NCBI RefSeq assembly: GCF_026410195.1
Contig: NZ_JAPMLM010000069.1
Coordinates: 372,001 to 436,000, forward strand
Direction: 5' to 3'
Source of the DNA: Xanthomarina sp. F2636L
GTDB lineage: Bacteria > Bacteroidota > Bacteroidia > Flavobacteriales > Flavobacteriaceae
DNA length: 64,000 nucleotides
Made by a program: the position numbers and the translations under genes. The notes below the pieces were generated by a model, which worked only from the letters and a program-made list of their open reading frames with translations, was not told where the DNA came from and searched no databases. Shown here piece by piece: positions 1-64,000 of this stretch (positions are counted from its first letter, which is position 1; each line of letters begins with the position of its first letter).

Positions 1-635
1 TCCTTCGAGGCCTGAGCTATTTGAATATTCAGCATGTTTGGAGGTATATGTCCACCCATGTGGTCGGCCATTTCTGCATATGCCTTTACGGTTGGGTCGA
101 AATAAGTTTCTAAATCGGGACCAATCATAGCAAGGGCTTCTGGACTTAATTCTTTTAAAACACCCATGCCTTTTTTACTTAACATGGAAGCGTATCTTCT
201 TGGAATATTGGTAGCAATAAATCGTAGTTTGTTATCTTTTGCAAATTCTACTAAAGGTTTATAATCTGTTTTATAATTACCCCATAATTGGGTGATTTCT
301 GGAAGCATTTTATCTTCAGCATAAAAATCGTTGAGGTATTCGTTTAAAACTAGTTGGTTGCCATTTTCAAACATTTCAGCTCCAAAAAATAGTTTATCAC
401 CTTTAATTTCGAAGAAACTTTTACTCATTTCCAATTGGAGCCAATGCGAAATTGGGTTGTTGTGGTATTCCCCAAAAAAAACCATGTCGCTTTTAGCTAA
501 ATCGCTAATCATTTTTTCATAATTAGCCGATTTTCCATTGTTTTTAAATAACTGGTAAGCTGGTTTGTGTTTTTGAGCAATTGATGTACTTAGAAAAACT
601 AAGGTAAAAAATCCTGTTAGTAGTATTTGTTTCAT
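1..635 (-). CDS. ChaN-like (haem-binding uptake, Tiki superfamily) protein, C-terminus cut off by window edge
   Basis: The reverse strand is open from the ATG at 635 to the window edge (211 codons; the rest lies before position 1). An N-terminal signal peptide (MKQILLTGFFTLVFLSTSIA) is followed by FFGEYHNNPISHWLQ (near residues 53-67) and GAEMFENGNQ, the Glu/His and Glu motifs of the ChaN/PF04187 family, a relative of TIKI/EreA metal-dependent hydrolases. Members are exported, often haem-linked proteins. In Flavobacteria the substrate is not known, so iron or haem acquisition is only a family-based guess. The start is well supported by the signal peptide. The next gene (NYN protein) ends 6 bp upstream on the same strand, suggesting co-transcription. 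Confidence 0.75.
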   Translation of the reverse strand, partial: MKQILLTGFFTLVFLSTSIAQKHKPAYQLFKNNGKSANYEKMISDLAKSDMVFFGEYHNNPISHWLQLEMSKSFFEIKGDKLFFGAEMFENGNQLVLNEYLNDFYAEDKMLPEITQLWGNYKTDYKPLVEFAKDNKLRFIATNIPRRYASMLSKKGMGVLKELSPEALAMIGPDLETYFDPTVKAYAEMADHMGGHIPPNMLNIQIAQASK

Positions 636-641
636 GTAGGT

Positions 642-1409
642 TTATTGTTTTTTTGACTTCTTTTTTGACTTTTCAATGTTCTTTACATAAATTAATTTAT
701 GCTTGCTTTTAGGGGTTTCCCTTTGTTCTATTTCAAAGCTATCAGTAGATTTAATTAAAGGTGTTAATTTTTCAAAACCATAGTTCCTAGAATCAAAATT
801 AGGTTGTTTTTTCTGTAATAAACTTCCAACGTCTCCAAGAAACGCCCAGCCTTCTTCATCAGATAAATCATCAATTGTTGTAGAGATTAATTTAATAACT
901 TGAGGTGTAATTTTATCGATGCTGTCTTTATTTTTATCCTTGCTGCTAGTTTCGTCTTTCTTTTCAGATTGAGTCCTTAATATTTCAACATAAATAAATT
1001 TATCGCAGGCTACAATAAACGGAGTTGGTGTCTTTTTTTCTCCAATTCCAATTACTTGCATTCCAGCTTCTCTTAATCTAGTTGCTAATCTTGTAAAATC
1101 ACTATCGCTAGAAACCAAACAAAAACCATTCACTTTATTAGAGTAGAGAATATCCATGGCGTCAATAATCATGGCAGAATCTGTAGCATTTTTTCCTGTA
1201 GTGTAGGCGTATTGTTGGATGGGTGTAATAGCATTTTGCAGTAAAAGATCTTTCCATTTAGACAGGTGAGGTTTGGTCCAGTCTCCATAAATCCTTTTAA
1301 TGGTAGGATTGCCATATTTTGCAATTTCTTCCATCATTTCTTTTACGTGAGCCGATGGAATATTGTCTCCATCTATAAGTACTGCTAAATTCAAATTCAT
1401 GTTGTTCAT
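642..1409 (-). CDS. NYN-domain (LabA/DUF88-like) ribonuclease with C-terminal OST-HTH/LOTUS domain
   Basis: 255 aa. Residues about 5-150 form a PIN-like NYN domain: LAVLIDGDNIP with the first acidic residues, then ATDSAMIIDAMDIL, and VSSDSDFTRLATRLRE, the three acidic clusters that bind metal in this family. Residues about 165-250 resemble an OST-HTH (LOTUS) RNA-binding fold (ITPQVIKLISTTIDDLS, GWAFLGDVGSLLQKK). The tail is Lys-rich. Proteins of this layout are thought to be RNases or RNA-binding regulators; the target is unknown. A second ATG three codons in (1400) is an alternative start. The acidic residues are intact, so catalysis is plausible. Confidence 0.82.
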   Translation of the reverse strand: MNNMNLNLAVLIDGDNIPSAHVKEMMEEIAKYGNPTIKRIYGDWTKPHLSKWKDLLLQNAITPIQQYAYTTGKNATDSAMIIDAMDILYSNKVNGFCLVSSDSDFTRLATRLREAGMQVIGIGEKKTPTPFIVACDKFIYVEILRTQSEKKDETSSKDKNKDSIDKITPQVIKLISTTIDDLSDEEGWAFLGDVGSLLQKKQPNFDSRNYGFEKLTPLIKSTDSFEIEQRETPKSKHKLIYVKNIEKSKKKSKKQ

Positions 1410-1490
1410 TGTATTTTTTCAAGATTTTTACAAGATATTGAATTATCAAGACGAATTAAGAAACTTTTAAAATAAAATGTAACGTATGGT

Positions 1491-2279
1491 TTAGAAGTTT
1501 GCTTTTTCTTTCTTTTTGTTGTCACCTATTTCATAGGTCTTTAAAGCTTCAATAGTTGTTTTATAACCAAGATCAAAAATATGGTTTAAATTCTTTTTGT
1601 CGAATGTTCCAAACTTATCTAATCCTTTTGGACAAACAATTAAATCACATTTTATAAACTTCATATAATCTTCCCTTACAGACTTTAGTTTGAATGCTCT
1701 TTCAGCTACATGATGAGAATGTTTTAATTCCTTTATGTTTATGGTTTCAAAACCATTGACATAAACACCAATAATTTTATCGCACTTTTTCCTTAAAAGT
1801 TCTACTGGAAAATTATTTAAAACCCCACCATCTACGTAATAAGAATCTTTGATTTTTACAGGAGAAAAAACACCGGGGAATGCGGCTGAAGCTAGGATGG
1901 GGTTTATTAGCTCTCCTTCTTTAAAAACAGCTAAATCTCCATTTAAAATATTTGTTGCCGTTATATGAAGCTCCTTTTTTAGAGCACTAAAATTATCTTC
2001 AGGAAAATATTTTTTAAAATTATTATAAAATTTATTAGCATCTAAAAGGCCGGGTTTACTAATGGCATATTTAGTAATGTCTAAAACCGAAATAGTTTTA
2101 AAGAACTTTAAAATATTTTCCCAACTATAACCTGAGGCATATAGAGCGCCAACTATTGCACCTGCACTTGTTCCAGCTATATGTGTTGGATAAATATTGT
2201 GTTCTTCGAGAGCCTTTATGGCTCCTAGATGCGCAGCACCTCTCATGCCACCTCCTGATAAAACTAATCCTATACTCAT
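1491..2279 (-). CDS. Patatin-like phospholipase (RssA/YlbK group)
   Basis: 262 aa, cytosolic-looking with no signal peptide. The oxyanion loop GGGMRG (residues 9-14), nucleophile elbow GTSAG with Ser38, and catalytic Asp in VDGGVLNNFP (about residue 150) form the complete Ser-Asp dyad of patatin lipases. The family hydrolyses acyl chains from phospholipids or lysophospholipids. It is transcribed leftward and divergently from the mla genes (115 bp apart), an arrangement that suggests, but does not prove, a shared role in membrane-lipid upkeep. The C-terminus is Lys-rich. Length is normal for the family. Confidence 0.9.
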   Translation of the reverse strand: MSIGLVLSGGGMRGAAHLGAIKALEEHNIYPTHIAGTSAGAIVGALYASGYSWENILKFFKTISVLDITKYAISKPGLLDANKFYNNFKKYFPEDNFSALKKELHITATNILNGDLAVFKEGELINPILASAAFPGVFSPVKIKDSYYVDGGVLNNFPVELLRKKCDKIIGVYVNGFETINIKELKHSHHVAERAFKLKSVREDYMKFIKCDLIVCPKGLDKFGTFDKKNLNHIFDLGYKTTIEALKTYEIGDNKKKEKANF

Positions 2280-2342
2280 TGTTTTGTGTCTATATGGGTC
2301 AAAAATACATTTATTTTAAAACTATTAACATGACTATAATCA

Positions 2343-2373
2343 TTTTGGTAGTACCTAACATCCTGTATCTTTG
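2343..2373 (+). promoter_or_regulatory. Bacteroidetes-type promoter of the mla operon
   Basis: TTTG (2343-2346 region, in ATTTTGG) and TATCTTTG (2366-2373) are separated by about 19 bp and match the -33/-7 consensus of Bacteroidetes. The start point would be near 2379, 16 bp before the mlaE ATG at 2395. A partial palindrome TGACTATAATCA (2331-2342) begins 35 bp upstream of the -7 box, the same spacing as the boxes in the stress-gene region, but it has one mismatch. Confidence 0.55.
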
Positions 2374-2394
2374 AGAGACTCATATTAGCAACAC

Positions 2395-3168
2395 ATGCAA
2401 AAACCAAAAAACGCTTTTAAATCTTTTTTTATTGAAGTTGGCGAACTTTCATATTTTGCTGGTCGTTTTTTTAAAGAGGTTTTTTCTAGACCTTTCGAGT
2501 TTAGAGAACTATTACGACAATGTTATAATATTGGAAACAAGTCTATTTTATTGGTTGGAGTTACTGGTTTTATAATTGGTCTAGTATTAACCTTACAAAC
2601 GAGACCAACCTTAGAAGAATTTGGCGCTGTATCTTGGATGCCTTCTATGGTTAGTATTTCTATAATTAGAGAAATTGGCCCAGTAATTATAGCATTAACC
2701 TTTGCAGGAAGAATTGCTTCTGGAATTGGTGCAGAATTAGGTTCTATGAAGGTTACAGAACAGATTGATGCCATGGAGGTTTCAGGAACAAATCCGTTTA
2801 AATTTCTAGTGGTTACAAGAATTTTGGCAGCCACACTTATGCTTCCAATCTTAGTGATTTTTGGAGATGCCGTAGCGCTTTATGGCTCCTATATTATAGA
2901 AAATACTAAAGGAGATGTGTCCTTTGTGCTATATTTTAATAAGGTGTTTAAAGCTTTGGAGTTTAGCGATATTTTTCCTGCAACCATAAAAACATTTTTC
3001 TTTGGTTTTGCTATTGGACTAGTAGGATGTTTTAAAGGTTATACTTGTAACAAAGGAACGGTTGGTGTTGGAATGGCTGCAAATTCGGCAGTAGTTTATG
3101 CTTCCATGTTGCTATTTGTGTTAGATTTTATAGCTGTTTTTGTAACCGATATATTTTTTGAAATTTAA
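2395..3168 (+). CDS. mlaE: Mla-type ABC transporter permease (MlaE/YrbE family)
   Basis: 257 aa integral membrane protein with five or six hydrophobic segments. The diagnostic MlaE region is present: IREIGPVIIALTFAGRIASG and the following GAELGSMKVTEQIDAM. It is the permease of a retrograde or anterograde phospholipid transporter spanning the inner membrane. It is followed 3 bp later by the ATPase gene and then by the MCE substrate-binding subunit, so the core IM complex (E-F-D) is encoded in one operon. As in other Bacteroidetes, no mlaB or mlaC is adjacent. Confidence 0.92.
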   Translation: MQKPKNAFKSFFIEVGELSYFAGRFFKEVFSRPFEFRELLRQCYNIGNKSILLVGVTGFIIGLVLTLQTRPTLEEFGAVSWMPSMVSISIIREIGPVIIALTFAGRIASGIGAELGSMKVTEQIDAMEVSGTNPFKFLVVTRILAATLMLPILVIFGDAVALYGSYIIENTKGDVSFVLYFNKVFKALEFSDIFPATIKTFFFGFAIGLVGCFKGYTCNKGTVGVGMAANSAVVYASMLLFVLDFIAVFVTDIFFEI

Positions 3169-3171
3169 CAA

Positions 3172-3951
3172 ATGAATCAAACGGAAAACATATTAGAGAG
3201 TTCTAAAGAATTACAAGATAGAAAGCTCATGCTTGAAATTGTAGATTTGAGAAAATCCTTTGGTGATAATCACGTTTTAAATGGATTTAATTTGGAACTT
3301 TATGAAGGTGAAAACCTTGTAATAATGGGAAAGTCTGGCTCAGGGAAATCCGTCATGATAAAATGTCTTGTCGGTTTAATGCCAGCAGATTCCGGAACCA
3401 TCAAAGTAATGGGAAAGGATATTACCAAACTCAATCGTGTCGAGTTAGACGATACACGTACAGATATAGGATTTCTATTCCAAGGCAATGCTCTTTACGA
3501 CTCTATGACGGTAAGAGAGAATCTAGAGTTTCCGTTGCGAAGACATAAAGCAAAATTTGGAATAATAGAAGATACAACACCTCTTGTTATGGAAGCTTTA
3601 GAGAGTGTTGGTTTGGCTCATACTATTAATTTAATGCCGTCTGAATTATCTGGAGGCATGCAAAAACGAATCGCTTTGGCAAGAGCACTAATTTTAAAAC
3701 CGAAAATTATTTTATACGATGAGCCAACGAGTGGATTAGACCCAATAACATCCAAAGAAATTATTGAGTTAATGAGGCGTGTGCAAAAACAATATAAAAC
3801 ATCCTCGTTAATTATTACCCACGATGTGGATTGTGCCAGAGTAGTAAGTGAACGAATGATTTTATTAGTAGATGGTACTAATTATGCTGAAGGAACTTTT
3901 GCTGAATTGGCTTCGTCTGAGGAAGAACAAGTGAAAGCATTTTTTAAATGA
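3172..3951 (+). CDS. mlaF: Mla-type ABC transporter ATP-binding protein (MlaF family)
   Basis: 259 aa. Walker A GKSGSGKS (about residues 53-60), Q-loop FLFQGNALYDSMTVREN, signature LSGGMQKRIALARAL and Walker B IILYDEPTSGLDP with a following His switch (ITHDVDCA) are all intact, so the ATPase should be active. The extra GNALYDSMTV segment is typical of MlaF/Ttg2A. The start at 3172 lies 3 bp after the mlaE stop, which implies translational coupling. A poorly conserved stretch at the N-terminus (residues 1-18) is hydrophilic and may be dispensable. Confidence 0.93.
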   Translation: MNQTENILESSKELQDRKLMLEIVDLRKSFGDNHVLNGFNLELYEGENLVIMGKSGSGKSVMIKCLVGLMPADSGTIKVMGKDITKLNRVELDDTRTDIGFLFQGNALYDSMTVRENLEFPLRRHKAKFGIIEDTTPLVMEALESVGLAHTINLMPSELSGGMQKRIALARALILKPKIILYDEPTSGLDPITSKEIIELMRRVQKQYKTSSLIITHDVDCARVVSERMILLVDGTNYAEGTFAELASSEEEQVKAFFK

Positions 3952-3966
3952 TTTAAAAATATTTCA

Positions 3967-4953
3967 ATGAAAAAGACAAAAAAAGAGACATTTAGACTGG
4001 GCCTTTTTGTAGTTCTCGGTATGATTGTTTTTATAGCTGCCATTTATTTTATTGGCGAGCAAAAAAACATGTTCGATAAAACCTTTACCATAAGCGCTAA
4101 TTTTAATAATGTGAATGGCTTGATGCAAGGAAATAACGTACGTTATTCTGGAATTAATGTGGGAACGGTAAAAAATATTAATATGATAAACGATTCTACT
4201 ATTAATGTGGAATTAATTATCAACGAAAAAATGGTTCAGCATATTAAAAAGGATGCTATTGCTACTATTGGTTCTGATGGTTTGGTAGGCAATATGATAG
4301 TGAATATTATTCCAGGTGAAGGGTCTGCAGCCCATATAAACCAAGGAGATGTGATTAAAACATACACTAAAATAGGAACTGGTGAAATGCTAAATACCTT
4401 AAATACTACCAATGAAAATGCTGCCTTATTAACATCTAAATTGTTGGATATTGTAAATAGTATCAATAAAGGAAAGGGGACTTTGGGGATGTTAATTAAA
4501 GATACTCTCATGGCAAATAATGTAAGTTTAACTCTAGAAAATTTAAAACTTACTAGTCAAGAAGCTAATAGAACCATGCTGCATCTTAATTCGCTCATAA
4601 GCGAGATAGATTTAGACGAAAGTGTAGCAGGTGTATTATTAAACGATACTACAGAAGCTAATAAGGTTAGGAGCATTATTACTAATCTAGAAACTTCAAG
4701 TGTAGAAATTCAGTCTGTAATTACTAATTTAAATGAAACTATTACGAATATAAAAGATGGAGAAGGCACAATAAACTATTTATCTAATGACCCTGATCTT
4801 GTGAAGCAATTAGATGAGTCCATCAAAAATATTAATGAAGGTACTGAGAAGTTTAACGAAAATATGGAAGCTTTAAAGCATAACTTCTTGACCCGAGGCT
4901 ATTTTAAAAAGCTAGAAAAGGAAGAGAGAAAAGCAGCAAAAGATAATAATTAA
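3967..4953 (+). CDS. mlaD: MCE-family substrate-binding protein (MlaD-like)
   Basis: 328 aa. One N-terminal transmembrane helix (about residues 12-29, LGLFVVLGMIVFIAAIYFIG) anchors the protein in the inner membrane. An MCE domain follows (about 38-115; VNGLMQGNNVRYSGINVGTV is the family hallmark). The remaining 200 residues are predicted mostly helical, rich in Asn, Thr and Leu, and probably form the long periplasmic helices that extend MCE rings towards the outer membrane. It is 15 bp downstream of mlaF and last in the operon. It binds phospholipid between the membranes by family analogy. Confidence 0.92.
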   Translation: MKKTKKETFRLGLFVVLGMIVFIAAIYFIGEQKNMFDKTFTISANFNNVNGLMQGNNVRYSGINVGTVKNINMINDSTINVELIINEKMVQHIKKDAIATIGSDGLVGNMIVNIIPGEGSAAHINQGDVIKTYTKIGTGEMLNTLNTTNENAALLTSKLLDIVNSINKGKGTLGMLIKDTLMANNVSLTLENLKLTSQEANRTMLHLNSLISEIDLDESVAGVLLNDTTEANKVRSIITNLETSSVEIQSVITNLNETITNIKDGEGTINYLSNDPDLVKQLDESIKNINEGTEKFNENMEALKHNFLTRGYFKKLEKEERKAAKDNN

Positions 4954-4956
4954 TAT

Positions 4957-5541
4957 TTATTCAAACTCGATAAGAGTATTAGATATATGCCCTTCTTTTA
5001 ATGTGATATTTTGAATGATTTGCCAGTTTTTTCTTGGATATTTTTCTTTTAATAAACCTAAATCTTCTTCAAAATTATCGCTTATTAATATTACCGTATC
5101 GTTTATATTGTAATTAGGGAAAAAAGCAATATTTCCTATGTAATTGATGGCATCTGCTTCGACCTTAAAAGGAATGTTGAATTTATTTTTAGACGACTTA
5201 ATAGCGTACCCAATACCTGTGTTTGTTACTAAATTATAATCGTAAAATTCATAATCGCCAACCTTTAATTCTAAAACAAATAAATAAACTTTTTTATTGT
5301 CTATTTTAAGATGAGGACTGCTTCGTAAAATTGCCAACCCATCGCCATTATATAACCATGTAACGTCTTTGTCTTCAGGTTTAAATTTAAATCCATAGGA
5401 TGAGTATTTTGGTTTTTCGTTTATAATAGTAATTGCACCAACAATATAACCATTTCCATCGGCAGGATTTCTAACCATTATTTTCTTAGAATTACAACTA
5501 AAAAAAAGTATCACAATTGAAAGAACGGTCAATTTTTTCAT
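4957..5541 (-). CDS. Hypothetical lipoprotein
   Basis: 194 aa, not recognised. A short signal sequence ends in a lipobox (ILFFSC, Cys16), so it should be lipidated and sit in the cell envelope. The mature part looks beta-rich, with many Tyr/Phe residues and no visible catalytic motif. It converges on mlaD with only 3 bp between the two stop codons, and no hairpin terminator is visible there. It is separated from the downstream GNAT gene (on the same strand) by about 100 bp of AT-rich DNA. Confidence 0.7.
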   Translation of the reverse strand: MKKLTVLSIVILFFSCNSKKIMVRNPADGNGYIVGAITIINEKPKYSSYGFKFKPEDKDVTWLYNGDGLAILRSSPHLKIDNKKVYLFVLELKVGDYEFYDYNLVTNTGIGYAIKSSKNKFNIPFKVEADAINYIGNIAFFPNYNINDTVILISDNFEEDLGLLKEKYPRKNWQIIQNITLKEGHISNTLIEFE

Positions 5542-5642
5542 ACTAATATTAGATTTGGACTTAAGGTTTTTAAGTTGTTTTTTTGGCTCGTAATGATAAC
5601 AAATTACACTCCAATATCAAAATACCCAATAATAATCTTAAG

Positions 5643-6206
5643 TTATTTTTTATGTTTAAATTGAAGGTGTTCTAGCTTTTTTCCAGTTAGAGTTTTTTCA
5701 CCCACAACTTCAAACCCTAATTTTAAGTATAACCTTTTAGCATTAGGATTGTCTTTATCTACAAGTAAGCCTATTGTTTTATTTCTATTATAGACATACT
5801 CATCGATCAAGAATTGAAATATTTTTGATCCAATACCTTTGCCTTGCTGGGTTGGATCTACTCCAACGCAATCAATATAAAATTCTCCTGCTTGAGTTTC
5901 GTCATCAGGATTAAAATCTCTGTTAAACATGGATTTAATGGTCTTTGCAACAGGGTCTCTTAGTTCTTGTAACATTGCGCCATCATATATATTAGCTGCT
6001 GCAATAACCTTGTCTTCATTTTCTGCTAGCCAACAGTTTTCAAAAGAATACTGATTGGCTTTTTCTACAATTAGAGTTTCTAAAAAATGAGTGGCTTTCT
6101 CTGGAGATTTTCCGCCAATAAAATGAAAAACAATGTCATTCATGGCTAACATCATAAATGGAGCGATTGCTTTGGCATCTTCTGATATAGCCTTTCTAAT
6201 TATCAT
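5643..6206 (-). CDS. GNAT-family N-acetyltransferase
   Basis: 187 aa. The N-terminus MIIRKAISEDAKAIAPFM is the usual beta1-alpha1 of GNAT enzymes, and the acetyl-CoA pyrophosphate loop QQGKGIGSKIFQFLI (about residues 120-134) is intact, followed by DKDNPNAKRLYLKLGFEVVG, the classical C-terminal motif. The acceptor cannot be told. It begins 8 bp after the stop of cbpM on the same strand and may belong to the cbpA operon. Confidence 0.88.
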   Translation of the reverse strand: MIIRKAISEDAKAIAPFMMLAMNDIVFHFIGGKSPEKATHFLETLIVEKANQYSFENCWLAENEDKVIAAANIYDGAMLQELRDPVAKTIKSMFNRDFNPDDETQAGEFYIDCVGVDPTQQGKGIGSKIFQFLIDEYVYNRNKTIGLLVDKDNPNAKRLYLKLGFEVVGEKTLTGKKLEHLQFKHKK

Positions 6207-6214
6207 GATTTATT

Positions 6215-6514
6215 TTATTCATTAGTTTCGTAGAAATCTATTTTGTTGCTAAGCTTTTTTATTTCTTCTTGTAGACTTTCAACTTTATCCAGCAGATTCG
6301 AAATAGCATGAATACCTTCTAAATTGATATCCATATCGTAATGAAAACGGATGAGTTTTTCAATGTTTTTTATCTGAGTTATTCGAACACACTGAGTGTT
6401 TTCTTCTGTTGTAATTTCAATTAATTCGTATTCATACAAGGATGTTATAAACGTTTCTGGAACCTTATAAAGCGTGCAAAATTCTTGTATTGATATTAAA
6501 TTCTCTCTGTCCAT
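6215..6514 (-). CDS. cbpM: Chaperone modulator CbpM (MerR-like HTH)
   Basis: 99 aa. The N-terminal half has a MerR-like helix-turn-helix look (ISIQEFCTLYKVPETFITSLYEYELI) and the C-terminal half is a coiled coil (LLDKVESLQEEIKKLSNKIDFYE). In E. coli, CbpM binds the J-domain of CbpA and blocks its activity. Here the gene lies 2 bp downstream of the cbpA stop on the same strand, matching the cbpAM operon and supporting the assignment despite low sequence conservation. Confidence 0.82.
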   Translation of the reverse strand: MDRENLISIQEFCTLYKVPETFITSLYEYELIEITTEENTQCVRITQIKNIEKLIRFHYDMDINLEGIHAISNLLDKVESLQEEIKKLSNKIDFYETNE

Positions 6515-6516
6515 AA

Positions 6517-7404
6517 TTATCTTAATTTTGCTAATTCAGTAAATAATTCCTTTTCTTTCTCTGTCAGGTTTGTAGGGGTTTTTATATTATAAGTAATGTA
6601 TAAATCTCCAAACTGGCCCTCTTTTTTGTAAACAGGAAAACCTTTGCCTTTAAGCTTTACTTGAGTACCGTTTTGGGTTTCTGGTTTTACTTTTAATTTC
6701 ACCTTTCCATCAAACGTATCTACAGTAACTTCTCCTCCTAAAAGAGACTTGTATAAATCTAAATTGGCTGTTTTGTACAGGTTACTTTTATCTCTTTTAA
6801 AATTGGTTTTGTTTACTACAACAAACTTTATATATAAATCGCCATTAGGACCTTTATTTACTCCTTTTCCACCATGGCCAGTAATTTTAATTGTCTGACC
6901 ATTTTCTACTCCGGCAGGAATAGTAATTCTAATATTTTTATTATTGACTGCTAGGGTGCGTTTATGAGTGGTATAAACATCTTTTAAATCCAGTTGCAAT
7001 TCGGCATTAAAATCCTGTCCGCGAAACATGGTACTACGACCTCCTTGTCTAGACGCACCTCCAAACATGGATTCAAAAAAATCTGAAAAATCACTTTCGT
7101 TAAATCCGCCAGAATACTGTTGTTGTCTACTGTTTTGATGTTGTTGTTGCTGTTGTCTGGCTTTTTCGTATGCTTCGGCTTGTTCCCAGTCCTTTCCGTG
7201 TTCGTCGTATTTTTTACGATTTTCTGGATGACTCAAAACCTCGTTAGCTTCGTTAATTTCCTTGAATTTCTTTTCAGCTACTTTGTCGTTGGGATTTAAA
7301 TCTGGATGGTATTTTCTAGCTAATTTTCTGTAAGCCTTTTTGATGTCTTTATCAGACGCATTTTTTGGAACACCCAATATTTTATAATAATCTATATATG
7401 CCAT
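6517..7404 (-). CDS. cbpA: DnaJ-like co-chaperone CbpA
   Basis: 295 aa. The N-terminal J-domain (residues 1-68) has the HPD motif (RKYHPDLNP) required to stimulate DnaK. A Gln-rich linker follows (residues about 85-105, RQQQQQHQN then RQQQYSGG), with a Gly/Phe-rich stretch and two C-terminal substrate-binding domains (about 125-290). There is no zinc-finger (CxxCxGxG) domain, which separates CbpA from DnaJ proper. Role: Hsp40 partner of DnaK under stress or in stationary phase. CbpM, its inhibitor, is the next gene. Confidence 0.92.
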
Positions 7405-7415
7405 ATCCTATCTTG

Positions 7416-7871
7416 CTATTGGTTTCTTTTTTTACCCGTTAAACTATCAATTTTTATTAAAAAAATAAAAGCTGCTTCGTCTTTTTCTATTTTACTTGAA
7501 AACTCCCTTATAAAATTCACTTTTTGAAACTCGGTTTCAGTAATAATATGTTTTATACCTAAAGAAAACACGTGGAGATAAGCTCTTGCTTCGTTTCCAA
7601 AATGTAATTCAAAATCCCCATGAACTAGCACAGACTTCCACTGATTAACAGAATGTACTTCTCCTACTTGCAAAGAGATTTGCTTGTTTTTTCGCATGGC
7701 TTGTATTTTATGTCCTTCGGCCGAATAGCAAATAATATGGTCCTCTTTTTTATCAAAGAAATAGGTAATTGGTACCACATAAGGTTTGTTTTCAGAGATA
7801 TATCCTAAATGACCTATGTAATTGTTTTCAAGGATAAAATGACATTCTTTGGTTTCTAAATCTGTAATCAT
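7416..7871 (-). CDS. Pyridoxamine 5'-phosphate oxidase-like flavin-binding protein
   Basis: 151 aa from the ATG at 7871. A longer reading frame to 7892 would need a TTG start, and the family pattern begins with MITDLETKECHFILENN, so the ATG is preferred. The split-barrel FMN-binding fold is seen in GHLGYISENKPYVVPITYFF and ICYSAEGHKIQAMRKNKQIS, as in NimA/PNPOx-like proteins. The substrate is unknown; relatives reduce nitro-compounds or bind haem or F420. It lies 11 bp upstream of cbpA on the same strand. Confidence 0.83.
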   Translation of the reverse strand: MITDLETKECHFILENNYIGHLGYISENKPYVVPITYFFDKKEDHIICYSAEGHKIQAMRKNKQISLQVGEVHSVNQWKSVLVHGDFELHFGNEARAYLHVFSLGIKHIITETEFQKVNFIREFSSKIEKDEAAFIFLIKIDSLTGKKRNQ

Positions 7872-7939
7872 ATTTTTGTTTTTTACCTGCAATAGGTTTA
7901 GTTTCTAATTTAACGTTTTTTCGTGAGATGTTTTTTAAA

Positions 7940-9160
7940 CTATTCATCCCTTTTAAATTCAATACAGGTTATTTCTGGTCTCATTCCTAATCTGCCAGGA
8001 AAACCAAGCCAACCCAGACCTCTGTTTACATATAAATATTGCTGTTTATGATTGTATAAACCTGCCCACTGTTTGTATTTATATTTTATGGGACTCCATT
8101 CTTTATTTTTTAATTTAAATGCTGCTTGCATGCCATGTGTATGACCGGACAGCGTAAGTGCAATATTGGTTTGGTTCTTGATTTCTTGGTCCCAGTGAGA
8201 AGGGTCGTGAGACAGAAGAATTTTAAATGGAATATTTTTGCTGTCATTCAAAGCTTTCTTTAAATCGCCATATTGTTTAAAAGGTGGATTTCCCCAATTT
8301 TCTACACCAACAATCGCAATTTTTTCGTTTTCGTTTTCGATAATTTCAGATTCGTTCAATAAGAGTTTGAAGTCGTTTTCTTTATAAAAAGTTTTAATTG
8401 CTTGAAAGTTTTTTTCCTTATCTTCTTTGGAGTCCCATTGGCTATAATCACCATAATCATGATTTCCTAAAACAGCATATTTTTTTATTTCAGGTGAAAA
8501 ATGCCTGAAAGCTTTGCGCCAACCACGTAATTCCCAAGCATAATTATTTACAAGATCTCCTGTAAAGAAAAGTAAATCGGGTTCTAACTGATTGATTTTT
8601 TTAATGGCACGTTCTAAAATATGAAAACGATGATTAAAACTTCCTAAGTGTAAATCGGAAATTTGAACAGCTTTCATGCCATGGAACTCTTTTGGTAAAT
8701 GAGAAAAAGAGAGTCTAATCTCATGGACTTTAAAGTTATATCTAGCTTTAAAGATGCCATAAGTTATTACAAAAAATGGTAAAAAGCCGGCAAACAAACC
8801 AATAAACGGAATAATTAGGAGCAAGGTTTTTTTGTCAAATACATAGTTGGTAAAAATGAGAATGGCCATAACAATTACAAAAATTATCTTAGGGATAAAA
8901 GATGAAATGGTTAGACCGTATAAAGAGGAAATAAGCAACTGTTTTCTTCTTGGTTGAATGTCATCTAATCTAATTTTAAGGGTAATTATGGCAGCAATCA
9001 ACCCGAATGTAAAAAACCAAAATAAGATATGGGTACTGTGTCTTAAAATATCCGAAGACATAAGGCTGGTAATAGATTTTAACCCGTAAAAAGCTAAGAA
9101 ATCCACCACAAAAATGGCAAAGCACAAAAGTAAAATGGTAAATAGCGAATAACTCTTCAT
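7940..9160 (-). CDS. Membrane-anchored calcineurin-like metallophosphoesterase
   Basis: 406 aa. The first about 145 residues contain four hydrophobic segments (for example FAIFVVDFLAFYGL, HILFWFFTFGLIAAIITL). A YkuE/YaeI-type phosphoesterase domain follows, with the complete metal set: DLHLG (about 170-174), GDLVN, GNHDYGDY and GHTHG (about 345-349). Family members act on UDP-diacylglucosamine or on unknown phosphodiesters; which applies here is not visible. It starts 18 bp downstream of the mechanosensitive channel gene on the same strand, hinting at an envelope-related operon. Confidence 0.9.
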   Translation of the reverse strand: MKSYSLFTILLLCFAIFVVDFLAFYGLKSITSLMSSDILRHSTHILFWFFTFGLIAAIITLKIRLDDIQPRRKQLLISSLYGLTISSFIPKIIFVIVMAILIFTNYVFDKKTLLLIIPFIGLFAGFLPFFVITYGIFKARYNFKVHEIRLSFSHLPKEFHGMKAVQISDLHLGSFNHRFHILERAIKKINQLEPDLLFFTGDLVNNYAWELRGWRKAFRHFSPEIKKYAVLGNHDYGDYSQWDSKEDKEKNFQAIKTFYKENDFKLLLNESEIIENENEKIAIVGVENWGNPPFKQYGDLKKALNDSKNIPFKILLSHDPSHWDQEIKNQTNIALTLSGHTHGMQAAFKLKNKEWSPIKYKYKQWAGLYNHKQQYLYVNRGLGWLGFPGRLGMRPEITCIEFKRDE

Positions 9161-9178
9161 GATTTGAAATAATATCTT

Positions 9179-10084
9179 TTACTTATTAATGTCAACTTTT
9201 AAATCTGGAATTTTAACAAGTTCAATAGTTGTTGAGGCAAAAACAACTTGGCCTTTTGTGGCTTCAAAAGCTTTTCTTATGCTGTCCTGTAATTCATTTT
9301 TTGTAAACCTTCGTTTTTTATAATCTACTATATATCTTAAGTTAAACTGAATCCAATTATCAGTTAAAGAAATGGCTAGAGTAGGTTCTACCTGCGCATC
9401 TTCAATATAATATTTATTAACCACTTCTTTCCATTTTGTTCTAGAATTAACCGTGTATTCAGATAATGCCTTCGAAGCAATATCAATCACTAAAGACTTG
9501 GCCAATTCTACATTCGAACCGTATTTTATAGGTAGATTAAATTCGTCCCAAATAAAAGGAAAGTTCTGAGAGTAGTTGTAAATAGGGCCTTTAAAAACAA
9601 AGGCATTACTTAATTTTACAATTCGTCCACTGTAATTATCGCTAGAAACCCATTGACCAATTTCCATCATGGTCGTATACATGCTATCTACATCTATAAC
9701 ATCTCCTTTTATGCCATTAATTTCAATTCTATCTCCTGGTTTATATACATTAACAACATAAATATAGATAGAGCCTGCAATACTTAAAATTAATTCTTGA
9801 AGTGCGAAAGCAATTCCTGCAGAAAACAATCCAATAGCTAAGGTTAGATCTTTAATATTACCTGTAAAATATGAAAAAGATAGAATGACTAACAATACAT
9901 ACCCTATAAATTCTATAGCTTTTTGCGATTTATATCGCGCAGTTGTATCGCAAATATTTTTTCTTAAAAAACGTCTTAGAAATTGAACGACAAGAAGCAC
10001 GGAAGCAACTATCAATACAAACTTTAGTATGCTGTAAATTGTTGGGTTTTCTAAAATCAAATCTTTAAATTGATTCATATGCAT
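9179..10084 (-). CDS. MscS-family mechanosensitive ion channel protein
   Basis: 301 aa. Three hydrophobic segments lie at residues about 15-100, with pore-lining-like FSAGIAFALQELILSIAGS, followed by the MscS beta domain (YKPGDRIEINGIKGDVIDVD, LSNAFVFKGPIYNYS) and a C-terminal alpha/beta region. It is a small-conductance osmotic safety valve by family. There are two possible ATG starts two codons apart (10084 and 10078). It is in a leftward set with the TerB-like gene (8 bp upstream) and the metallophosphoesterase. Confidence 0.9.
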   Translation of the reverse strand: MHMNQFKDLILENPTIYSILKFVLIVASVLLVVQFLRRFLRKNICDTTARYKSQKAIEFIGYVLLVILSFSYFTGNIKDLTLAIGLFSAGIAFALQELILSIAGSIYIYVVNVYKPGDRIEINGIKGDVIDVDSMYTTMMEIGQWVSSDNYSGRIVKLSNAFVFKGPIYNYSQNFPFIWDEFNLPIKYGSNVELAKSLVIDIASKALSEYTVNSRTKWKEVVNKYYIEDAQVEPTLAISLTDNWIQFNLRYIVDYKKRRFTKNELQDSIRKAFEATKGQVVFASTTIELVKIPDLKVDINK

Positions 10085-10092
10085 TTAATGGA

Positions 10093-10503
10093 TTATATTT
10101 TTCTCAATTCCATTTCTAATTTTGCAAGAATAATAAGCTCCGATTTATTCTTGCCTGAAAAACTAGTGGCTATGGCATGAGCTGTTTTTAGTATCAACTT
10201 TTTAATTGCTGGCGTGAAAAATTGACTTTGTTCGTTTTTATAGGACACAAACTTTTCAAATAACGTATCGCTATTTAAGTTGTTTTGGGAGTCTAGCCAA
10301 TCGAAAACCACTTCAATCTGATAAGCAGCATCTGTTTGAAAGGCATCTTCAGTTTCGTCAACTAAGAGCCATTCTTTTCTGATAATTTCTTTTAATTTAT
10401 TAACCTCGGAAAGCTCTACAACTCCATCGGCTGCTGCAACAGCGTAAAATAGTTTTCCAAGAACTTCGTAAAATGGCACGTTAAGATTCTTTTTGTTTTT
10501 CAT
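10093..10503 (-). CDS. TerB-like (tellurite resistance / DjlA N-terminal fold) protein
   Basis: 136 aa, all-helical by appearance. The segment FYAVAAADGVVELSEVNKLKEII (about residues 17-39) is the signature of the TerB/DjlA-N family, whose acidic residues bind metal. No J-domain is attached. Function in Flavobacteria is unknown; the name does not imply tellurite resistance. It is the first gene of a leftward group (TerB, MscS, phosphoesterase). Its upstream region, shared with the divergent sensor kinase, carries the palindrome TGATATCCATCA (10559-10570). Confidence 0.75.
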   Translation of the reverse strand: MKNKKNLNVPFYEVLGKLFYAVAAADGVVELSEVNKLKEIIRKEWLLVDETEDAFQTDAAYQIEVVFDWLDSQNNLNSDTLFEKFVSYKNEQSQFFTPAIKKLILKTAHAIATSFSGKNKSELIILAKLEMELRKI

Positions 10504-10558
10504 AATACTAAGTTGTTGATTATAAAAACAATTTAAAGATAGATAAATAGATATGAAA

Positions 10559-10570
10559 TGATATCCATCA
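10559..10570. promoter_or_regulatory. Weak candidate TGAT-N4-ATCA operator between terB-like gene and sensor kinase
   Basis: TGATATCCATCA fits the TGAT-N4-ATCA pattern found upstream of the universal stress genes, but no convincing -7 element starts 35 bp away on either strand (TAAATTGT on the minus strand at 10535-10528 is the nearest). It might act on the leftward operon or repress the kinase. Kept as a lower-grade site. Confidence 0.35.
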
Positions 10571-10619
10571 GACCTTGGTTTTAACTAAAATCTAACATTA
10601 GTTTAGGCTTTAAAATGAA

Positions 10620-10647
10620 TTGATATTATAAAAAATAGCTAACTTTA
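10620..10647 (+). promoter_or_regulatory. Promoter of the sensor kinase / response regulator operon
   Basis: TTG (10620-10622) and TAACTTTA (10640-10647) are 17 bp apart and fit the Bacteroidetes -33/-7 pattern with a start near 10653, 22 bp before the kinase ATG. No TGAT palindrome lies at the -41 position, so this operon looks independently expressed rather than self-activated. Confidence 0.45.
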
Positions 10648-10674
10648 AGGATTCATATTTATTTAAAATTTCCC

Positions 10675-13092
10675 ATGCTAACAAATAACCATGATGTTTT
10701 TCATAATTTATCCGAAGCCATTTCCGAAGGCATTGTTATAGTAAATGAAAATCAAGAAATAGTTGCATTAAATTCGGCCACAGAACTAATGTTTGGTTAT
10801 AATAAAGGAGAGCTTTTAAACAAACAACTTAGCAGCTTGATACCTGTAAATTTTCATAAAAATCACACCAAATATTTTAAAGAGTTTTTTAAAAATGGAG
10901 AGAAACGCTCTATGGGAATGGATAGAGTTCTGCATGGGGTAAAAAAGAACGACAGTGTTTTTCCTATTGAAGTGGGGTTAAATCCCATGGTTGTTGGAGA
11001 TGAAACATTTGTTATGGCCTTGGTGATTGATATTACAAAACGTGTTGAAATTGAAAAGAATTTACATGTAAAAAGCAAGGCTTTACAGCATGCGAGTAAT
11101 GGAATTGTTATAACGGATGCATTACAAAAAGATCATCCAATTATTTATGCCAATGAAGCTTTTGAGAAAATTACAGGTTATTCTCAAGAAGACATACTAT
11201 ATAAAAATTGCAGATTTTTACAAGCAGACGATACAGATCAAAAAAGTATTAACAAAATAAAAAATGCGATTTCTAAAGGACAAATGTGCCATGTAATTTT
11301 ACGTAATTACAGAAAAGATGGTACCATGTTTTGGAACGAATTGAGTATAACTCCCATAAAAGACAATTTGGGAATTATTACGCACTTTGTGGGAATTCAA
11401 AATGATATTACCAAACGTAAATTAGCAGAAGAGAACGAATTGCATTTTGCCTCCATTTTAGATGAGTCTTTAAATGAAATTTATGTGTTTGATTCTAGTA
11501 GCTTAAAGTTTTTAAATGCAAATTATGGAGCTGTTAAAAATTTAGGCTATTCTTTAGATGAATTAAAGCAGATGACTCCTGTTGATATTAAGCCAGAATA
11601 CACATTAGATAAGTTTAAAAATCAAGTGGAAGACTTATTAAAAAAGCGTGTTGAAAAATTAGAGTTTGAAACAATTCATGAACGTAAAAATGGAAGCACC
11701 TATCCTGTTGAAGTGCATTTGCAATTGTCCGTTTTTGAAGATAAAGAAGTGTTTTTTGCTGTAATTCTCGATATTACAGAAAGAAAGACACAGGAATTGT
11801 TTAAAATTAAGCAAAATCACATTCTGGAATTAATTGTTTTAGACACATCTCTAGAATTCATTTTAAAAGATATTTCTTACTTAATAGAAGAACAGTTTGA
11901 AGATGTTTATGTTTCCATTTTGTTATTAAATCAAGAGGAGAAAAAATTAAAAAGTTTGGTAGCACCAAGTTTACCAGAATCTTATGGAGAAACTATAAAC
12001 AATATATTAATTGGTAAGGACGTAGATGTAAGTGGTATGGCAATATTTCTAGAAAAAGAAACGATGATATCTCATGTTGAAACTCATGAATTATGGGAGA
12101 ACTTCAAGGATCTAGTTTTACCATATGGAATAAAAGCAAGTTGGACAAAACCAATTATGTCTTCTAAAAATAGCATTTTAGGAGTTTTCGCTATTTTTAG
12201 AAAAGAAGACAGAGCATTTTCAAATATAAATAAGCAAGTGGTTGAGGTAGGTGTTAAACTTGCAGGCATTACTATTGAAAAACACTTAACTAATAAATAT
12301 ATAGAAGAAACACAATCTCAACTAGAAAGTTATGCCAAAGACTTACAGGAACAGGTTGAAGAACAGACTCTAGAGTTAAAAATAGCACTTAAAAAAGAGA
12401 TAGAGTTAAACGAGTTAAAAACCAAGTTCCTATCATTAGTGTCTCATGAATTTAAAACACCTTTAAGTGGAATTTTAACGTCTGCCATGTTGTTGAAAAA
12501 ATACACTTTGGCAGATCAGCAGGATAAGAGAAATAAACATATAGACACAATTACCAATATTGTAAATAATTTGAACAATATTTTAAACGATTTCCTATCG
12601 GTTGAAAATCTGGAATCCGGAAAAGTAACCTATCATTTTAAAACATTTAAGTTAAGTAAAGTGTTAAACGAAGTTATTTATAACTCGAATATGCTTTTAA
12701 AAGATGGTCAAAAAATAAAATATCCAGAAAACATAGATGATTTGTCTTTACATCAAGACGAAAAAATATTAGAACTCACCTTGTCAAATATTGTTCATAA
12801 TGCCATTAAATATTCATCAGAAAATGGGCATATAGACATAGAATTGTCTCAAAATAAACATCAAACCGTTTTTAAAATTAAAGATGAAGGCATTGGTATT
12901 CCAGAAGCAGACCAAAAGAATATATTTAATCGTTATTTTAGGGCTGAAAATGTATTAACCATTCAGGGCACAGGAATCGGACTCAATATTGTTAAGAACC
13001 ATTTAGAAAATCTAGGTGGCTCTTTAAGCTTTGTAAGCCAAGAACATGTAGGAAGCACCTTTATAATTACAATACCAAATAAACCAATCTAA
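10675..13092 (+). CDS. LOV-type PAS/GAF hybrid sensor histidine kinase (probable blue-light receptor)
   Basis: 805 aa, no transmembrane segments, so cytosolic. Order: PAS1 (about 8-122), PAS2 (130-250), PAS3 (255-372), GAF (385-540), a coiled-coil linker, HisKA with phospho-acceptor His591 (LVSHEFKTPL) and HATPase_c (DEGIGIP, GTGIGLNIV). PAS2 has the LOV flavin signature NCRFLQ with the photoactive Cys179, and the flavin-contacting residues Asn211 (NYRKDG), Asn221 (FWNEL) and Gln242 (VGIQND) in their expected places. That combination points to a blue-light photoreceptor. PAS1 resembles FixL but has Arg where the haem His would be. The response regulator follows 34 bp downstream and is the probable partner. 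Light sensing is inferred, not shown. Confidence 0.88.
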   Translation: MLTNNHDVFHNLSEAISEGIVIVNENQEIVALNSATELMFGYNKGELLNKQLSSLIPVNFHKNHTKYFKEFFKNGEKRSMGMDRVLHGVKKNDSVFPIEVGLNPMVVGDETFVMALVIDITKRVEIEKNLHVKSKALQHASNGIVITDALQKDHPIIYANEAFEKITGYSQEDILYKNCRFLQADDTDQKSINKIKNAISKGQMCHVILRNYRKDGTMFWNELSITPIKDNLGIITHFVGIQNDITKRKLAEENELHFASILDESLNEIYVFDSSSLKFLNANYGAVKNLGYSLDELKQMTPVDIKPEYTLDKFKNQVEDLLKKRVEKLEFETIHERKNGSTYPVEVHLQLSVFEDKEVFFAVILDITERKTQELFKIKQNHILELIVLDTSLEFILKDISYLIEEQFEDVYVSILLLNQEEKKLKSLVAPSLPESYGETINNILIGKDVDVSGMAIFLEKETMISHVETHELWENFKDLVLPYGIKASWTKPIMSSKNSILGVFAIFRKEDRAFSNINKQVVEVGVKLAGITIEKHLTNKYIEETQSQLESYAKDLQEQVEEQTLELKIALKKEIELNELKTKFLSLVSHEFKTPLSGILTSAMLLKKYTLADQQDKRNKHIDTITNIVNNLNNILNDFLSVENLESGKVTYHFKTFKLSKVLNEVIYNSNMLLKDGQKIKYPENIDDLSLHQDEKILELTLSNIVHNAIKYSSENGHIDIELSQNKHQTVFKIKDEGIGIPEADQKNIFNRYFRAENVLTIQGTGIGLNIVKNHLENLGGSLSFVSQEHVGSTFIITIPNKPI

Positions 13093-13126
13093 GAAGCATA
13101 GAAGCTTGATTTTTAAAAACCAACAA

Positions 13127-14182
13127 ATGAAAACCATATTATTAATTGAAGACGACGAAGTTTTAAGAGAAAACACAGCCGAGTTATTAGAGCTTTCTAG
13201 TTATAAGGTAATAACTGCTTCTAATGGGAAAATGGGAGTTGAAATGACAAAAAACAGCCTTCCAGATATTATTGTTTGCGACATTATGATGCCAGAATTA
13301 GATGGTTATGGAGTTCTTGAAGAATTATCTAAAAGTCCTAAAACTAAACATATTCCATTTATATTTTTATCGGCTAAAACAGAACAGCAAGATGTTAGAA
13401 AAGGAATGAATTTAGGTGCTGACGATTATATAACCAAACCTTTTAACGAAACCGATTTAATAAGTGCCATTGAAAGCAGATTAGCTAAAGCTGCTATTGT
13501 TAAAGAAACCAGAAACAGCATAGAAGAACCTGTTTCAGGAAATAAGGAAGATGATTTAAGAACTTTAAACGATTTAAAGAATTTTTTAGACGATAATGGT
13601 GAAACAATACATTATACAGAAGGTCAGAATATTTATAAACAAGGCGAACATTCTAATGCTATTTTTTTAATAGCCAAAGGCATTGTTAAATGCCATAGTC
13701 TAGACGAAAAAGGTAAAGAACTAATAACAGCCCTTTATAAAGAAGACGATTTGTTTGGTTACACATCTTTTATTCAAAATATTCCATATCAAGAGTCTGC
13801 CACGGCTATAAAAGAAACAACCTTAGTAAGTGTATCTAAAAATATATTAAAAGATGTTTTAGTTAACAATCATGAAGTAACACTTGAGTTAATCCAATTA
13901 CTTACAGATAATTTATTTCATGTAAAAGAACAATTACTACAAATGGCTTATGGTTCTGTAAACCAAAAAACAGCTCAAACTATTATTAAATTTTCAGAAA
14001 AGTTAAATAGAAAACCAGACGAACCTATCAGAATTTCAAGAAACGATTTGGCAAGTGTGGCTGGAATTGCTACTGAAACTTTAATAAGAACCATGACCCT
14101 TTTTAAAAAACAAGGCCTTATTGAAATTGAAGGTAGAAATATAAAGATTCTAGATATTGAAAGGCTTAAGGAAATATATTAA
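13127..14182 (+). CDS. Response regulator with CRP/FNR-type cNMP-binding and HTH domains
   Basis: 351 aa from ATG 13127; an in-frame TTG at 13106 is less likely. Receiver domain (1-125) with acidic pocket E8/D9/D10, phospho-acceptor Asp52 (VCDIMMPE) and the Lys of DDYITKPF. A cyclic-nucleotide-binding fold (about 165-275) follows, then a winged helix (about 280-351). The recognition helix ETLIR (Glu317, Arg321) aligns with FNR ETISR, keeping the Glu and Arg that read the GA core while the FNR Ser is Ile. No Cys cluster for Fe-S is present, so oxygen sensing of the FNR kind is unlikely. It probably binds TGAT-N4-ATCA sites found just downstream. Confidence 0.88.
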   Translation: MKTILLIEDDEVLRENTAELLELSSYKVITASNGKMGVEMTKNSLPDIIVCDIMMPELDGYGVLEELSKSPKTKHIPFIFLSAKTEQQDVRKGMNLGADDYITKPFNETDLISAIESRLAKAAIVKETRNSIEEPVSGNKEDDLRTLNDLKNFLDDNGETIHYTEGQNIYKQGEHSNAIFLIAKGIVKCHSLDEKGKELITALYKEDDLFGYTSFIQNIPYQESATAIKETTLVSVSKNILKDVLVNNHEVTLELIQLLTDNLFHVKEQLLQMAYGSVNQKTAQTIIKFSEKLNRKPDEPIRISRNDLASVAGIATETLIRTMTLFKKQGLIEIEGRNIKILDIERLKEIY

Positions 14183-14204
14183 AAGGCCTATAATAAGGGC
14201 TATA

Positions 14205-14247
14205 TGATTTATATCATTTTATAGTTTACACTTCAAGCTTACTTTTG
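14205..14247 (+). promoter_or_regulatory. TGAT-N4-ATCA operator and promoter of universal stress gene 1
   Basis: Palindrome TGATTTATATCA (14205-14216) is followed by a perfect -7 box TACTTTTG (14240-14247), 35 bp from palindrome start to box start. The start point would be near 14252, placing the palindrome centre close to -41.5, the class II activator position of CRP/FNR proteins. There is no good -33 TTTG, as expected for activator-dependent promoters. Confidence 0.65.
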
Positions 14248-14263
14248 AGTTTTAAGTTATTGA

Positions 14264-15109
14264 ATGATGAAAAATGTTTTATTACCAACGGATTTTTCAG
14301 AAAACTCATGGAATGCTATTAAGTATGCTCTAGATTTTCATGAGAAGATAGAATGTAATTTTTTCCTACTACACGTTAATAGACTAAGTCACGCTGCCAT
14401 AAGTCACGCGCCATATTTGCCTACTCAGGAAGTTATTGAAGATGTTTATACCAAACCTGCAAAAATGCAATTGGATAATATGTTAAAACGTATTATTGGG
14501 TACAAGCCACAAAGTAAAAAACATAAATTCTATACCATTTCCGATTACAATTTTTTTGTGGAATCTATAAGAGAACATGTAGAAGAAAAAAACATTGATC
14601 TTATTGTTATGGGAACCAAAGGTGCTTCTGGTTTAAGAAAAGTTATTGTTGGTAGTAATGCGGGAGATGTTATCACAAAAGTGGCTTGTTCTACTTTGGT
14701 TGTTCCAGAAAACGCATCGTTTAAGAAAATTGAAGAAATTGCATTTCCAACAGATTTTTCATTGCAATACAACATCAATACGCTTGAACCAATTTTAAAA
14801 ATAGTTCAAGATAATCAAGCAGCTCTTAGAGTTGTTCACATTAGTAAAAGACAAACCGATTTAAACAGAGATCAAATGCAAAACAAAGAGTTGCTTGAAG
14901 ATTATTTTCATGCAAACCCACATAGTTTTCATTTTTTAACCAATAAAAAAGTGGAAAAAGCTGTACAATGTTTTGTTGAGAGTAGAGATGTTGACATGAT
15001 AACTATGATAGGCAAAAATTTGAATTATTTTCAACAAATTCTGTTTCATTCAAAAGTGGAAGAAATAAGCTATCACATTAATATTCCGTTTTTAGTATTA
15101 CACAATTAA
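14264..15109 (+). CDS. Universal stress protein, tandem UspA domains (1)
   Basis: 281 aa, two UspA folds. Domain 1 (1-150) has the ATP-binding pattern MGTKGASGLRKVIVGSNAGDVITK (G-2x-G-9x-G-S/T); domain 2 (150-281) lacks it and is degenerate. Proteins of this family act in survival under stasis, oxidative or anaerobic stress. ATG codons at 14264 and 14267 are both possible. It heads a two-gene operon with the membrane protein that starts 11 bp after its stop, and has its own operator/promoter about 12 nt upstream of the start. Confidence 0.92.
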   Translation: MMKNVLLPTDFSENSWNAIKYALDFHEKIECNFFLLHVNRLSHAAISHAPYLPTQEVIEDVYTKPAKMQLDNMLKRIIGYKPQSKKHKFYTISDYNFFVESIREHVEEKNIDLIVMGTKGASGLRKVIVGSNAGDVITKVACSTLVVPENASFKKIEEIAFPTDFSLQYNINTLEPILKIVQDNQAALRVVHISKRQTDLNRDQMQNKELLEDYFHANPHSFHFLTNKKVEKAVQCFVESRDVDMITMIGKNLNYFQQILFHSKVEEISYHINIPFLVLHN

Positions 15110-15120
15110 ATAAATAAATT

Positions 15121-15507
15121 ATGGATACATCTATTTTCTTAGCTAAATTTTGGGGTTGGTATTTAATTATCTTTTTTGTAATTCTTACTTTTAATCCCAG
15201 ACGCATTAAACAAGTTTTTAATGATTTGAGAGATGAAAAGTTCCTGATTATTACTTCGTTTGTCGCCATTATAGTTGGTTTGTTAAATATTTTATTTCAC
15301 AATATTTGGGACCCTAACTGGAAACTTATAATTACCTTAATAGGTTGGATGGCATTATTTAAAGGGTTAACATTATTTACCTTTCCTAAACAAACCGTTA
15401 AGAGGCTTAACTATATAAATGTAAAATTTGTTCAGGTAATTTATATGTTGCTTTTTCTGTTAGGGATTTTTCTTTTAAACATAGCCTATAATATAGTTCC
15501 ATATTAA
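15121..15507 (+). CDS. Small four-helix membrane protein, unknown function
   Basis: 128 aa with four hydrophobic segments: about residues 3-22 (SIFLAKFWGWYLIIFFVILT), 41-60, 67-88 and 100-122. Conserved-looking HNIWDPNW lies between segments 2 and 3. No motif I recognise; similar small integral membrane proteins with an NPRR-like loop occur beside stress genes. Co-transcribed with the universal stress gene 11 bp upstream. The next palindrome starts 26 bp after its stop codon. Confidence 0.75.
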   Translation: MDTSIFLAKFWGWYLIIFFVILTFNPRRIKQVFNDLRDEKFLIITSFVAIIVGLLNILFHNIWDPNWKLIITLIGWMALFKGLTLFTFPKQTVKRLNYINVKFVQVIYMLLFLLGIFLLNIAYNIVPY

Positions 15508-15532
15508 TATTATTATAAAAAAATAATGAAAC

Positions 15533-15575
15533 TGATAAATGTCATTTTTAATTTTTAAAATTGGCTTTATCTTAG
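15533..15575 (+). promoter_or_regulatory. TGAT-N4-GTCA operator and promoter of candidate small RNA A
   Basis: TGATAAATGTCA (15533-15544, one mismatch to the palindrome) starts exactly 35 bp before TATCTTAG (15568-15575), a one-off match to TAnnTTTG. Predicted start about 15581. No protein gene follows before a strong terminator at 15702-15738. Confidence 0.5.
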
Positions 15576-15580
15576 AGATA

Positions 15581-15738
15581 TATTAAAACGATAGTTTGTT
15601 ATTCATGATGTATAGTTTGTTAAGGACTATCTTTTTAGATAGCCTTCAATATAATCTAACAATGAAAGAGGAATCATTATTAGATTTAAGCTATTAATCT
15701 TAGAAAGCCAAAATTTTAAATTTTGGCTTTCTTTTTTT
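15581..15738 (+). ncRNA. Candidate small RNA A (about 158 nt), stress-regulon promoter to terminator
   Basis: The interval runs from the predicted start to a terminator with a 15-bp stem. It contains an internal hairpin (AAGGACTATCT at 15622-15632, arms closing at 15646). The only reading frame is an 11-codon one (15662-15697, MKEESLLDLSY) with no clear ribosome site, ending just before the terminator. It is most likely a regulatory RNA, less likely a mini-peptide mRNA. I do not recognise the family. Confidence 0.45.
15702..15738 (+). terminator. Rho-independent terminator of small RNA A
   Basis: A near-perfect 15-bp stem built from AGAAAGCCAAAATTT and its complement around a 1-nt turn region, followed by a run of T (15732-15738). 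Confidence 0.8.
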
Positions 15739-15742
15739 AAAC

Positions 15743-15785
15743 TGATATATATCATAAAATAGCTCTAATAAAATGTTTAATTTTA
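15743..15785 (+). promoter_or_regulatory. TGAT-N4-ATCA operator and promoter of candidate small RNA B
   Basis: Perfect palindrome TGATATATATCA (15743-15754) starts 35 bp before TAATTTTA (15778-15785), which differs from TAnnTTTG only in the last base. Predicted start about 15791. It lies only 5 bp after the preceding terminator, so it must drive a separate transcript. Confidence 0.6.
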
Positions 15786-15790
15786 TACCA

Positions 15791-15981
15791 TAAATTAGTG
15801 TTTATATGGTTAAAGGTTATTGTTTTAAAAGGACATAACCAAATTAAGGGTTCTTGAGTAATTATATAACCGAATTTAATTTATCTTAATAAAATAAGAT
15901 AGATTTATAACTTTTAAAAAGGTTATTAAATACTATAGAACACCTAAAAAGCGAGAAAGATTATCTTTCTCGCTTTTGTTT
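15791..15981 (+). ncRNA. Candidate small RNA B (about 190 nt)
   Basis: The interval between promoter 15743-15785 and terminator 15947-15981 has no plausible gene. It contains several local stems: CCATA/TATGG (15788-15809), GGTTAT/ATAACC (15815-15840) and TATCTTA/TAAGATA (about 15883-15902). Together with its own operator-linked promoter this suggests a structured regulatory RNA of the stress regulon. Family not recognised. Confidence 0.45.
15947..15981 (+). terminator. Rho-independent terminator of small RNA B
   Basis: A 14-bp stem (AAAAGCGAGAAAGA, loop TTA, and its complement) spans 15947-15977, followed by GTTTT. Confidence 0.8.
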
Positions 15982-15999
15982 TATATAGATTTTTTCTTC

Positions 16000-16042
16000 T
16001 GATATTTATCATAGTTTTCCCTTCATGTTTTGGCTAACTTTA
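16000..16042 (+). promoter_or_regulatory. TGAT-N4-ATCA operator and promoter of the five-gene usp operon
   Basis: TGATATTTATCA (16000-16011) starts 35 bp before TAACTTTA (16035-16042). Predicted start about 16048, 18 nt before the ATG at 16066. No -33 TTTG is visible in the right place, consistent with activator dependence. Confidence 0.65.
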
Positions 16043-16065
16043 TCTCTACAATCAATATTGATACC

Positions 16066-16914
16066 ATGAGGAAAATATTAATACCTACAGATTTTTCAGA
16101 TAATGCTTTCAATGCTATAAAATATGCTTTGGAGCTTTTTAAGTACGATATAAGTCAGTTTTATATCATGCACGCATATCAGGATGAAATCTATGCAGAC
16201 GAAACGTTATTGAACAGACAAAAACTGGATACAATTACCAAGCAGGTTCATAAAACGTCGACTAAAAAGCTAGAGAATGTCCTAAAACTCATTAATGATA
16301 TTTCACCCAACCCTAGACATGAATACCACATAATTTCTACCAATAATATTCTTGTAGATGAAGCAGATAAAATTGTTGACAAGGAAAATATAGATGTTAT
16401 TGTCATGGGAACAAGAGGAGAAACAAACGACAGAAGATTAACCTTTGGTTCTCATACGTTGCAAGTTTTAAAATATGTGCAGTGCCCTGTTTTGGCTATA
16501 CCAGAAAATTATAAATACACCCAGCCAAAACACATCATGTTTCCTACCAATTATATGATTCCATATAAGAGAAGAGAATTAAAATTACTTTGCGAATTAG
16601 CAGTGCCTTTTAGAGCTAAAATAGATGTGGTATATATTTCAAAAAGTGATAAACTCTCTATGAGGCAAGAAGACAATAAAAGGTTTATTAATAATGAATT
16701 GTGTAAAAATCAAATCAATTTTTTAAACATTAAAAATAAAGATATTACAAAATCAATTTTAAATTATATTGAAATAAATGATGTGGATATGTTAGTTATG
16801 GTAAATACCAGACATTCATTTTTAGAAAATATCTTATTTCAAAGCACAATTTCTAAACTTAGTTTACACTTAGAAATTCCGTTTTTGGCTTTACAGAACA
16901 TTAAACGTATTTAA
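16066..16914 (+). CDS. Universal stress protein, tandem UspA domains (2)
   Basis: 282 aa from ATG 16066; an upstream in-frame TTG at 16030 overlaps the predicted -7 box and is rejected. Domain 1 begins MRKILIPTDFSDNAFNAIKY and has MGTRGETNDRRLTFGSHTLQ, a variant nucleotide loop with several changes to the G-2x-G-9x-G(S/T) pattern. Domain 2 (about 150-282) is a degenerate UspA. First gene of an operon of five (usp, usp, nuclease, beta-CASP hydrolase, coiled coil), with 15 bp to the next gene. Confidence 0.9.
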   Translation: MRKILIPTDFSDNAFNAIKYALELFKYDISQFYIMHAYQDEIYADETLLNRQKLDTITKQVHKTSTKKLENVLKLINDISPNPRHEYHIISTNNILVDEADKIVDKENIDVIVMGTRGETNDRRLTFGSHTLQVLKYVQCPVLAIPENYKYTQPKHIMFPTNYMIPYKRRELKLLCELAVPFRAKIDVVYISKSDKLSMRQEDNKRFINNELCKNQINFLNIKNKDITKSILNYIEINDVDMLVMVNTRHSFLENILFQSTISKLSLHLEIPFLALQNIKRI

Positions 16915-16929
16915 TTAAAAATTAAAATC

Positions 16930-17778
16930 ATGAAAAAGATATTATTACCAACAGATTTTTCAGAAAATTCATGGAATGCCATATCCTATGCATTGCAATT
17001 GTTTAAAGACGAAAAATGCACATTTTATTTACTGCACACCTATACACCTATTGTGTATCATCTAGAATACGTGATGATGAGCGCTTCGCAAATTGGTTTG
17101 GAAGATATTGTAAAACAGCAGGCTCTTAAAAGTTTAGAAGATTTTGAAAAAAGAATTAATGAGCAGTATAACAATCCTAATCATAGTTTTAAAGGCCAAG
17201 TTGTGTTTAACACCTTAACTTTAGAGGTTGCAGAACAAGTTAAAGAGCACCAAATAGATTATGTGATTATGGGAACAAAGGGTGCAACAGGTGCAAAAGA
17301 AGTACTGTTTGGATCCAATGCAGTTCATATTTTTAAACAAGCAAAATGTCCAGTTCTAGCTATACCAGATAGTTTTAATTTTGAAGCACCAAGTCATATC
17401 TTATTCCCAACAGATTATGAAATTGATTATAAAAACGAACAGGTTAAGCCACTTGTGGAGTTGTCCAAAATGCATCAGACTAAGATTAATGTTTTGAATG
17501 TATCTTATGGAAGAGATTTAGCTTCAAATCAACAAAAAAACAAAGCTACTTTATCAAGTTTATTTAAAGATTTAAATTTCGAGTTTTTTAGTGTAAAAAA
17601 TCAAGAAATAACTCAGGCAATTAGCGATTTTCAAGCAGAGTCTCCAGCCGATATGCTAATCATGATAAATAATAAACACTCGTTTTTTGAAAATTTATTT
17701 TTCAAATCCACAATTAGTCAAATAGGGTTTCATTTAAACATTCCATTTTTGGTGATACCGGCAAAAGCAAGGAAGTAA
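16930..17778 (+). CDS. Universal stress protein, tandem UspA domains (3)
   Basis: 282 aa. N-terminus MKKILLPTDFSENSWNAISY is nearly identical to the other copies in the cluster. Domain 1 has a canonical ATP-binding stretch, MGTKGATGAKEVLFGSNAVH. Domain 2 (about 150-280) lacks it. Likely arose by local duplication, though the copies are well diverged. 11 bp separate its stop from the nuclease-like gene. Confidence 0.92.
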   Translation: MKKILLPTDFSENSWNAISYALQLFKDEKCTFYLLHTYTPIVYHLEYVMMSASQIGLEDIVKQQALKSLEDFEKRINEQYNNPNHSFKGQVVFNTLTLEVAEQVKEHQIDYVIMGTKGATGAKEVLFGSNAVHIFKQAKCPVLAIPDSFNFEAPSHILFPTDYEIDYKNEQVKPLVELSKMHQTKINVLNVSYGRDLASNQQKNKATLSSLFKDLNFEFFSVKNQEITQAISDFQAESPADMLIMINNKHSFFENLFFKSTISQIGFHLNIPFLVIPAKARK

Positions 17779-17789
17779 TACATTGTAAC

Positions 17790-18626
17790 ATGGATCCTAA
17801 CATAGAAATTATTAAATCTTCTGGCGAAAAGGTAAAATTTTCGTTAGAAAAGTTACGAGCCTCTTTAAACCATTCCGGAGCAGATAAAGAACTCGTAAGT
17901 CAGATAATTGATAAGGTTCGTGACGAATTATATCAAGGTATTTCAACCAAAGAAATTTATAATAGAGCCTTTTCTTTATTGAAAAATAAGAAAAGCTATT
18001 TTGCTTCTAAATACAAATTAAAAAAGGCTATATACGAACTTGGTCCAACAGGTTTTCCCTTTGAAAATTTTATAGCAGCTATTTTTACATATTCTGGATA
18101 TAAAGCTCAAGTTGGGAAAATATTACAAGGTCATTGTGTAACTCACGAGATTGATGTTGTAGCTCATAAAAATGAAGAAACAACTATTGTGGAATGTAAA
18201 TTCCATAGTGAAGAAGGCCGGAATTGCAATGTAAAAGTTCCTCTTTATATAGCAGCTAGATTTAAAGATGTAAAAACACATTGGGATTCTAAATCACATA
18301 AATCTAATTTGAATGAAGGTTGGGTTGTAACCAATACGCGTTTTACGGAAGATGCCTTGCAATATGGAAAATGTATAGGCTTAAAATTACTAAGTTGGGA
18401 TTATCCCAAAGAGGATGCTTTAAAAGATAAAATAGACAGATTAGGATTGTATCCTATAACGGTTTCAACACTTCTTACAAAAAGAGAAAAACAGTTTTTG
18501 CTAAGTAGAGATGTGGTTTTGTGTAAAGATTTAATTGGAGATGCTTTTTATCTCGATCATTTAGGTGTTTCCGAAGTTAGAAAAGAAAGAATTCTAAAAG
18601 AAATTAAACAACTATGTAATAGCTAA
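17790..18626 (+). CDS. ATP-cone domain fused to a Mrr-type PD-(D/E)XK nuclease-like domain
   Basis: 278 aa. Residues 1-90 look like an ATP-cone, the nucleotide-sensing module of ribonucleotide reductases and NrdR (IEIIKSSGEKVKFSLEKLRA, then YFASKYKLKKAIYELGPTGF). Residues about 95-210 are a restriction-endonuclease-like fold with Asp122 (EIDVVAH) and Glu135-Cys-Lys137 (VECKFH), a full PD-(D/E)XK core. The C-terminus (about 225-278) is helical, perhaps helix-hairpin-helix. Nucleotide-gated DNA or RNA cleavage is an inference. No methyltransferase is nearby, so it is not a classical restriction enzyme. It sits between usp genes and a beta-CASP hydrolase. Confidence 0.8.
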   Translation: MDPNIEIIKSSGEKVKFSLEKLRASLNHSGADKELVSQIIDKVRDELYQGISTKEIYNRAFSLLKNKKSYFASKYKLKKAIYELGPTGFPFENFIAAIFTYSGYKAQVGKILQGHCVTHEIDVVAHKNEETTIVECKFHSEEGRNCNVKVPLYIAARFKDVKTHWDSKSHKSNLNEGWVVTNTRFTEDALQYGKCIGLKLLSWDYPKEDALKDKIDRLGLYPITVSTLLTKREKQFLLSRDVVLCKDLIGDAFYLDHLGVSEVRKERILKEIKQLCNS

Positions 18627-18629
18627 GTC

Positions 18630-20003
18630 ATGGAAAATTTTGTTAGAATACATTTTTTAGGAGCTTCAGGAGTGGTAACGGGATCTAAGTTTTTGATTGA
18701 AACTTCAGAAAAAAACATCTTGATAGATTGTGGCATGTTTCAAGGTTTAAAAGAATTAAGAGAGCTAAACTGGACTAATTTATCTGTTGATGTAGAAGAA
18801 ATTGATGTGGTTTTGTTGACACATGGACATTTAGATCATGTAGGTTATTTGCCAAGACTTGTAAAACAAGGGTTTCAAGGTAAAATTATTGGAACAGCTC
18901 CAACTCTTGCCATTGCAGAAATTATATTAAGGGATAGTGCTAAAATCCATGAAGAAGAAGCAGAAAAGGCTAACAAGGAACACTATACAAAACACAATCC
19001 AGCCTTGCCTTTTTACACCATTCGCGAAGCAGAAAAAACCATAAGAATGTTTCAAGCAGAAGCGGATGATAAGTGGATTAAATTAACTGAAAATATTTCA
19101 TACAGATTCCAATATAACGGACACATAATTGGCGCCACATTTATCGAGTTAGATATATCTGGAAAGCGCTTTGTGTTTTCCGGCGATATTGGCAGAGTCA
19201 ACGATTATTTATTAGATAAACCTAAAAGGCCAGAATGGGCAGATTTTTTGTTTATTGAAAGTACCTATGGAAATAAATTGCATCCAGAAGAAGATGTTGA
19301 AGAGATATTATCTAAACTAGTTAAGGAAACCATTCATAAAAAAGGCAGCTTAATTATACCAAGTTTTGCTGTAGAAAGACTTCAAACGTTAATGTATATT
19401 CTCTGGAAATTGTATCAGAAAAACAAAATTCCAAACATTCCTATTTTTATTGATAGTCCTATGGGAAATAACGTATTGGAAGTGTTTAAACAGTTTCCAA
19501 AATGGCATAAACTTTCAGATGAAGAATATCGAGCTATGTGTAACCATGTAAATATTATTCAATCTTATAAAGAAACCTGGGAAACCATTGATGATAAACG
19601 TCCAAAAATAGTAATTGCAGGAAGTGGTATGGTAACTGGAGGGAGAGTTTTAACCTATTTGCAACAGCTGATAGACGAAGAATCAACAACAGTTTTATTA
19701 GTTGGGTATCAAGCAGAAGGAACGCGAGGCAGACAATTACTGGAAGGAGCTCATGAAATTAGGTTCTTTGGTAAATATTATCCTGTAAAAGCAAGTATTA
19801 AACACATGGAGAGTTTATCGGCTCATGCAGATCAAAAGGACTTATTAGATTGGATGGAGAACATTAAAAACATTCCAGAAAAAGTCTATTTAATTCATGG
19901 TGAACCTACAGCATTAGATGCTTTTAGAGTTAAAATTAAAGACAGATATAATTGGAACGCTTGTATTCCAAAACTTTCAGATGTAGAAACACTTATGTTA
20001 TAA
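18630..20003 (+). CDS. Beta-CASP metallo-beta-lactamase fold hydrolase (CPSF73/Ysh1-like putative RNase)
   Basis: 457 aa. MBL zinc motif H65-G-H67-L-D69-H70 (THGHLDHVGYLP), NGHIIGAT and FSGDIG (later ligands), then a beta-CASP insert and the C-terminal RMMBL segment (MESLSAHADQKDLLDW, VYLIHGEP). This is the layout of CPSF73-like nucleases, suggesting RNA processing, and the full metal set implies activity. It is 3 bp after the nuclease gene, so the two are probably translated together. The bacterial representatives next to usp genes have no defined substrate. Confidence 0.9.
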   Translation: MENFVRIHFLGASGVVTGSKFLIETSEKNILIDCGMFQGLKELRELNWTNLSVDVEEIDVVLLTHGHLDHVGYLPRLVKQGFQGKIIGTAPTLAIAEIILRDSAKIHEEEAEKANKEHYTKHNPALPFYTIREAEKTIRMFQAEADDKWIKLTENISYRFQYNGHIIGATFIELDISGKRFVFSGDIGRVNDYLLDKPKRPEWADFLFIESTYGNKLHPEEDVEEILSKLVKETIHKKGSLIIPSFAVERLQTLMYILWKLYQKNKIPNIPIFIDSPMGNNVLEVFKQFPKWHKLSDEEYRAMCNHVNIIQSYKETWETIDDKRPKIVIAGSGMVTGGRVLTYLQQLIDEESTTVLLVGYQAEGTRGRQLLEGAHEIRFFGKYYPVKASIKHMESLSAHADQKDLLDWMENIKNIPEKVYLIHGEPTALDAFRVKIKDRYNWNACIPKLSDVETLML

Positions 20004-20022
20004 TTTTTTAAATGGTTAGATA

Positions 20023-20442
20023 ATGAATACGCAACTAGAATATAAAAGTTTTAATAGAGAAAAATCTATTGATGAATTGCAATATACCATGAACTCTCAA
20101 ATTGAAAAACTTCAAATTCTTAAAGAAGAATTACACTTTTTACAGTTTTTGATGTCTGCCGATATTTATAAAAATAAAATAATGAATCTTTTTGAAGATC
20201 TAGAACGTTATAAAAAAGAGCTTAACAATTACAGTAGTAAATGTGGAAAACTAATAATTGATGCTAATTTTCAAGCAAATCAAATTAGAAATAAAAAAAA
20301 ATGCGATGAGCTGGCTTGCGATAATTATTTTATAGACACATATAACGAATCAGAAAAAAAGATTCACAAACTAATCAATCAAATAAGAATATTGAAATTA
20401 GAAATCTATAATTTTTTGCCAGCTGTTATTAAAACAGAATGA
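20023..20442 (+). CDS. Coiled-coil hypothetical protein
   Basis: 139 aa, not recognised. Charged and helical throughout (for example IEKLQILKEELHFLQFL, NESEKKIHKLINQIRIL), with Cys83 and Cys102-type residues but no motif. It ends the usp-nuclease-MBL operon, 19 bp after the hydrolase stop. Small, cytosolic and probably oligomeric. No hairpin terminator is obvious right after it; another operator starts 30 bp downstream. Confidence 0.7.
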   Translation: MNTQLEYKSFNREKSIDELQYTMNSQIEKLQILKEELHFLQFLMSADIYKNKIMNLFEDLERYKKELNNYSSKCGKLIIDANFQANQIRNKKKCDELACDNYFIDTYNESEKKIHKLINQIRILKLEIYNFLPAVIKTE

Positions 20443-20471
20443 TAGATGAATATTTTTTTAGCATAAATAAC

Positions 20472-20514
20472 TGATAGATATCATTTTAAAACTTTGCTTT
20501 CATTCTTAAATTTG
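20472..20514 (+). promoter_or_regulatory. TGAT-N4-ATCA operator and promoter of candidate small RNA C
   Basis: TGATAGATATCA (20472-20483) starts 35 bp before a perfect -7 box TAAATTTG (20507-20514). Predicted start about 20520. No protein gene lies downstream on this strand before the convergent universal stress gene. Confidence 0.6.
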
Positions 20515-20519
20515 TGTCC

Positions 20520-20678
20520 AAGAAAAGATATCTCCCTAGATATTAATAGTAGGCTGTCTGAATCTTTTAAAATTTTTTTACTTATAAAGTAAAACTTAGT
20601 CAAGTTCCATATTGTTAGTTAGAAATTAAATAAGGCTGAGTTTTAAAAGTTTTAATGGATTTTCAGGCAGTCTTTTTA
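20520..20678 (+). ncRNA. Candidate small RNA C (about 160 nt) closed by a long-range stem
   Basis: Within the predicted transcript, GGCTGTCTGA (20552-20561) can pair with TCAGGCAGTC (20663-20672) over 10 bp including two G-U pairs, and the right arm is followed by TTTTT (20673-20677). This could be both the closing stem of the RNA and its terminator. The G-U pairs favour an RNA over an inverted-repeat DNA element, but a MITE-like remnant cannot be excluded. No reading frame of note. Confidence 0.4.
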
Positions 20679-20728
20679 TTTTCAATTTCATTCATATTAT
20701 GGTACAACCAAAAAGTGTCAAAAAGAGT

Positions 20729-21565
20729 TTAATCACTATGTAAAATAAGTAAAGGCACTTTTAAGTCTTGGCTTATTTTTTTTGTTTCAGAACCTGTAAG
20801 AAACCGTTCAAAAGCTGTCTCTTTTTGAACAAGTAAGGCCATAAGGTCGATATCTTGCGTTTGTAAATAATTATCTACAGCATCATGTGTTGCCATGTTT
20901 TTGACCAATTGATATGAATGTGTAACATGTTTAAGATGTGTTTGGATATATTCCTGATCTTTTTCTACTTCTATAGAAGTGTCGTCCTTTGGGTTGATTC
21001 TTAGAATGTTCAAAGAGGTATTAAACTGTTTAATGTAGTTTTTTAGTTTTAAAAAAGCATGGCTGTTTAAAGAGTCTAACATATCCAATGGTAGAAATAT
21101 GCTCTCAGGTTTTTTATATAAAAACCCTTTAGGCACAACTAAAGTAGAGCAATCTACTTTTCTAATAACATTTATGGTATTGCTGCCAAAAATGACTTCT
21201 TTTGCTCCAGTAGCCCCATTGGTACCCATAACAATTAGGTCTATTTTATTTTTGTTTATTATTTGGTTTACAGAATCTGTAAGTGTATCGTAATCAACAA
21301 CAGGTTCAAACGTAGTATTTTTGTTTAACGAAGCAGTCTCTAACGTTTTTACAAACTTCTCTAATTTATGTTTTGCTTTTTTTACTAAAGAATCATAAAT
21401 ACTCTTATTACCAGCAGACATTAAATCGCTTGTTGTATAAACTGATTTTGTTGGAATGTGTAGAATAGTAAAATGACAAGCCTCATTTTCAAAAAGCGCT
21501 AAAGCGTAGTTTATAGCATTTTTGGAATTTTTAGAAAAATCTGTTAGTAATAGAATCTGCTTCAT
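20729..21565 (-). CDS. Universal stress protein, tandem UspA domains (4)
   Basis: 278 aa on the minus strand. MKQILLLTDFSKNSKNAINY opens domain 1, which contains MGTNGATGAKEVIFGSNTIN, a complete ATP-binding pattern; domain 2 is degenerate. It faces the other three usp genes but shares the operator type, which suggests common control. The leader from the predicted start (about 21655) to the ATG is about 90 nt. Confidence 0.92.
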   Translation of the reverse strand: MKQILLLTDFSKNSKNAINYALALFENEACHFTILHIPTKSVYTTSDLMSAGNKSIYDSLVKKAKHKLEKFVKTLETASLNKNTTFEPVVDYDTLTDSVNQIINKNKIDLIVMGTNGATGAKEVIFGSNTINVIRKVDCSTLVVPKGFLYKKPESIFLPLDMLDSLNSHAFLKLKNYIKQFNTSLNILRINPKDDTSIEVEKDQEYIQTHLKHVTHSYQLVKNMATHDAVDNYLQTQDIDLMALLVQKETAFERFLTGSETKKISQDLKVPLLILHSD

Positions 21566-21659
21566 GGGTATCTGTGTTTTTATTTCAAAAGCAACAACTA
21601 AATAATGACTTTTTAATTGTTTTAATAAGCCAAGACTGTTAGTTGCTTATAATCTAGAC

Positions 21660-21702
21660 TAAAATTATAAAAAATATAATGTTGCAGATATGATATTAGT
21701 CA
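21660..21702 (-). promoter_or_regulatory. TGAC-N4-ATCA operator and promoter of universal stress gene 4
   Basis: Read on the minus strand: TGACTAATATCA (21702-21691, one mismatch) begins 35 bp before TAATTTTA (21667-21660), the same -7 variant as the small RNA B promoter. The same spacing on the opposite strand argues against chance. Confidence 0.6.
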
Positions 21703-21711
21703 TTTATAAAC

Positions 21712-21742
21712 AAAAAAAGACCCTCAAGTTATTGAGAGTCTT
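21712..21742 (-). terminator. Rho-independent terminator of the Ala-rich lipoprotein gene
   Basis: On the minus strand AAGACTCTCAA, loop TAAC and TTGAGGGTCTT form an 11-bp stem followed by a T run (21717-21712). It separates the lipoprotein transcript from the usp gene downstream. Confidence 0.8.
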
Positions 21743-21767
21743 ATAATTTTGTTGAAGTATAATGTAA

Positions 21768-22142
21768 TTAGTTACCTCCTTTTACTGCATTTGCAGCGTC
21801 ATTTGCAGCTTTTTTTGTTGCATCAGCAGCATCTTTAGCAGCTTTTTCAGTTGCATTTGCAGCGTCATCAATAGCTTCTCCTGTTGCATCAGCAGCATTG
21901 TCGATAGCTTCACCAGCCTCATCAATAGCTTCACCAGCAGCATCCATTGCGTTGTCAGCAGCTTCTTCAGCATCTTTAGCAGCTTCTTCAGCAGCATCCA
22001 TAGCATCATCAGCAGTTTCTTCCATTGCATCAGCAGCGTTTTCCATTGCATCAGCAGCGTTTTCTTCTTTTGTATCTCTACAAGAAGTGAAAGTTAAACT
22101 TAGGCACAATAATAATACAGTACTTAATAATAATTTTTTCAT
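21768..22142 (-). CDS. Ala/Asp/Glu-rich repetitive lipoprotein (LEA-like)
   Basis: 124 aa. Signal peptide with lipobox LTFTSC (Cys21), then about 100 residues made almost only of Ala, Asp, Glu, Lys, Asn and Thr in short 7- and 11-residue helical repeats (AADAMENAADAMEE, GEAIDEAGEAIDNAADATGE). It turns from acidic to basic near the end (EKAAKDAADATKKAANDA). This resembles LEA-like and other stress-related repetitive lipoproteins, probably a long amphipathic helix in the periplasm. The coding DNA has a perfect 21-bp tandem repeat. Proximity to the stress regulon is suggestive only. Confidence 0.75.
   Translation of the reverse strand: MKKLLLSTVLLLCLSLTFTSCRDTKEENAADAMENAADAMEETADDAMDAAEEAAKDAEEAADNAMDAAGEAIDEAGEAIDNAADATGEAIDDAANATEKAAKDAADATKKAANDAANAVKGGN
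22022..22063 (-). repeat. 21-bp tandem direct duplication within the Ala-rich lipoprotein gene
   Basis: Two identical 21-bp copies (22022-22042 and 22043-22063) encode two 7-residue units (NAADAME). Because the length is a multiple of three, copy-number change keeps the frame, so this region could expand or contract. Confidence 0.85.
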
Positions 22143-22249
22143 TAGTTAAAGTTTTAGTGTTAAAAATTAATGAGCGAATTTAATAACTAATTGTGTAACT
22201 TTTGCAAGTTTATTAACAATTTTTAACATAATTATTTCAATTCTATAAA

Positions 22250-23521
22250 TTAATCTTCATATGTACGTATAAAAGACATGATTTGGATGACAGAACCTCT
22301 ATTATTTTTAATGTATTCTAAGTTTTTTTGTCCAGTTTCATTTCTAAAATTATAGTTATTTATAAGTTTGTCAAGCAGTTGTGTTAATTTTTTTGAATTT
22401 ACAACAGAAAACATGCCTTGATTTTTTATCATGGCTTTTGCTTCAGGAAAATTATCATAATGTTGGCCAATAATAATTGGAATGCCAAAAACAGCAGGCT
22501 CAAGAGTATTGTGTAAGCCAGTTTTACCTATTGCACCACCTACATAAGCAATATTTGCATAGCTATAAACCTTAGTAAGTAATCCAATAGTATCTAAGAT
22601 GAGTACTTGCGACTCAGAAATATCACTTTTTTCTTTTTCAGAAAAGAGGACTGTTTTTTTATTAATGGATTGTTTTAGTTTTAGTATCTGAGCTGTTTTT
22701 ATATTATGAGGTGCTATAATAAATTTTATTGCGTCGGTTTCATAGGAATTGATGTAATCTACTAACAACATCTCATCTTCAGGCCATGTGCTTCCAGCGA
22801 CTACACAAAGCTTATCATTTTTAAAATCAGCAATAAAATCCAACTTATTGTCATGTTCTAATTGACTGTAAACACGATCGAACCTTGTATCCCCAGAAAT
22901 AGTTACATCTTTATAGCCAATACTTTCTAGTAATTTTTTTGAATTTTCATCTTGGGTAAATATATGTTGAAAGGCAAATAGAGCCATTTTCATAAATCCA
23001 CCATAAGACTTAAAGTAGATTTGGTTATCTCTAAATAAGGCCGAAATTAAAACAGCTTTTAATTCTCTTTTTTTAAGCTCATTTAAAATATTTGGCCATA
23101 TATCGTACTTTACAAATACAGTTAATTCTGGGTGAACTAGATTTAAAAATTTTGTGGCATTGGTTTTTGTGTCAAGAGGAAGATAGACTACAACGTCTGC
23201 AATCTCTGTGTTTTTTCTAATCTCATATCCTGAAGGAGAGAAGAAGGTTAAAATTATTTTATGGTTTGGATGTGTTTTTCGTAACTCTTTAAAAACGGGT
23301 AGACCTTGTTCGTATTCACCCAAAGAGGCACAATGAAACCATAGGGTTTTGTCGGTTTTAGAAATCTTACTTTTTAAGATGTTGAAAGTATCTTTCCTTC
23401 CATTTACGCCAAGTTTTATTTTAAGGTTGAACCATGAAATCACCTTCAATACCATTTGTGTAAAGTAAATCCCTAAATTATAAATTAGTTGCAATTTTGA
23501 ATCTTTCTTGCTAAAATACAC
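22250..23521 (-). CDS. kdtA: 3-deoxy-D-manno-octulosonic acid transferase (KdtA/WaaA)
   Basis: 423 aa as drawn. N-terminal membrane-associated segment, then FHCASLGEYEQGLPVFKELR with the catalytic Glu (ASLGEYEQG), KYDIWPNILNEL, VAGSTWPEDE and the C-terminal GGAIGKTGLHNTLEPAVFGIP of GT-B Kdo transferases. It adds Kdo to lipid A precursor at the inner membrane. The start is uncertain: 23521 is GTG; a TTG at 23494 (giving QLIYNLGIYF after the initiator) fits family starts better. Divergent from the aminotransferase gene. Confidence 0.88.
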   Translation of the reverse strand: MYFSKKDSKLQLIYNLGIYFTQMVLKVISWFNLKIKLGVNGRKDTFNILKSKISKTDKTLWFHCASLGEYEQGLPVFKELRKTHPNHKIILTFFSPSGYEIRKNTEIADVVVYLPLDTKTNATKFLNLVHPELTVFVKYDIWPNILNELKKRELKAVLISALFRDNQIYFKSYGGFMKMALFAFQHIFTQDENSKKLLESIGYKDVTISGDTRFDRVYSQLEHDNKLDFIADFKNDKLCVVAGSTWPEDEMLLVDYINSYETDAIKFIIAPHNIKTAQILKLKQSINKKTVLFSEKEKSDISESQVLILDTIGLLTKVYSYANIAYVGGAIGKTGLHNTLEPAVFGIPIIIGQHYDNFPEAKAMIKNQGMFSVVNSKKLTQLLDKLINNYNFRNETGQKNLEYIKNNRGSVIQIMSFIRTYED

Positions 23522-23539
23522 TTCTTTAATAAAATTTCA

Positions 23540-23570
23540 TTGCTTAACGTTTACTAATTTCGTAATTTCG
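23540..23570 (+). promoter_or_regulatory. Promoter of the aminotransferase-galE pair, possibly leaderless
   Basis: TTG (23540-23542) and TAATTTCG (23563-23570) with 20 bp between; a second identical TAATTTCG sits immediately before it (23555-23562). The downstream box would put the transcription start at about 23576-23577, i.e. at the A of the ATG at 23577. Confidence 0.4.
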
Positions 23571-23576
23571 TAGGGT

Positions 23577-24710
23577 ATGAAAAAAATTCAAATGGTTGAC
23601 CTAAAAGGTCAGTATAAAGATATAAAAGATGCTGTTAATCCTGCCATTCAGGAAGTTATTGAAAACACATCTTTCATTAATGGACCAAAGGTTCATGAGT
23701 TTCAAAAAAACCTTGAAAACTATTTAGGAGTCAAGCATGTAATTCCTTGTGCCAATGGTACAGATGCTTTGCAAATAGCCATGATGGGCTTGGGATTAAA
23801 GCCAGGAGATGAGGTGATAACGGCCGATTTTACTTTTGCAGCAACCGTAGAAGTAATTGCTTTATTGCAATTAACTCCAGTTTTAGTAGATGTAAATCCT
23901 GACGATTTTAATATAGACATCGAAGCTATAAAAAAAGCTATTACACCAAAAACCAAAGCGATAGTTCCCGTGCATTTATTTGGTCAATGTGCCAATATGG
24001 AAGCCATTATGGAGATTGCTAAGGAGCATAACTTATATGTTATTGAAGATAATGCACAAGCTATTGGAGCAACTTACACGTTTAGCAATGGTAAAAAAGC
24101 CAAAGCAGGAACGATTGGCCATGTAGCTTCAACGTCTTTTTTTCCTTCTAAAAACTTAGGATGTTATGGAGATGGAGGTGCTATTTTTACTAATGATGAT
24201 GATTTAGCACATACCATTAGAGGAATCGTAAATCACGGCATGTACGAACGTTATCATCACGATGTGGTTGGTGTAAATTCCAGATTAGACTCCATTCAAG
24301 CAGCCGTTTTAGATATCAAATTACAAAAATTGGATGGGTATAATAAAGCTAGAAGAGAAGCTGCAAATAAATATAACGACGCGTTTAAACATATAGATGA
24401 AATATCAACACCTTTTGAATATGGTGCACCAGAAAATCATGTGTTTCATCAATATACATTAAAATTAAAAGATGTGGACAGAGATGGACTTGTTAAGTTT
24501 TTAAATGACAATGATATTCCTTGTGGTGTTTATTATCCAATTCCACTTCACAAACAAAAAGCTTATAAAGATTCGCGTTATAACGAAGCAGATTTTGAAG
24601 TTACAAACCAATTAGTAAAAGATGTTATTTCTTTACCAATGCATACCGAATTGGATGATGAGCAAATTAAATTCATAGTATCTAAAATTATAGAATATAT
24701 ACATGGCTAA
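23577..24710 (+). CDS. DegT/DnrJ/EryC1/StrS-family PLP-dependent aminotransferase
   Basis: 377 aa. PLP-binding Lys192 in FFPSKNLGCYGDGGA, Asp/Gln in IEDNAQAIGA, and CANGTDALQIAMMGLG near the N-terminus are typical of sugar aminotransferases of the SMAT family. These make amino-sugars for lipopolysaccharide, glycans or exopolysaccharide; the exact sugar cannot be told. Its last codons overlap the start of galE by 8 bp, so translation is coupled. Its neighbour across the divergent promoter is the Kdo transferase gene, in keeping with surface glycan synthesis. Confidence 0.9.
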   Translation: MKKIQMVDLKGQYKDIKDAVNPAIQEVIENTSFINGPKVHEFQKNLENYLGVKHVIPCANGTDALQIAMMGLGLKPGDEVITADFTFAATVEVIALLQLTPVLVDVNPDDFNIDIEAIKKAITPKTKAIVPVHLFGQCANMEAIMEIAKEHNLYVIEDNAQAIGATYTFSNGKKAKAGTIGHVASTSFFPSKNLGCYGDGGAIFTNDDDLAHTIRGIVNHGMYERYHHDVVGVNSRLDSIQAAVLDIKLQKLDGYNKARREAANKYNDAFKHIDEISTPFEYGAPENHVFHQYTLKLKDVDRDGLVKFLNDNDIPCGVYYPIPLHKQKAYKDSRYNEADFEVTNQLVKDVISLPMHTELDDEQIKFIVSKIIEYIHG

Positions 24711-25725
24711 AATTTTAGTTACAGGAGGCCTTGGGTTTATTGGGTCTCATACTGTTGTTGAACTTCAAAATAAAGGTTTTGAAGTAGTAATTATCGATAA
24801 TCTTTCAAATTCTTCTATAAAGGTCTTAGATGGTATAGTTGCTATTACAGGAATAAAACCTGAGTTTTTAAATATAGATTTAAAAGAGAAAAATTTAGTT
24901 CAAGAGTTTTTTAAAAAACACCATAATATTGATGGAGTGATTCATTTTGCAGCTAGTAAAGCTGTAGGCGAAAGTGTCAAGGAACCTTTAATGTATTATG
25001 AAAATAATATCAATACCTTGGTGTATTTACTTCAAGAATATACCAAACTAGAAAATTCAAATTTTATTTTTAGTTCTTCTTGTACGGTCTATGGAGAGCC
25101 AGATGCTTTACCTATTAATGAAGCGGCACCAATTAAACCTGCTTTATCACCTTATGGTAATACTAAGCAGATAGGAGAGGAGATTATTCAGGATTTATGT
25201 AAGGTTACCAGTAATTTTAAAGCCATTTCTTTAAGATATTTCAATCCTATTGGAGCTCATGAAACAGCATTTATTGGCGAATTGCCTCTTGGTGTACCAC
25301 AAAATCTAATTCCTTTTATTACACAAACAGCCATAGGTAAAAGAAATCAGCTTGCTGTTTTTGGAGATAATTATCCAACAGCAGATGGTACGTGCATTCG
25401 AGACTATATTCACGTAGTAGATTTAGCAAAAGCACATGTTACAGCTCTATCAAGGCTTTTAGAGAAAAATAATAAATCTAATTATGAAGTTTTTAATTTA
25501 GGAACAGGAACAGGAAGTTCTGTATTGGAAGTTATTCATGCTTTTGAACGTGTTTCTAACGAAAAATTAAATTATAGAATAGCAGAAAGAAGAGAAGGAG
25601 ATGTAGTTTCTGTTTACGCAGATACTAAAAAAGCAAATGAAGAATTAGGATGGACTTCAAAATTATCCTTAGATGACGCTATGAAATCGGCTTGGAAATG
25701 GGAACAAAAGATATCCAAGTCTTAA
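24703..25725 (+). CDS. galE: UDP-glucose 4-epimerase
   Basis: 340 aa. Rossmann motif GGLGFIGSHT (7-16), catalytic Ser in FSSSCTVYGE and the YxxxK pair in SPYGNTKQ (about 147-151) are intact. Extended SDR of the usual GalE length. It interconverts UDP-glucose and UDP-galactose for surface polysaccharides or galactose use. It overlaps the aminotransferase gene by 8 bp, which suggests a stoichiometric pair in nucleotide-sugar metabolism. Confidence 0.94.
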   Translation: MAKILVTGGLGFIGSHTVVELQNKGFEVVIIDNLSNSSIKVLDGIVAITGIKPEFLNIDLKEKNLVQEFFKKHHNIDGVIHFAASKAVGESVKEPLMYYENNINTLVYLLQEYTKLENSNFIFSSSCTVYGEPDALPINEAAPIKPALSPYGNTKQIGEEIIQDLCKVTSNFKAISLRYFNPIGAHETAFIGELPLGVPQNLIPFITQTAIGKRNQLAVFGDNYPTADGTCIRDYIHVVDLAKAHVTALSRLLEKNNKSNYEVFNLGTGTGSSVLEVIHAFERVSNEKLNYRIAERREGDVVSVYADTKKANEELGWTSKLSLDDAMKSAWKWEQKISKS

Positions 25726-25892
25726 AATTAAGAATTCTTTAACAAACACCTTCTTATAATGTCAATCTGATAATAATATAGCCTATCTATTAACAGATTA
25801 AAAATAAGTTTCTGATTAACAGTCTTTTAAGCTATTTTGTTTGGTTTTTTGTATGCAAATTCGTTACTTTGTACCAAATGATAACGGAAAAT

Positions 25893-26084
25893 ATGAAATT
25901 GATTACAGTACAAAGAGAAACAGTTGAAGAGAAAAGGTACACACCTAAAATGGGAGAGCTACTTACAAAAGTAACTTATATTAAGAAAGCTTTTTTAAGT
26001 ATTCCAATTAAAACAATTCACAAATATCGAGAAACCTATTACGGTGAAGTTAAAGATTGCAAAGCTTGTAATCTAGCAAGATAA
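25893..26084 (+). CDS. Small protein with C-terminal CxxC, unknown function
   Basis: 63 aa from ATG 25893 (a frame with ATG at 25878 would add five residues; TTG at 25869 is unlikely). Basic, with YIKKAFLSIPIKTIHKYRE in the middle and a DCKACNLAR tail containing a CxxC pair. No domain I know. It is preceded by a weak Bacteroidetes -7-like TTACTTTG and closed by a strong terminator, so it looks like a free-standing gene of a conserved type rather than noise. Confidence 0.7.
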   Translation: MKLITVQRETVEEKRYTPKMGELLTKVTYIKKAFLSIPIKTIHKYRETYYGEVKDCKACNLAR

Positions 26085-26091
26085 AAAAATC

Positions 26092-26119
26092 AAAGCCTCT
26101 TAAATAAGAGGCTTTTTTT
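26092..26119. terminator. Bidirectional terminator between small CxxC gene and lspA
   Basis: AAAGCCTCTT and its complement AAGAGGCTTT form a 10-bp stem, with T runs usable on both strands between the converging genes. Confidence 0.8.
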
Positions 26120-26615
26120 ATGCGTTTTTTGTTTCTTTTCCTTTTTTTAATCCTGAAAATAAAAGGAGCCCAAGTCCTAGCATGACTGACATGTCTGCAA
26201 AATTAAAAATCCCTGTTCTAAACACGCCTCCTAAATCTATATGGAAGAAATCTGTTACAGAACCATAAACTATTCTATCGTAAACATTGGCAATTCCTCC
26301 ACCAACAATACAACAGAATCCTATTAAAGACATTCTGTCTAAATCTTTATTTGTAATAATATGAAAAGTGACATACCCTAAAACAAGAATAGGAAGAGCT
26401 AACAGAAAAATGAGTCTTAATGTTGGATTTAAATCACTTCCCATTCCAAGAAATGCGCCTGCATTCTCTACATTATGTAAAGTGAATATATTTCCAATTA
26501 TTGGTGTTTCGCTTCCTGGAGTAACATAAAGTCTAGTTAAAACTTTAGTAATCTGATCTAAAGCAATATTAAATACAATAAGAAGAACAATAAATGTATT
26601 TCGAGATAATTTCAT
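26118..26615 (-). CDS. lspA: Lipoprotein signal peptidase (type II)
   Basis: 165 aa with four membrane segments. Catalytic Asp motifs: GGIANVYDRIVYGSVTDF (NxxDR) and FNFADMSV (FNxAD) are both present; NVENAGAFLG is the third conserved block. It removes the signal peptide from diacylglyceryl-prolipoproteins, several of which are encoded here. Its start overlaps the fabD stop in a TAATG arrangement, which implies translational coupling. Confidence 0.96.
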   Translation of the reverse strand: MKLSRNTFIVLLIVFNIALDQITKVLTRLYVTPGSETPIIGNIFTLHNVENAGAFLGMGSDLNPTLRLIFLLALPILVLGYVTFHIITNKDLDRMSLIGFCCIVGGGIANVYDRIVYGSVTDFFHIDLGGVFRTGIFNFADMSVMLGLGLLLFSGLKKGKETKNA

Positions 26616-27508
26616 TAAGATTCTTTTGTATAAGTGGCTGAAGCTGTTTGTGCTTCTCTATTAATTTTCTTTACTAAGCCTTGTAAAACGTTTCCTGGAC
26701 CAACTTCAGTGAATAAGGTTGCGCCATCAGTTATCATTTGTTCAACAGATTGGGTCCATTTTACTGGAGCAGTCAGTTGGGAAATTAAATTAGTTTTTAT
26801 GGCTACAGCGTCTAAAACAGCAGAAGCCGTTACGTTTTGATAAATTGGACAATTAGGTTTATTAAAAAAAGTGTTTTCAATGGCAGCTGCTAATTCTTCT
26901 CGAGCTGGCTCCATTAAAGGAGAATGAAAAGCACCTCCAACAGGTAGTACTAAAGCACGTCTGGCACCTTCTGCTTTTAAGCTTTCGCAAGCTCTGTTTA
27001 TAGCATCAACTTCTCCAGAAATAACAAGTTGCCCTGGGCAGTTATAGTTTGCAGGAACAACAATGCCTTCAGTAGTAGCACATATTTTTTCAACTATATC
27101 ATCGTCTAAACCTAAAACAGCAGCCATGGTACTTGGTTGTAATTCACAAGCTTTTTGCATGGCAAGAGCACGTTGAGAAACAAGTTTTAAACCATCTTCA
27201 AAAGTTAAAGTCCCATTTGCAACCAACGCAGAAAACTCACCAAGAGAATGTCCAGCAACCATATCAGGTTTAAAACTATCACCTAAAATTTTAGCTAAAA
27301 TAACCGAATGTAAAAAGATAGCAGGTTGTGTAACTTTAGTTTCTTTTAAATCTTCAGCTGTTCCTTGAAACATCGCATCAGTAATTGAAAAACCTAAAAT
27401 ACCATTGGCTTGTTCAAATAATTCTTGAGCTAAAGTTGAGCTTTCGTAAAGGTCTAAACCCATTCCTGAGAATTGTGCGCCTTGACCCGGAAATATAAAT
27501 GCGTTCAT
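26615..27508 (-). CDS. fabD: Malonyl-CoA:ACP transacylase
   Basis: 297 aa. N-terminal FPGQGAQFSGMG, active-site GHSLGEFSALV (Ser at about 89) and His in GAFHSPLMEPA (about 197) are the standard FabD set. It loads malonyl groups onto ACP for fatty acid synthesis. It is immediately upstream of lspA with overlapping codons and about 100 bp downstream of the FAD dehydrogenase gene. Confidence 0.96.
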   Translation of the reverse strand: MNAFIFPGQGAQFSGMGLDLYESSTLAQELFEQANGILGFSITDAMFQGTAEDLKETKVTQPAIFLHSVILAKILGDSFKPDMVAGHSLGEFSALVANGTLTFEDGLKLVSQRALAMQKACELQPSTMAAVLGLDDDIVEKICATTEGIVVPANYNCPGQLVISGEVDAINRACESLKAEGARRALVLPVGGAFHSPLMEPAREELAAAIENTFFNKPNCPIYQNVTASAVLDAVAIKTNLISQLTAPVKWTQSVEQMITDGATLFTEVGPGNVLQGLVKKINREAQTASATYTKES

Positions 27509-27604
27509 ATGTATTAATTTTAATGCTGCAAAAATAGGAATTAATTATTAGTTTTCGGTTGCAGTTTTTAGATTCAGTGGGACTAGATATTGAGATAGAA
27601 AACT

Positions 27605-29155
27605 CTATTGGCAAGCAGCCTCAGCACAACGTTCTCCATCCATAGCAGCAGAAACAATCCCTCCAGCATATCCGCCACCTTCTCCACAAGGAAATAAGCC
27701 TTCTATTTCCGGATGTTCTAAATGTTCATTTCTAGGAATACTAACAGGAGATGAGGTTCTACTTTCTACTCCAATTATATTGGCTTCAGAAGTATAATAT
27801 CCTTTCATTTTTTCTCCGAAAGCTTTAAAACCTTGACGTAAATTCCCACCAATAAGTTTTGGTAAAAGCGAATGTAAGGGTGATGAATTTATTCCCGGTT
27901 GATAGGACGTAGGATTTAAATCTGATGAAAATCTCCCTTCAACAAAATCGGTTAATCTTTGAGCAGGAGCAGTTTGTGTTCTTCCACCAGCAGTGAAGGC
28001 TAAACGCTCTAAGTCTTTCTGATATTCCAAACCTTTTAAAACTCCAAAGTGTTCGTATTTAGGAAAATCTCTATCCACATTTAATTCCACAACAATGCCT
28101 GAATTTGCAAATTGGTTGTTTCGTTTTGAGGGGGACATCCCATTTACAACTACTTCGCCATTGGCAGTAGCAGCTGGAACTATAAAACCTCCAGGACACA
28201 TGCAAAAGGAATAGACACCTCTGTTGTTTACTTGTTGGACTAAACTATATGAAGCTGCAGGAAGTAGTTCGTGTCTGTCTCCAGAACAATGATATTGGAT
28301 GGAATCTATAATGTGCTGTGGATGTTCTACGCGAACTCCCATGGCAAACGACTTGGCTTCTAAAGCAATTTTCTTGTCACGCAGCAGATAATAAATATCT
28401 CGTGCGGAATGACCGGTAGCTAGAATGACACGATTAGCTGGTAATTCTTCACCATTTAATAATTGAATGGCTTGGATTTTATTGTTTTTAATTTTGAAAT
28501 CGCTTACACGAGCTTCAAAATGCACTTCACCACCGTATTTTATAATAGTTTCACGAATATTGGTGACTACCTTTGGAAGTTTATTAGTGCCAATATGTGG
28601 ATGTGCATCAACTAAAATCTGATCTGTAGCTCCATGATATACCAAGTTTTCAAAAATACGCCTAACATCTCCACGTTTTAAGCTTCTGGTGTATAGTTTT
28701 CCATCGCTGTAGGTTCCAGCACCACCTTCGCCAAAGCAATAATTAGAATCTTCGTTTACAAAATGATCTTGATTTATGGCTTTTAAATCGCGTCGTCTGT
28801 CTTGCACATTTTTGCCACGTTCTAAGACAATAGGTTTAAATCCTAACTCAATACAACGCAAAGCAGCATACATTCCTGCCGGTCCAAAACCAATAATATG
28901 TATAGGTTTGGCTTTTGAAACATCTTTATAATCAAACGTGTATTCGGAAGTTTCCGGAACAGGCTCGTTAATATAAACGGCTACTTTGTAATTTAAAATT
29001 ATTTTTGGTTTTCGCGCGTCAATAGATTTACGAAGTACTTTTACACCAGAGATTTTGTCCTTGGTTATGCCTAGGTTTTCGGCAGATTTTATTAGAAGAA
29101 TATTCGGAATTTCTTCCTCTTTTAAACTAATGCGTAGCTGAAGCGCTTTTATCAT
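27605..29155 (-). CDS. NAD(P)/FAD-dependent oxidoreductase of the conserved Flavobacterial FAD dehydrogenase family
   Basis: 516 aa. After a short N-terminal region comes the FAD-binding motif GFGPAGMYAALRCIELG (about 93-109), ERGKNVQDRRRD, YCFGEGGAGTYSDGKLYTR and a C-terminal FPCGEGGGYAGGIVSAAMDG, the signature of the COG2509-type dehydrogenases of unknown substrate. The protein is soluble. Several conserved Cys residues are near the C-terminus (CGEGG, CAEAACQ). Possible role in thiol or tRNA-related oxidation is only family speculation. Confidence 0.85.
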   Translation of the reverse strand: MIKALQLRISLKEEEIPNILLIKSAENLGITKDKISGVKVLRKSIDARKPKIILNYKVAVYINEPVPETSEYTFDYKDVSKAKPIHIIGFGPAGMYAALRCIELGFKPIVLERGKNVQDRRRDLKAINQDHFVNEDSNYCFGEGGAGTYSDGKLYTRSLKRGDVRRIFENLVYHGATDQILVDAHPHIGTNKLPKVVTNIRETIIKYGGEVHFEARVSDFKIKNNKIQAIQLLNGEELPANRVILATGHSARDIYYLLRDKKIALEAKSFAMGVRVEHPQHIIDSIQYHCSGDRHELLPAASYSLVQQVNNRGVYSFCMCPGGFIVPAATANGEVVVNGMSPSKRNNQFANSGIVVELNVDRDFPKYEHFGVLKGLEYQKDLERLAFTAGGRTQTAPAQRLTDFVEGRFSSDLNPTSYQPGINSSPLHSLLPKLIGGNLRQGFKAFGEKMKGYYTSEANIIGVESRTSSPVSIPRNEHLEHPEIEGLFPCGEGGGYAGGIVSAAMDGERCAEAACQ

Positions 29156-29313
29156 GTGGTAAAATTACTGAAAAATAAGAAATCCTAGAGAATTTTGTCA
29201 AGTTGTTTTGATATTAGGTGATGGCTCTAATAGAATTATTTTAATTGACTTATAAAATTTATCTAAGTGTCATCCAATTTAAAGGCAACACTTTATCTGA
29301 AGGCTTAAGTCTG

Positions 29314-30585
29314 TTAGCCTTCACCCGTCATCTGTGCACTAATAAAAGGAATTTTAGGAGCTAAAAAATAACCGGTTAAACTAGCAAAAAGAATAGGTAT
29401 AAAGTAAGAGAATCCTGTTAAGGTTGCTAATAAAATTGTAGTACTCATTGGAGTTCTGGTAACGCAGGCATTTATGGCTGCCATACAACTTACAATGGTA
29501 AGCGATAAACTTATGGATGGAATAAAGTGATGAATTATTAGACCTAAGGTTGCGCCAGTAAAGAATAAAGGGATAATAAATCCACCTCGCCACCCAGAGG
29601 TAACTGTAACGGAAATGGCTAATATTTTTAAAAATAAAATAGCAATTAGCATCTGAATTGAAAAGTCGCTTGTTAAGAGTGTAGAAAGTTCATAGTGACT
29701 AAAGTATCTTGTAATTGGTACATAATAGACGATTATTCCCAATAAAATTCCACCAATTAATGTTTTGATATAAATAGGAACATGTAATTTTTGAAATAGA
29801 TTTTTTAAAAACTTGGTGCAAAAAATAAAAAACCAACCAAAGCATGTAGCTATAATTGCAAAAAATACGGCGTATAAGAAATCGAACTTATCTAGCATTT
29901 CATAGCTTGGTAAAATCCATAAAGTTCCAAGATCTAGCTGAGTAATTAGTGCAAAAACAACATAACTAAAGCAGCTAGCAACAAATGCGGGCATGATGGC
30001 CTTGTAATATTCTACCGCATGTTCATGATGTAATATTTCTAAGGCAAATAAACTACCTCCTAAAGGAGCGCCAAACATGGCTGTGAATCCTGAGGCCATT
30101 CCTGCAATGCTCATAGAGCGTAAGTCTTCGCCTTTTAATCTGAATAATTTCCCTAACCAAGTTCCCGAAGACCCAATAACCTGAACTAACGGAGCTTCTG
30201 GACCCAAACTCCCTCCGGAGCTTATACAAAGTAAGGAAGATAAAAGCATAGATGGATTGTTTTTAGGATCTAGCTTTCCTTTATTGAACCGAATGTTATT
30301 TACTATTAATTGAATTTCTCCAGGATCGCCAATAAAATGAATTACTAGACCTGCAAGTAATCCGCAAATAGCCATAGTAGGAATTACCAACCAACCTTGA
30401 AAGAAGGCAAGTTGATGGGTTAAAAACTCTAATGTAATCCAATATAATCCAGCTATAAAGCCACCAAGCAGGCCTAATAAGGCCCATAATAAAAATTTTC
30501 TACTAAAAACAAATGGGTTAAATTGGATGGGTTGATCTAAAAGATTGAGGTATGTAACTAACTGCCTTTTGCGTTTTAGTTTCAC
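29314..30585 (-). CDS. ClC-family chloride channel or H+/Cl- antiporter
   Basis: 423 aa, about ten membrane segments. SGGSLGPEAPLVQVIGSSG replaces the usual GREGP filter motif but keeps the gating Glu, and GWRGGFIIPLFFTGATLGL corresponds to the GxFxP block. Start codon is GTG at 30585; there is no upstream ATG in frame. No CBS domains are attached. It transports anions, probably chloride or fluoride. It lies 19 bp downstream of the DHFR gene. Confidence 0.88.
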   Translation of the reverse strand: MKLKRKRQLVTYLNLLDQPIQFNPFVFSRKFLLWALLGLLGGFIAGLYWITLEFLTHQLAFFQGWLVIPTMAICGLLAGLVIHFIGDPGEIQLIVNNIRFNKGKLDPKNNPSMLLSSLLCISSGGSLGPEAPLVQVIGSSGTWLGKLFRLKGEDLRSMSIAGMASGFTAMFGAPLGGSLFALEILHHEHAVEYYKAIMPAFVASCFSYVVFALITQLDLGTLWILPSYEMLDKFDFLYAVFFAIIATCFGWFFIFCTKFLKNLFQKLHVPIYIKTLIGGILLGIIVYYVPITRYFSHYELSTLLTSDFSIQMLIAILFLKILAISVTVTSGWRGGFIIPLFFTGATLGLIIHHFIPSISLSLTIVSCMAAINACVTRTPMSTTILLATLTGFSYFIPILFASLTGYFLAPKIPFISAQMTGEG

Positions 30586-30604
30586 TGGGTGATTGGTTTT
30601 TAGA

Positions 30605-31507
30605 TTATACTCTAGTGTATGTTAAAAATGAAAAGTCATAGTCGTGTTTTTCATCTTTAGCATGATAGGTATTATTTATTTCCTTCCAAATTGTAGGGTC
30701 TATTTTTGGGAAAAAAGTGTCTGCATCAAAACTCTCATGAACTCTGGTGATTTCTATTTTATCGGCAAATGTCATAGCTTGTTTGTAAATTTCTCCACCA
30801 CCAATAACAAAGGGTTGCCTGTCTGATTTAGCAGCATCAAAAGCATCCTCTATATTGTTAACTACAATAACTCCACTAGGAACCTGGTAGTCTGCTTGTC
30901 TAGAAATAACTATGTGTGTTCTATTAGGTAAAGGTTTTGGAAAACTTTCAAAAGTTTTTCTTCCCATGATAATATGGTGCCCATTAGTAAGTTGTTTAAA
31001 ACGTTTAAGGTCGTCGCTTAAATGCCAAATAAGTTGGTTGTCTTTTCCAATGGCGTCGTTTTCTCCTGCCGCCACTATTAGTGTAACTTCAGATTTTTTT
31101 GAACTAGGTAATTGTGTTTTTTTTTCTGTAACAAGAGGGTAATCTTTCTCAACTTGTTGTTGTAGTTTGTCAATTTTTTCTTTCTGTACGGCAACTAACT
31201 TATTTAGTTGTTGTTTTTCCCAAGCTTCTCCTAAAAACTTATTCGTAAAATAGACGTTAAAAGCATGGTATAAGAATATTAGTAACCAAATTAAAATGGC
31301 ATAAACAAACCAATTAACTCCTAATGGATTAACTGTTGCACCAACATCAAAAACCAAACTGGCAACAATAATAGCAAGAGAGCCAATTAAAAATAAAACA
31401 AAGTGAATATAAAGGCTTCGCTTCTGCTTGATTCGTTTTTGAGCAGTTTTAATTAACTCTAATTGCTCTTTATCTATTTGTGGGGTCTCTTTTTTCTTTC
31501 CGAACAT
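30605..31507 (-). CDS. folA: 2TM-domain/dihydrofolate reductase fusion (membrane-anchored DHFR)
   Basis: 300 aa. Residues about 30-95 carry two transmembrane helices of the 2TM type (HFVLFLIGSLAIIVASLVF and VNWFVYAILIWLLIFLYHAF), followed by a coiled coil (about 105-125). From about 140 there is a complete DHFR: IVAAGENDAIGKDNQLIW, catalytic acid in WHLSDDLKRFKQ, IMGRKTFESF, GGGEIYKQ and DTFFPKID. It reduces dihydrofolate. Normal DHFR is about 160 aa and soluble; the fusion would tether it to the membrane. It is in the same transcription direction as thyA, which generates dihydrofolate. Confidence 0.93.
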   Translation of the reverse strand: MFGKKKETPQIDKEQLELIKTAQKRIKQKRSLYIHFVLFLIGSLAIIVASLVFDVGATVNPLGVNWFVYAILIWLLIFLYHAFNVYFTNKFLGEAWEKQQLNKLVAVQKEKIDKLQQQVEKDYPLVTEKKTQLPSSKKSEVTLIVAAGENDAIGKDNQLIWHLSDDLKRFKQLTNGHHIIMGRKTFESFPKPLPNRTHIVISRQADYQVPSGVIVVNNIEDAFDAAKSDRQPFVIGGGEIYKQAMTFADKIEITRVHESFDADTFFPKIDPTIWKEINNTYHAKDEKHDYDFSFLTYTRV

Positions 31508-31549
31508 AATCTGAATGTTTATGTAAATTTAGCTAATTTCTAGTAATCT

Positions 31550-32362
31550 TTAGAAATGTATGGTCATTAAAAATTCCATTTTGGTATCTATAGCTTTCCC
31601 GTTTCTATAGCCAGGTTCTTTAAATTTCGGCATTCGTTTCAAAACATTTATCACTTCGGCAGCCATCTCTACTTTATGAGCTTTTGCAGTTATTTTTTCT
31701 GCTTTCCCTTTTTTATTTATGGTGAAACTTACCAAGAATTGCGTTGTTTTATCTGTAGGAAAAAGCTTGTCGGCTAACTCGTAATCGATACTTACTTGTA
31801 AATAATCTTTAATTTTTTTAGTAGTACATTCTTTTAAAGCCTCGTAATTTAAATTTTCATTGCAACCTCTGTAAACTGCAAATTTTTCGTTCTTATCAGG
31901 TTTAGGATTGCTTATTTTAAATTTAATAGGTAAATAATATGGCACTCTTACTGGTTTACCATCAACATAACCAGGTTTTAATTTGGGTAGTAAATTAATG
32001 GTGCGAATGGCTTCAGCCTCTAATTCAGGGTAAGGTGCTCGGGCTTTTATATCTATTATGTCACCACTAGTAGATATTTTAAAAAAAACAGCAATTTTTA
32101 CTATAGTTTCATCTGGCAAATTTAATTTATCTGCCACTTTTATATTGAAATTCTTAGCAATGTGAGCGTTCATTCTTTCATTAAAGCACGCTTTCAAAGC
32201 CTTGTTATCTAAGCTCTCATTACAGCCTTTATATATTGGTACACGTTCAACTAATGCAAAAGATACGTCTTCTGGATCTGAACTGTTTTCAGAAGTTATT
32301 GATTCCTGAGAAAATGTGATGAGATTTGCTAAAAAAAGGAATAAGAGTAGGTAGTATTTCAT
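31550..32362 (-). CDS. Protein with two TonB C-terminal-like domains
   Basis: 270 aa with a signal peptide (MKYYLLLFLFLANLITFSQ). Two tandem copies share YKGCNESLDNKALKACFNER / YRGCNENLNYEALKECTTKK, each followed by a beta-rich stretch containing KISTSGDIIDIKARAPYPEL or similar and a final PKLKPGY/PKFKEPGY. This is the TonB-C-like domain found repeatedly in Flavobacteria, in which a Cys pair lies before the fold. Here it has no membrane anchor and no proline-rich linker, so it is probably a periplasmic or outer-membrane-linked protein, not an energy transducer. Sits between thyA (15 bp) and folA. Confidence 0.8.
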   Translation of the reverse strand: MKYYLLLFLFLANLITFSQESITSENSSDPEDVSFALVERVPIYKGCNESLDNKALKACFNERMNAHIAKNFNIKVADKLNLPDETIVKIAVFFKISTSGDIIDIKARAPYPELEAEAIRTINLLPKLKPGYVDGKPVRVPYYLPIKFKISNPKPDKNEKFAVYRGCNENLNYEALKECTTKKIKDYLQVSIDYELADKLFPTDKTTQFLVSFTINKKGKAEKITAKAHKVEMAAEVINVLKRMPKFKEPGYRNGKAIDTKMEFLMTIHF

Positions 32363-32377
32363 GAGTTTGGTTTAAAC

Positions 32378-33202
32378 TTAAATAGCGACTTTGCCTTTAA
32401 TATGTGGATGATGTATATAATCGACTAAAGTGAAATCTTCAAATTTAAAATCAAAAATATCTTTTACATTCGGGTTAAGAAGCATTTTAGGAAGAGGTTT
32501 TGGATCTCTGGATAATTGTAGCTCTAACTGTTCTAAATGATTGTTATAAATATGAGCATCGCCAAACGTATGTATGAATTCTCCAGCCTGATAACCACAA
32601 ACTTGGGCCATCATCATAGTAAATAAGGCATAAGATGCAATGTTAAAAGGGACACCCAAAAAGATATCTGCACTACGTTGGTAGAGCTGGCAAGACAGTT
32701 TTCCATCGGCTACGTAAAATTGAAAAAATGCATGACAAGGAGGAAGAGCTGCTTTCCCATTAGCTACATTTTCGCTAAAACTTTTTGAATTATCTGGTAA
32801 TACTGAAGGATTCCAGGCAGAAACCAGCATGCGTCGGCTATTTGGATTCTTTTTCAAGGTGTCGACAATTTCTTTTATTTGGTCAATCTCATCACTGTTC
32901 CAGTTTCTCCATTGGTGTCCATAAACTGGTCCTAAATCACCATTTTCATCAGCCCATTCGTTCCAGATTCTAACACCATTTTCAGTAAGGTAGTTAATGT
33001 TGGTATCACCTTTTAAAAACCAAAGTAGTTCGTAAACAATGGATTTTAGATGAAGTTTTTTGGTGGTAACCATGGGGAAACCCTCACTTAAATCAAAACG
33101 CATTTGATATCCAAAAACACTTTTTGTTCCTGTTCCGGTTCTGTCTCCTTTTTCATTACCGTTTTCTAAAACGTGGCTAACTAAGTCTAGATATTGTTTC
33201 AT
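32378..33202 (-). CDS. thyA: Thymidylate synthase (ThyA)
   Basis: 274 aa from ATG 33202 (a GTG at 33214 would add four residues). [21 protein letters not shown] binds dUMP/folate, and the catalytic Cys is in [19 protein letters not shown]. The folate-binding Asn and the C-terminal IKGKVAI end are intact. It makes dTMP from dUMP and methylene-tetrahydrofolate, producing dihydrofolate that the nearby DHFR recycles. The region just upstream (33209-33229) carries a short palindromic repeat. Confidence 0.97.
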
Positions 33203-33208
33203 AACATG

Positions 33209-33229
33209 TCCCACGAAAGTGGGAATCTC
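33209..33229. repeat. Palindromic REP-like element (copy 1)
   Basis: TCCCAC-GAAA-GTGGGA followed by ATCTC; its reverse complement starts GAGATTCCCAC and ends with the same loop as copy 2, so the two copies are in inverted orientation 260 bp apart. Confidence 0.55.
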
Positions 33230-33410
33230 ATTAAATTAAACTTGATTTTTATTTGCAGTATAGAATTTCTATAAATAGAAGTTTCAACTGCGCTCAACAT
33301 GACATTTTTCTTGTCTGGATAAAAATAGATAAAAGCACCAAGTTTTAAGTATGGATGGGATACTTTAATATTAAAAGTTATTAACGAAAAAATAGAACTT
33401 CAATAAATGC

Positions 33411-33446
33411 AAAACACTCATAACGAATATTTGTTATGAGTGTTTT
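33411..33446. terminator. Terminator downstream of nupC
   Basis: AAAACACTCATAAC / GTTATGAGTGTTTT forms a 14-bp stem around an 8-nt loop. On the minus strand it follows the nupC stop at 33503 and ends in T-rich sequence. Confidence 0.65.
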
Positions 33447-33476
33447 GAAAAGTACTATTTTATATTTTTAAACAAT

Positions 33477-33499
33477 GAGATTCCTGCTTTCGCAGGGAT
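33477..33499. repeat. Palindromic REP-like element (copy 2)
   Basis: GAGATTCCTGCTTTCGCAGG: starts GAGATTCC like copy 1 (reverse complement) and has the same TTTC(G) loop between complementary arms. Between the copies the phrase CAACTGCGCTCAACATGACA (33287-33306) also looks like a dispersed genomic repeat. Confidence 0.5.
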
Positions 33500-33502
33500 T
33501 TG

Positions 33503-35218
33503 TTATCCTATTATCATGCCAGCAATAGTTGCAGAAATTAAAGACGCTATGGTTCCACCAATTAAGGCTTTCATACCAAATTCTGATAAAGTTTTACGTT
33601 GTCCAGGAGCTAAAGATCCAATACCACCAATTTGAATTCCAATAGATGCAAAGTTGGCGAATCCACAAAGCATATAAGTTGCCATAATAATCGATTTATT
33701 GTAGTTTAAATGGACAGCATTAGCTACGTTTTTCAAGTCGGCTAATTGTATGTATCCAACAAATTCGCTAGCTGCTAGTTTAATACCTAACAATTGTCCC
33801 ATCATCATAATGTCTTCACTCGCAACTCCAATTAACCACATGAGAGGTGCAAAAATAGTTCCTAAAATAGCTTCAAGAGAAAGTGCCGGATATGGTGTGT
33901 TTGCTGCCATCCATGTATTGATGGTAGAAAAATCTCCAATCCAACCTAAAATTCCGTTTATCATGGCGATAAAAGCAACAAAAACTAAAAGCATGGCACC
34001 TACATTTACTGCTAATCTTAAACCTTCTGTCGTTCCGTTTGCTATAGCATCTAAAATATTTGAACCTATTTTTTCTGAAGAGACTTCAATTTCAGAATTA
34101 ATCTCTTCCGTTTGGGGGTACAATATTTTGGAAATAACAATAGCGCCTGGAGCAGCCATTACGGAGGCAGCTAATAAGTGTTTGGCATATACTAGCCTTA
34201 ATGCAGGATCGTCTCCTCCTAGAAAACCAATATAAGCCGCAAGTACAGCTCCGGCAACGGTTGCCATACCTCCAATCATAACCAAAAGCATTTCACTTTT
34301 GGTCATTTTTTCTAAATAAGCCTTTATTAAAAGAGGAGCTTCAGTTTGTCCTAAAAAGATATTACCAGCAACACTTAAACTCTCTGCTCCAGATATTTTT
34401 AATAGTTTGCTTAACAACATTGCCATTAATTTTACTGCTTTTTGTATTAATCCTAAATAGAATAAAACAGATGTTAATGCTGAAAAGAAAATAATGGTTG
34501 GTAACACTTGAAAAGCGAATATAAACCCGAAGGTGTCCATATCTACCACTAGGCCTTCGAAAAGGAATTTACTTCCTGCTCTTGTAAAATCTAAAATGCT
34601 AATAAAAACTTGTCCAACAGCTTCGAATCCACTTTGAATAAAAGGGACTTTTAAAACACCAATAGCAATTAATAATTGAAATGCTAAACCAACTCCAACG
34701 GTTTTCCAATTAATGGCTTTCTTATTTGAACTAAATAAAAATGCAATAAATATTAAGGAAACCATTCCTAAAACACCTCTCCATAGGCTATTAAATGAAA
34801 AACCTTCGCTTGGCTTTATACTACCTTCTGTTTCAGATACGGCAACTGCTTCGTTAAAAGACTTATTATTACTAGAAAAGTGATAGGTGTTTTCTTTTTC
34901 TTTAAATACTAATGTTGAATCTGTAAGTTCGTTAATTCGGTATCTTTTTACAGAATCGAATGGTTTATTGTAATAAAAAACCAATAAATTATTTTGAAAG
35001 ATGTAATCTCCAGAACTTTGTAATGAATCTTTACTGACTGAAAATTTGAAAACACCTTGATGAAGCTCTAAGGCATCTGTGTTTTGATTAACACTCAATT
35101 CTTCCCCAGCTTGATCTTGAATGCTTTCAAGTTGCCATTTTTTTTCTATCTCTTGAGCTTGTAAGGTTAAAGTAATTCCGAAAAAAATAGCTGTAAAGGC
35201 TAGTAAAAATTGTTTCAT
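33503..35218 (-). CDS. nupC: NupC-type Na+/nucleoside cotransporter with N-terminal lipocalin-like extension
   Basis: 571 aa. Residues 1-22 are a signal peptide (FLLAFTAIFFGITLTLQAQE). Residues about 23-115 look like a small beta-barrel (KWQLESIQDQAGEELSV, LQSSGDYIFQNNLLVFYY). From about 145 the protein is a concentrative nucleoside transporter: FLGQTEAPLLIKAYLEKMTKSE, MSLMI-like gates, GFLGGDDPALRLVYAKHL and FANFASIGIQIGGIGSLAPGQR. Ordinary NupC is about 400 aa; the 145-residue exported head is extra. It takes up nucleosides with Na+ or H+. Neighbours (thyA, folA) are nucleotide genes. Confidence 0.9.
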   Translation of the reverse strand: MKQFLLAFTAIFFGITLTLQAQEIEKKWQLESIQDQAGEELSVNQNTDALELHQGVFKFSVSKDSLQSSGDYIFQNNLLVFYYNKPFDSVKRYRINELTDSTLVFKEKENTYHFSSNNKSFNEAVAVSETEGSIKPSEGFSFNSLWRGVLGMVSLIFIAFLFSSNKKAINWKTVGVGLAFQLLIAIGVLKVPFIQSGFEAVGQVFISILDFTRAGSKFLFEGLVVDMDTFGFIFAFQVLPTIIFFSALTSVLFYLGLIQKAVKLMAMLLSKLLKISGAESLSVAGNIFLGQTEAPLLIKAYLEKMTKSEMLLVMIGGMATVAGAVLAAYIGFLGGDDPALRLVYAKHLLAASVMAAPGAIVISKILYPQTEEINSEIEVSSEKIGSNILDAIANGTTEGLRLAVNVGAMLLVFVAFIAMINGILGWIGDFSTINTWMAANTPYPALSLEAILGTIFAPLMWLIGVASEDIMMMGQLLGIKLAASEFVGYIQLADLKNVANAVHLNYNKSIIMATYMLCGFANFASIGIQIGGIGSLAPGQRKTLSEFGMKALIGGTIASLISATIAGMIIG

Positions 35219-35235
35219 TTGTTAGGTTAGGTTAG

Positions 35236-35850
35236 TTATCGCTTAGAAATTTCATCACGAATTTTTGCAGCTTTTTCGTAGTCTTCGTTTGTTACAGCTT
35301 CATCTAGTAGAGAGTGTAATTCGTCTAGAGTTTTATTCGAATAGGTGTCTTTTGTTGAGCCAGACTCTAATTCTTCAGCAATAATATCGTCCACCAATAT
35401 ACTGTCTTCTTCGTTTTCCTCCTCATCTTTTGGATTCACTTTTAAATAAATTCCAGCTTTATCTAAAATGTTCTTATAAGTAAAAATAGGTGCATTAAAA
35501 CGAAGTGCTAAAGCAATAGCATCGCTAGTTCTGGCATCGATAATTTCTTCAATTTTATCTCTTTCGCATATTAAGCTAGAATAGAACACGCCATCCACTA
35601 ATTTATGGATGATAACTTGTTTTACAATAATGTCGAAACGGTCTGCGAAATTTTTAAAAAGGTCGTGGGTAAGAGGTCTAGGAGGTCTTATTTCTTTTTC
35701 TAAAGCAATAGCAATAGATTGCGCTTCGAAAGCACCAATAACAATAGGTAATTTCCGGTCGCCATCTACTTCGTTTAAAATGAGTGCATAAGCACCATTT
35801 TGGGTTTGACTGTATGAAATTCCTTTGATATTAAGACGTACTAAACTCAT
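35236..35850 (-). CDS. Bifunctional nuclease (BFN/DUF151) family protein with C-terminal UVR motif
   Basis: 204 aa. Core DUF151 fold: GDRKLPIVIGAFEAQSIAIALEKE, RPLTHDLFKNFADRF, DARTSDAIALALRFNAPIFT. A short acidic linker leads to a UvrB/UvrC-like motif (LHSLLDEAVTNEDYEKAAKIRDEI, about 178-203). Bacterial DUF151 proteins bind and cleave DNA and RNA, and the UVR tail may contact another protein. It begins 17 bp upstream of nupC and shares its direction. Confidence 0.88.
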   Translation of the reverse strand: MSLVRLNIKGISYSQTQNGAYALILNEVDGDRKLPIVIGAFEAQSIAIALEKEIRPPRPLTHDLFKNFADRFDIIVKQVIIHKLVDGVFYSSLICERDKIEEIIDARTSDAIALALRFNAPIFTYKNILDKAGIYLKVNPKDEEENEEDSILVDDIIAEELESGSTKDTYSNKTLDELHSLLDEAVTNEDYEKAAKIRDEISKR

Positions 35851-36013
35851 AAATTTTTAAAACACAAAGAACTGTTTAAATTAGGACTTTACCAACTGCT
35901 TAAAAGCATATTTGACGATTTTGAACTATTTATGTCACAAAATCTGAGCTGTTATAGAAAGTTAATACGTAATTTAAACAGTTCTTTTTAACAATACAAG
36001 TTAAAAAAAATAT

Positions 36014-36973
36014 TTATTGCTGTGCTTTAAAAGCTTTTAATTTTTCGATTAATTTTGGAACTACTTCAAAAGCATCTCCAACAATTCCATAGTCGGCAGC
36101 TTTAAAGAAAGGAGCTTCTGAATCTGTATTAATTACTACTTTTACTTTACTAGCATTAATTCCTGCAAGATGTTGAATTGCTCCAGAAATTCCAATAGCA
36201 ATATATAGGTTCGATGCTACAGGCTTACCAGTTTGTCCTACGTGTTCGCTATGTGGTCTCCAACCTAGATCACTTACAGGTTTAGAGCAAGCTGTTGCTG
36301 CGCCTAAAACATCTGCAAGTTCTTCAATCATTCCCCAGTTTTCTGGACCTTTAAGACCACGCCCACCTGAAACTACTGTTTCAGCATCTGCAATGGTTAC
36401 TTGTCCAGTAACTTTATCAACAGATTCTACCTTAACTCCTAATTCAGGAATAGAAGGTGAGAAATCTTCGGCAGTTGCACTCCCTGAATTTTCTTTTAAA
36501 CCAAAAGCATTTTTAGATACTCCAACTATTTTTACATCTGTATTGATAGCTGTCATGTTAAAAGCTTTATTTGTAAAAGCTGTACGTTTTACTGTAAATG
36601 GTGATGTGCTTGTAGGTGCTTCAACCACGTTAGAGGCATAACCTGCATCTAAATCTATAGCTAAAAGTGGAGCCAAATATTTACTGTCTGCACTTGAACT
36701 AACAATAACTACTTTAGCATTTTCATTTTTAACTGCTTGTGCTATGGCACTAGCATATCCATTGGCGTTAAATGTTTCTAATTGAGAGTTGTTTACTTTT
36801 AAGACTTTGTCAACACCATAATTTCCTAAAACAGACGTATCGTCTGCATTAAATGTAATGGCTGTTACGGTTGTTCCCATTTGATCTGCAACTGTTTTTG
36901 CATAGGAAGCAACTTCTAAAGCTGTTTTTTTAAAAGTTCCTTTATCGGATTCTGTATATACTAAAACTGACAT
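36014..36973 (-). CDS. etfA: Electron transfer flavoprotein, alpha subunit
   Basis: 319 aa. N-terminal adenine-nucleotide-like fold (MSVLVYTESDKGTFKKTALE) and the C-terminal FAD domain with SRPVSD-like CSKPVSDLGWRP, VGQTGKPVASNLYIAIGISG and INTDSEAPFFKAADYGIVGD. With EtfB it accepts electrons from acyl-CoA dehydrogenases and passes them to the quinone pool. Located 20 bp downstream of etfB in the same operon. No acyl-CoA dehydrogenase is adjacent. Confidence 0.95.
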   Translation of the reverse strand: MSVLVYTESDKGTFKKTALEVASYAKTVADQMGTTVTAITFNADDTSVLGNYGVDKVLKVNNSQLETFNANGYASAIAQAVKNENAKVVIVSSSADSKYLAPLLAIDLDAGYASNVVEAPTSTSPFTVKRTAFTNKAFNMTAINTDVKIVGVSKNAFGLKENSGSATAEDFSPSIPELGVKVESVDKVTGQVTIADAETVVSGGRGLKGPENWGMIEELADVLGAATACSKPVSDLGWRPHSEHVGQTGKPVASNLYIAIGISGAIQHLAGINASKVKVVINTDSEAPFFKAADYGIVGDAFEVVPKLIEKLKAFKAQQ

Positions 36974-36993
36974 AATTTTTTTAAATTTGGTTA

Positions 36994-37740
36994 TTAAATA
37001 ACTTTTGCTTCGTTATGAAGTAAGTTTATTAATTCATCTATATTATCTGGGTCAATTAATTTGATAGCACCTTTTGGAGCTGGTTTTTCAAATTTTACAG
37101 ATGCTGTTTCTGTATTTGCATCCATAGGTTCTACTACTTTTAAAGGTTTTTGACGAGCCATCATAATACCTCTCATATTAGGAATACGTAAATCGGATTC
37201 TTCTACCAAACCTTTTTGGCCTCCAATAACTAAAGGTAAAGATGTAGAGACAGTTTCTTTTCCACCATCAATTTCTCTTATAGCTTTGGCATTTGTACCA
37301 TCTACTTCTAGGCTAATACAGTTAGTTACAAAATTGGCTTTTATTAAACCAGCTAACATTCCAGGAACCATACCTCCGTTATAATCTATAGATTCACGTC
37401 CAGCAATTACTAAATCGTATCCACCATCTTGAACTACTTTTGCTAATTGTTGTGCTACAGCAAAACCATCGGTTGCTGGAGTGTTAACTCTAATAGCTCC
37501 ATCCGCTCCAATTGCTAAAGCTTTACGTAAAGTTGGTTCAGTTTCTGGACCTCCAACATTTACAACATCTACACTAGCTCCTTGTTTTTCTTTAAACCAC
37601 ATGGCACGAGTTAAACCAAATTCGTCGTTTGGATTAATTACAAACTGTACACCATTGGTGTCAAACTTGGTATCTCCTTCAGTAAAATTAATTTTTGAAG
37701 TCGTATCAGGTACATGACTAATACATACTAATATTTTCAT
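36994..37740 (-). CDS. etfB: Electron transfer flavoprotein, beta subunit
   Basis: 248 aa. MKILVCISHVPDTTSKINF and FGLTRAMWFKEKQG start the fold; VIAGRESIDYNGGMVPGMLAG and IREIDGGKETVSTSLPLVIGG, with MARQKPLKVVEP, complete the family pattern. It binds AMP and forms a heterodimer with EtfA. First gene of the etf pair, with a 333-bp region shared with the divergent pdhB gene. Confidence 0.95.
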   Translation of the reverse strand: MKILVCISHVPDTTSKINFTEGDTKFDTNGVQFVINPNDEFGLTRAMWFKEKQGASVDVVNVGGPETEPTLRKALAIGADGAIRVNTPATDGFAVAQQLAKVVQDGGYDLVIAGRESIDYNGGMVPGMLAGLIKANFVTNCISLEVDGTNAKAIREIDGGKETVSTSLPLVIGGQKGLVEESDLRIPNMRGIMMARQKPLKVVEPMDANTETASVKFEKPAPKGAIKLIDPDNIDELINLLHNEAKVI

Positions 37741-38073
37741 CTTTTGAATAATTTATATGTTTATAATTCTGTTTTTTCAGTTTGAAAGTTCTATAAATCA
37801 AGCTTAAAATAATGCCTTGAGAAGCTCCAACTGAAATGAGGTTACGAAGTTACTTATTTTATTCAAAATATTTACTATGCACGCATAACAAATTTTGTTA
37901 AAAAGCAAATTATTTTTAGCCATGCTATATATTGTATATGTAAATAATTTTTAATGATTTATTTTTACCAATATTATATATCGATTTTATTCTGAATAAT
38001 TGCTATTTTTGTGCTCCTTTATAATTAGTATTAATTAAAACAGCTCTTTCGTTTTGAAAGACATCAAACAGGA
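37741..38073. other. Intergenic region between etfB and pdhB
   Basis: AT-rich spacer carrying divergent promoters. TATTTTTG at 38004-38011 is a good pdhB -7 box. For etfB no perfect TAnnTTTG is seen (TAACTTCG on the minus strand near 37840 is a possibility). No reading frame, stem-loop terminator or palindrome of note. Confidence 0.5.
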
Positions 38074-39051
38074 ATGAAAACAATTCAATTTAGAGAAGCT
38101 ATTTGTGAAGCCATGAGTGAAGAAATGCGTAGAGATGAAAGTATTTACTTAATGGGTGAAGAAGTTGCAGAATATAATGGAGCTTATAAAGCATCTAAAG
38201 GTATGCTTGACGAATTTGGGCCAAAACGTGTTATCGATACACCTATTGCAGAACTTGGTTTTGCAGGTATTGCCATAGGTTCTACCATGACTGGAAACAG
38301 ACCTATTGTAGAGTATATGACATTTAATTTCTCATTAGTTGGTATTGATCAAATTATAAATAATGCAGCAAAAATCAGACAAATGTCTGGTGGACAATTT
38401 AAGTGTCCTATTGTTTTTCGTGGACCTACAGCTTCTGCTGGTCAGTTGGCTGCTACACACTCTCAAGCTTTTGAAAGTTGGTTTGCAAACACGCCTGGTT
38501 TAAAAGTGGTAGTGCCTTCAAACCCTTATGACGCTAAAGGTCTTTTAAAATCGGCTATCCGTGATGACGATCCCGTTATTTTTATGGAAAGCGAGCAAAT
38601 GTATGGAGATAAAGGCGAAGTGCCAGAAGGCGAGTACACCATTCCATTAGGAGTTGCAGAAGTAAAACGTGAAGGAAAAGATGTTACTATCGTTTCTTTT
38701 GGAAAAATTATTAAAGAAGCTTATAAGGCTGCAGATGAATTAGAAAAAGAAGGTATTTCTTGTGAAATTATCGATTTAAGAACCGTTCGTCCTTTAGATA
38801 AGGAAACTATTTTAACTTCGGTTAAAAAAACCAACAGATTGGTTGTTTTAGAAGAGGCTTGGCCTTTTGGGAACGTGTCTACAGAGATTACTTATATTAT
38901 ACAATCGGAAGCATTCGATTATCTAGATGCACCAATTATAAAAATAAATACAGCAGATACTCCTGCACCTTATTCATCAGTTTTATTTGAAGAATGGTTG
39001 CCAAATAGTAATGAAGTAATTAAAGCTGTTAAAAAAGTATTGTATAAATAA
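38074..39051 (+). CDS. pdhB: Pyruvate dehydrogenase E1 component, beta subunit
   Basis: 325 aa. MKTIQFREAICEAMSEEMRRD, GEEVAEYNGAYKASKGMLDEF (thiamine diphosphate-contacting Glu), RGPTASAGQLAATHSQAFESW and VPSNPYDAKGLLKSAIRDDDP are the transketolase-like E1-beta hallmarks. It works with the alpha subunit (not encoded here) to decarboxylate pyruvate to acetyl-CoA. An AGGA stretch lies just before the ATG. Likely monocistronic: the next gene is 65 bp downstream and unrelated. Confidence 0.95.
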   Translation: MKTIQFREAICEAMSEEMRRDESIYLMGEEVAEYNGAYKASKGMLDEFGPKRVIDTPIAELGFAGIAIGSTMTGNRPIVEYMTFNFSLVGIDQIINNAAKIRQMSGGQFKCPIVFRGPTASAGQLAATHSQAFESWFANTPGLKVVVPSNPYDAKGLLKSAIRDDDPVIFMESEQMYGDKGEVPEGEYTIPLGVAEVKREGKDVTIVSFGKIIKEAYKAADELEKEGISCEIIDLRTVRPLDKETILTSVKKTNRLVVLEEAWPFGNVSTEITYIIQSEAFDYLDAPIIKINTADTPAPYSSVLFEEWLPNSNEVIKAVKKVLYK

Positions 39052-39116
39052 AATTTTATTATTTTAGTTTAAATTGACTTCATTGGCAATATTGTTGATG
39101 GAGTTTTTTTGTTAAT

Positions 39117-41618
39117 ATGAAAATCAAGTTATTAGGTTTATTATTTTTCTTTAGTATGGGCTTTTTGTTTTCTCAAACAAAAGTTAGTGGTCATGTTTTT
39201 GATGAAAACAATGAACCAGTAGCTTATGCGAATATTATTTTTAAAAATTCTTCAGAAGGAACTATCACAGACGAAAACGGAACTTTTTACTTGGAGTCCT
39301 CTAGTACTTGGGAAACTTTAATCGTTTCTTTTATTGGTTATGAAACCATAGAATATCCTTTAGAGAAAAAAGTAAACTACAAGCTAAGTTTTAATATTAT
39401 AGAATCGGCTTCTGCCTTAAATGAAGTCCTTATAGTTTCTGGAAAGCAATCAAAAAAAGCTGAAGAAAATCCCGCAATTGCTATTATGAAGAAAATATGG
39501 GAGCACAAACGGAAAAATGGACTCAGACAATTTAAACAATACAATTACGATCGTTACGAGAAAGTAGAATTTGATATCAACACCATAGATAGTGCTTTAA
39601 TGAAAGGGAGCCTATTTAAAGGCATGGAGTTTGTTTTCGAGCATGTGGATACATCTAAAGTTACTGGAAAAACATACTTACCAATTTTTGTGAATGAAGA
39701 AGTTGCCAAAGTATATGGTGATAATATTCTTAAAAAAGAGAAAGTTGAATTAAAAGGAAATAAAAACTCTGGCTTTAGCAACAATCAATCCATTATAGAT
39801 TTTGTAAAAGATTTATATTCTGAATATGATATTTACGATAATTACTTAAAATTCTTCGACAAAAGCTTCGTAAGTCCTATTTCTACAACAGGAATCAATA
39901 CCTATAATTATGTGTTATCAGACAGTGCTTACATTGATAACAAATGGTGTTACAATATTATTTATTATCCAAGACGTAAAAACGAGTTGACCTTTAAAGG
40001 TGATTTTTGGGTGGCAGATACAACCTATGCCATTAAGGATATTAATATGCAAGCATCAAAGAGTGCTAATATAAATTGGGTAAAAGAAATTTATATAGAG
40101 CAGGAGTTTGAGGTTTTAAACGATTCGGTGTTTTTAGTAAAACGTGATTACTTTATGTCTGATTTCACCTTCAATAAAAAGGAAAAATCCCGAGGTATTT
40201 ACGGAAAACGTACCACACTTTATGATAATTATGTGTTTAATGAAGTAAAAGACGATAAGTTTTATAAAGACGAAGTTTTCAATTATAATAAAGATGCATA
40301 CAATCGAGAAGATGCCTTTTGGGAAGAAAACCGAATGGAAGCCTTAAGTAAAGACGAAAAAGGAGTTTATAAAATGCTGGATACGCTTAAAACAGTTGGT
40401 AAATTTAAAAGGCTTTACAATTATGGAAGTATATTGGCTTCAGGGTATGTTGAAATAGATAAGCTAAACTTAGATTATGGTCCCATTTTTTCAAGCTTTG
40501 GTTATAATGATGTTGAAGGCTTGCGTTTAAGAGCAGGAGGAAGAACTTATTTTGGACCTAACGATCTGTGGCGTTTACAAGGTTTTGTGGCGTATGGGCT
40601 TAAGGACGATAAATTTAAATATGGTTTTTCGGCTAAATATTTATTGAATAAAAAAAACCGACTTATTATTTCAGCAGGACATAGACGGGATATTGAACAA
40701 ATTGGAGCTAGCTTAACCACATCAACAGATGTTTTAGGAAGAAGTTTGGCCTCGAATGCTGTTTTTACAACAGCTCCAAACGACAAGCTTTCTAATATTA
40801 AGTTAACGGCATTAGCCATAGAAATGGAGCCTATAAAAAATGTGCTTTTTAGAATAGGAGGAGATTATAGAACCCTATCTTCGGCTTCAGATGCTTTTAG
40901 TTTGGATTATGTAGATCCAGATTCACCAACAGGTATCTCGTCCGATTTAAAACAATTTGAAAGTACTTTTGCAGTGTCGTATTTTCCTGGCAGAAAAATG
41001 ACTGGTCATGGGGTAGAACGTACAAATGCAAACGATACCTATGCGTCTATTTTTGCTCAATTTAGTTTAGGTGATAAACATATTTTTAAAAGTGATTTTG
41101 ACTATACCAAAATACAGATATCTTACGTGCAACCATGGCAATTGGGAGGAATAGGAAGACTTAAATCTACTCTAGAAGCAGGAAAAACTTTTGGAACTGT
41201 TCCTCTTGGACTGTTGAGTATTGTACCAGGAAATCAGTCGTATTTTTCAGTATATAAATCGTTTTCACAATTAAATTATTATGAATTTGTTACAGATACC
41301 TATGCAGCGATGCACTTGGAGCATAATTTTAACGGACGCTTATTTTCAAGAATCCCTTTTTTAAGAAAACTTAATTGGCGAGAAATTGTTGGTTTTAGAG
41401 CCGTGTGGGGAGATCTGTCCCAAGATAATATTACTATTAGTGCACCATCAAATATTCCTTTAGTTGCTCCTTCAGATGAAATTTACTACGAATATAGTGT
41501 TGGTGTTGGTAATATTTTTAAAGTATTTAGAATAGATTTTAACTTTAGAGGAAATTATTTTGATAATCCAGGAGCAAGAAATTTTGGGGTAACAGGTAGT
41601 TTCGGATTTCTTTTTTAG
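39117..41618 (+). CDS. DUF5686 / carboxypeptidase-like regulatory domain outer-membrane protein
   Basis: 833 aa. Signal peptide MKIKLLGLLFFFSMGFLFSQ, then a CarboxypepD_reg-like domain (KVSGHVFDENNEPVAYANII, about 20-105), then a long DUF5686 region and a C-terminal beta-barrel-like half with alternating aromatic strands (NYYEFVTDTYAAMHLEHNF), ending in GSFGFLF. Bacteroidetes have several of these large surface proteins of unknown role, distinct from TonB-dependent receptors as no plug is seen. Starts at the ATG with signal peptide. Confidence 0.82.
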   Translation: MKIKLLGLLFFFSMGFLFSQTKVSGHVFDENNEPVAYANIIFKNSSEGTITDENGTFYLESSSTWETLIVSFIGYETIEYPLEKKVNYKLSFNIIESASALNEVLIVSGKQSKKAEENPAIAIMKKIWEHKRKNGLRQFKQYNYDRYEKVEFDINTIDSALMKGSLFKGMEFVFEHVDTSKVTGKTYLPIFVNEEVAKVYGDNILKKEKVELKGNKNSGFSNNQSIIDFVKDLYSEYDIYDNYLKFFDKSFVSPISTTGINTYNYVLSDSAYIDNKWCYNIIYYPRRKNELTFKGDFWVADTTYAIKDINMQASKSANINWVKEIYIEQEFEVLNDSVFLVKRDYFMSDFTFNKKEKSRGIYGKRTTLYDNYVFNEVKDDKFYKDEVFNYNKDAYNREDAFWEENRMEALSKDEKGVYKMLDTLKTVGKFKRLYNYGSILASGYVEIDKLNLDYGPIFSSFGYNDVEGLRLRAGGRTYFGPNDLWRLQGFVAYGLKDDKFKYGFSAKYLLNKKNRLIISAGHRRDIEQIGASLTTSTDVLGRSLASNAVFTTAPNDKLSNIKLTALAIEMEPIKNVLFRIGGDYRTLSSASDAFSLDYVDPDSPTGISSDLKQFESTFAVSYFPGRKMTGHGVERTNANDTYASIFAQFSLGDKHIFKSDFDYTKIQISYVQPWQLGGIGRLKSTLEAGKTFGTVPLGLLSIVPGNQSYFSVYKSFSQLNYYEFVTDTYAAMHLEHNFNGRLFSRIPFLRKLNWREIVGFRAVWGDLSQDNITISAPSNIPLVAPSDEIYYEYSVGVGNIFKVFRIDFNFRGNYFDNPGARNFGVTGSFGFLF

Positions 41619-41680
41619 TTCATTAAAACCAATCTCTTTATTTTTTTAACCAGAACTTCACACAACAAAAGCAATATTAG

Positions 41681-41711
41681 TTGCCCAAACCCAAAGACTT
41701 ATGTATCTTTG
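41681..41711 (+). promoter_or_regulatory. Promoter of ppa
   Basis: TTG (41681-41683) and a perfect -7 box TATCTTTG (41704-41711), 20 bp apart. Predicted start near 41717, giving a leader of about 73 nt. Confidence 0.65.
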
Positions 41712-41789
41712 CAGCCCTAAAAATGCAGCTTGTAGTTTTAAAAAAGCGAGTTTTTTAGATATTTAAGATATAACGTAAGATATAAAAAT

Positions 41790-42317
41790 ATGAGTCCAAA
41801 AGGAAAAAAATCTTTTGATGTATTAATTGAAATACCAAAAGGGAGTAGAAATAAATACGAATACGATTTTGAGTTAAAGAAAATTCGTTTCGACCGTATG
41901 TTGTTTTCGTCTATGATGTATCCAGCAGATTACGGTTTTATCCCAGAAACTTTAGCATTGGATGGAGATCCATTAGATGTTTTAGTATTAGGAGGGGAGC
42001 CTACGTTCCCAATGTGTGTGGTTGAGGTAAAACCCATTGGTGTATTCCATATGGCAGATGAAAAAGGTCCAGACGAAAAAGTTATTTGCGTGCCAGTTTC
42101 AGATCCTATCTGGAATATTTTAAACGATTTATCTGATATGAATCCACATCAAATTAAAGAAATCGAACACTTTTTTCAAGTGTACAAGGATTTAGAAAAA
42201 AAGAAAGTCGATGTTGGAGGTTGGGGAAATGCCGATGAAGCCTATGATATTTTAAATAAATGTGTAAATCGTTATGAAACGAGCGAACATAAAACAAATG
42301 GCGATTTTACCATTTAA
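41790..42317 (+). CDS. ppa: Inorganic pyrophosphatase (family I)
   Basis: 175 aa. IEIPKGSRNKYEYDFELKKI, MMYPADYGFIPETLALDGDPLDVLVLGG and ADEKGPDEKVICVP contain the metal-binding Asp cluster of soluble family I enzymes. It hydrolyses PPi released by biosynthesis. Directly followed, after a terminator and a fresh promoter, by the membrane-bound pyrophosphatase gene, so the cell has both a heat-releasing and an energy-conserving route for PPi. Confidence 0.96.
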   Translation: MSPKGKKSFDVLIEIPKGSRNKYEYDFELKKIRFDRMLFSSMMYPADYGFIPETLALDGDPLDVLVLGGEPTFPMCVVEVKPIGVFHMADEKGPDEKVICVPVSDPIWNILNDLSDMNPHQIKEIEHFFQVYKDLEKKKVDVGGWGNADEAYDILNKCVNRYETSEHKTNGDFTI

Positions 42318-42340
42318 GAACAACAAATTTTAAAATTTTA

Positions 42341-42374
42341 AACCCTTATCACATTAGCTGAATAAGGGTTTTTT
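42341..42374 (+). terminator. Terminator of ppa
   Basis: AACCCTTAT / ATAAGGGTT (9 bp) with a 12-nt loop and TTTT tail separates ppa from hppA. Confidence 0.7.
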
Positions 42375-42392
42375 AATGTTAGGGTATTTTGT

Positions 42393-42400
42393 TACATTTG
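42393..42400 (+). promoter_or_regulatory. -7 element of the hppA promoter
   Basis: TACATTTG matches TAnnTTTG perfectly and is 34 bp upstream of the start codon; a matching -33 TTTG is not clear, so confidence is moderate. Confidence 0.5.
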
Positions 42401-42434
42401 CTGCTGCTAAAAACTAATCAAATAAAAAAATAAT

Positions 42435-44894
42435 ATGGAATCAATGATGATTTATATGCCAATTGCAATGGCACTTTTAGGATTAATCTATATGATTGTA
42501 AAGCAATCTTGGGTTATGAAACAAGATGCTGGAGACGGCAAGATGAAAGAAATTTCAGATCATATATACGAAGGTGCTTTGGCATTTTTAACGGCCGAAT
42601 ACAGATTGTTAACAATCTTTGTTATTATAGTAAGTGTTGCCTTAGCAGCTGTGTCTTTTATAGTACCAACAACACATTGGTTAATAGTAGTTGCTTTTAT
42701 TTTTGGAGCTGTATTTTCTGCTTTTGCAGGAAATATTGGTATGAAAATAGCAACTAAAACAAATGTAAGAACCACACAAGCCGCAAGAACGAGTTTGCCA
42801 AATGCACTTAAAATTTCTTTTGGTGGTGGAACTGTAATGGGACTTGGAGTTGCAGGTTTAGCTGTATTGGGTTTAACAGCTTTCTTTATTTTCTTCTTTT
42901 GGTTTTTTATGGGAAGTGAATGGACAAACACTATGGATATGACCATTGTGTTAGAAACATTAGCTGGATTTTCTTTAGGAGCTGAGTCTATAGCTTTATT
43001 TGCTCGTGTGGGTGGAGGTATTTATACGAAAGCCGCAGATGTTGGAGCCGATTTAGTTGGTAAAGTAGAAGCTGGTATTCCAGAAGATGACCCGAGAAAT
43101 CCTGCTACTATTGCCGATAACGTGGGTGATAACGTGGGTGATGTAGCTGGAATGGGAGCTGATTTATTTGGTTCATACGTAGCTACTGTATTGGCAGCTA
43201 TGGTTCTTGGTAACTATGTTATTAAAGATATGGGCGGAATGATTGACGATGCCTTTGGAGGTATTGGTCCAATCTTATTGCCAATGGCAATTGCTGGAGC
43301 TGGAATTATTATTTCTATCATCGGAACCATGTTGGTTAAAATAAAATCTAACGATGCAAAAGAAGCTCAAGTAATGGGAGCTTTAAACATAGGTAACTGG
43401 ACATCTATTGCTTTAGTTGCCATATCATGTTTTGGTTTGGTTACTTGGATGTTGCCTGAAACCATGAAAATGAATTTCTTTGGAGAAGGCTTACAAGAAA
43501 TTTCATCCATGCGTGTGTTTTACGCAACCTTAGTTGGTTTAGTTGTTGGAGCTGTTATTTCTTCAGTAACGGAATATTATACAGGATTAGGTAAAAAACC
43601 AATTTTAAATATAGTACAACAGTCAAGTACCGGAGCAGGTACAAATATTATTGCTGGTTTAGCTACTGGTATGATTTCTACTTTTCCTTCTGTATTATTA
43701 TTTGCAGGAGCTATTTGGGCATCTTATGCCTTTGCTGGATTCTATGGTGTTGCTTTAGCAGCTTCTGCAATGATGGCAACTACAGCTATGCAGTTGGCGA
43801 TTGATGCATTCGGACCAATATCTGACAATGCAGGTGGTATTGCTGAAATGAGCGAACAAGACCCAATAGTTAGAGAACGTACAGATATTTTAGATTCTGT
43901 TGGTAACACAACTGCTGCAACAGGAAAAGGTTTTGCAATCGCTTCTGCTGCATTAACGTCCTTAGCTTTATTTGCTGCTTATGTAACGTTTACAGGAATT
44001 GACGGAATTAACATCTTTAAAGCACCAGTTTTAGCCATGTTATTTGTAGGTGGTATGGTGCCAGTAGTATTTTCTGCATTAGCAATGAATGCTGTAGGTA
44101 AAGCCGCCATGGAAATGGTAGAAGAAGTACGTCGTCAGTTTAGAGAGATTCCTGGGATTATGGAAGGTACCGGAAAACCAGAATACGATAAATGTGTTGA
44201 GATTTCAACTCAAGCATCTTTAAAAGAAATGATGTTACCGGGATTATTAACTATTGGATTTCCTTTAATTATAGCTTTCGTTCCAATGATTTTTGGAATG
44301 AATAATATGGCAATTGCCGAAATGCTAGGTGGTTATATGGCAGGAGTTACGGTTTCTGGTGTACTGTGGGCTATTTTCCAAAACAATGCCGGTGGTGCAT
44401 GGGATAATGCTAAGAAATCTTTCGAAGCAGGTGTTGAAATTAATGGAGAAATGACATATAAAGGTTCTGAGGCTCACAAAGCTGCTGTAACTGGAGATAC
44501 TGTAGGAGACCCATTTAAAGACACGTCTGGACCATCTATGAATATTTTAATAAAATTAACTTGTTTAATTGGGTTGGTTATCGCTCCAATTTTAGGAGGT
44601 CATGCTATTACTGAAGGTGTTGCTATGACAGATGTTGAAACTTCAATTTCAAATGATGTTATTAAAAAAGTATATGTCGAGTTTAAAGTTAAAAACGATG
44701 AAATGGCAAAAGCAGTTGTAAGTACTACAACGGTTGTAAATGATGAAACTAAGGTTGATGAACGTATTATTTCTGGTACTTTTACTGAAGTAAAAGCAAA
44801 GGTGGATGAATTAAAAAAAGGCGCTTCATCTATTAAAGTAAAATCTAATAGAGCTGAACTTGAAGAGGAATTCTCGATGGAGATTATAAAATAA
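42435..44894 (+). CDS. hppA: Membrane-bound ion-pumping pyrophosphatase
   Basis: 819 aa with about 16 membrane segments. Substrate-binding core ARVGGGIYTKAADVGADLVG and IADNVGDNVGDVAGMGADLF is intact, as is DAFGPISDNAGGIAEMS. GNTTAATGKGFAI has Ala where K+-independent enzymes have Lys, so a K+-dependent type is expected; H+ versus Na+ cannot be settled by eye. An extra tail of about 85 residues after the last helix (from MTDVETSIS to the end) is beyond the usual family end. It couples PPi hydrolysis to cation export. Confidence 0.95.
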   Translation: MESMMIYMPIAMALLGLIYMIVKQSWVMKQDAGDGKMKEISDHIYEGALAFLTAEYRLLTIFVIIVSVALAAVSFIVPTTHWLIVVAFIFGAVFSAFAGNIGMKIATKTNVRTTQAARTSLPNALKISFGGGTVMGLGVAGLAVLGLTAFFIFFFWFFMGSEWTNTMDMTIVLETLAGFSLGAESIALFARVGGGIYTKAADVGADLVGKVEAGIPEDDPRNPATIADNVGDNVGDVAGMGADLFGSYVATVLAAMVLGNYVIKDMGGMIDDAFGGIGPILLPMAIAGAGIIISIIGTMLVKIKSNDAKEAQVMGALNIGNWTSIALVAISCFGLVTWMLPETMKMNFFGEGLQEISSMRVFYATLVGLVVGAVISSVTEYYTGLGKKPILNIVQQSSTGAGTNIIAGLATGMISTFPSVLLFAGAIWASYAFAGFYGVALAASAMMATTAMQLAIDAFGPISDNAGGIAEMSEQDPIVRERTDILDSVGNTTAATGKGFAIASAALTSLALFAAYVTFTGIDGINIFKAPVLAMLFVGGMVPVVFSALAMNAVGKAAMEMVEEVRRQFREIPGIMEGTGKPEYDKCVEISTQASLKEMMLPGLLTIGFPLIIAFVPMIFGMNNMAIAEMLGGYMAGVTVSGVLWAIFQNNAGGAWDNAKKSFEAGVEINGEMTYKGSEAHKAAVTGDTVGDPFKDTSGPSMNILIKLTCLIGLVIAPILGGHAITEGVAMTDVETSISNDVIKKVYVEFKVKNDEMAKAVVSTTTVVNDETKVDERIISGTFTEVKAKVDELKKGASSIKVKSNRAELEEEFSMEIIK

Positions 44895-44913
44895 AAACGT
44901 TTCAAATAGATAT

Positions 44914-44946
44914 AAAAAAACCACGCTATATGCGTGGTTTTTTTTG
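44914..44946. terminator. Bidirectional terminator between hppA and the deoxynucleoside kinase gene
   Basis: AAACCACGC / GCGTGGTTT (9 bp) with flanking A and T runs, between two convergent genes. Confidence 0.8.
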
Positions 44947-44972
44947 TTTATATATGATGGTTCTTAAAGCGA

Positions 44973-45587
44973 TTAAAACAAACCGTTTATCTCAGCATCA
45001 ATTCTGTTTATAATACTTCCTAAATCTTCAGGATTAGCCACAAAATCTAAATTATCCACATCAATTATTAATAAGTTTCCTTTGTCGTAACCATGAATCC
45101 AAGCTTCGTAACGCTCATTCAATCTACTTAGATAATCAATGCTAATAGAGTTTTCGTAATCACGACCTCTTTTATGTATTTGAGATACTAAATTAGAAAT
45201 AGAACTTCGTAGATAAATTAATAAATCTGGACCTTGGACAAAAGATTCCATTAAATCGAAAAGCGAACGGTAATTTTCAAAATCGCGATTAGTCATCAAG
45301 CCCATGGCATGAAGGTTTGGCGCAAAAATATGGGCATCTTCGTAAATGGTTCTATCCTGAATGATATCCTTTCCACTTTCTCGAATTTGAGATACTTGAC
45401 GGAACCTACTATTTAAAAAGTACACCTGTAAATTAAAACTCCAACGTTCCATTTGGTTGTAAAAATCGTCCAAATATGGATTATCTACTACATCTTCTAA
45501 TTGAGACTCCCAATGGTAATGTTTGGCTAGTAATTTAGTAAGTGTGGTTTTACCAGCACCAATATTTCCTGCAATTGCAACGTGCAT
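44973..45587 (-). CDS. Deoxynucleoside kinase (dCK/dGK-like)
   Basis: 204 aa. P-loop GNIGAGKTT (7-15), then YFLNSRFRQ, and the DRTIYEDAHIFA motif (DR..YED of the dNK family, with the ERS/DRS-type lid). Substrate specificity (dG, dA or dC) is not visible. It salvages deoxynucleosides, so it may use substrates delivered by the NupC transporter. It starts just 2 bp after the stop of the next leftward gene. Confidence 0.92.
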   Translation of the reverse strand: MHVAIAGNIGAGKTTLTKLLAKHYHWESQLEDVVDNPYLDDFYNQMERWSFNLQVYFLNSRFRQVSQIRESGKDIIQDRTIYEDAHIFAPNLHAMGLMTNRDFENYRSLFDLMESFVQGPDLLIYLRSSISNLVSQIHKRGRDYENSISIDYLSRLNERYEAWIHGYDKGNLLIIDVDNLDFVANPEDLGSIINRIDAEINGLF

Positions 45588-45589
45588 AA

Positions 45590-46369
45590 TTATTTATTGT
45601 TTAGTTGGAATTTGTGTAAAATTTTAGAATCGTAAATATACACCGTTTCATTGGTTACTAAAAACTGTTTTGTTAACAATTCAGGGGTTTCAATTAATTG
45701 ATATACTTTTTCAGATTCATTAAAAAATGTCAAACTATTATTTTTAACTAAAAAAATCTTGTCATTGCTTTCAACAAGCGATGTGTATCCCATATTTTCA
45801 ATCTTATATACCAAACTTCCAAAGTAATTATATTTATAAAGAAACTTTTCAGTTAAGATCCAGGCGTAGTTGTAATTGCTTTTTAAATCTAAAGCTTTAG
45901 ATTGTATAGGTAAGGTGGTTGCCCTTATTTTATGTGTTTTATAATCGAATAACTCTAACTGCTGAATGTCTTCGTTAAAAACCCATAAAGCATTGTCATT
46001 TGCGGTAGATACAAAAGAAACATTTTTATAATATTCTAAACTGTTGAAGTCTATTTTAAGAATTTCAGCAAACCTATTATCTAGAATAAAAGCCGTGTTG
46101 AAATCTTCATAAAAAACGGTAATTTTTAAAGGATTAAAACTATTTGCTGAGGTTATTTTTCCAAATTGCACATTGCTATACGAGTAGTTATTTTTGTCTT
46201 CAATTTTGTATAGCGTATTTTTATTAATATAATACACTGTTCCAAAATTGTCGATTCCTATAAGACAATCAGCTTCAAAAGGGATTTTTGAAACGAAAGT
46301 AGTTTCTATGGGTTCTTGTCCAAAAATGGAATAAGAAATAAAAAATATAAAGTATAAGACTGTTTTCAT
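45590..46369 (-). CDS. Secreted beta-propeller-like hypothetical protein
   Basis: 259 aa from ATG 46369, whose N-terminus is a signal peptide (MKTVLYFIFFISYSIFG); the longer frame to 46396 would bury it. The mature part is a series of short beta-strand repeats (YYINKNTLYKIEDKNNYSY, FDYKTHKIRATTLPIQ), resembling a WD40/NHL-type propeller. Not recognised further. Two bases from the kinase start; likely one transcript, although the functional connection is unclear. Confidence 0.75.
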   Translation of the reverse strand: MKTVLYFIFFISYSIFGQEPIETTFVSKIPFEADCLIGIDNFGTVYYINKNTLYKIEDKNNYSYSNVQFGKITSANSFNPLKITVFYEDFNTAFILDNRFAEILKIDFNSLEYYKNVSFVSTANDNALWVFNEDIQQLELFDYKTHKIRATTLPIQSKALDLKSNYNYAWILTEKFLYKYNYFGSLVYKIENMGYTSLVESNDKIFLVKNNSLTFFNESEKVYQLIETPELLTKQFLVTNETVYIYDSKILHKFQLNNK

Positions 46370-46530
46370 TTCGAATTGAAAAGTACGAAATTCCATTTAA
46401 ATCTCAGTTTAATTTCGATATAACCACATCCATAATAGTTTATTTAAGAAAACTATAATTTAATAGATTAAACTAAACGTTTCTTTTAATGTCTAAGTAA
46501 AGAATTTTAATCAAACAGAAACCTAAAATA

Positions 46531-47415
46531 ATGAATTTTACATCTCATCTTTTCAAATCATTCTCTGTCTTAATTGTTTTTTTAACAACAACCTATTCTT
46601 TTGCACAACAGGATTTTCAAGGTAAAGCTACATATCTGTCTAAAACAACCATCGACATGGATAATTTTGGGAGAGCAGATATGAGTGAAGAACAAAAAAA
46701 GCAAATTGCAGAACGAATGAAAAGCATGCTTGAAAAGACCTATTTTTTAGTCTTTGATAAAACAGAATCCACCTATAATGAAGAAGAAAAATTAGAAGCT
46801 CCAGGCCAAGGTGGTGGTTTTAGAGGCATGATGGGAAGTTTTACAGGAGGTTCACAATACAAAAACGTGAAAGAAAATCAATTACTTCAAGAGCAAGAAT
46901 TCTTTGGAAAACAGTTTTTAGTAAAAGATTCTTTGCCAAAATTAGATTGGAAATTAAGTGGAGAGACAAAGCAAATTGGTCAATATACTTGTTTTAAAGC
47001 AACTGCAACTAAAAAAGTAGATGCAATGGATTTTAGAAGTATGAGAAGAAGAAATAATGAAGATGAATCCAAAAAAGCAACAGACAGCACGAAGACAAAA
47101 GACCTTATGGATGAAATTGAAGTTCCAGAAACTATTGAAGTTACAGCTTGGTACACCATGCAAATTCCGGTTAACCAAGGTCCAGGAGAGTATTGGGGAT
47201 TGCCAGGACTTATTCTAGAAGTAAATGCAGATAGAACAACTATTTTGTGTTCTAAAATTGTACTTAATCCTGAAGAAAAAGAAACTATTAAAAAGCCTTC
47301 AAAAGGAAAAGAAGTGACGCAAGAAGAGTATAACGAGATCATGAAAAAGAAAATGGAAGAAATGCGAGAAATGTATGGAGGTCGTGGAGGCCGAGGTGGT
47401 GGAAGAGGTAATTAA
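46531..47415 (+). CDS. GLPGLI family protein
   Basis: 294 aa. Signal peptide with SFAQQ, and the family name-giving motif in GPGEYWGLPGLILEVN (about 214-229). Two low-complexity zones: a Gly-rich turn APGQGGGFRGMMGSFTGG (about 90-107) and a Gly/Arg tail GGRGGRGGGRGN. These proteins are widely found in Bacteroidetes, linked to outer-membrane metal or porphyrin handling, but the role is undefined. The TonB-like receptor follows 32 bp downstream, a typical pair. Confidence 0.88.
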   Translation: MNFTSHLFKSFSVLIVFLTTTYSFAQQDFQGKATYLSKTTIDMDNFGRADMSEEQKKQIAERMKSMLEKTYFLVFDKTESTYNEEEKLEAPGQGGGFRGMMGSFTGGSQYKNVKENQLLQEQEFFGKQFLVKDSLPKLDWKLSGETKQIGQYTCFKATATKKVDAMDFRSMRRRNNEDESKKATDSTKTKDLMDEIEVPETIEVTAWYTMQIPVNQGPGEYWGLPGLILEVNADRTTILCSKIVLNPEEKETIKKPSKGKEVTQEEYNEIMKKKMEEMREMYGGRGGRGGGRGN

Positions 47416-47447
47416 TTTTCTTATTTATAATCAATCAAGAAACTAAA

Positions 47448-50153
47448 ATGAAACATACAATTGCACTACTATTAATTTTAGTAGCAACTACAGCTTTTTC
47501 TCAAGTTAAATTTGAAGGCGTAGTCAAAGATAGTTTAGGAAACCCATTAGAATTAGCCAACGTGGTAGCTATCAATCAGGAAACAAAAAACATGGATGCT
47601 TACGGCATTACTAACGATGTTGGTAGATACAAACTTACCATTGAAAAAAATTCTAGTTATAAAATTCAAGTGAGTTATATCGGTATGAAATCTGCCGATG
47701 AGCTTATTGAAACTAAGGACAATCATATTTCAAAAGATTTCACACTCCAAAATGATAATACGCTAGATGAAATAGAGCTTGTTTACGAAATGCCTGTAAC
47801 TATTAAAGGTGATACTATTGTTTATAATGCAGATTCTTTTAAAGATGGTACCGAAAGGAAGTTAGAAGATGTTCTAAAAAAATTACCTGGAGTTGAAATA
47901 AACAACGATGGCGAAATTGAAATAGAAGGTAAAAAAGTTTCGAAAGTGATGGTCGATGGAAAAGATTTCTTTGATGGCGATTCTAAATTGGCTTCTAAAA
48001 ACATTCCTTCGAATGCAGTCGATAAAGTTCAGGTATTAAAAAATTATTCTGAAGTAGGTCAATTAAGTTCCGTAACAAACAATCAAGATAATATAGCCAT
48101 TAACATCAAACTTAAAGAAGGAAAAGAAAACTTTTGGTTTGGTACAGTTACTGCAGGAGGTGGGGCGACAAGGGATGAAGGTCTCTATTTGGTGCAGCCA
48201 AAACTCTTTTATTACAGTCCAAAACTAAGTGTTAATGTTATTGGAGATATGAATAATATTGGGGAATTGGCATTTACACGTCGAGACTATTTTAACTTTT
48301 CAGGGGGTTTTAGAATGCCAAGCCGTAAAAGTGGAACAAGCATCAATCTAGGAAATAATGATTTGGGTTTTTTAACCCTTCAAAATAATAGAGCCAAAAG
48401 TATTGTGTCTAATTTTGGAGCAGCAAATTTCAGTTATTCACCTAAAGAAACATTAGATATTAGTGGTTTTGCTATTTATTCTAATAGTAAAAATGAATTA
48501 CAAGAAAATGATAATATTGTTTATACAGATCCAGAGTTAGGAATTCCTGATGAAACAACACAAAGTAATACCATTCAACGAAGCGATTTAGGCATGCTCA
48601 AGCTTAGCACAAAATACAAGCCTAATGGTAACAATCAATTAGATTATGATGTGTTAGGTAGATTTTCTAAAGAAACACAAGAGCAAAACGTGTTCTCTTC
48701 TGTTCTTGGCAATACAGATATTAATGAAGAATCAAGTCCGTTTAGTGTAAAACAAGGCCTGAATTACTATTATACTTTAGATGAAACAAATATCTTTTCA
48801 TTAGAAATTCAATCTTTAATTCAAGATGAAGACCCTTTTTATAATGCTGTTCTTGAAGAGAAAAGCAGTTATGATGATGTGGCTAATGTGGTTGGGTTTG
48901 ATACCACACAATCTAACTATAATGTGGCACAAGATAAACGTGTTAAATCGAATCAATTAGATGGAAAAATTGATTATTGGAATGTGTTGAATAATAAGAG
49001 TAATATTAATGTAACTCTTGGAACCATTTATAGCAATCAAAAATTTACGTCTGAGTTATTTCAATTTTTAGATGATGGTTCTGAATATAATCCGATTCCG
49101 GTTGATAATGATGGCTTAGCTACTAATGATATAACATACAATTTTACCGATTTATATTTAGGGGTTCATTACACGATTAAATTAGGAAAATTCACTTTGA
49201 CGCCTGGACTTTCGGCACATGCTTATAATGTGAATAACAGTCAATTTGGGGAGACTTACAAGGATAATTTCTTTAGAGTTTTACCCGACTTCGATGCGAG
49301 AATTCAATTGAAAAAGAGTGAGCAAATTGTTTTTAATTACGCCATGCAAACACAATTTACAGACATTACTAACTTTGCTCGTGGCTATGTTATGAATAAT
49401 TACAATTCGTATTTTTATGGAAATCCAGAGTTGGAAAATGCGACAGCACATAATATTAATCTGTCTTATTTTAGTTTTAACATGTTTAATTATACCAATG
49501 TTTTTGCGAATGTAAACTATAGAAAAAGCATCGATCAAATTAGGAATATTACCAATTTCGAAAGTGTTATTAGAAGTAACTCTTCTTTCAATTCTAGTTA
49601 TGCCGATGAAACTCTTTCAGCTAATGGTAGATTTCAAAGATCTTTTGGGAAACTTAGAGCTTCGGTAAATGGAAACTTTACTTATGCGAAATTTAATCAG
49701 TTTATTCAAAATACACCATCTGTAAACGAGAATTACTCACAGACTTATGGAGCAGAATTGAGAACTAATTTTAAAAAAGCGCCTAATGTGGAAGTGGCTT
49801 ACCGTTATACCATTCAAGATAATGACCAAGGTTCCAGCAGAAGTAAGTTTTATACCAAAGCGCCAAGTATTGAATTCGATGCTTTAATTTGGGAAAGCTT
49901 AACCTTTAAAACATCTTATGCATATAATAATTTTAGCGATGAAGATAGAACCATAAATACGTTCGATTTTTGGGATGCTTCTTTAGCCTATAGAAAAAAT
50001 GCAGATGCTAAATGGGAATTCGAACTTAAAGCTACCAACTTATTGAATACTCAATCGCAAAGTCAAAGTAGTACAAGCTCTATTTCGGTAAATACAACAG
50101 AATATTTTATTCAGCCAAGGTATCTCACACTTAGAGCTGTTTATTCTCTATAA
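47448..50153 (+). CDS. TonB-dependent-receptor-like outer-membrane beta-barrel protein
   Basis: 901 aa. Signal peptide, CarboxypepD_reg-like domain (KFEGVVKDSLGNPLELANVV, about 22-105), a plug-like region (LEDVLKKLPGVEINNDGEIE, KVMVDGKDFFDG) and a long barrel with alternating Tyr/Phe strands, ending in LRAVYSL. It transports or binds an unknown ligand at the surface; the plug lacks a clear TonB box. Forms an operon with the GLPGLI gene, the usual arrangement in the family. Confidence 0.9.
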   Translation: MKHTIALLLILVATTAFSQVKFEGVVKDSLGNPLELANVVAINQETKNMDAYGITNDVGRYKLTIEKNSSYKIQVSYIGMKSADELIETKDNHISKDFTLQNDNTLDEIELVYEMPVTIKGDTIVYNADSFKDGTERKLEDVLKKLPGVEINNDGEIEIEGKKVSKVMVDGKDFFDGDSKLASKNIPSNAVDKVQVLKNYSEVGQLSSVTNNQDNIAINIKLKEGKENFWFGTVTAGGGATRDEGLYLVQPKLFYYSPKLSVNVIGDMNNIGELAFTRRDYFNFSGGFRMPSRKSGTSINLGNNDLGFLTLQNNRAKSIVSNFGAANFSYSPKETLDISGFAIYSNSKNELQENDNIVYTDPELGIPDETTQSNTIQRSDLGMLKLSTKYKPNGNNQLDYDVLGRFSKETQEQNVFSSVLGNTDINEESSPFSVKQGLNYYYTLDETNIFSLEIQSLIQDEDPFYNAVLEEKSSYDDVANVVGFDTTQSNYNVAQDKRVKSNQLDGKIDYWNVLNNKSNINVTLGTIYSNQKFTSELFQFLDDGSEYNPIPVDNDGLATNDITYNFTDLYLGVHYTIKLGKFTLTPGLSAHAYNVNNSQFGETYKDNFFRVLPDFDARIQLKKSEQIVFNYAMQTQFTDITNFARGYVMNNYNSYFYGNPELENATAHNINLSYFSFNMFNYTNVFANVNYRKSIDQIRNITNFESVIRSNSSFNSSYADETLSANGRFQRSFGKLRASVNGNFTYAKFNQFIQNTPSVNENYSQTYGAELRTNFKKAPNVEVAYRYTIQDNDQGSSRSKFYTKAPSIEFDALIWESLTFKTSYAYNNFSDEDRTINTFDFWDASLAYRKNADAKWEFELKATNLLNTQSQSQSSTSSISVNTTEYFIQPRYLTLRAVYSL

Positions 50154-50181
50154 TATTGGTTTTCAACTAAATTCTAATTAC

Positions 50182-50212
50182 AAAACCTTTTCAATTTGAA
50201 AAGGTTTTTTTT
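50182..50212 (+). terminator. Terminator of the receptor gene
   Basis: AAAACCTTTTCAA / TTGAAAAGGTTTT forms a near-perfect stem with a T-rich tail. Confidence 0.8.
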
Positions 50213-50266
50213 ATAGAATAATTTGTATTTTGGATAACTGATAAAATTAATCCAAACCAAATAGAA

Positions 50267-51820
50267 ATGAAAAAGGTATTTAAACTCTTTCTTGTAATTG
50301 TATTACTATTTAATTATAGTATTCAATCTCAAGAACAAGATCCTGTTGTAAAAAACATTATTGAAGAAGCTACTAATAATTCGCAGTTAGAAATCTTAGG
50401 GCATGAATTAATGGATGTTATTGGGCCACGACTTGTTGGAACGCCACAAATGCAACAGGCAAATGATTGGGCTGTGGCTAAATATTCAAAATGGGGAATT
50501 TCAGCTAGAAATGAAAAATGGGGAGAATGGAAAGCCTGGGAAAGAGGCATAACTCATATTGATATGTTAGAACCTAGAGTCCAAACATTGGATGGGATGC
50601 AGCTAGCCTGGAGCCCTAGTACAGGACCAAAAGGTGTTACAGCCGAAGTTGTTATCATTCCAACTGTTAAAGATTCTTTAGAGTTTCAAAAATGGATGAA
50701 AACAGTAAAAGGCAAATTTGTTATGACATCTATATATCAAAAAACTGGGCGTCCAGATTACAACTGGGAAGAATTTGCCACTGAAGAGTCTTTTGAAAAA
50801 ATGAAAAAAGAAAGAGATTCAATGTCTAAAGAGTGGCGAAACAATATGGAACGTACAGGTTATGGCAGGCGTGAAATAAATCAAGCTTTAGAAGAAGCAG
50901 GAGCAGCAGGAATTATTACTTCTTATTGGTCGAAAGGCTTTGGAGCGAATAAGATATTTAGTGCAAGAACAAAAAAAATTCCAACGGTTGATATTGAGTT
51001 AGAAGATTACGGTATGTTATACAGATTGGTAGAATATGGCAACAAACCAGTTGTTAAAATAGTGGCTGAGTCTAAAGATTTAGGTGTAGCACCTTCTTTA
51101 AATACCATTGCAGAAATTAAAGGCACAGAAAAACCAGATGAATACGTGATACTTTCAGCACATTTTGATTCTTGGGATGGAGGCACAGGAGCTACAGATA
51201 ACGGTACTGGAACTCTAGTGATGATGGAAGCCATGCGTATTCTTAAAAAAGTATATCCAAACCCCAAACGAACTATCTTAGTTGGACATTGGGGAAGTGA
51301 AGAACAAGGTTTAAATGGTTCAAGAGCTTTTGTGGAAGATCATCCAGAAATTGTAAAAAACACCCAAGCCATGTTTAACCAAGATAACGGAACAGGAAGA
51401 GTTGTTCATTTATCTGGAGCCGGATTCTTACATTCTTATGAATATTTGACTAGATGGTTAGCAGCCGTTCCAAAAGATATTACAAAACATATTGAAACTA
51501 ATTTCCCAGGTTCACCAAGTGGAGGAGGTTCAGATAATGCATCTTTTTTGGCAGCTGGAGCTCCTGCTTTTAATTTAAGTTCATTAAATTGGTCTTATTG
51601 GAATTATACCTGGCATACTAATATAGATACTTATGATAAAATTGTTTTTGACGATGTGCAAAGCAACGCCATCCTTACAGCTATTTTAGTATATATGGCT
51701 TGCGAGGACCCTAATAGAACATCTACTGAGAAAATTGTTTTACCAGTAGATTCCAGAACAGGAGAACAACGCACTTGGCCAGAACCACGTTCGCCAGAGA
51801 GAAAAGGAGGTTTAGATTAA
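50267..51820 (+). CDS. M28-family zinc metallopeptidase (exported)
   Basis: 517 aa. Signal peptide MKKVFKLFLVIVLLFNYSIQ. Zinc ligands: SAHFDSWDGGTGATDNGTG (His, Asp), WGSEEQGLNGSRAF (Glu), FNQDNGTG and the C-terminal His in YTWHTNIDTYD. A PA-type insert between about 120 and 260 is typical of the aminopeptidase group. It probably trims peptides in the periplasm or outside. Start set by the signal peptide. No close partner gene; tRNA-Tyr follows. Confidence 0.93.
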   Translation: MKKVFKLFLVIVLLFNYSIQSQEQDPVVKNIIEEATNNSQLEILGHELMDVIGPRLVGTPQMQQANDWAVAKYSKWGISARNEKWGEWKAWERGITHIDMLEPRVQTLDGMQLAWSPSTGPKGVTAEVVIIPTVKDSLEFQKWMKTVKGKFVMTSIYQKTGRPDYNWEEFATEESFEKMKKERDSMSKEWRNNMERTGYGRREINQALEEAGAAGIITSYWSKGFGANKIFSARTKKIPTVDIELEDYGMLYRLVEYGNKPVVKIVAESKDLGVAPSLNTIAEIKGTEKPDEYVILSAHFDSWDGGTGATDNGTGTLVMMEAMRILKKVYPNPKRTILVGHWGSEEQGLNGSRAFVEDHPEIVKNTQAMFNQDNGTGRVVHLSGAGFLHSYEYLTRWLAAVPKDITKHIETNFPGSPSGGGSDNASFLAAGAPAFNLSSLNWSYWNYTWHTNIDTYDKIVFDDVQSNAILTAILVYMACEDPNRTSTEKIVLPVDSRTGEQRTWPEPRSPERKGGLD

Positions 51821-51938
51821 ATAACGGATAATAGATATTAAAACTTATAGTGATATATTTAAATATGTCATTATAAGTTTTTTGTGTTTTTAGACTAAAT
51901 AAATTAACGTTTTTAGTAAAATAAATTAAAAACTATAA

Positions 51939-51946
51939 TATATTTG
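51939..51946 (+). promoter_or_regulatory. -7 element of the tRNA-Tyr promoter
   Basis: TATATTTG matches TAnnTTTG and sits 12 bp before the mature tRNA 5' end. Confidence 0.5.
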
Positions 51947-51957
51947 CATTCGGTTTT

Positions 51958-52039
<82 letters not shown>

Positions 52040-52050
52040 CTTTAACTCGA

Positions 52051-52080
52051 AAAATCCACACGGACGTGTGGATTTTTTTA
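52051..52080 (+). terminator. Terminator of tRNA-Tyr
   Basis: AAAATCCACAC / GTGTGGATTTT (11 bp) with a 4-nt GGAC loop and T tail, 11 bp after the tRNA. Confidence 0.85.
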
Positions 52081-52126
52081 TTTTATAAAATATGCGTGAG
52101 TTTACTCACAAGCATATTTTATAAAA
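52081..52126. repeat. Long perfect inverted repeat (20-bp stem) after tRNA-Tyr
   Basis: TTTTATAAAATATGC / GCATATTTTATAAAA (15 bp) plus GTGAG / CTCAC (5 bp) around a TTTA loop; a 2-nt AA bulge lies at 52110-52111. Unusually long for a terminator, and AT-rich in its lower half. Confidence 0.7.
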
Positions 52127-52370
52127 TAAAAAAATAAACAGCGCAGCAGTTTGATTTTTCAATTTCAGGAAGTGTTTGTCAGGATCAACGTAGTTAATCC
52201 TAATTCTATGGTTTTCTTTGTTTTGTTTTTAAATCTTTTGTGTTCTTTAAATCTAGCTTTATAGAGTGAATTTAGTTAATCTAGGTTTTCAGAAAGTGTG
52301 AAAAAATAGACCTATAACTCTGTAAATTCATAGTTGGGTTTTTTTGTAGGAAAAAACGTTGGCTTCCATA

Positions 52371-52424
52371 GGGAAGGTATGGGAAAGGTATGGGAAAGCC
52401 ATTAGGAAGCTATTGGAAAGGCAT
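52371..52424. repeat. Five-unit tandem array with 11-bp period (GGGAAAGGTAT type)
   Basis: Units GGGAAGGTAT, GGGAAAGGTAT, GGGAAAGCCAT, TAGGAAGCTAT and TGGAAAGGCAT. The 11-bp step is not codon-sized; it fits about one helical turn. The array sits in a region with no gene. Confidence 0.6.
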
Positions 52425-52597
52425 AAAGAATTTATAGAACTACAATGTGGGTTTGATTTTCTATTTGTTAAGGGACTAATAAGAGAGTTTCTCTTTATAG
52501 TTTTGCTTGTATGCTAATGCATTATATGGTAATATCCAATCGTTTTGCCAGCTTTTGTCAGTGCCATTATCGTTCATTTAATGTGAATGAGCTTTGA

Positions 52598-52641
52598 CAC
52601 GGAGTATGTACGGAGGATCTACGAACTATCTACGAACTGTG
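52598..52641. repeat. Four-unit tandem array with 11-bp period (TACGGAGGATC type)
   Basis: Units CACGGAGTATG, TACGGAGGATC, TACGAACTATC and TACGAACTGTG, followed by less regular ACCCGTCCTGA. Same period as the array 170 bp upstream but a different word. Positions between 52127-52370 and 52425-52597 show no recognisable gene. Confidence 0.6.
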
Positions 52642-52707
52642 ACCCGTCCTGACTCGTCCTAAAATAACTATACAGTTTATAAAATTAATCCTGATATAAT
52701 TATACAA

Positions 52708-52848
52708 CTATTTGTCAGTTTCTATATAGTATTCCTGGTCTAAACCTTTTTGTTCTAGGTTGATTGTTTCAATTAATTCAGGATTAGTTCTAATAGCATT
52801 TTCTACCAAATGAAAAGCCCCAAAACAAAAGTTCTGAGGCTTATTCAA
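52708..52848 (-). CDS. Small open frame after metK, or remnant of a gene
   Basis: 46 codons from a TTG, with protein-like composition (NPELIETINLEQKGLDQEYY). It starts 21 bp after the metK stop and its first half coincides with a strong stem-loop, so either it is a read-through-expressed small protein or a decayed gene end. No homologue recognised. Confidence 0.25.
   Translation of the reverse strand: MNKPQNFCFGAFHLVENAIRTNPELIETINLEQKGLDQEYYIETDK
52812..52842 (-). terminator. Probable terminator of metK
   Basis: Minus strand: AAGCCTCAGAAC pairs (with two G-U and one mismatch-like position) with GTTTTGGGGCTT and is followed by TTC and T-rich sequence. Confidence 0.55.
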
Positions 52849-52868
52849 TTCTTATTTAGAGATACAGC

Positions 52869-54158
52869 TTAAAGATCGAAAGCAGCCTTTACCTTATCTA
52901 CATAATCTAATTTTTCCCAAGTAAATAGTTCAACTTCCAGGTCTATTGTTTCCCCATTTATTTGCTCGAATGTTTTTGTAACAGTTTTGCTCTCTCTTCC
53001 CATATGGCCATAAGCAGCTGTTTCGCTATAAATTGGCTGACGAAGATTTAAACGATTTTCAATGGCAGATGGACGCATATCGAAAATTTCTTTTACTTTT
53101 TGCGCTATTTCACCATCTGTCATATTAAACGGACAAGTGCCATAGGTATCCACATAAATAGAAGTTGGTTCCACTACGCCAATAGCATAACTTACCTGTA
53201 CAAGAACTTCTGTACAAACTCCGGCTGCCACTAAGTTTTTAGCAATATGTCTAGTTGCATAAGCACCACTTCTATCTACTTTACTTGGGTCTTTTCCAGA
53301 GAAAGCTCCTCCACCGTGGGCGCCTTTTCCTCCATACGTATCGACAATAATTTTTCTCCCTGTAAGGCCTGAATCCCCATGTGGTCCACCTATTACAAAC
53401 TTCCCAGTTGGATTGATATGATATTTTATATTGTCTGTAAATAATACTTGAATATGTTCTGGTAACGAAGCAATTACACGTGGAATTAAGACTTCGATCA
53501 TATCTTTTCTGATTTTTTCAAGCATGGCTTCATCAGCAGCATCTTTATCTTCTTTTGATTTCGATTTTGGCTGTATAAAATCGTCATGCTGAGTAGAAAT
53601 AACGATGGCTTCAATACGTTGTGGCACGTTATCATCGCTATATTCAATAGTTACCTGACTTTTGGAATCAGGTCTTAAATAGGTGATATCTTTATTTTCT
53701 CTTCGTAATTTAGCAAGTTCTTGCATTAACCTGTGAGATAAATCTAATGCTAAAGGCATATAGTTATCTGTTTCATTGGTAGCATAACCAAACATCATTC
53801 CTTGGTCTCCTGCACCTTGCTCTTCTTTGCTTGCTCTGTCAACACCACGATTAATGTCTTCCGACTGCTCATGAATAGCTGAAAATACACCACAAGAATT
53901 GCCATCAAACATATAGGCACTTTTAGTGTATCCAATTTTGTTAATGGTGTCTCTGGCAATTTTCTGAACATCTAAATAGGTGTTCGATTTCACTTCTCCT
54001 GCCAATACAACCTGCCCAGTTGTAACTAAGGTTTCGCAAGCTACTTTTGCATCTTTGTCGAAGGCTAAAAAATGATCTATTAAAGCGTCGCTAATTTGGT
54101 CTGCTATTTTATCTGGATGTCCTTCTGAAACACTTTCAGAAGTAAATAAATAAGGCAT
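52869..54158 (-). CDS. metK: S-adenosylmethionine synthetase
   Basis: 429 aa. [16 protein letters not shown] (14-29), [24 protein letters not shown], and [20 protein letters not shown] / [16 protein letters not shown] are the ATP, Met and metal-binding blocks of MetK. It makes SAM from Met and ATP. The upstream leader (about 178 nt) is unusually structured (see separate feature). It stands divergent to a SAM-I riboswitch and the metY operon, placing SAM synthesis next to Met synthesis. Confidence 0.97.
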
Positions 54159-54199
54159 AATTACTTGTTTTTTAAACTGTTAAATCAGAAAATGTAATA

Positions 54200-54312
54200 T
54201 GATTGCAAGCTGCTAGAGGAGTAGAATGTTTACTGCTTTAGCATTTTATTTCCAACTTGTTTCCGAATCTTTTTATGAATTATTCTGAATCAAATTGAAG
54301 AGGTTGCAATCA
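54200..54312 (-). promoter_or_regulatory. Structured 5' leader of metK, candidate regulatory RNA
   Basis: On the minus strand a perfect 9-bp long-range stem TGATTGCAA (54312-54304) / TTGCAATCA (54208-54200) encloses about 95 nt with an internal hairpin (TGCTA at 54243-54239 with TAGCA at 54215-54211, plus AGTA/TACT). AAGAGG (54329-54324) can also pair with CCTCTT (54303-54298), partly competing for space. The core elements of SAM-I are not found. Confidence 0.4.
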
Positions 54313-54342
54313 GACAAATTTTTCCTCTTAATAATTGAACTG

Positions 54343-54350
54343 CAAAACTA
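54343..54350 (-). promoter_or_regulatory. -7 element of the metK promoter
   Basis: Minus strand TAGTTTTG matches TAnnTTTG. Predicted start near 54336, leaving about 178 nt of leader before the ATG at 54158. Confidence 0.5.
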
Positions 54351-54398
54351 ATAAAATAAAATGGATTGCAAATTGTTTTTAGTTTTTTTAGTAAAAAA

Positions 54399-54431
54399 TT
54401 TGGTTTATAACTTTTTCTAATGCAATATTTG
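54399..54431 (+). promoter_or_regulatory. Promoter of the metY operon
   Basis: TTTG (54399-54402) and AATATTTG (54424-54431) separated by 21 bp. Predicted start near 54437, 25 nt before the riboswitch. Confidence 0.5.
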
Positions 54432-54461
54432 CACTCACAAAGTTCAAAAACTTACTGAAAT

Positions 54462-54582
54462 GTTATCAAGAAAGGTGGAGGGAATAGACCCGCTGAAGCC
54501 TTAGCAACCCTTAGTTCTATACTATGAAGGTGCTACATTCTACTTAATATTCGATTCATTTATCGAATTATTGGATAGATAA
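54462..54582 (+). promoter_or_regulatory. SAM-I (S-box) riboswitch controlling metY operon
   Basis: P1 GTTATC (54462-54467) / GATAAC (54577-54582). Core AAAGGTGGAGGGAATAGACC, then CGCTGAAGCC, TTAGCAACCC and AAGGTGCTACATTC follow in the order of the S-box consensus. It binds SAM and shuts off the downstream Met genes. The expression platform lies between 54583 and 54706; a clear terminator is not obvious, and control may be at translation or by the AGGTACGCTT...AACGAGGCTT stretch. Confidence 0.95.
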
Positions 54583-54706
54583 CTTATACGAAATTACTCA
54601 TCTGTGATTTCAATTTTTCTTTTTAACATTTTTCTATTAGGTACGCTTCTAACGAGGCTTATTTGACTTTTGGTTTAATCATTTATTAACTCAAAAAACT
54701 AGAAAA

Positions 54707-56014
54707 ATGAGTATTCAAAATTTCGCAACAAAAGCGTTGCACACAGGTCACGATGTTACAAAAAACGGAGGAACACGTGCTGTACCAATTTACCAATCAA
54801 CTTCTTATGTGTTCAACAACTCTGAACACGCAGCAAATCTCTTTTCTTTAAAAGAATTAGGGTTTATCTACACCCGATTAAACAATCCAACCAATCAGAT
54901 TTTACAAGAGCGTTTAGCTGCTGTTGAAGGAGGGATTGGAGCCGTTGTTTTTGCTTCAGGAATGGCTGCTATTTCTACTGGATTATTAACACTTTTAAAA
55001 GCAGGAGATCATATTGTAGCATCCAGCAGTTTGTATGGTGGCACCTATAATTTACTAAATGTTACCTTACCAAGACTGGGTATTACAACTACCTTTGTTG
55101 ATGCCTCAGAACCAGATAATTTTGCAGCTGCTGTTCAAGAAAACACAAGAGCCTTTTTTGTAGAATCTTTAGGAAATCCGAAGTTAGATGTGCTGGATTT
55201 AGAAGCTATTGCAGAACACTCCAAAGCAGCGAGAGTGCCTTTTATTGTTGATAATACGGTGGCAACCCCAGCCTTATTAAATCCGATAGCCCATGGCGCA
55301 AACATCGTGATTCATTCCTTGACAAAATATATTGGCGGACAAGGAACATCTTTAGGAGGAGCTATTATTGACGGAGGAAATTTTGATTGGTCCAGTGGAA
55401 AATTTCCGGAATTTACGGAGCCATCAGCTGGATATCATGGTTTGGTTTATCACGATACTTTAGGCGCAGCTTCTTATACGTTTAAATTGATTTTAGAAGG
55501 CTTACGCGACTATGGAGGAGCCATAAGTCCAACAAATGCTTTTAACATTATTCAAGGTTTAGAAACTCTGGATATTCGTATTAAAAAACACAGCAAAAAT
55601 GCTTTGGAAATAGCCCAATGGTTGGAAAAACAAGAGGAAGTTGCCTGGGTAAATTATCCAGGTTTAGAACGTAACGAGTACCACGAATTGGCTAAAAAAT
55701 ACTTGCCGAATGGACAAAGTGGTTTGGTTACTTTTGGTGTAAAAGGTGGATTTGAAGCTGCTAAAACAATAGTCGATAACACCAAAATATTTTCCTTACT
55801 CGCTAATATTGGGGATACAAAATCGCTAATTATTCATCCAGCTAGCACCACGCATCAGCAATTAGATGAGGTGTCTCAAACAAGTGCAGGCGTGTCTCAA
55901 GATTTAATCAGATTGTCTGTTGGACTTGAGGATGTGGAAGACTTAAAAGCCGATTTAAAAGCAACCTTCAAAATAGTTAACGAAACTGTTTTGGAAACTG
56001 CATCTAACTTATAA
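54707..56014 (+). CDS. metY: O-acetylhomoserine sulfhydrylase (aminocarboxypropyltransferase)
   Basis: 435 aa. Cys/Met-metabolism PLP enzyme: [40 protein letters not shown] and [11 protein letters not shown] with the PLP Lys (about 208). It makes homocysteine directly from O-acetylhomoserine and sulfide. It sits right after the SAM riboswitch and 11 bp before the OsmC gene. Its substrate is made by the fused MetX domain encoded two genes downstream, so the operon holds a complete direct sulfhydrylation route. Confidence 0.96.
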
Positions 56015-56025
56015 AAAAGATAATT

Positions 56026-56475
56026 ATGAGCGATTTAATTTTTAAAGTACATGGAGAAAGTGCATCTCCAGCAAAATTCATTGCAAAAGCAAGGAACTTC
56101 AAATTAATTATAGACGAACCTGAAGATTTAGGAGGAACTGATGAATATGCAAATCCTGTAGAATATTTGTTAGCTGGATTGGCTGGCTGTGTAAATGTTG
56201 TTGGGCATTTGGTTGCTAAAGAATTAGGATTTACAATTAATTCCTTAAAAATTGAAGTCGAAGGAAATATAAATCCTGATACACTATTTGGAACTTCCAA
56301 TAAAGAAAGAGCGGGATTCAAGGAGATTAGTTTAAAGCTAATTCCAGAAACAGAAGCGTCTATTGAAATACTTGTGTCTTGGTTGAAAATAGTTCAAGAA
56401 CGTTGTCCGGTTAAGGATAATTTATTGAACGTGACTCCGGTAAGTCTTGAGGTTGAAAAACAATATGCTATTTAA
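56026..56475 (+). CDS. OsmC-family protein
   Basis: 149 aa. Two redox-type Cys residues (LAGLAGCVNVV and VQERCPVKDN) in the positions used by Ohr/OsmC peroxiredoxins. The family reduces organic hydroperoxides. Set 11 bp after metY and 3 bp before the fusion gene, so it belongs to the SAM-riboswitch operon; a role in sulfur or thiol handling there is plausible. The start is ATG 56026. Confidence 0.88.
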   Translation: MSDLIFKVHGESASPAKFIAKARNFKLIIDEPEDLGGTDEYANPVEYLLAGLAGCVNVVGHLVAKELGFTINSLKIEVEGNINPDTLFGTSNKERAGFKEISLKLIPETEASIEILVSWLKIVQERCPVKDNLLNVTPVSLEVEKQYAI

Positions 56476-56478
56476 TAA

Positions 56479-59400
56479 ATGTCAAAATTAAAACACATCC
56501 AAATTCCAAATTTCAAATTAGAAATTGGTAAGACAATGACTTTAAAATTGTCTTACCAATTATTTGGAAAACCTTTAGGTACGGCACCCATTGTACTTGT
56601 TAATCATGCGCTTACTGGGAATAGTAATGTGTCTGGAACAGATGGCTGGTTGAAGGATCTTATTGGAGAGGATAAGGTGATTGATACCCAGGTTTATACA
56701 ATTTTGGCTTTCAATATTCCAGGAAATGGGTACGACGATTTTATTATTGAAGACTATAAAAGCTTTATAGCAAAAGACATTGCAGCAGTATTTTTATTGG
56801 GATTAAAAGAACTTCAAATTGAAAAGCTATTTGCAATTATTGGAGGCTCTTTAGGCGGTGGTATTGCCTGGGAAATGTTAGCTATAAAACCAGATTTAGC
56901 TTGGCATTTTATTCCTGTTGCTACCGATTGGAAAGCGACCGATTGGCTTATTGCCAACTGTCAGATCCAAGAACAGTTTTTGGTTAATTCCAGTAATCCG
57001 GTGCACGATGCACGGATGCATGCCATGTTGTGTTATAGGACGCCAGCTTCGTTTAAAGAAAGGTTTCACCGTACTAAAAACAGCGATTTACAGATATTTA
57101 ACGTGGAAAGCTGGTTGCTCCATCACGGTAAAAAGTTGCAAGAACGCTACCAATTGGCATCTTATAAACTCATGAATCAATTGCTTAAAACCATTGATGT
57201 TACTAATGGCGGAGCGCATAGTCTGAACATTTTAGATAAAATTCAAGCCCATATTCACATCATAGGAGTCGATTCGGATTTGTTTTTTACGGCTGAAGAA
57301 AATCGGGAAACACAAAAACAAATGGCATTAACACATCCAAATGTGACCTATAATGAAATCCATTCCATTCACGGTCACGATGCGTTTTTGATAGAATTCA
57401 ATCAATTAGAAAAAATTATTTCAGGAATTTTTAAACCTGAAACAAAAGAAAAGAACATGAAAATATTAAAATTTGGAGGGAAATCTTTGGCAAACGGAAA
57501 TGGTTTAAACAAAGTACTTTCCATAATAGAAAGCAAAGTAAAAGTCAAACAAAACATCGCGGTTGTTGTTTCTGCCAGAGGAAATGCCACAAACGAATTA
57601 GAAGAAATTCTTGAAAAGGCAGCCACTAATCAAGCTTATAAAACACAATTGGAAGCTTTTAAAGCCTATCAGACAGAACCTTTAAAATCGGTTGATTTTT
57701 CAGCAGAATTTTCAAAGTTGGATACCCTTTTAGAAGGCGTTAGTTTACTTGAGGATTATAGTGAAAAAATTAAAGATGAAGTTTTATCCCATGGCGAAAT
57801 ACTAGCAACAAAAATCATCACGCAGTTATTGACAGAACGGGCCATAAAAGCGCATGCTACAGATGCCAGGCTATTAATTAAAACTGATGCGAATTTTGGA
57901 GACGCACAGCCTATTTTAGCTGTTTCAGAGCAAAATGTAAAAGCACATTTTGAAAAGTACAATGGAGAAACTGTTCATATTGTATCCGGATTTATTGCCT
58001 CTAATTTAAAAAACCAAACGACCACTTTAGGGCGAAACGGAAGTAATTATACAGCTTCTTTATTAGCAAATTACCTGGATGCTGAAGAGCTGGAAAGCTA
58101 TACCCACGTCAATGGAATTTATACAGCTAACCCAGATTTGGTTCCTGATGCCAAGAAAATAGATCAGTTAACATTTGGAGAAGCCAATGAGTTGGCCAAT
58201 TTTGGGGCTAGCATTTTACATGCTAAAACCATTGTTCCTTTAATAGAAAAAAATATTAATCTGCGTATTTTAAATACCTTTAACCCTGAAGATGAAGGTA
58301 CTTTAATTACATCAAAAGCAACAGTTGAGGGCATTAAATCGCTTTCAGTTTTAGATCATGTCTCGCTTATAAATTTTGAAGGACGGGGACTTTTAGGAAA
58401 AGTGGGAGTCGATGCCAGAATATTTAGAACTTTAAGTACGCACCAAATTAGTGTCAGTATTATTGCCCAAGGTTCCTCAGAGCGTGGCATTGGATTTATT
58501 GTGGCTTCCAATCGTGCAAAAGATGCTGTTGCAGCTTTAGAACAAGAGTTTGAAAATGAATTTTACACCAAAGACGTTCATAAGATATCCATTATTGATG
58601 ATGTATCCGTTATTTCTATTATTGGATTGGACTTAAGTAAGTTTCATCAGCCTTATAATGCGCTTATAAAAAACCAGATTGTTCCCTTATTATTCAACAA
58701 TACCATTTCTGGGAAAAATGTGAGTTTGGTGGTTAGGAAACATCAGTTACACAAAGCGCTTAACGTGATTCACGGACAAGTGTTTGGCGTGGCTAAAAAC
58801 ATCAATATTGCCATTTTTGGAAAAGGCTTGGTTGGTGGTACGCTGATCGATCAGATTTTGGAGAACGCCGAATCTATTTTAAAACGAAGACATATTCAAT
58901 TACGTGTTTTTGCTATTGCAAACTCTAAACAGGTACTTTTAAACGCCTCTGGCATAGATGAAAATTGGAAACAGGATTTAGAAACTGAAGGCATCGGAAG
59001 CACATCAGCTCAAGCTATTATCGATTATGCTGAAAAACACCATTTAGAAAATCTGATAGCAGTTGATAATACAGCAAATGCCGATTTTATTGAAAACTAT
59101 ATTCCTTTAGTGGAAGCTGGTTTCGATTTGGTGTCCTCCAACAAAATAGCCAACACCGTATCTCATAGTTTTTATAAAACCTTAAGAGAAAAGTTAGCTA
59201 AAAACAAAAAGGAATATTTATATGAAACGAATGTTGGTGCAGGTTTGCCTTTAATTGATACCATTAAATTATTACACGAATCGGGTGAAAATATCACTCG
59301 AATACGTGGTGTTTTTTCCGGTTCTTTAAGTTATTTGTTTAATGCGTTTTCTTCGGAAAACAGACCATTTTCAGAGATTTTAAAAGAAGCGATTGATCAA

Positions 59401-59877
59401 GGTTATACAGAACCAGATCCAAGGGAAGATTTATGTGGCAACGATGTAGCTAGAAAATTATTAATCCTTGCCCGAGAGTTAGATTTAGAGAATGAATTTG
59501 AGGACATTCATATAGAAAATCTCATTCCTGAAGATTTTAGAAATAGTTCTACATCGCAATTTTTAGGAGATTTAGAAGCACTGAACGAAACCTTTCAAAA
59601 GAAAAAAGAAGCACAAAAACCAGATCACGTCTTGAGGTATATTGGCGACTTGTCGGGCGATTTGTTTCAGAGTAAAGGGCAATTGGATGTGCAATTAGTG
59701 TCGGTTCCTAAAAATTCAACTTTAGGGTCTTTAAAAGGATCAGATGCTATTTTCGAAATATTTACAGAATCTTATGGAGAAAGACCTTTAGTCATTCAAG
59801 GTGCAGGTGCAGGAAAAAATGTAACAGCAAGAGGCGTGTTTGGAGATATTTTACGATTGGCGAAAAACACCAACTAA
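56479..59877 (+). CDS. thrA: Trifunctional homoserine O-acetyltransferase / aspartokinase / homoserine dehydrogenase
   Basis: 1132 aa. Residues 1-326: MetX-like alpha/beta hydrolase with Ser124 (GGSLGGG), Asp267 (VDSDLFF) and His300 (HGHDAFLIE). An internal Met327 opens aspartokinase (KFGGKSLANGNG; GRNGSNYTASL; about 327-620), then ACT-like repeats (about 640-765), then homoserine dehydrogenase (about 775-1132; IAIFGKGLVGG, SSNKIANTV, NVGAGLPLIDT, DPREDLCGNDVARK). Together they catalyse the steps from Asp to aspartyl phosphate and from semialdehyde to O-acetylhomoserine; only Asd is missing. Oddities: the Asp of GSDYTA is Asn523 and FGGTS is FGGKS. Last gene of the SAM-regulated operon. Confidence 0.93.
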   Translation: MSKLKHIQIPNFKLEIGKTMTLKLSYQLFGKPLGTAPIVLVNHALTGNSNVSGTDGWLKDLIGEDKVIDTQVYTILAFNIPGNGYDDFIIEDYKSFIAKDIAAVFLLGLKELQIEKLFAIIGGSLGGGIAWEMLAIKPDLAWHFIPVATDWKATDWLIANCQIQEQFLVNSSNPVHDARMHAMLCYRTPASFKERFHRTKNSDLQIFNVESWLLHHGKKLQERYQLASYKLMNQLLKTIDVTNGGAHSLNILDKIQAHIHIIGVDSDLFFTAEENRETQKQMALTHPNVTYNEIHSIHGHDAFLIEFNQLEKIISGIFKPETKEKNMKILKFGGKSLANGNGLNKVLSIIESKVKVKQNIAVVVSARGNATNELEEILEKAATNQAYKTQLEAFKAYQTEPLKSVDFSAEFSKLDTLLEGVSLLEDYSEKIKDEVLSHGEILATKIITQLLTERAIKAHATDARLLIKTDANFGDAQPILAVSEQNVKAHFEKYNGETVHIVSGFIASNLKNQTTTLGRNGSNYTASLLANYLDAEELESYTHVNGIYTANPDLVPDAKKIDQLTFGEANELANFGASILHAKTIVPLIEKNINLRILNTFNPEDEGTLITSKATVEGIKSLSVLDHVSLINFEGRGLLGKVGVDARIFRTLSTHQISVSIIAQGSSERGIGFIVASNRAKDAVAALEQEFENEFYTKDVHKISIIDDVSVISIIGLDLSKFHQPYNALIKNQIVPLLFNNTISGKNVSLVVRKHQLHKALNVIHGQVFGVAKNINIAIFGKGLVGGTLIDQILENAESILKRRHIQLRVFAIANSKQVLLNASGIDENWKQDLETEGIGSTSAQAIIDYAEKHHLENLIAVDNTANADFIENYIPLVEAGFDLVSSNKIANTVSHSFYKTLREKLAKNKKEYLYETNVGAGLPLIDTIKLLHESGENITRIRGVFSGSLSYLFNAFSSENRPFSEILKEAIDQGYTEPDPREDLCGNDVARKLLILARELDLENEFEDIHIENLIPEDFRNSSTSQFLGDLEALNETFQKKKEAQKPDHVLRYIGDLSGDLFQSKGQLDVQLVSVPKNSTLGSLKGSDAIFEIFTESYGERPLVIQGAGAGKNVTARGVFGDILRLAKNTN

Positions 59878-60001
59878 AAGCGTTAAAAGTCATTGGTTTT
59901 AGTGCTGAATGATTACTCCATGGGAAAAAGTGATAATATAAAAGCCATAGCATCGCAGGTATTTTAAATATTCTGCTATTTTTGCCACATAATTGATATT
60001 A

Positions 60002-61093
60002 ATGAGGCAAATTATAACCTACTTTTTGTTTTTAAGTTTCGCAATTGTTTATTCTCAGGAAAAGCAGAGCAAATCGTATTTCGATGTTAATTATTTTACA
60101 GGAAATATTGCCTTACATAATAATGATATTCTTCATTTAATTAAAGGTCACCCGGAAGGGGTTATTTTAAGCTGGAATAAAAAGTCTTTTGGAGAAAAAG
60201 ACTGGGAACAGCGCTATGGTTATCCAGATTGGGGAGTTTCTTTTGCTTATCAAGATCTCAAAAATGATGTTTTGGGTGATAATTATTCGCTTTATGCACA
60301 CTATAATTTTTATTTCTTAAAACGCAATTTAATGCTGCGGATTGGGCAGGGTTTAGCATATAATACCAACCCTTACGATAAGGTGGATAATCCAAAAAAT
60401 GTAGCTTTTGGTTCAACTATTTTAAGTGCCACCTACGTGATGCTTAATTATAAGAAAGAAAGAATATTTGATAGGTTTGGAATTCAAGCAGGACTTTCAC
60501 TTTTGCATTATTCCAATGCCAATATCAAAGCCCCAAATACCAGTGTGAATACCATTGCTTTTAATGTTGGATTGACCTATAATTTAGATGAAGCTGATCC
60601 GGAGTATATTAAAACCATTACCAAAGAAAAATTCACCCAACCTATAAAGTTTAATTTAGCCTTTAGAACTGGTATTAATGAAAGTGATGTAATAGGAAGT
60701 GGGCAATATCCGTTTTATATTTTATCTGCTTATGCCGATAAACGCTTGTCTCATAAAAGTGCGGTACACGCAGGTACAGATGTTTTTTTCTCCATGTTTT
60801 TAAAAGAATTAATTTATTATAAGTCCGTTTCTTTCCCAGAAGAGAATGTTTCAGGAGACGAAGATTATAAACGTGTTGGCCTTTTTGTAGGTCATGAATT
60901 GTTTATTAATAAGTTATCTGTAGTCACACAGTTTGGTTATTATGTGTACTATCCATACGACTTTGAGGGCAGAACTTATTTAAGAATTGGTGCAAAACGC
61001 TATTTTGGTGAAAAGTGGTTTGCAGCATTAACCTTGAAATCTCATGGCGCCAAAGCCGAAGCTGTTGAGTTTGGTGTTGGAATAAGATTGTAA
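60002..61093 (+). CDS. Lipid A 3-O-deacylase-like outer-membrane protein (PagL/acyloxyacyl hydrolase family)
   Basis: 363 aa from ATG 60002; the frame to 59993 needs TTG. Signal peptide MRQIITYFLFLSFAIVYSQ. A beta-barrel with LLHYSNANIKAPNTSVN (about 165-181), which matches the H-x-S-N-x(5)-PN-x(2)-N active-site stretch of PagL. Family members remove an acyl chain from lipid A. The barrel is longer (about 360 aa) than the usual 150-200 aa of PagL, with an extra C-terminal region. It lies 4 bp upstream of the head-GIN lipoprotein gene. Confidence 0.85.
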   Translation: MRQIITYFLFLSFAIVYSQEKQSKSYFDVNYFTGNIALHNNDILHLIKGHPEGVILSWNKKSFGEKDWEQRYGYPDWGVSFAYQDLKNDVLGDNYSLYAHYNFYFLKRNLMLRIGQGLAYNTNPYDKVDNPKNVAFGSTILSATYVMLNYKKERIFDRFGIQAGLSLLHYSNANIKAPNTSVNTIAFNVGLTYNLDEADPEYIKTITKEKFTQPIKFNLAFRTGINESDVIGSGQYPFYILSAYADKRLSHKSAVHAGTDVFFSMFLKELIYYKSVSFPEENVSGDEDYKRVGLFVGHELFINKLSVVTQFGYYVYYPYDFEGRTYLRIGAKRYFGEKWFAALTLKSHGAKAEAVEFGVGIRL

Positions 61094-61096
61094 AAA

Positions 61097-61843
61097 ATGA
61101 AAAAACTACTTTATATATTCATATTAGTTAGCTTTTTTGCTTGTGATAGCGAAGATACTAATGATTGTTTTCAAAAATCAGGAGACATTGTCCAACAGGA
61201 AGTAACAGTTCCGGATTTTCATAAAATATTTGTCAATAGAAATATTGAATTGATTTTAAAAGAAGCTGCAGAAACACATGTTCTAATTGAAACAGGGAAA
61301 AATTTACTCAATGATATAGAGGTGGTTGTGGTAGATAATCAGTTGCGTGTAGTTGATAATAATACCTGTAATTTTATCAGAGATTACAAACCCACTAAAA
61401 TTTATGTTTCAGCTCCAAATATTACCCAAATCAGGTGTTCGACACAGTATGATATTTTGTCCGATGGAGTTTTAAACTATAGTAATTTAAGCTTGTTTTC
61501 TGAAGATTTTGCATCAGAAGGAGATTTTACTGTAGGCGATTTTAAGCTACAAGTCAATTCCAATAGTTTAAGTATAGCATCTAATAATATTTCATCCTTT
61601 TATATTTCCGGTGAAACTAATAATTTATCTGTGGGGTTTTATTCGGGGTCCGGACGTTTTGAAGGGGCAGGTTTAATAGCTCAAAATGTCAGTATTTCTC
61701 ATAGAGGTTATAACGACATGATTGTAAATCCGCAAGTATCTTTAACAGGAGTGTTACGTGGCACAGGCGATTTAATTTCTAAAAATCAACCCCCAACGGT
61801 AGAAGTAGAGCAATTGTATACTGGAAAACTAATTTTTGAGTAG
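61097..61843 (+). CDS. Head-GIN-domain (DUF2807) lipoprotein
   Basis: 248 aa. Lipobox FFACDSED (Cys16). The rest is a right-handed beta-helix-like auto-adhesin fold of repeats (VPDFHKIFVNRNIELIL, TKIYVSAPNITQIRCSTQYD, GDFKLQVNSNSLSIASNNIS), typical of DUF2807. These surface lipoproteins are common in Bacteroidetes with unknown function. 3 bp after the deacylase gene, so one transcript is likely. Confidence 0.85.
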   Translation: MKKLLYIFILVSFFACDSEDTNDCFQKSGDIVQQEVTVPDFHKIFVNRNIELILKEAAETHVLIETGKNLLNDIEVVVVDNQLRVVDNNTCNFIRDYKPTKIYVSAPNITQIRCSTQYDILSDGVLNYSNLSLFSEDFASEGDFTVGDFKLQVNSNSLSIASNNISSFYISGETNNLSVGFYSGSGRFEGAGLIAQNVSISHRGYNDMIVNPQVSLTGVLRGTGDLISKNQPPTVEVEQLYTGKLIFE

Positions 61844-61896
61844 GTCGTAATTATATAAAATTAAAGATTATAATTTCTTAAAAAAGAGAGTTTATC

Positions 61897-62358
61897 ATGA
61901 AAAAGTTACCAAGCATTTTAGCAATTGTATTTTTTTTAAGTACGCTTAGTTTAATTTATGTATTTGTTTTTAAAGGAAGTGTTGTAGAAACATCAGATAA
62001 TCGTGTAGGAATTGAATTATCTCAATCTAACGCTGATTTTGCTCTTAAGGAGATGCGTGGATTTTTAGAGAGTATTCAGCAAATAAATGAACGTATTTTA
62101 AATAAAGACAGCGAACAGATTTATGTAGCAGCCAGACAGTCTGGAGCGAATGTTGTGCATGAAGCTCCACAAGGAATGATGGCTAGTTTGCCTATTGGTT
62201 TTAAAAAAATGGGACTCAATGTTCACGCTAAATTTGACGAAATAGCTGATAGCATAAAAGCAAATAATAATTTTAATTATGCACAAAAAGAGTTAAATAC
62301 CCTATTGAATTCTTGTATTACTTGTCACAGAACTTATAAAATTGAAGTTCGGAATTAG
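61897..62358 (+). CDS. Cytochrome c-prime-like exported protein with one CxxCH
   Basis: 153 aa. N-terminal hydrophobic anchor (ILAIVFFLSTLSLIYVFVF). The single haem-attachment motif CITCH (about 143-147) lies near the C-terminus, the place seen in class II (cytochrome c-prime type) four-helix proteins, and the protein looks all-helical. It could bind gases or shuttle electrons in the periplasm. Its 3' end overlaps the convergent gldA stop by 4 bp. Confidence 0.8.
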   Translation: MKKLPSILAIVFFLSTLSLIYVFVFKGSVVETSDNRVGIELSQSNADFALKEMRGFLESIQQINERILNKDSEQIYVAARQSGANVVHEAPQGMMASLPIGFKKMGLNVHAKFDEIADSIKANNNFNYAQKELNTLLNSCITCHRTYKIEVRN

Positions 62359-63254
62359 CGCGAACTTGTCAACTCTCTAAATAGGTTTTCCAAGCTGGTG
62401 TTTTTTTGATTCAGCTGAAGAATTTTCAACTGATTATCATGTGCAAAATCAAAAACATGAGAACGCATATCTTCTGTTGTAGAAAAGGTGATTTCATAAA
62501 TAAAATCGTGTGTATTTAAGACCTGTTTTGCTTTAGGTAAATTTAATAGAAAAGCATCTTCAACTCTGTAATCAAACTCTACAATAACTATTTGTTCTTG
62601 ACCTTCTCTTAGATCTTTTAATTTTTTGTCTGTCACAATTTCTCCGTTATTAATAATAATTACACGATCGCACATGGCTTCCACCTCTTGCATGATGTGA
62701 GTAGAAAGAAAAACAGTTTTTTCCTTTCCTATATTTTTAATTAAGGTTCTGATTTCTACCAATTGATTTGGGTCTAAACCTGTAGTGGGTTCGTCTAAAA
62801 TTAAAACATCTGGATTGTGCAATAGCGCATTTGCCAGACCTACACGCTGTCTGTAACCTTTAGAAAGTTGTTGAATTTTTTTATGAGCCTCAGAAGTTAA
62901 TCCGGTTAGTTTTATAACTTCTTCAATACGTTCTTTTTCAACCCCATAAACCTGTGCGTTAAAGGTTAAATATTCTCTAACATACTGTTCTAAGTACAAA
63001 GGGTTGTGTTCAGGTAAGTATCCAACACTTTGTTGCACCTTTTGTTTATTGGTGTTTACATCAAAATCATTCACTTTAGCTTGTCCTTCAGAAGCCTCAA
63101 TATAGGTGGTTAAAATCTTCATCATAGTCGATTTTCCAGCACCATTAGGACCTAGAAAACCAACAATTTCTGGTTTATTCACTTTAAACGACACCTTGTT
63201 TAATGCTTTTTGCGACCCGTAAATTTTTGAGATGTTTTCAACTTCAATAGACAT
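62355..63254 (-). CDS. gldA: Gliding motility ABC transporter ATP-binding protein
   Basis: 299 aa. Walker A GPNGAGKST (about 35-43), signature LSKGYRQRVGLANAL, Walker B VLILDEPTTGLDP and His switch STHIMQEVEAM. The short C-terminal domain and GYLPEHNPLYLEQYVREYL match GldA. With GldF and GldG (not here) it forms the transporter needed for gliding and type IX-linked motility. A single-gene unit: no gldF/gldG follows, in line with Flavobacteria where gldA lies apart. Confidence 0.9.
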   Translation of the reverse strand: MSIEVENISKIYGSQKALNKVSFKVNKPEIVGFLGPNGAGKSTMMKILTTYIEASEGQAKVNDFDVNTNKQKVQQSVGYLPEHNPLYLEQYVREYLTFNAQVYGVEKERIEEVIKLTGLTSEAHKKIQQLSKGYRQRVGLANALLHNPDVLILDEPTTGLDPNQLVEIRTLIKNIGKEKTVFLSTHIMQEVEAMCDRVIIINNGEIVTDKKLKDLREGQEQIVIVEFDYRVEDAFLLNLPKAKQVLNTHDFIYEITFSTTEDMRSHVFDFAHDNQLKILQLNQKNTSLENLFRELTSSR

Positions 63255-63323
63255 AAAACTTGTATATTTTTTGTAAAAATAACTATTTAGTAAACGATTT
63301 CAATTAAAAATTAGTCTATACAT

Positions 63324-63353
63324 TTTGTTTTTTCATTTTATTAGCTACATTAG
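63324..63353 (+). promoter_or_regulatory. Promoter of the pheA leader
   Basis: TTTG (63324-63327) and TACATTAG (63346-63353), 18 bp apart. Predicted start near 63359, so the leader peptide begins about 5 nt into the message. Confidence 0.5.
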
Positions 63354-63363
63354 CAGTCTGAAA

Positions 63364-63444
63364 ATGAAAGCAACATTGAATTTTGCATATTATAACTGGA
63401 ATTATTTCTTTTTTAACAGAAGAAACGAGACCTCGTATATGTAA
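63364..63444 (+). CDS. Aromatic-rich leader peptide of pheA attenuator
   Basis: 26 codons from ATG 63364 to TAA. Nine of the 26 residues are aromatic: Phe7, Tyr9, Tyr10, Trp12, Tyr14, Phe15-Phe16-Phe17 and Tyr25. It is followed directly by mutually exclusive stems and then a prephenate dehydratase gene. This is the classic arrangement of ribosome-mediated attenuation, like E. coli pheL. Confidence 0.85.
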   Translation: MKATLNFAYYNWNYFFFNRRNETSYM

Positions 63445-63500
63445 TTTTTATTAATAATACATGATATAAAAGTCTCGATGAAAATCGGGACTTTTTTTTT
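63426..63500 (+). promoter_or_regulatory. Antiterminator and intrinsic terminator (attenuator) of pheA
   Basis: Terminator: AAAAGTCTCGAT (63468-63479), loop GAAA, ATCGGGACTTTT (63484-63495), T run to 63500. The arm GTCTCG (63472-63477) can pair instead with CGAGAC (63426-63431) inside the leader peptide, together with the inner stem ATGTA/TACAT. A ribosome stalled at Phe15-17 leaves CGAGAC free (antitermination); a ribosome reaching the stop covers it (termination). Confidence 0.8.
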
Positions 63501-63526
63501 GATAAAATTTAAACTTAAGAATAATT

Positions 63527-64000
63527 TTGATTAAAACTGTAGCCATACAAGGAGTAAAAGGATCATTCCATCATATTGTGGCTCAGCAATACTTTGGAAG
63601 TGGAGTAACATTAAAAGAATGTTTGACTTTTGATGAAGCAGTACAAAGCTTAGTTTCAGGATCGACAGATGCTGTTGTTATGGCCTTAGAAAATTCTATT
63701 GCTGGATCGATTATTCCTAATTATGCATTGATAGACACTCATAATTTGCACATAGTTGGGGAGCATTATTTAGATGTGCAACATCATTTAATGGCTTTGC
63801 CAAAGCAAGATATTAGTGATATTGTTGAGGTATTTTCTCATCCCATGGCTTTGTTACAATGCAAAGAGTTTTTTAAAAGGCATTCACATATTAAACTTGT
63901 GGAAGACAAAGATACAGCCGAAGTCGCCCAGCGAATTCAAAATAAAAACTTAAAAGGAGTGGCAGCTATAGCAAGTAAATTAGCTTCAGAATTATTTGAA
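63527..64000 (+). CDS. pheA: Prephenate dehydratase, N-terminal part (window ends inside gene)
   Basis: 158 codons present; it continues past the window. TTG start at 63527 is the only start before an in-frame stop at 63503. Sequence after it, IKTVAIQGVKGSFHHIVAQQ, fits the start of the PDT domain; ALENSIAGSIIPNYALI and VGEHYLDVQHHLMALPKQD are the catalytic-site blocks. It converts prephenate to phenylpyruvate. It follows the attenuator by 27 bp. A TTG start would lower its translation, adding to the control. Confidence 0.93.
   Translation, partial: MIKTVAIQGVKGSFHHIVAQQYFGSGVTLKECLTFDEAVQSLVSGSTDAVVMALENSIAGSIIPNYALIDTHNLHIVGEHYLDVQHHLMALPKQDISDIVEVFSHPMALLQCKEFFKRHSHIKLVEDKDTAEVAQRIQNKNLKGVAAIASKLASELFE

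Follow-up and report, generated by a model that had tools for sequence, protein, structure and literature searches.

The window, a 64,000-nucleotide stretch of the Xanthomarina sp. F2636L genome, contains six palindromes set at one fixed offset from a −7 promoter box. The element is a class II box of Crp/Fnr type that recurs throughout the genome and the family, and not the mark of a private stress regulon. Our reading, to which we give a probability of roughly three in four, is as follows. The six sites would be Fnr/Crp-type activator boxes at −41.5 of sigma-A promoters, and would belong to a genome-wide oxygen-limitation regulon. RR-CRP, encoded alongside, would read the boxes once phosphorylated by the product of the adjacent kinase gene; a stand-alone Fnr paralogue probably reads them too. 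Two gene-free stretches, 15580-15738 and 15790-15982, would be tandem sRNA genes transcribed from their boxes to their own terminators. These RNAs most likely act in trans, post-transcriptionally, in a low-oxygen or stress response resembling that of FnrS.

Palindromes and −7 boxes in the window

Five of the pairs are on the plus strand. Palindrome TGATTTATATCA (14205-14216) and −7 box TACTTTTG (14240-14247; predicted start 14252) precede usp1, which encodes a universal stress protein (14264-15109). Pairs TGATAAATGTCA (15533-15544) with TATCTTAG (15568-15575), and TGATATATATCA (15743-15754) with TAATTTTA (15778-15785), each precede a gene-free stretch. Palindrome TGATATTTATCA (16000-16011) and box TAACTTTA (16035-16042; predicted start 16047) are upstream of usp2, and TGATAGATATCA (20472-20483) with TAAATTTG (20507-20514) is ahead of a third gene-free stretch. 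On the minus strand, TGACTAATATCA (21702-21691) and a second TAATTTTA box (21667-21660; predicted start 21655) precede usp4, a further universal stress protein gene (20729-21565, minus strand). Hence, as the sequence-only reading had listed, the offset is 35 bp in all six cases, the arms are perfect in four palindromes and carry one change in two, and the sites divide equally between usp genes and gene-free stretches. The −7 consensus that it proposed, TAnnTTT(G/A), holds for five boxes; the box at 15568 departs from it.

The −7 box spans −12 to −5 in the Flavobacterium psychrophilum TSS map of PMC9723704. With the box so placed, the palindrome centre falls at −41.5, the class II position claimed for it; a two-fold TGA-N6-TCA site centred there is the arrangement of a Crp/Fnr class II promoter.

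Following usp1, on the plus strand, is a gene for a 128-amino-acid protein with a sub-threshold DUF373 match, often the partner of usp1 (15121-15507). Downstream of the 16000 box is a likely operon (16066-20442) comprising usp2 (16066-16914), usp3 (16930-17778), and genes for an ATP-cone/Mrr_cat protein (17790-18626), a beta-CASP metallohydrolase (18630-20003) and, last, a 139-amino-acid protein (20023-20442).

A seventh box, overlooked at first, lies at 2331-2342 and has −7 boxes at the offset of the other six in both directions (2366-2373, plus strand; 2307-2300, minus strand). It is located between a patatin-like gene (minus strand) and an MlaE-like permease gene (plus strand), both names being assigned by eye. 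Two further palindromes lack this arrangement. The one at 10559, ahead of the kinase gene, has no −7 box at a gap of 23 bp but has a minus-strand box at a gap of 17 bp. For the one at 36544, no −7 box was found at gaps of 8 to 38 bp.

The box and its candidate regulators across genomes

We searched the genome for TGAYN4RTCA-N{8,38}-TANNTTTR. There were 44 matches; 24 had a gap of 23 bp, and 20 were spread over the remaining 30 gaps. Among the 31 offsets allowed, this concentration on one is decisive. With the gap fixed at 23 bp and one mismatch allowed, TGATN4RTCA gave 55 matches, compared to 17 for the reversed pattern. Across 100 family genomes we counted 1338 sites, whereas the reversed pattern gave 50. 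The abundance of sites follows the presence of RR-CRP. Median counts per genome were 23.5 where both RR-CRP and Fnr were encoded, 14 with RR-CRP only, 11 with Fnr only and 1 with neither. One genome (G048) had 29 sites and neither regulator was found, the assembly being 82% complete and 6% contaminated.

The sequence-only reading took the six promoters for a previously unnamed stress regulon. This is not supported. The core of the box is that of classical FNR/Crp half-sites, strict sites number 25 in the genome, and genes of microaerobic growth and denitrification are among the targets. Predicted targets include ccoNO (cbb3 oxidase), hemN, nirK (Cu nitrite reductase) and two further usp genes.

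The candidate activator, RR-CRP (13106-14182, plus strand; likely start 13127), combines a receiver, a cNMP-binding domain and a Crp helix-turn-helix. The receiver matches Response_reg (E 7e-29) and has the phospho-Asp and acidic pocket of an orthodox response regulator; an alignment of 20 proteins shows no variation at D9, D52 or K104. RR-CRP is not FNR by name: the N-terminal cysteine cluster for [4Fe-4S] is absent, a receiver domain is found there, and the only two cysteines occur in IIVCDIMMP and IVKCHSLD. Full-length relatives are present in named Bacteroidota, such as Aquimarina, Salinimicrobium, Chitinophaga and Jiulongibacter. A wider contig scan for RR-CRP returned mostly bare receiver domains. 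Adjoining the RR-CRP gene is that of an 805-amino-acid sensor histidine kinase with PAS, HisKA and HATPase_c domains (10675-13092, plus strand). The stand-alone Fnr paralogue (contig C54, 203012-203686) missed the curated Fnr cut-off, its best match being NF008365 (88.2 bits against 228).

The suggestion that the regulator is encoded next door holds in part: a Crp-family protein does adjoin the sites and site abundance follows it, but the Fnr paralogue is also linked to the box. Regulation by RR-CRP exclusively was rejected, the box being present in Fnr-only genomes as well. Conversely, the six sites might be read solely by a Crp-family paralogue, either the stand-alone Fnr or a further one, and RR-CRP act on other targets. 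Consistent with this, the Fnr-like protein has 225 amino acids, an N-terminal CxxC and a location near cbb3 genes; Fnr-only genomes keep a median of 11 sites; the recognition helix of Fnr, ATESAIR, resembles that of RR-CRP, ATETLIR; and two more Crp-type proteins are encoded in the genome. However, the median is still 14 in the 20 genomes that encode RR-CRP and no Fnr orthologue at E≤1e-60, several of which have weaker Crp-family matches, and in 19 of 20 fetched loci of relatives a box follows immediately after the RR-CRP gene. We consider it rather improbable that RR-CRP has no part in reading these sites. That the palindromes are chance products of AT-rich sequence is scarcely credible. Bare TGATN4RTCA has 14 strand-matches at 9 places in the window (5.1 expected), a count that 1 of 100 shuffles did reach, but chance is rejected because of the spacing (24 of 44 at a gap of 23 bp) and the family-wide control.

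Gene-free stretches and a structured RNA family

The gene-free stretches are the most novel part of the locus and were understated by the sequence-only reading. Putative transcripts of two of them seem to belong to a family of structured small RNAs that has not been described before. The stretch at 15790-15982 (copy 2; plus strand) is, by its sequence, a copy of the family, with the modelled part at 15844-15978 and a terminator-like hairpin at 15947-15977. That at 15580-15738 (copy 1; plus strand), which also ends in a terminator-like hairpin, is probably a diverged copy; its 3′ half is strongly conserved in four congeners. Each stretch has a promoter and a terminator of its own, the features of an sRNA gene as far as sequence can define one. 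Model R2, built solely from 23 sequences outside the training set of the first model (R1), finds copy 2 (15844-15977) at E 1.8e-7; copy 1 gives 18.7 bits (E 0.031). We do not favour reading copy 1 as a short protein gene: its 11-codon frame, MKEESLLDLSY, is intact in three of the four congeners (alignment judged by eye), but an indel disrupts it in the other, G203.

Covariation in the RNA is strong. In the R1 training set, 19 of 35 pairs showed changes on both sides. For the 23 sequences outside that set the number was 28 of 35, in an alignment that was fitted to the model; none of 500 shuffles reached this value. Controls in which the pairing was slid gave 7-14 pairs, and 93.4% of paired cells could pair compared to 43-53% in the slid controls. 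Tandem copies keep the fold while much of their sequence varies. There are up to four such copies, often behind the same box, and later copies in relatives often lack a box of their own.

The family was found in 68 of 397 family genomes, in 44 of these at E≤1e-6. Some of the 24 weaker genomes may be false, because weak model scores are unspecific; with filters off, R1 also scores the opposite strands of hairpins, at about 29-37 bits. RR-CRP is encoded in 61 of the 68 RNA-positive genomes, and so absent from seven, compared to 126 of the 329 others (Fisher p 9e-16, a value whose independence is overstated by kinship). Leaving out the seven genomes that supplied the R1 training set, the counts are 55 of 62 and 125 of 328 (p 4e-14, kinship ignored). 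In 36 of the 44 strong genomes the RR-CRP gene lies within 5 kb of the RNA; it is farther away or absent in 8. Of the 18 loci that were fetched following the R1 search, 14 have a box at the exact offset ahead of their first RNA copy; four fetched loci (L147, L148, L151 and L152) have none in front of the RNA. Rfam gave nothing up to E 1 for positions 10000-24000 of the window. For 11 RNA loci it gave six sub-threshold matches; neither FnrS nor any other family scored above gathering, and 6S had no match.

Could the stretches instead be cis-acting leaders or attenuators of the usp2 operon? They do stand ahead of usp2, both in the window and in several relatives, they end in terminator-like hairpins, and a sub-threshold likeness to the fold of the L20 leader was seen (32.5 bits, under a gathering score of 58.7). 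However, usp2 has a box and −7 element of its own downstream of the RNAs. In two relatives (L137 and L145) the genes after the RNA array are on the opposite strand, and in two others (L149 and L150) the array directly follows RR-CRP and a further box stands ahead of the next gene. A leader function is very doubtful. A multi-copy sponge for a protein, like 6S or CsrB, deserves more weight as an alternative to antisense regulation but is still unlikely. The fold shared by tandem copies of variable sequence, and the GAAACAGGAAG stem common to several terminator hairpins, would suit a sponge. Against it, 6S has no Rfam match here, and a 5′ element, GTTCTT or GTTCCT, at position 14-30 past the −7 box in 14 of 23 leaders (0.6 expected from shuffles), would suit a pairing seed, yet the element is missing from both copies in the window.

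The third gene-free stretch (20519-20680, plus strand) forms hairpins and is a weak sRNA candidate. Membership of the RNA family was rejected, there being no R2 match inside it up to E 1. The stretch has a long match in one of seven congeners (G203) and short matches in another (G202). A multi-copy repeat is unsupported, the sole other match in the genome being 21 nt. In G038, and in other genera, a box matching that at 20472 precedes a protein gene.

Relation to known systems and a candidate light input

Among the literature matches listed, titles and the beginnings of abstracts contained no report of the regulon, of the RR-CRP fusion or of the RNA family. To our knowledge, the regulon architecture of flavobacteria is poorly mapped, and we know of few flavobacterial sRNAs with a known regulator. 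One strictly spaced box would allow a low-oxygen regulon to be listed from sequence in most genomes of the family. For the RNA family, the promoter logic and the conserved genomic address are at hand, together with a regulator that is probable, so its function is directly testable.

The E. coli FNR box is TTGAT-N4-ATCAA, and FNR, Anr and Crp act at class II promoters. The promoters described here are similar in their TGAT-N4-ATCA core, the centre at −41.5, a candidate Crp-family activator, and targets comprising cbb3 oxidase, HemN, nitrite reductase and Usp. They differ in having a Bacteroidota-type promoter, with TAnnTTTG at −7, in TGAC/GTCA half-sites being equally common (the fourth base is T in 12 and C in 12 of the 24 sites with a 23 bp gap), and in a receiver-Crp fusion as candidate reader beside an Fnr-like protein. 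In the FixL-FixJ-FixK system, a sensor kinase and response regulator lead to a Crp/Fnr-type protein with microaerobic targets. The logic is alike here, but receiver and Crp-type output are fused and the kinase has a LOV domain.

FnrS of E. coli, and other sRNAs activated by FNR or ANR, have an Fnr-type promoter and a 3′ terminator and act post-transcriptionally in trans. The candidate sRNAs of the window likewise have their own Fnr-type promoter and 3′ terminator. Their family differs from FnrS: it has no Rfam match above threshold, has a long covarying central stem, occurs in up to four tandem copies and is linked on the chromosome with RR-CRP and usp genes. Rfp18 of F. psychrophilum is also a conserved flavobacterial sRNA, set apart by its description in PMC9723704, which ties it to protease expression; CRP/FNR has 0 occurrences in the main text of that paper.

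The LOV domain occupies residues 136-253 of the kinase (nucleotides 11080-11433, plus strand), and both the cysteine motif NCRFLQ and the conserved strand that follows, NYRKDGTMFWNELSITPI, are present. It matches LOV-FixL constructs (phmmer E 8e-38) and scores 161.9 bits with NCBIfam YtvA_fam, under the cut-off of 250. As in YtvA-type photoreceptors, NCRFLQ is found; unlike in those, the domain is inside a multi-PAS histidine kinase. This domain may provide a blue-light input. Should the kinase work as its sequence suggests, light would be tied to the anaerobic and stress response in the genus. More tentatively, the LOV kinase and RR-CRP could place an Fnr-type regulon and an array of a new class of tandem FnrS-like sRNAs under blue-light as well as oxygen or redox control in the genus, with the family-wide RR-CRP, sRNA and usp module forming a dedicated low-oxygen riboregulatory unit; we regard this as less likely than not. 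The LOV signature occurs in 6 of the 41 loci scanned.

Position and frequency of the box

All six pairings of a TGAT-N4-(A/G)TCA palindrome with a −7 box 35 bp downstream (a gap of 23 bp; hereafter the box), claimed in a sequence-only reading, were recovered directly from the sequence. The palindrome centre is at −41.5, as that reading had it, if the −7 box is taken to span −12 to −5; these are its limits in the F. psychrophilum transcription start site map (PMC9723704). Boxes of this kind at this position are already known. The bare palindrome has 14 strand-matches in the window, at 9 places, compared to 5.1 expected, and 1 of 100 shuffles scored equally high. Enrichment within the window is only moderate, and the case depends on spacing. 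A scan of the genome carrying the window (3.37 Mb) with gaps of 8 to 38 bp found 44 palindrome/−7 pairs. Of these, 24 had a gap of 23 bp, and the other gaps averaged 0.67 pairs each. A search of this genome at fixed gap gave 25 strict sites and 1 with the reversed pattern; the difference between 25 and 24 is one site assigned a shorter gap in the variable-gap scan. Across 100 Flavobacteriaceae genomes, the fixed-gap pattern matched 1338 times and its reverse 50 times. Window site 15533, with a TTAG box, is not among the strict 25. A mechanical ORF start is possible 0–90 nt past the predicted transcription start at 22 of the strict sites; the others are C58:192247 and window sites 15743 and 20472. 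A seventh box, at window 2300–2373, can be read in both directions with equal offset, and has a patatin-like gene on one side and an MlaE-like operon on the other.

Candidate regulators and their predicted targets

The genome encodes four Crp-type helix-turn-helix proteins. These are RR-CRP (a receiver, cNMP-binding and Crp helix-turn-helix fusion; 13106–14182, plus strand), an Fnr-like protein of 225 aa encoded close to the cco genes (Fnr) and two proteins on contig C58. Co-occurrence of motif and regulator, a check proposed in the sequence-only reading, was assessed by splitting the 100 genomes according to RR-CRP and Fnr orthologues, each at E≤1e-60; some RR-CRP-only genomes, and four with neither (G010, G020, G043 and G051), have sub-threshold Crp-family matches. 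The median number of sites was 14 with RR-CRP only (20 genomes) against 1 with neither (23 genomes). It was 11 with Fnr only (35 genomes) and 23.5 with both (22 genomes). Mann-Whitney p-values were 1e-7 for RR-CRP only against neither, 4e-9 for Fnr only against neither and 8e-6 for both against Fnr only; these are indicative only, since the genomes are related. Because RR-CRP-only and Fnr-only genomes both exceed those with neither, the box is associated with either regulator. In G048 (82% complete, 6% contaminated) there are 29 fixed-offset sites, and no RR-CRP or Fnr orthologue was found.

RR-CRP is also tied to the box by gene position. We fetched 20 loci from 19 of the 41 other RR-CRP genomes in the sample (L089 and L097 are from one genome). 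A box lies directly behind the RR-CRP gene in 19 loci, the exception being L092, and 18 of these boxes precede a usp1-like universal stress protein gene. Nine later loci have RR-CRP followed by usp1 (L135, L137, L138, L140, L141 and L143–L146), and the box is present in all but L141 and L143 (7 of 9).

The sensor histidine kinase gene beside RR-CRP (10675–13092) encodes a LOV (blue-light) domain at residues 136–253 (window 11080–11433). Its sequence includes NCRFLQ, the motif with the reactive cysteine, as well as the NYRKDGTMFWNELSITPI strand, and matches LOV-FixL structures (phmmer E 8e-38). Of 41 loci scanned, some of which do not contain the complete kinase, six carry the LOV signature: those of the window and of three congeners, plus L145 and L151. 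A looser pattern additionally flags L093. Outside the three congeners, the domain is sporadic. Since kinase frames are <510 aa and free of the signature in 18 of 20 relatives' loci, light would at most be an added input in some lineages. In a different genus, L151 (G037) encodes a 924-aa LOV kinase paired with an RR-CRP that has diverged to 40% identity (from position 2059).

We tabulated 21 proteins downstream of boxes; ten were searched against Pfam and quinolinate synthase NadA, whose upstream site has a looser −7 box, against NCBIfam. Behind box sites are cbb3 oxidase genes (a ccoS-like gene, assigned by eye, then ccoNO with COX1 and FixO domains), oxygen-independent coproporphyrinogen oxidase HemN (TIGR00538) and copper nitrite reductase (TIGR02376), the last two above cut-off. 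Other products include c-type cytochromes, a dicarboxylate symporter, a pyridine-nucleotide oxidoreductase, a CBS protein and two additional Usp proteins. Going by what is established for FNR/Anr regulons, this is the gene content of an Fnr-type regulon for oxygen limitation. The earlier label 'stress regulon' is therefore too narrow, although the usp genes are a genuine part.

A family of candidate RNAs

Two gene-free stretches lie between the usp1 operon and usp2. Each combines a box and a −7 element with a terminator-like hairpin. They hold candidate sRNA copies 1 (15580–15738) and 2 (15790–15982). Congeners G038, G199 and G203 retain the three consecutive boxes and similar sequence, and a further congener, G204, has three matches to the RNA model. 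Corresponding places in other genera hold 1–3 elements of 130–220 nt, and up to four in later-fetched loci. A third gene-free stretch (20519–20680) contains a hairpin-forming element. Only G203 has a long match to it, and in G038 and other genera the box at the equivalent place is followed by a protein of ~150–176 aa.

We aligned 12 of 15 elements, omitting window copy 1, its G038 homologue and L091_2. Compensatory changes were found in 19 of 35 pairs of the long central and terminator stems; 0 of 500 shuffles reached 19, and slid controls gave 9–13. The resulting covariance model, R1, had 45 matches in 24 of 199 family genomes, seven of them training-set sources. Eighteen further loci were then retrieved, and 14 of them were used for a second set of 23 sequences: 11 loci yielded matches, L137, L142 and L146 had no R1 match at default filters, and L147, L148, L151 and L152 were left out. 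Both-side changes occurred in 28 of 35 pairs, and 93.4% of cells were paired against 43–53% when slid; this alignment was fitted to R1 and so is biased in its favour, but slid and shuffled controls were far off nonetheless.

Model R2 was built from those 23 sequences alone, the window not being included. With E-values that are approximate for both models, by the search tool's own statement, R2 matched copy 2 (42.8 bits, E 1.8e-7) and the G038 homologue of copy 1 (30 bits, E 4.7e-4), but scored copy 1 itself at only 18.7 bits (E 0.031). We take copy 1 to be a probable diverged family member. Weak scores carry little meaning, since R1 with filters off also matches the opposite strands of hairpins (about 29–37 bits). 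An Rfam search of the window region and RNA loci found nothing above threshold.

Among the 18 later loci, 14 have an exact-offset box 86–306 nt upstream of where the model begins in the first copy; none was found there in L147, L148, L151 and L152. The −7 box is TAnnTTAG, rather than TAnnTTTG/A, in 18 of 22 RNA promoters (seven from training loci, 14 from later loci and one from a second copy in L149; L135–L150 are included). Over 34 loci, TTAG accounts for 43 of 180 sites with any of four box types. A GTTCTT/GTTCCT element 3′ of the −7 box is common to 14 of 23 leaders; the window leaders do not have it.

Searched with strict filters, which missed G038 and its RNA copy, 68 of 397 family genomes were R2-positive at E≤1e-3, spanning 55 of 237 genera, and 44 at E≤1e-6; matches in the eleven genomes that supplied training sequences follow by construction. 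RR-CRP is present in 187 of the 397: 61 of 68 RNA-positive and 126 of 329 remaining genomes (Fisher p 9e-16). As the R1 training loci were selected for holding RR-CRP, we also removed their seven genomes, which left RR-CRP in 55 of 62 RNA-positive and 125 of 328 other genomes (p 4e-14), or in 38 of 39 for strong matches only (p 4e-13). An RR-CRP gene is ≤5 kb from an RNA match at E≤1e-6 in 36 of the 44 strong genomes, and in 31 of 39 without the five R1 training ones. It is 9–28 kb away on the same contig in G108, G253 and G382, and farther or on another contig in G111, G125, G263 and G309; in G138, no RR-CRP was found. The RNA is immediately downstream of the divergent RR-CRP copies of both G007 (50% identity) and G031 (47%).

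Proposed mode of action

We suggest that the kinase would phosphorylate the RR-CRP receiver, leading to activation of class II promoters at the box. Oxygen control would come from Fnr, acting at the same or overlapping sites, and the protein targets would aid low-oxygen respiration and stress survival. The RNAs, presumably short and terminated, would be transcribed from the same boxes. By analogy with FnrS, our preferred mechanism is that they pair with mRNAs; the main rival is that they serve as a protein sponge. Attenuation of downstream genes is less likely than action in trans, because the RNA arrays of L137 and L145 are followed by genes on the opposite strand and window usp2 has its own predicted promoter.

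Among the open-licence papers listed, mostly at title and abstract level, none was seen to describe this regulon in flavobacteria, the RR-CRP fusion or the RNA family; given that scope, such absence is weak evidence. Among neighbouring genes, window 17790–18626 encodes a fusion of an ATP-cone with an Mrr-type nuclease domain, and the gene after it a beta-CASP metallohydrolase. The latter gene also follows the fusion in 13 of 14 relatives' loci showing it; the region examined in the 14th, L095, ends short. Upstream of usp4, on the minus strand, 21768–22142 encodes what appears by eye to be a repetitive, alanine-rich lipoprotein-like protein.
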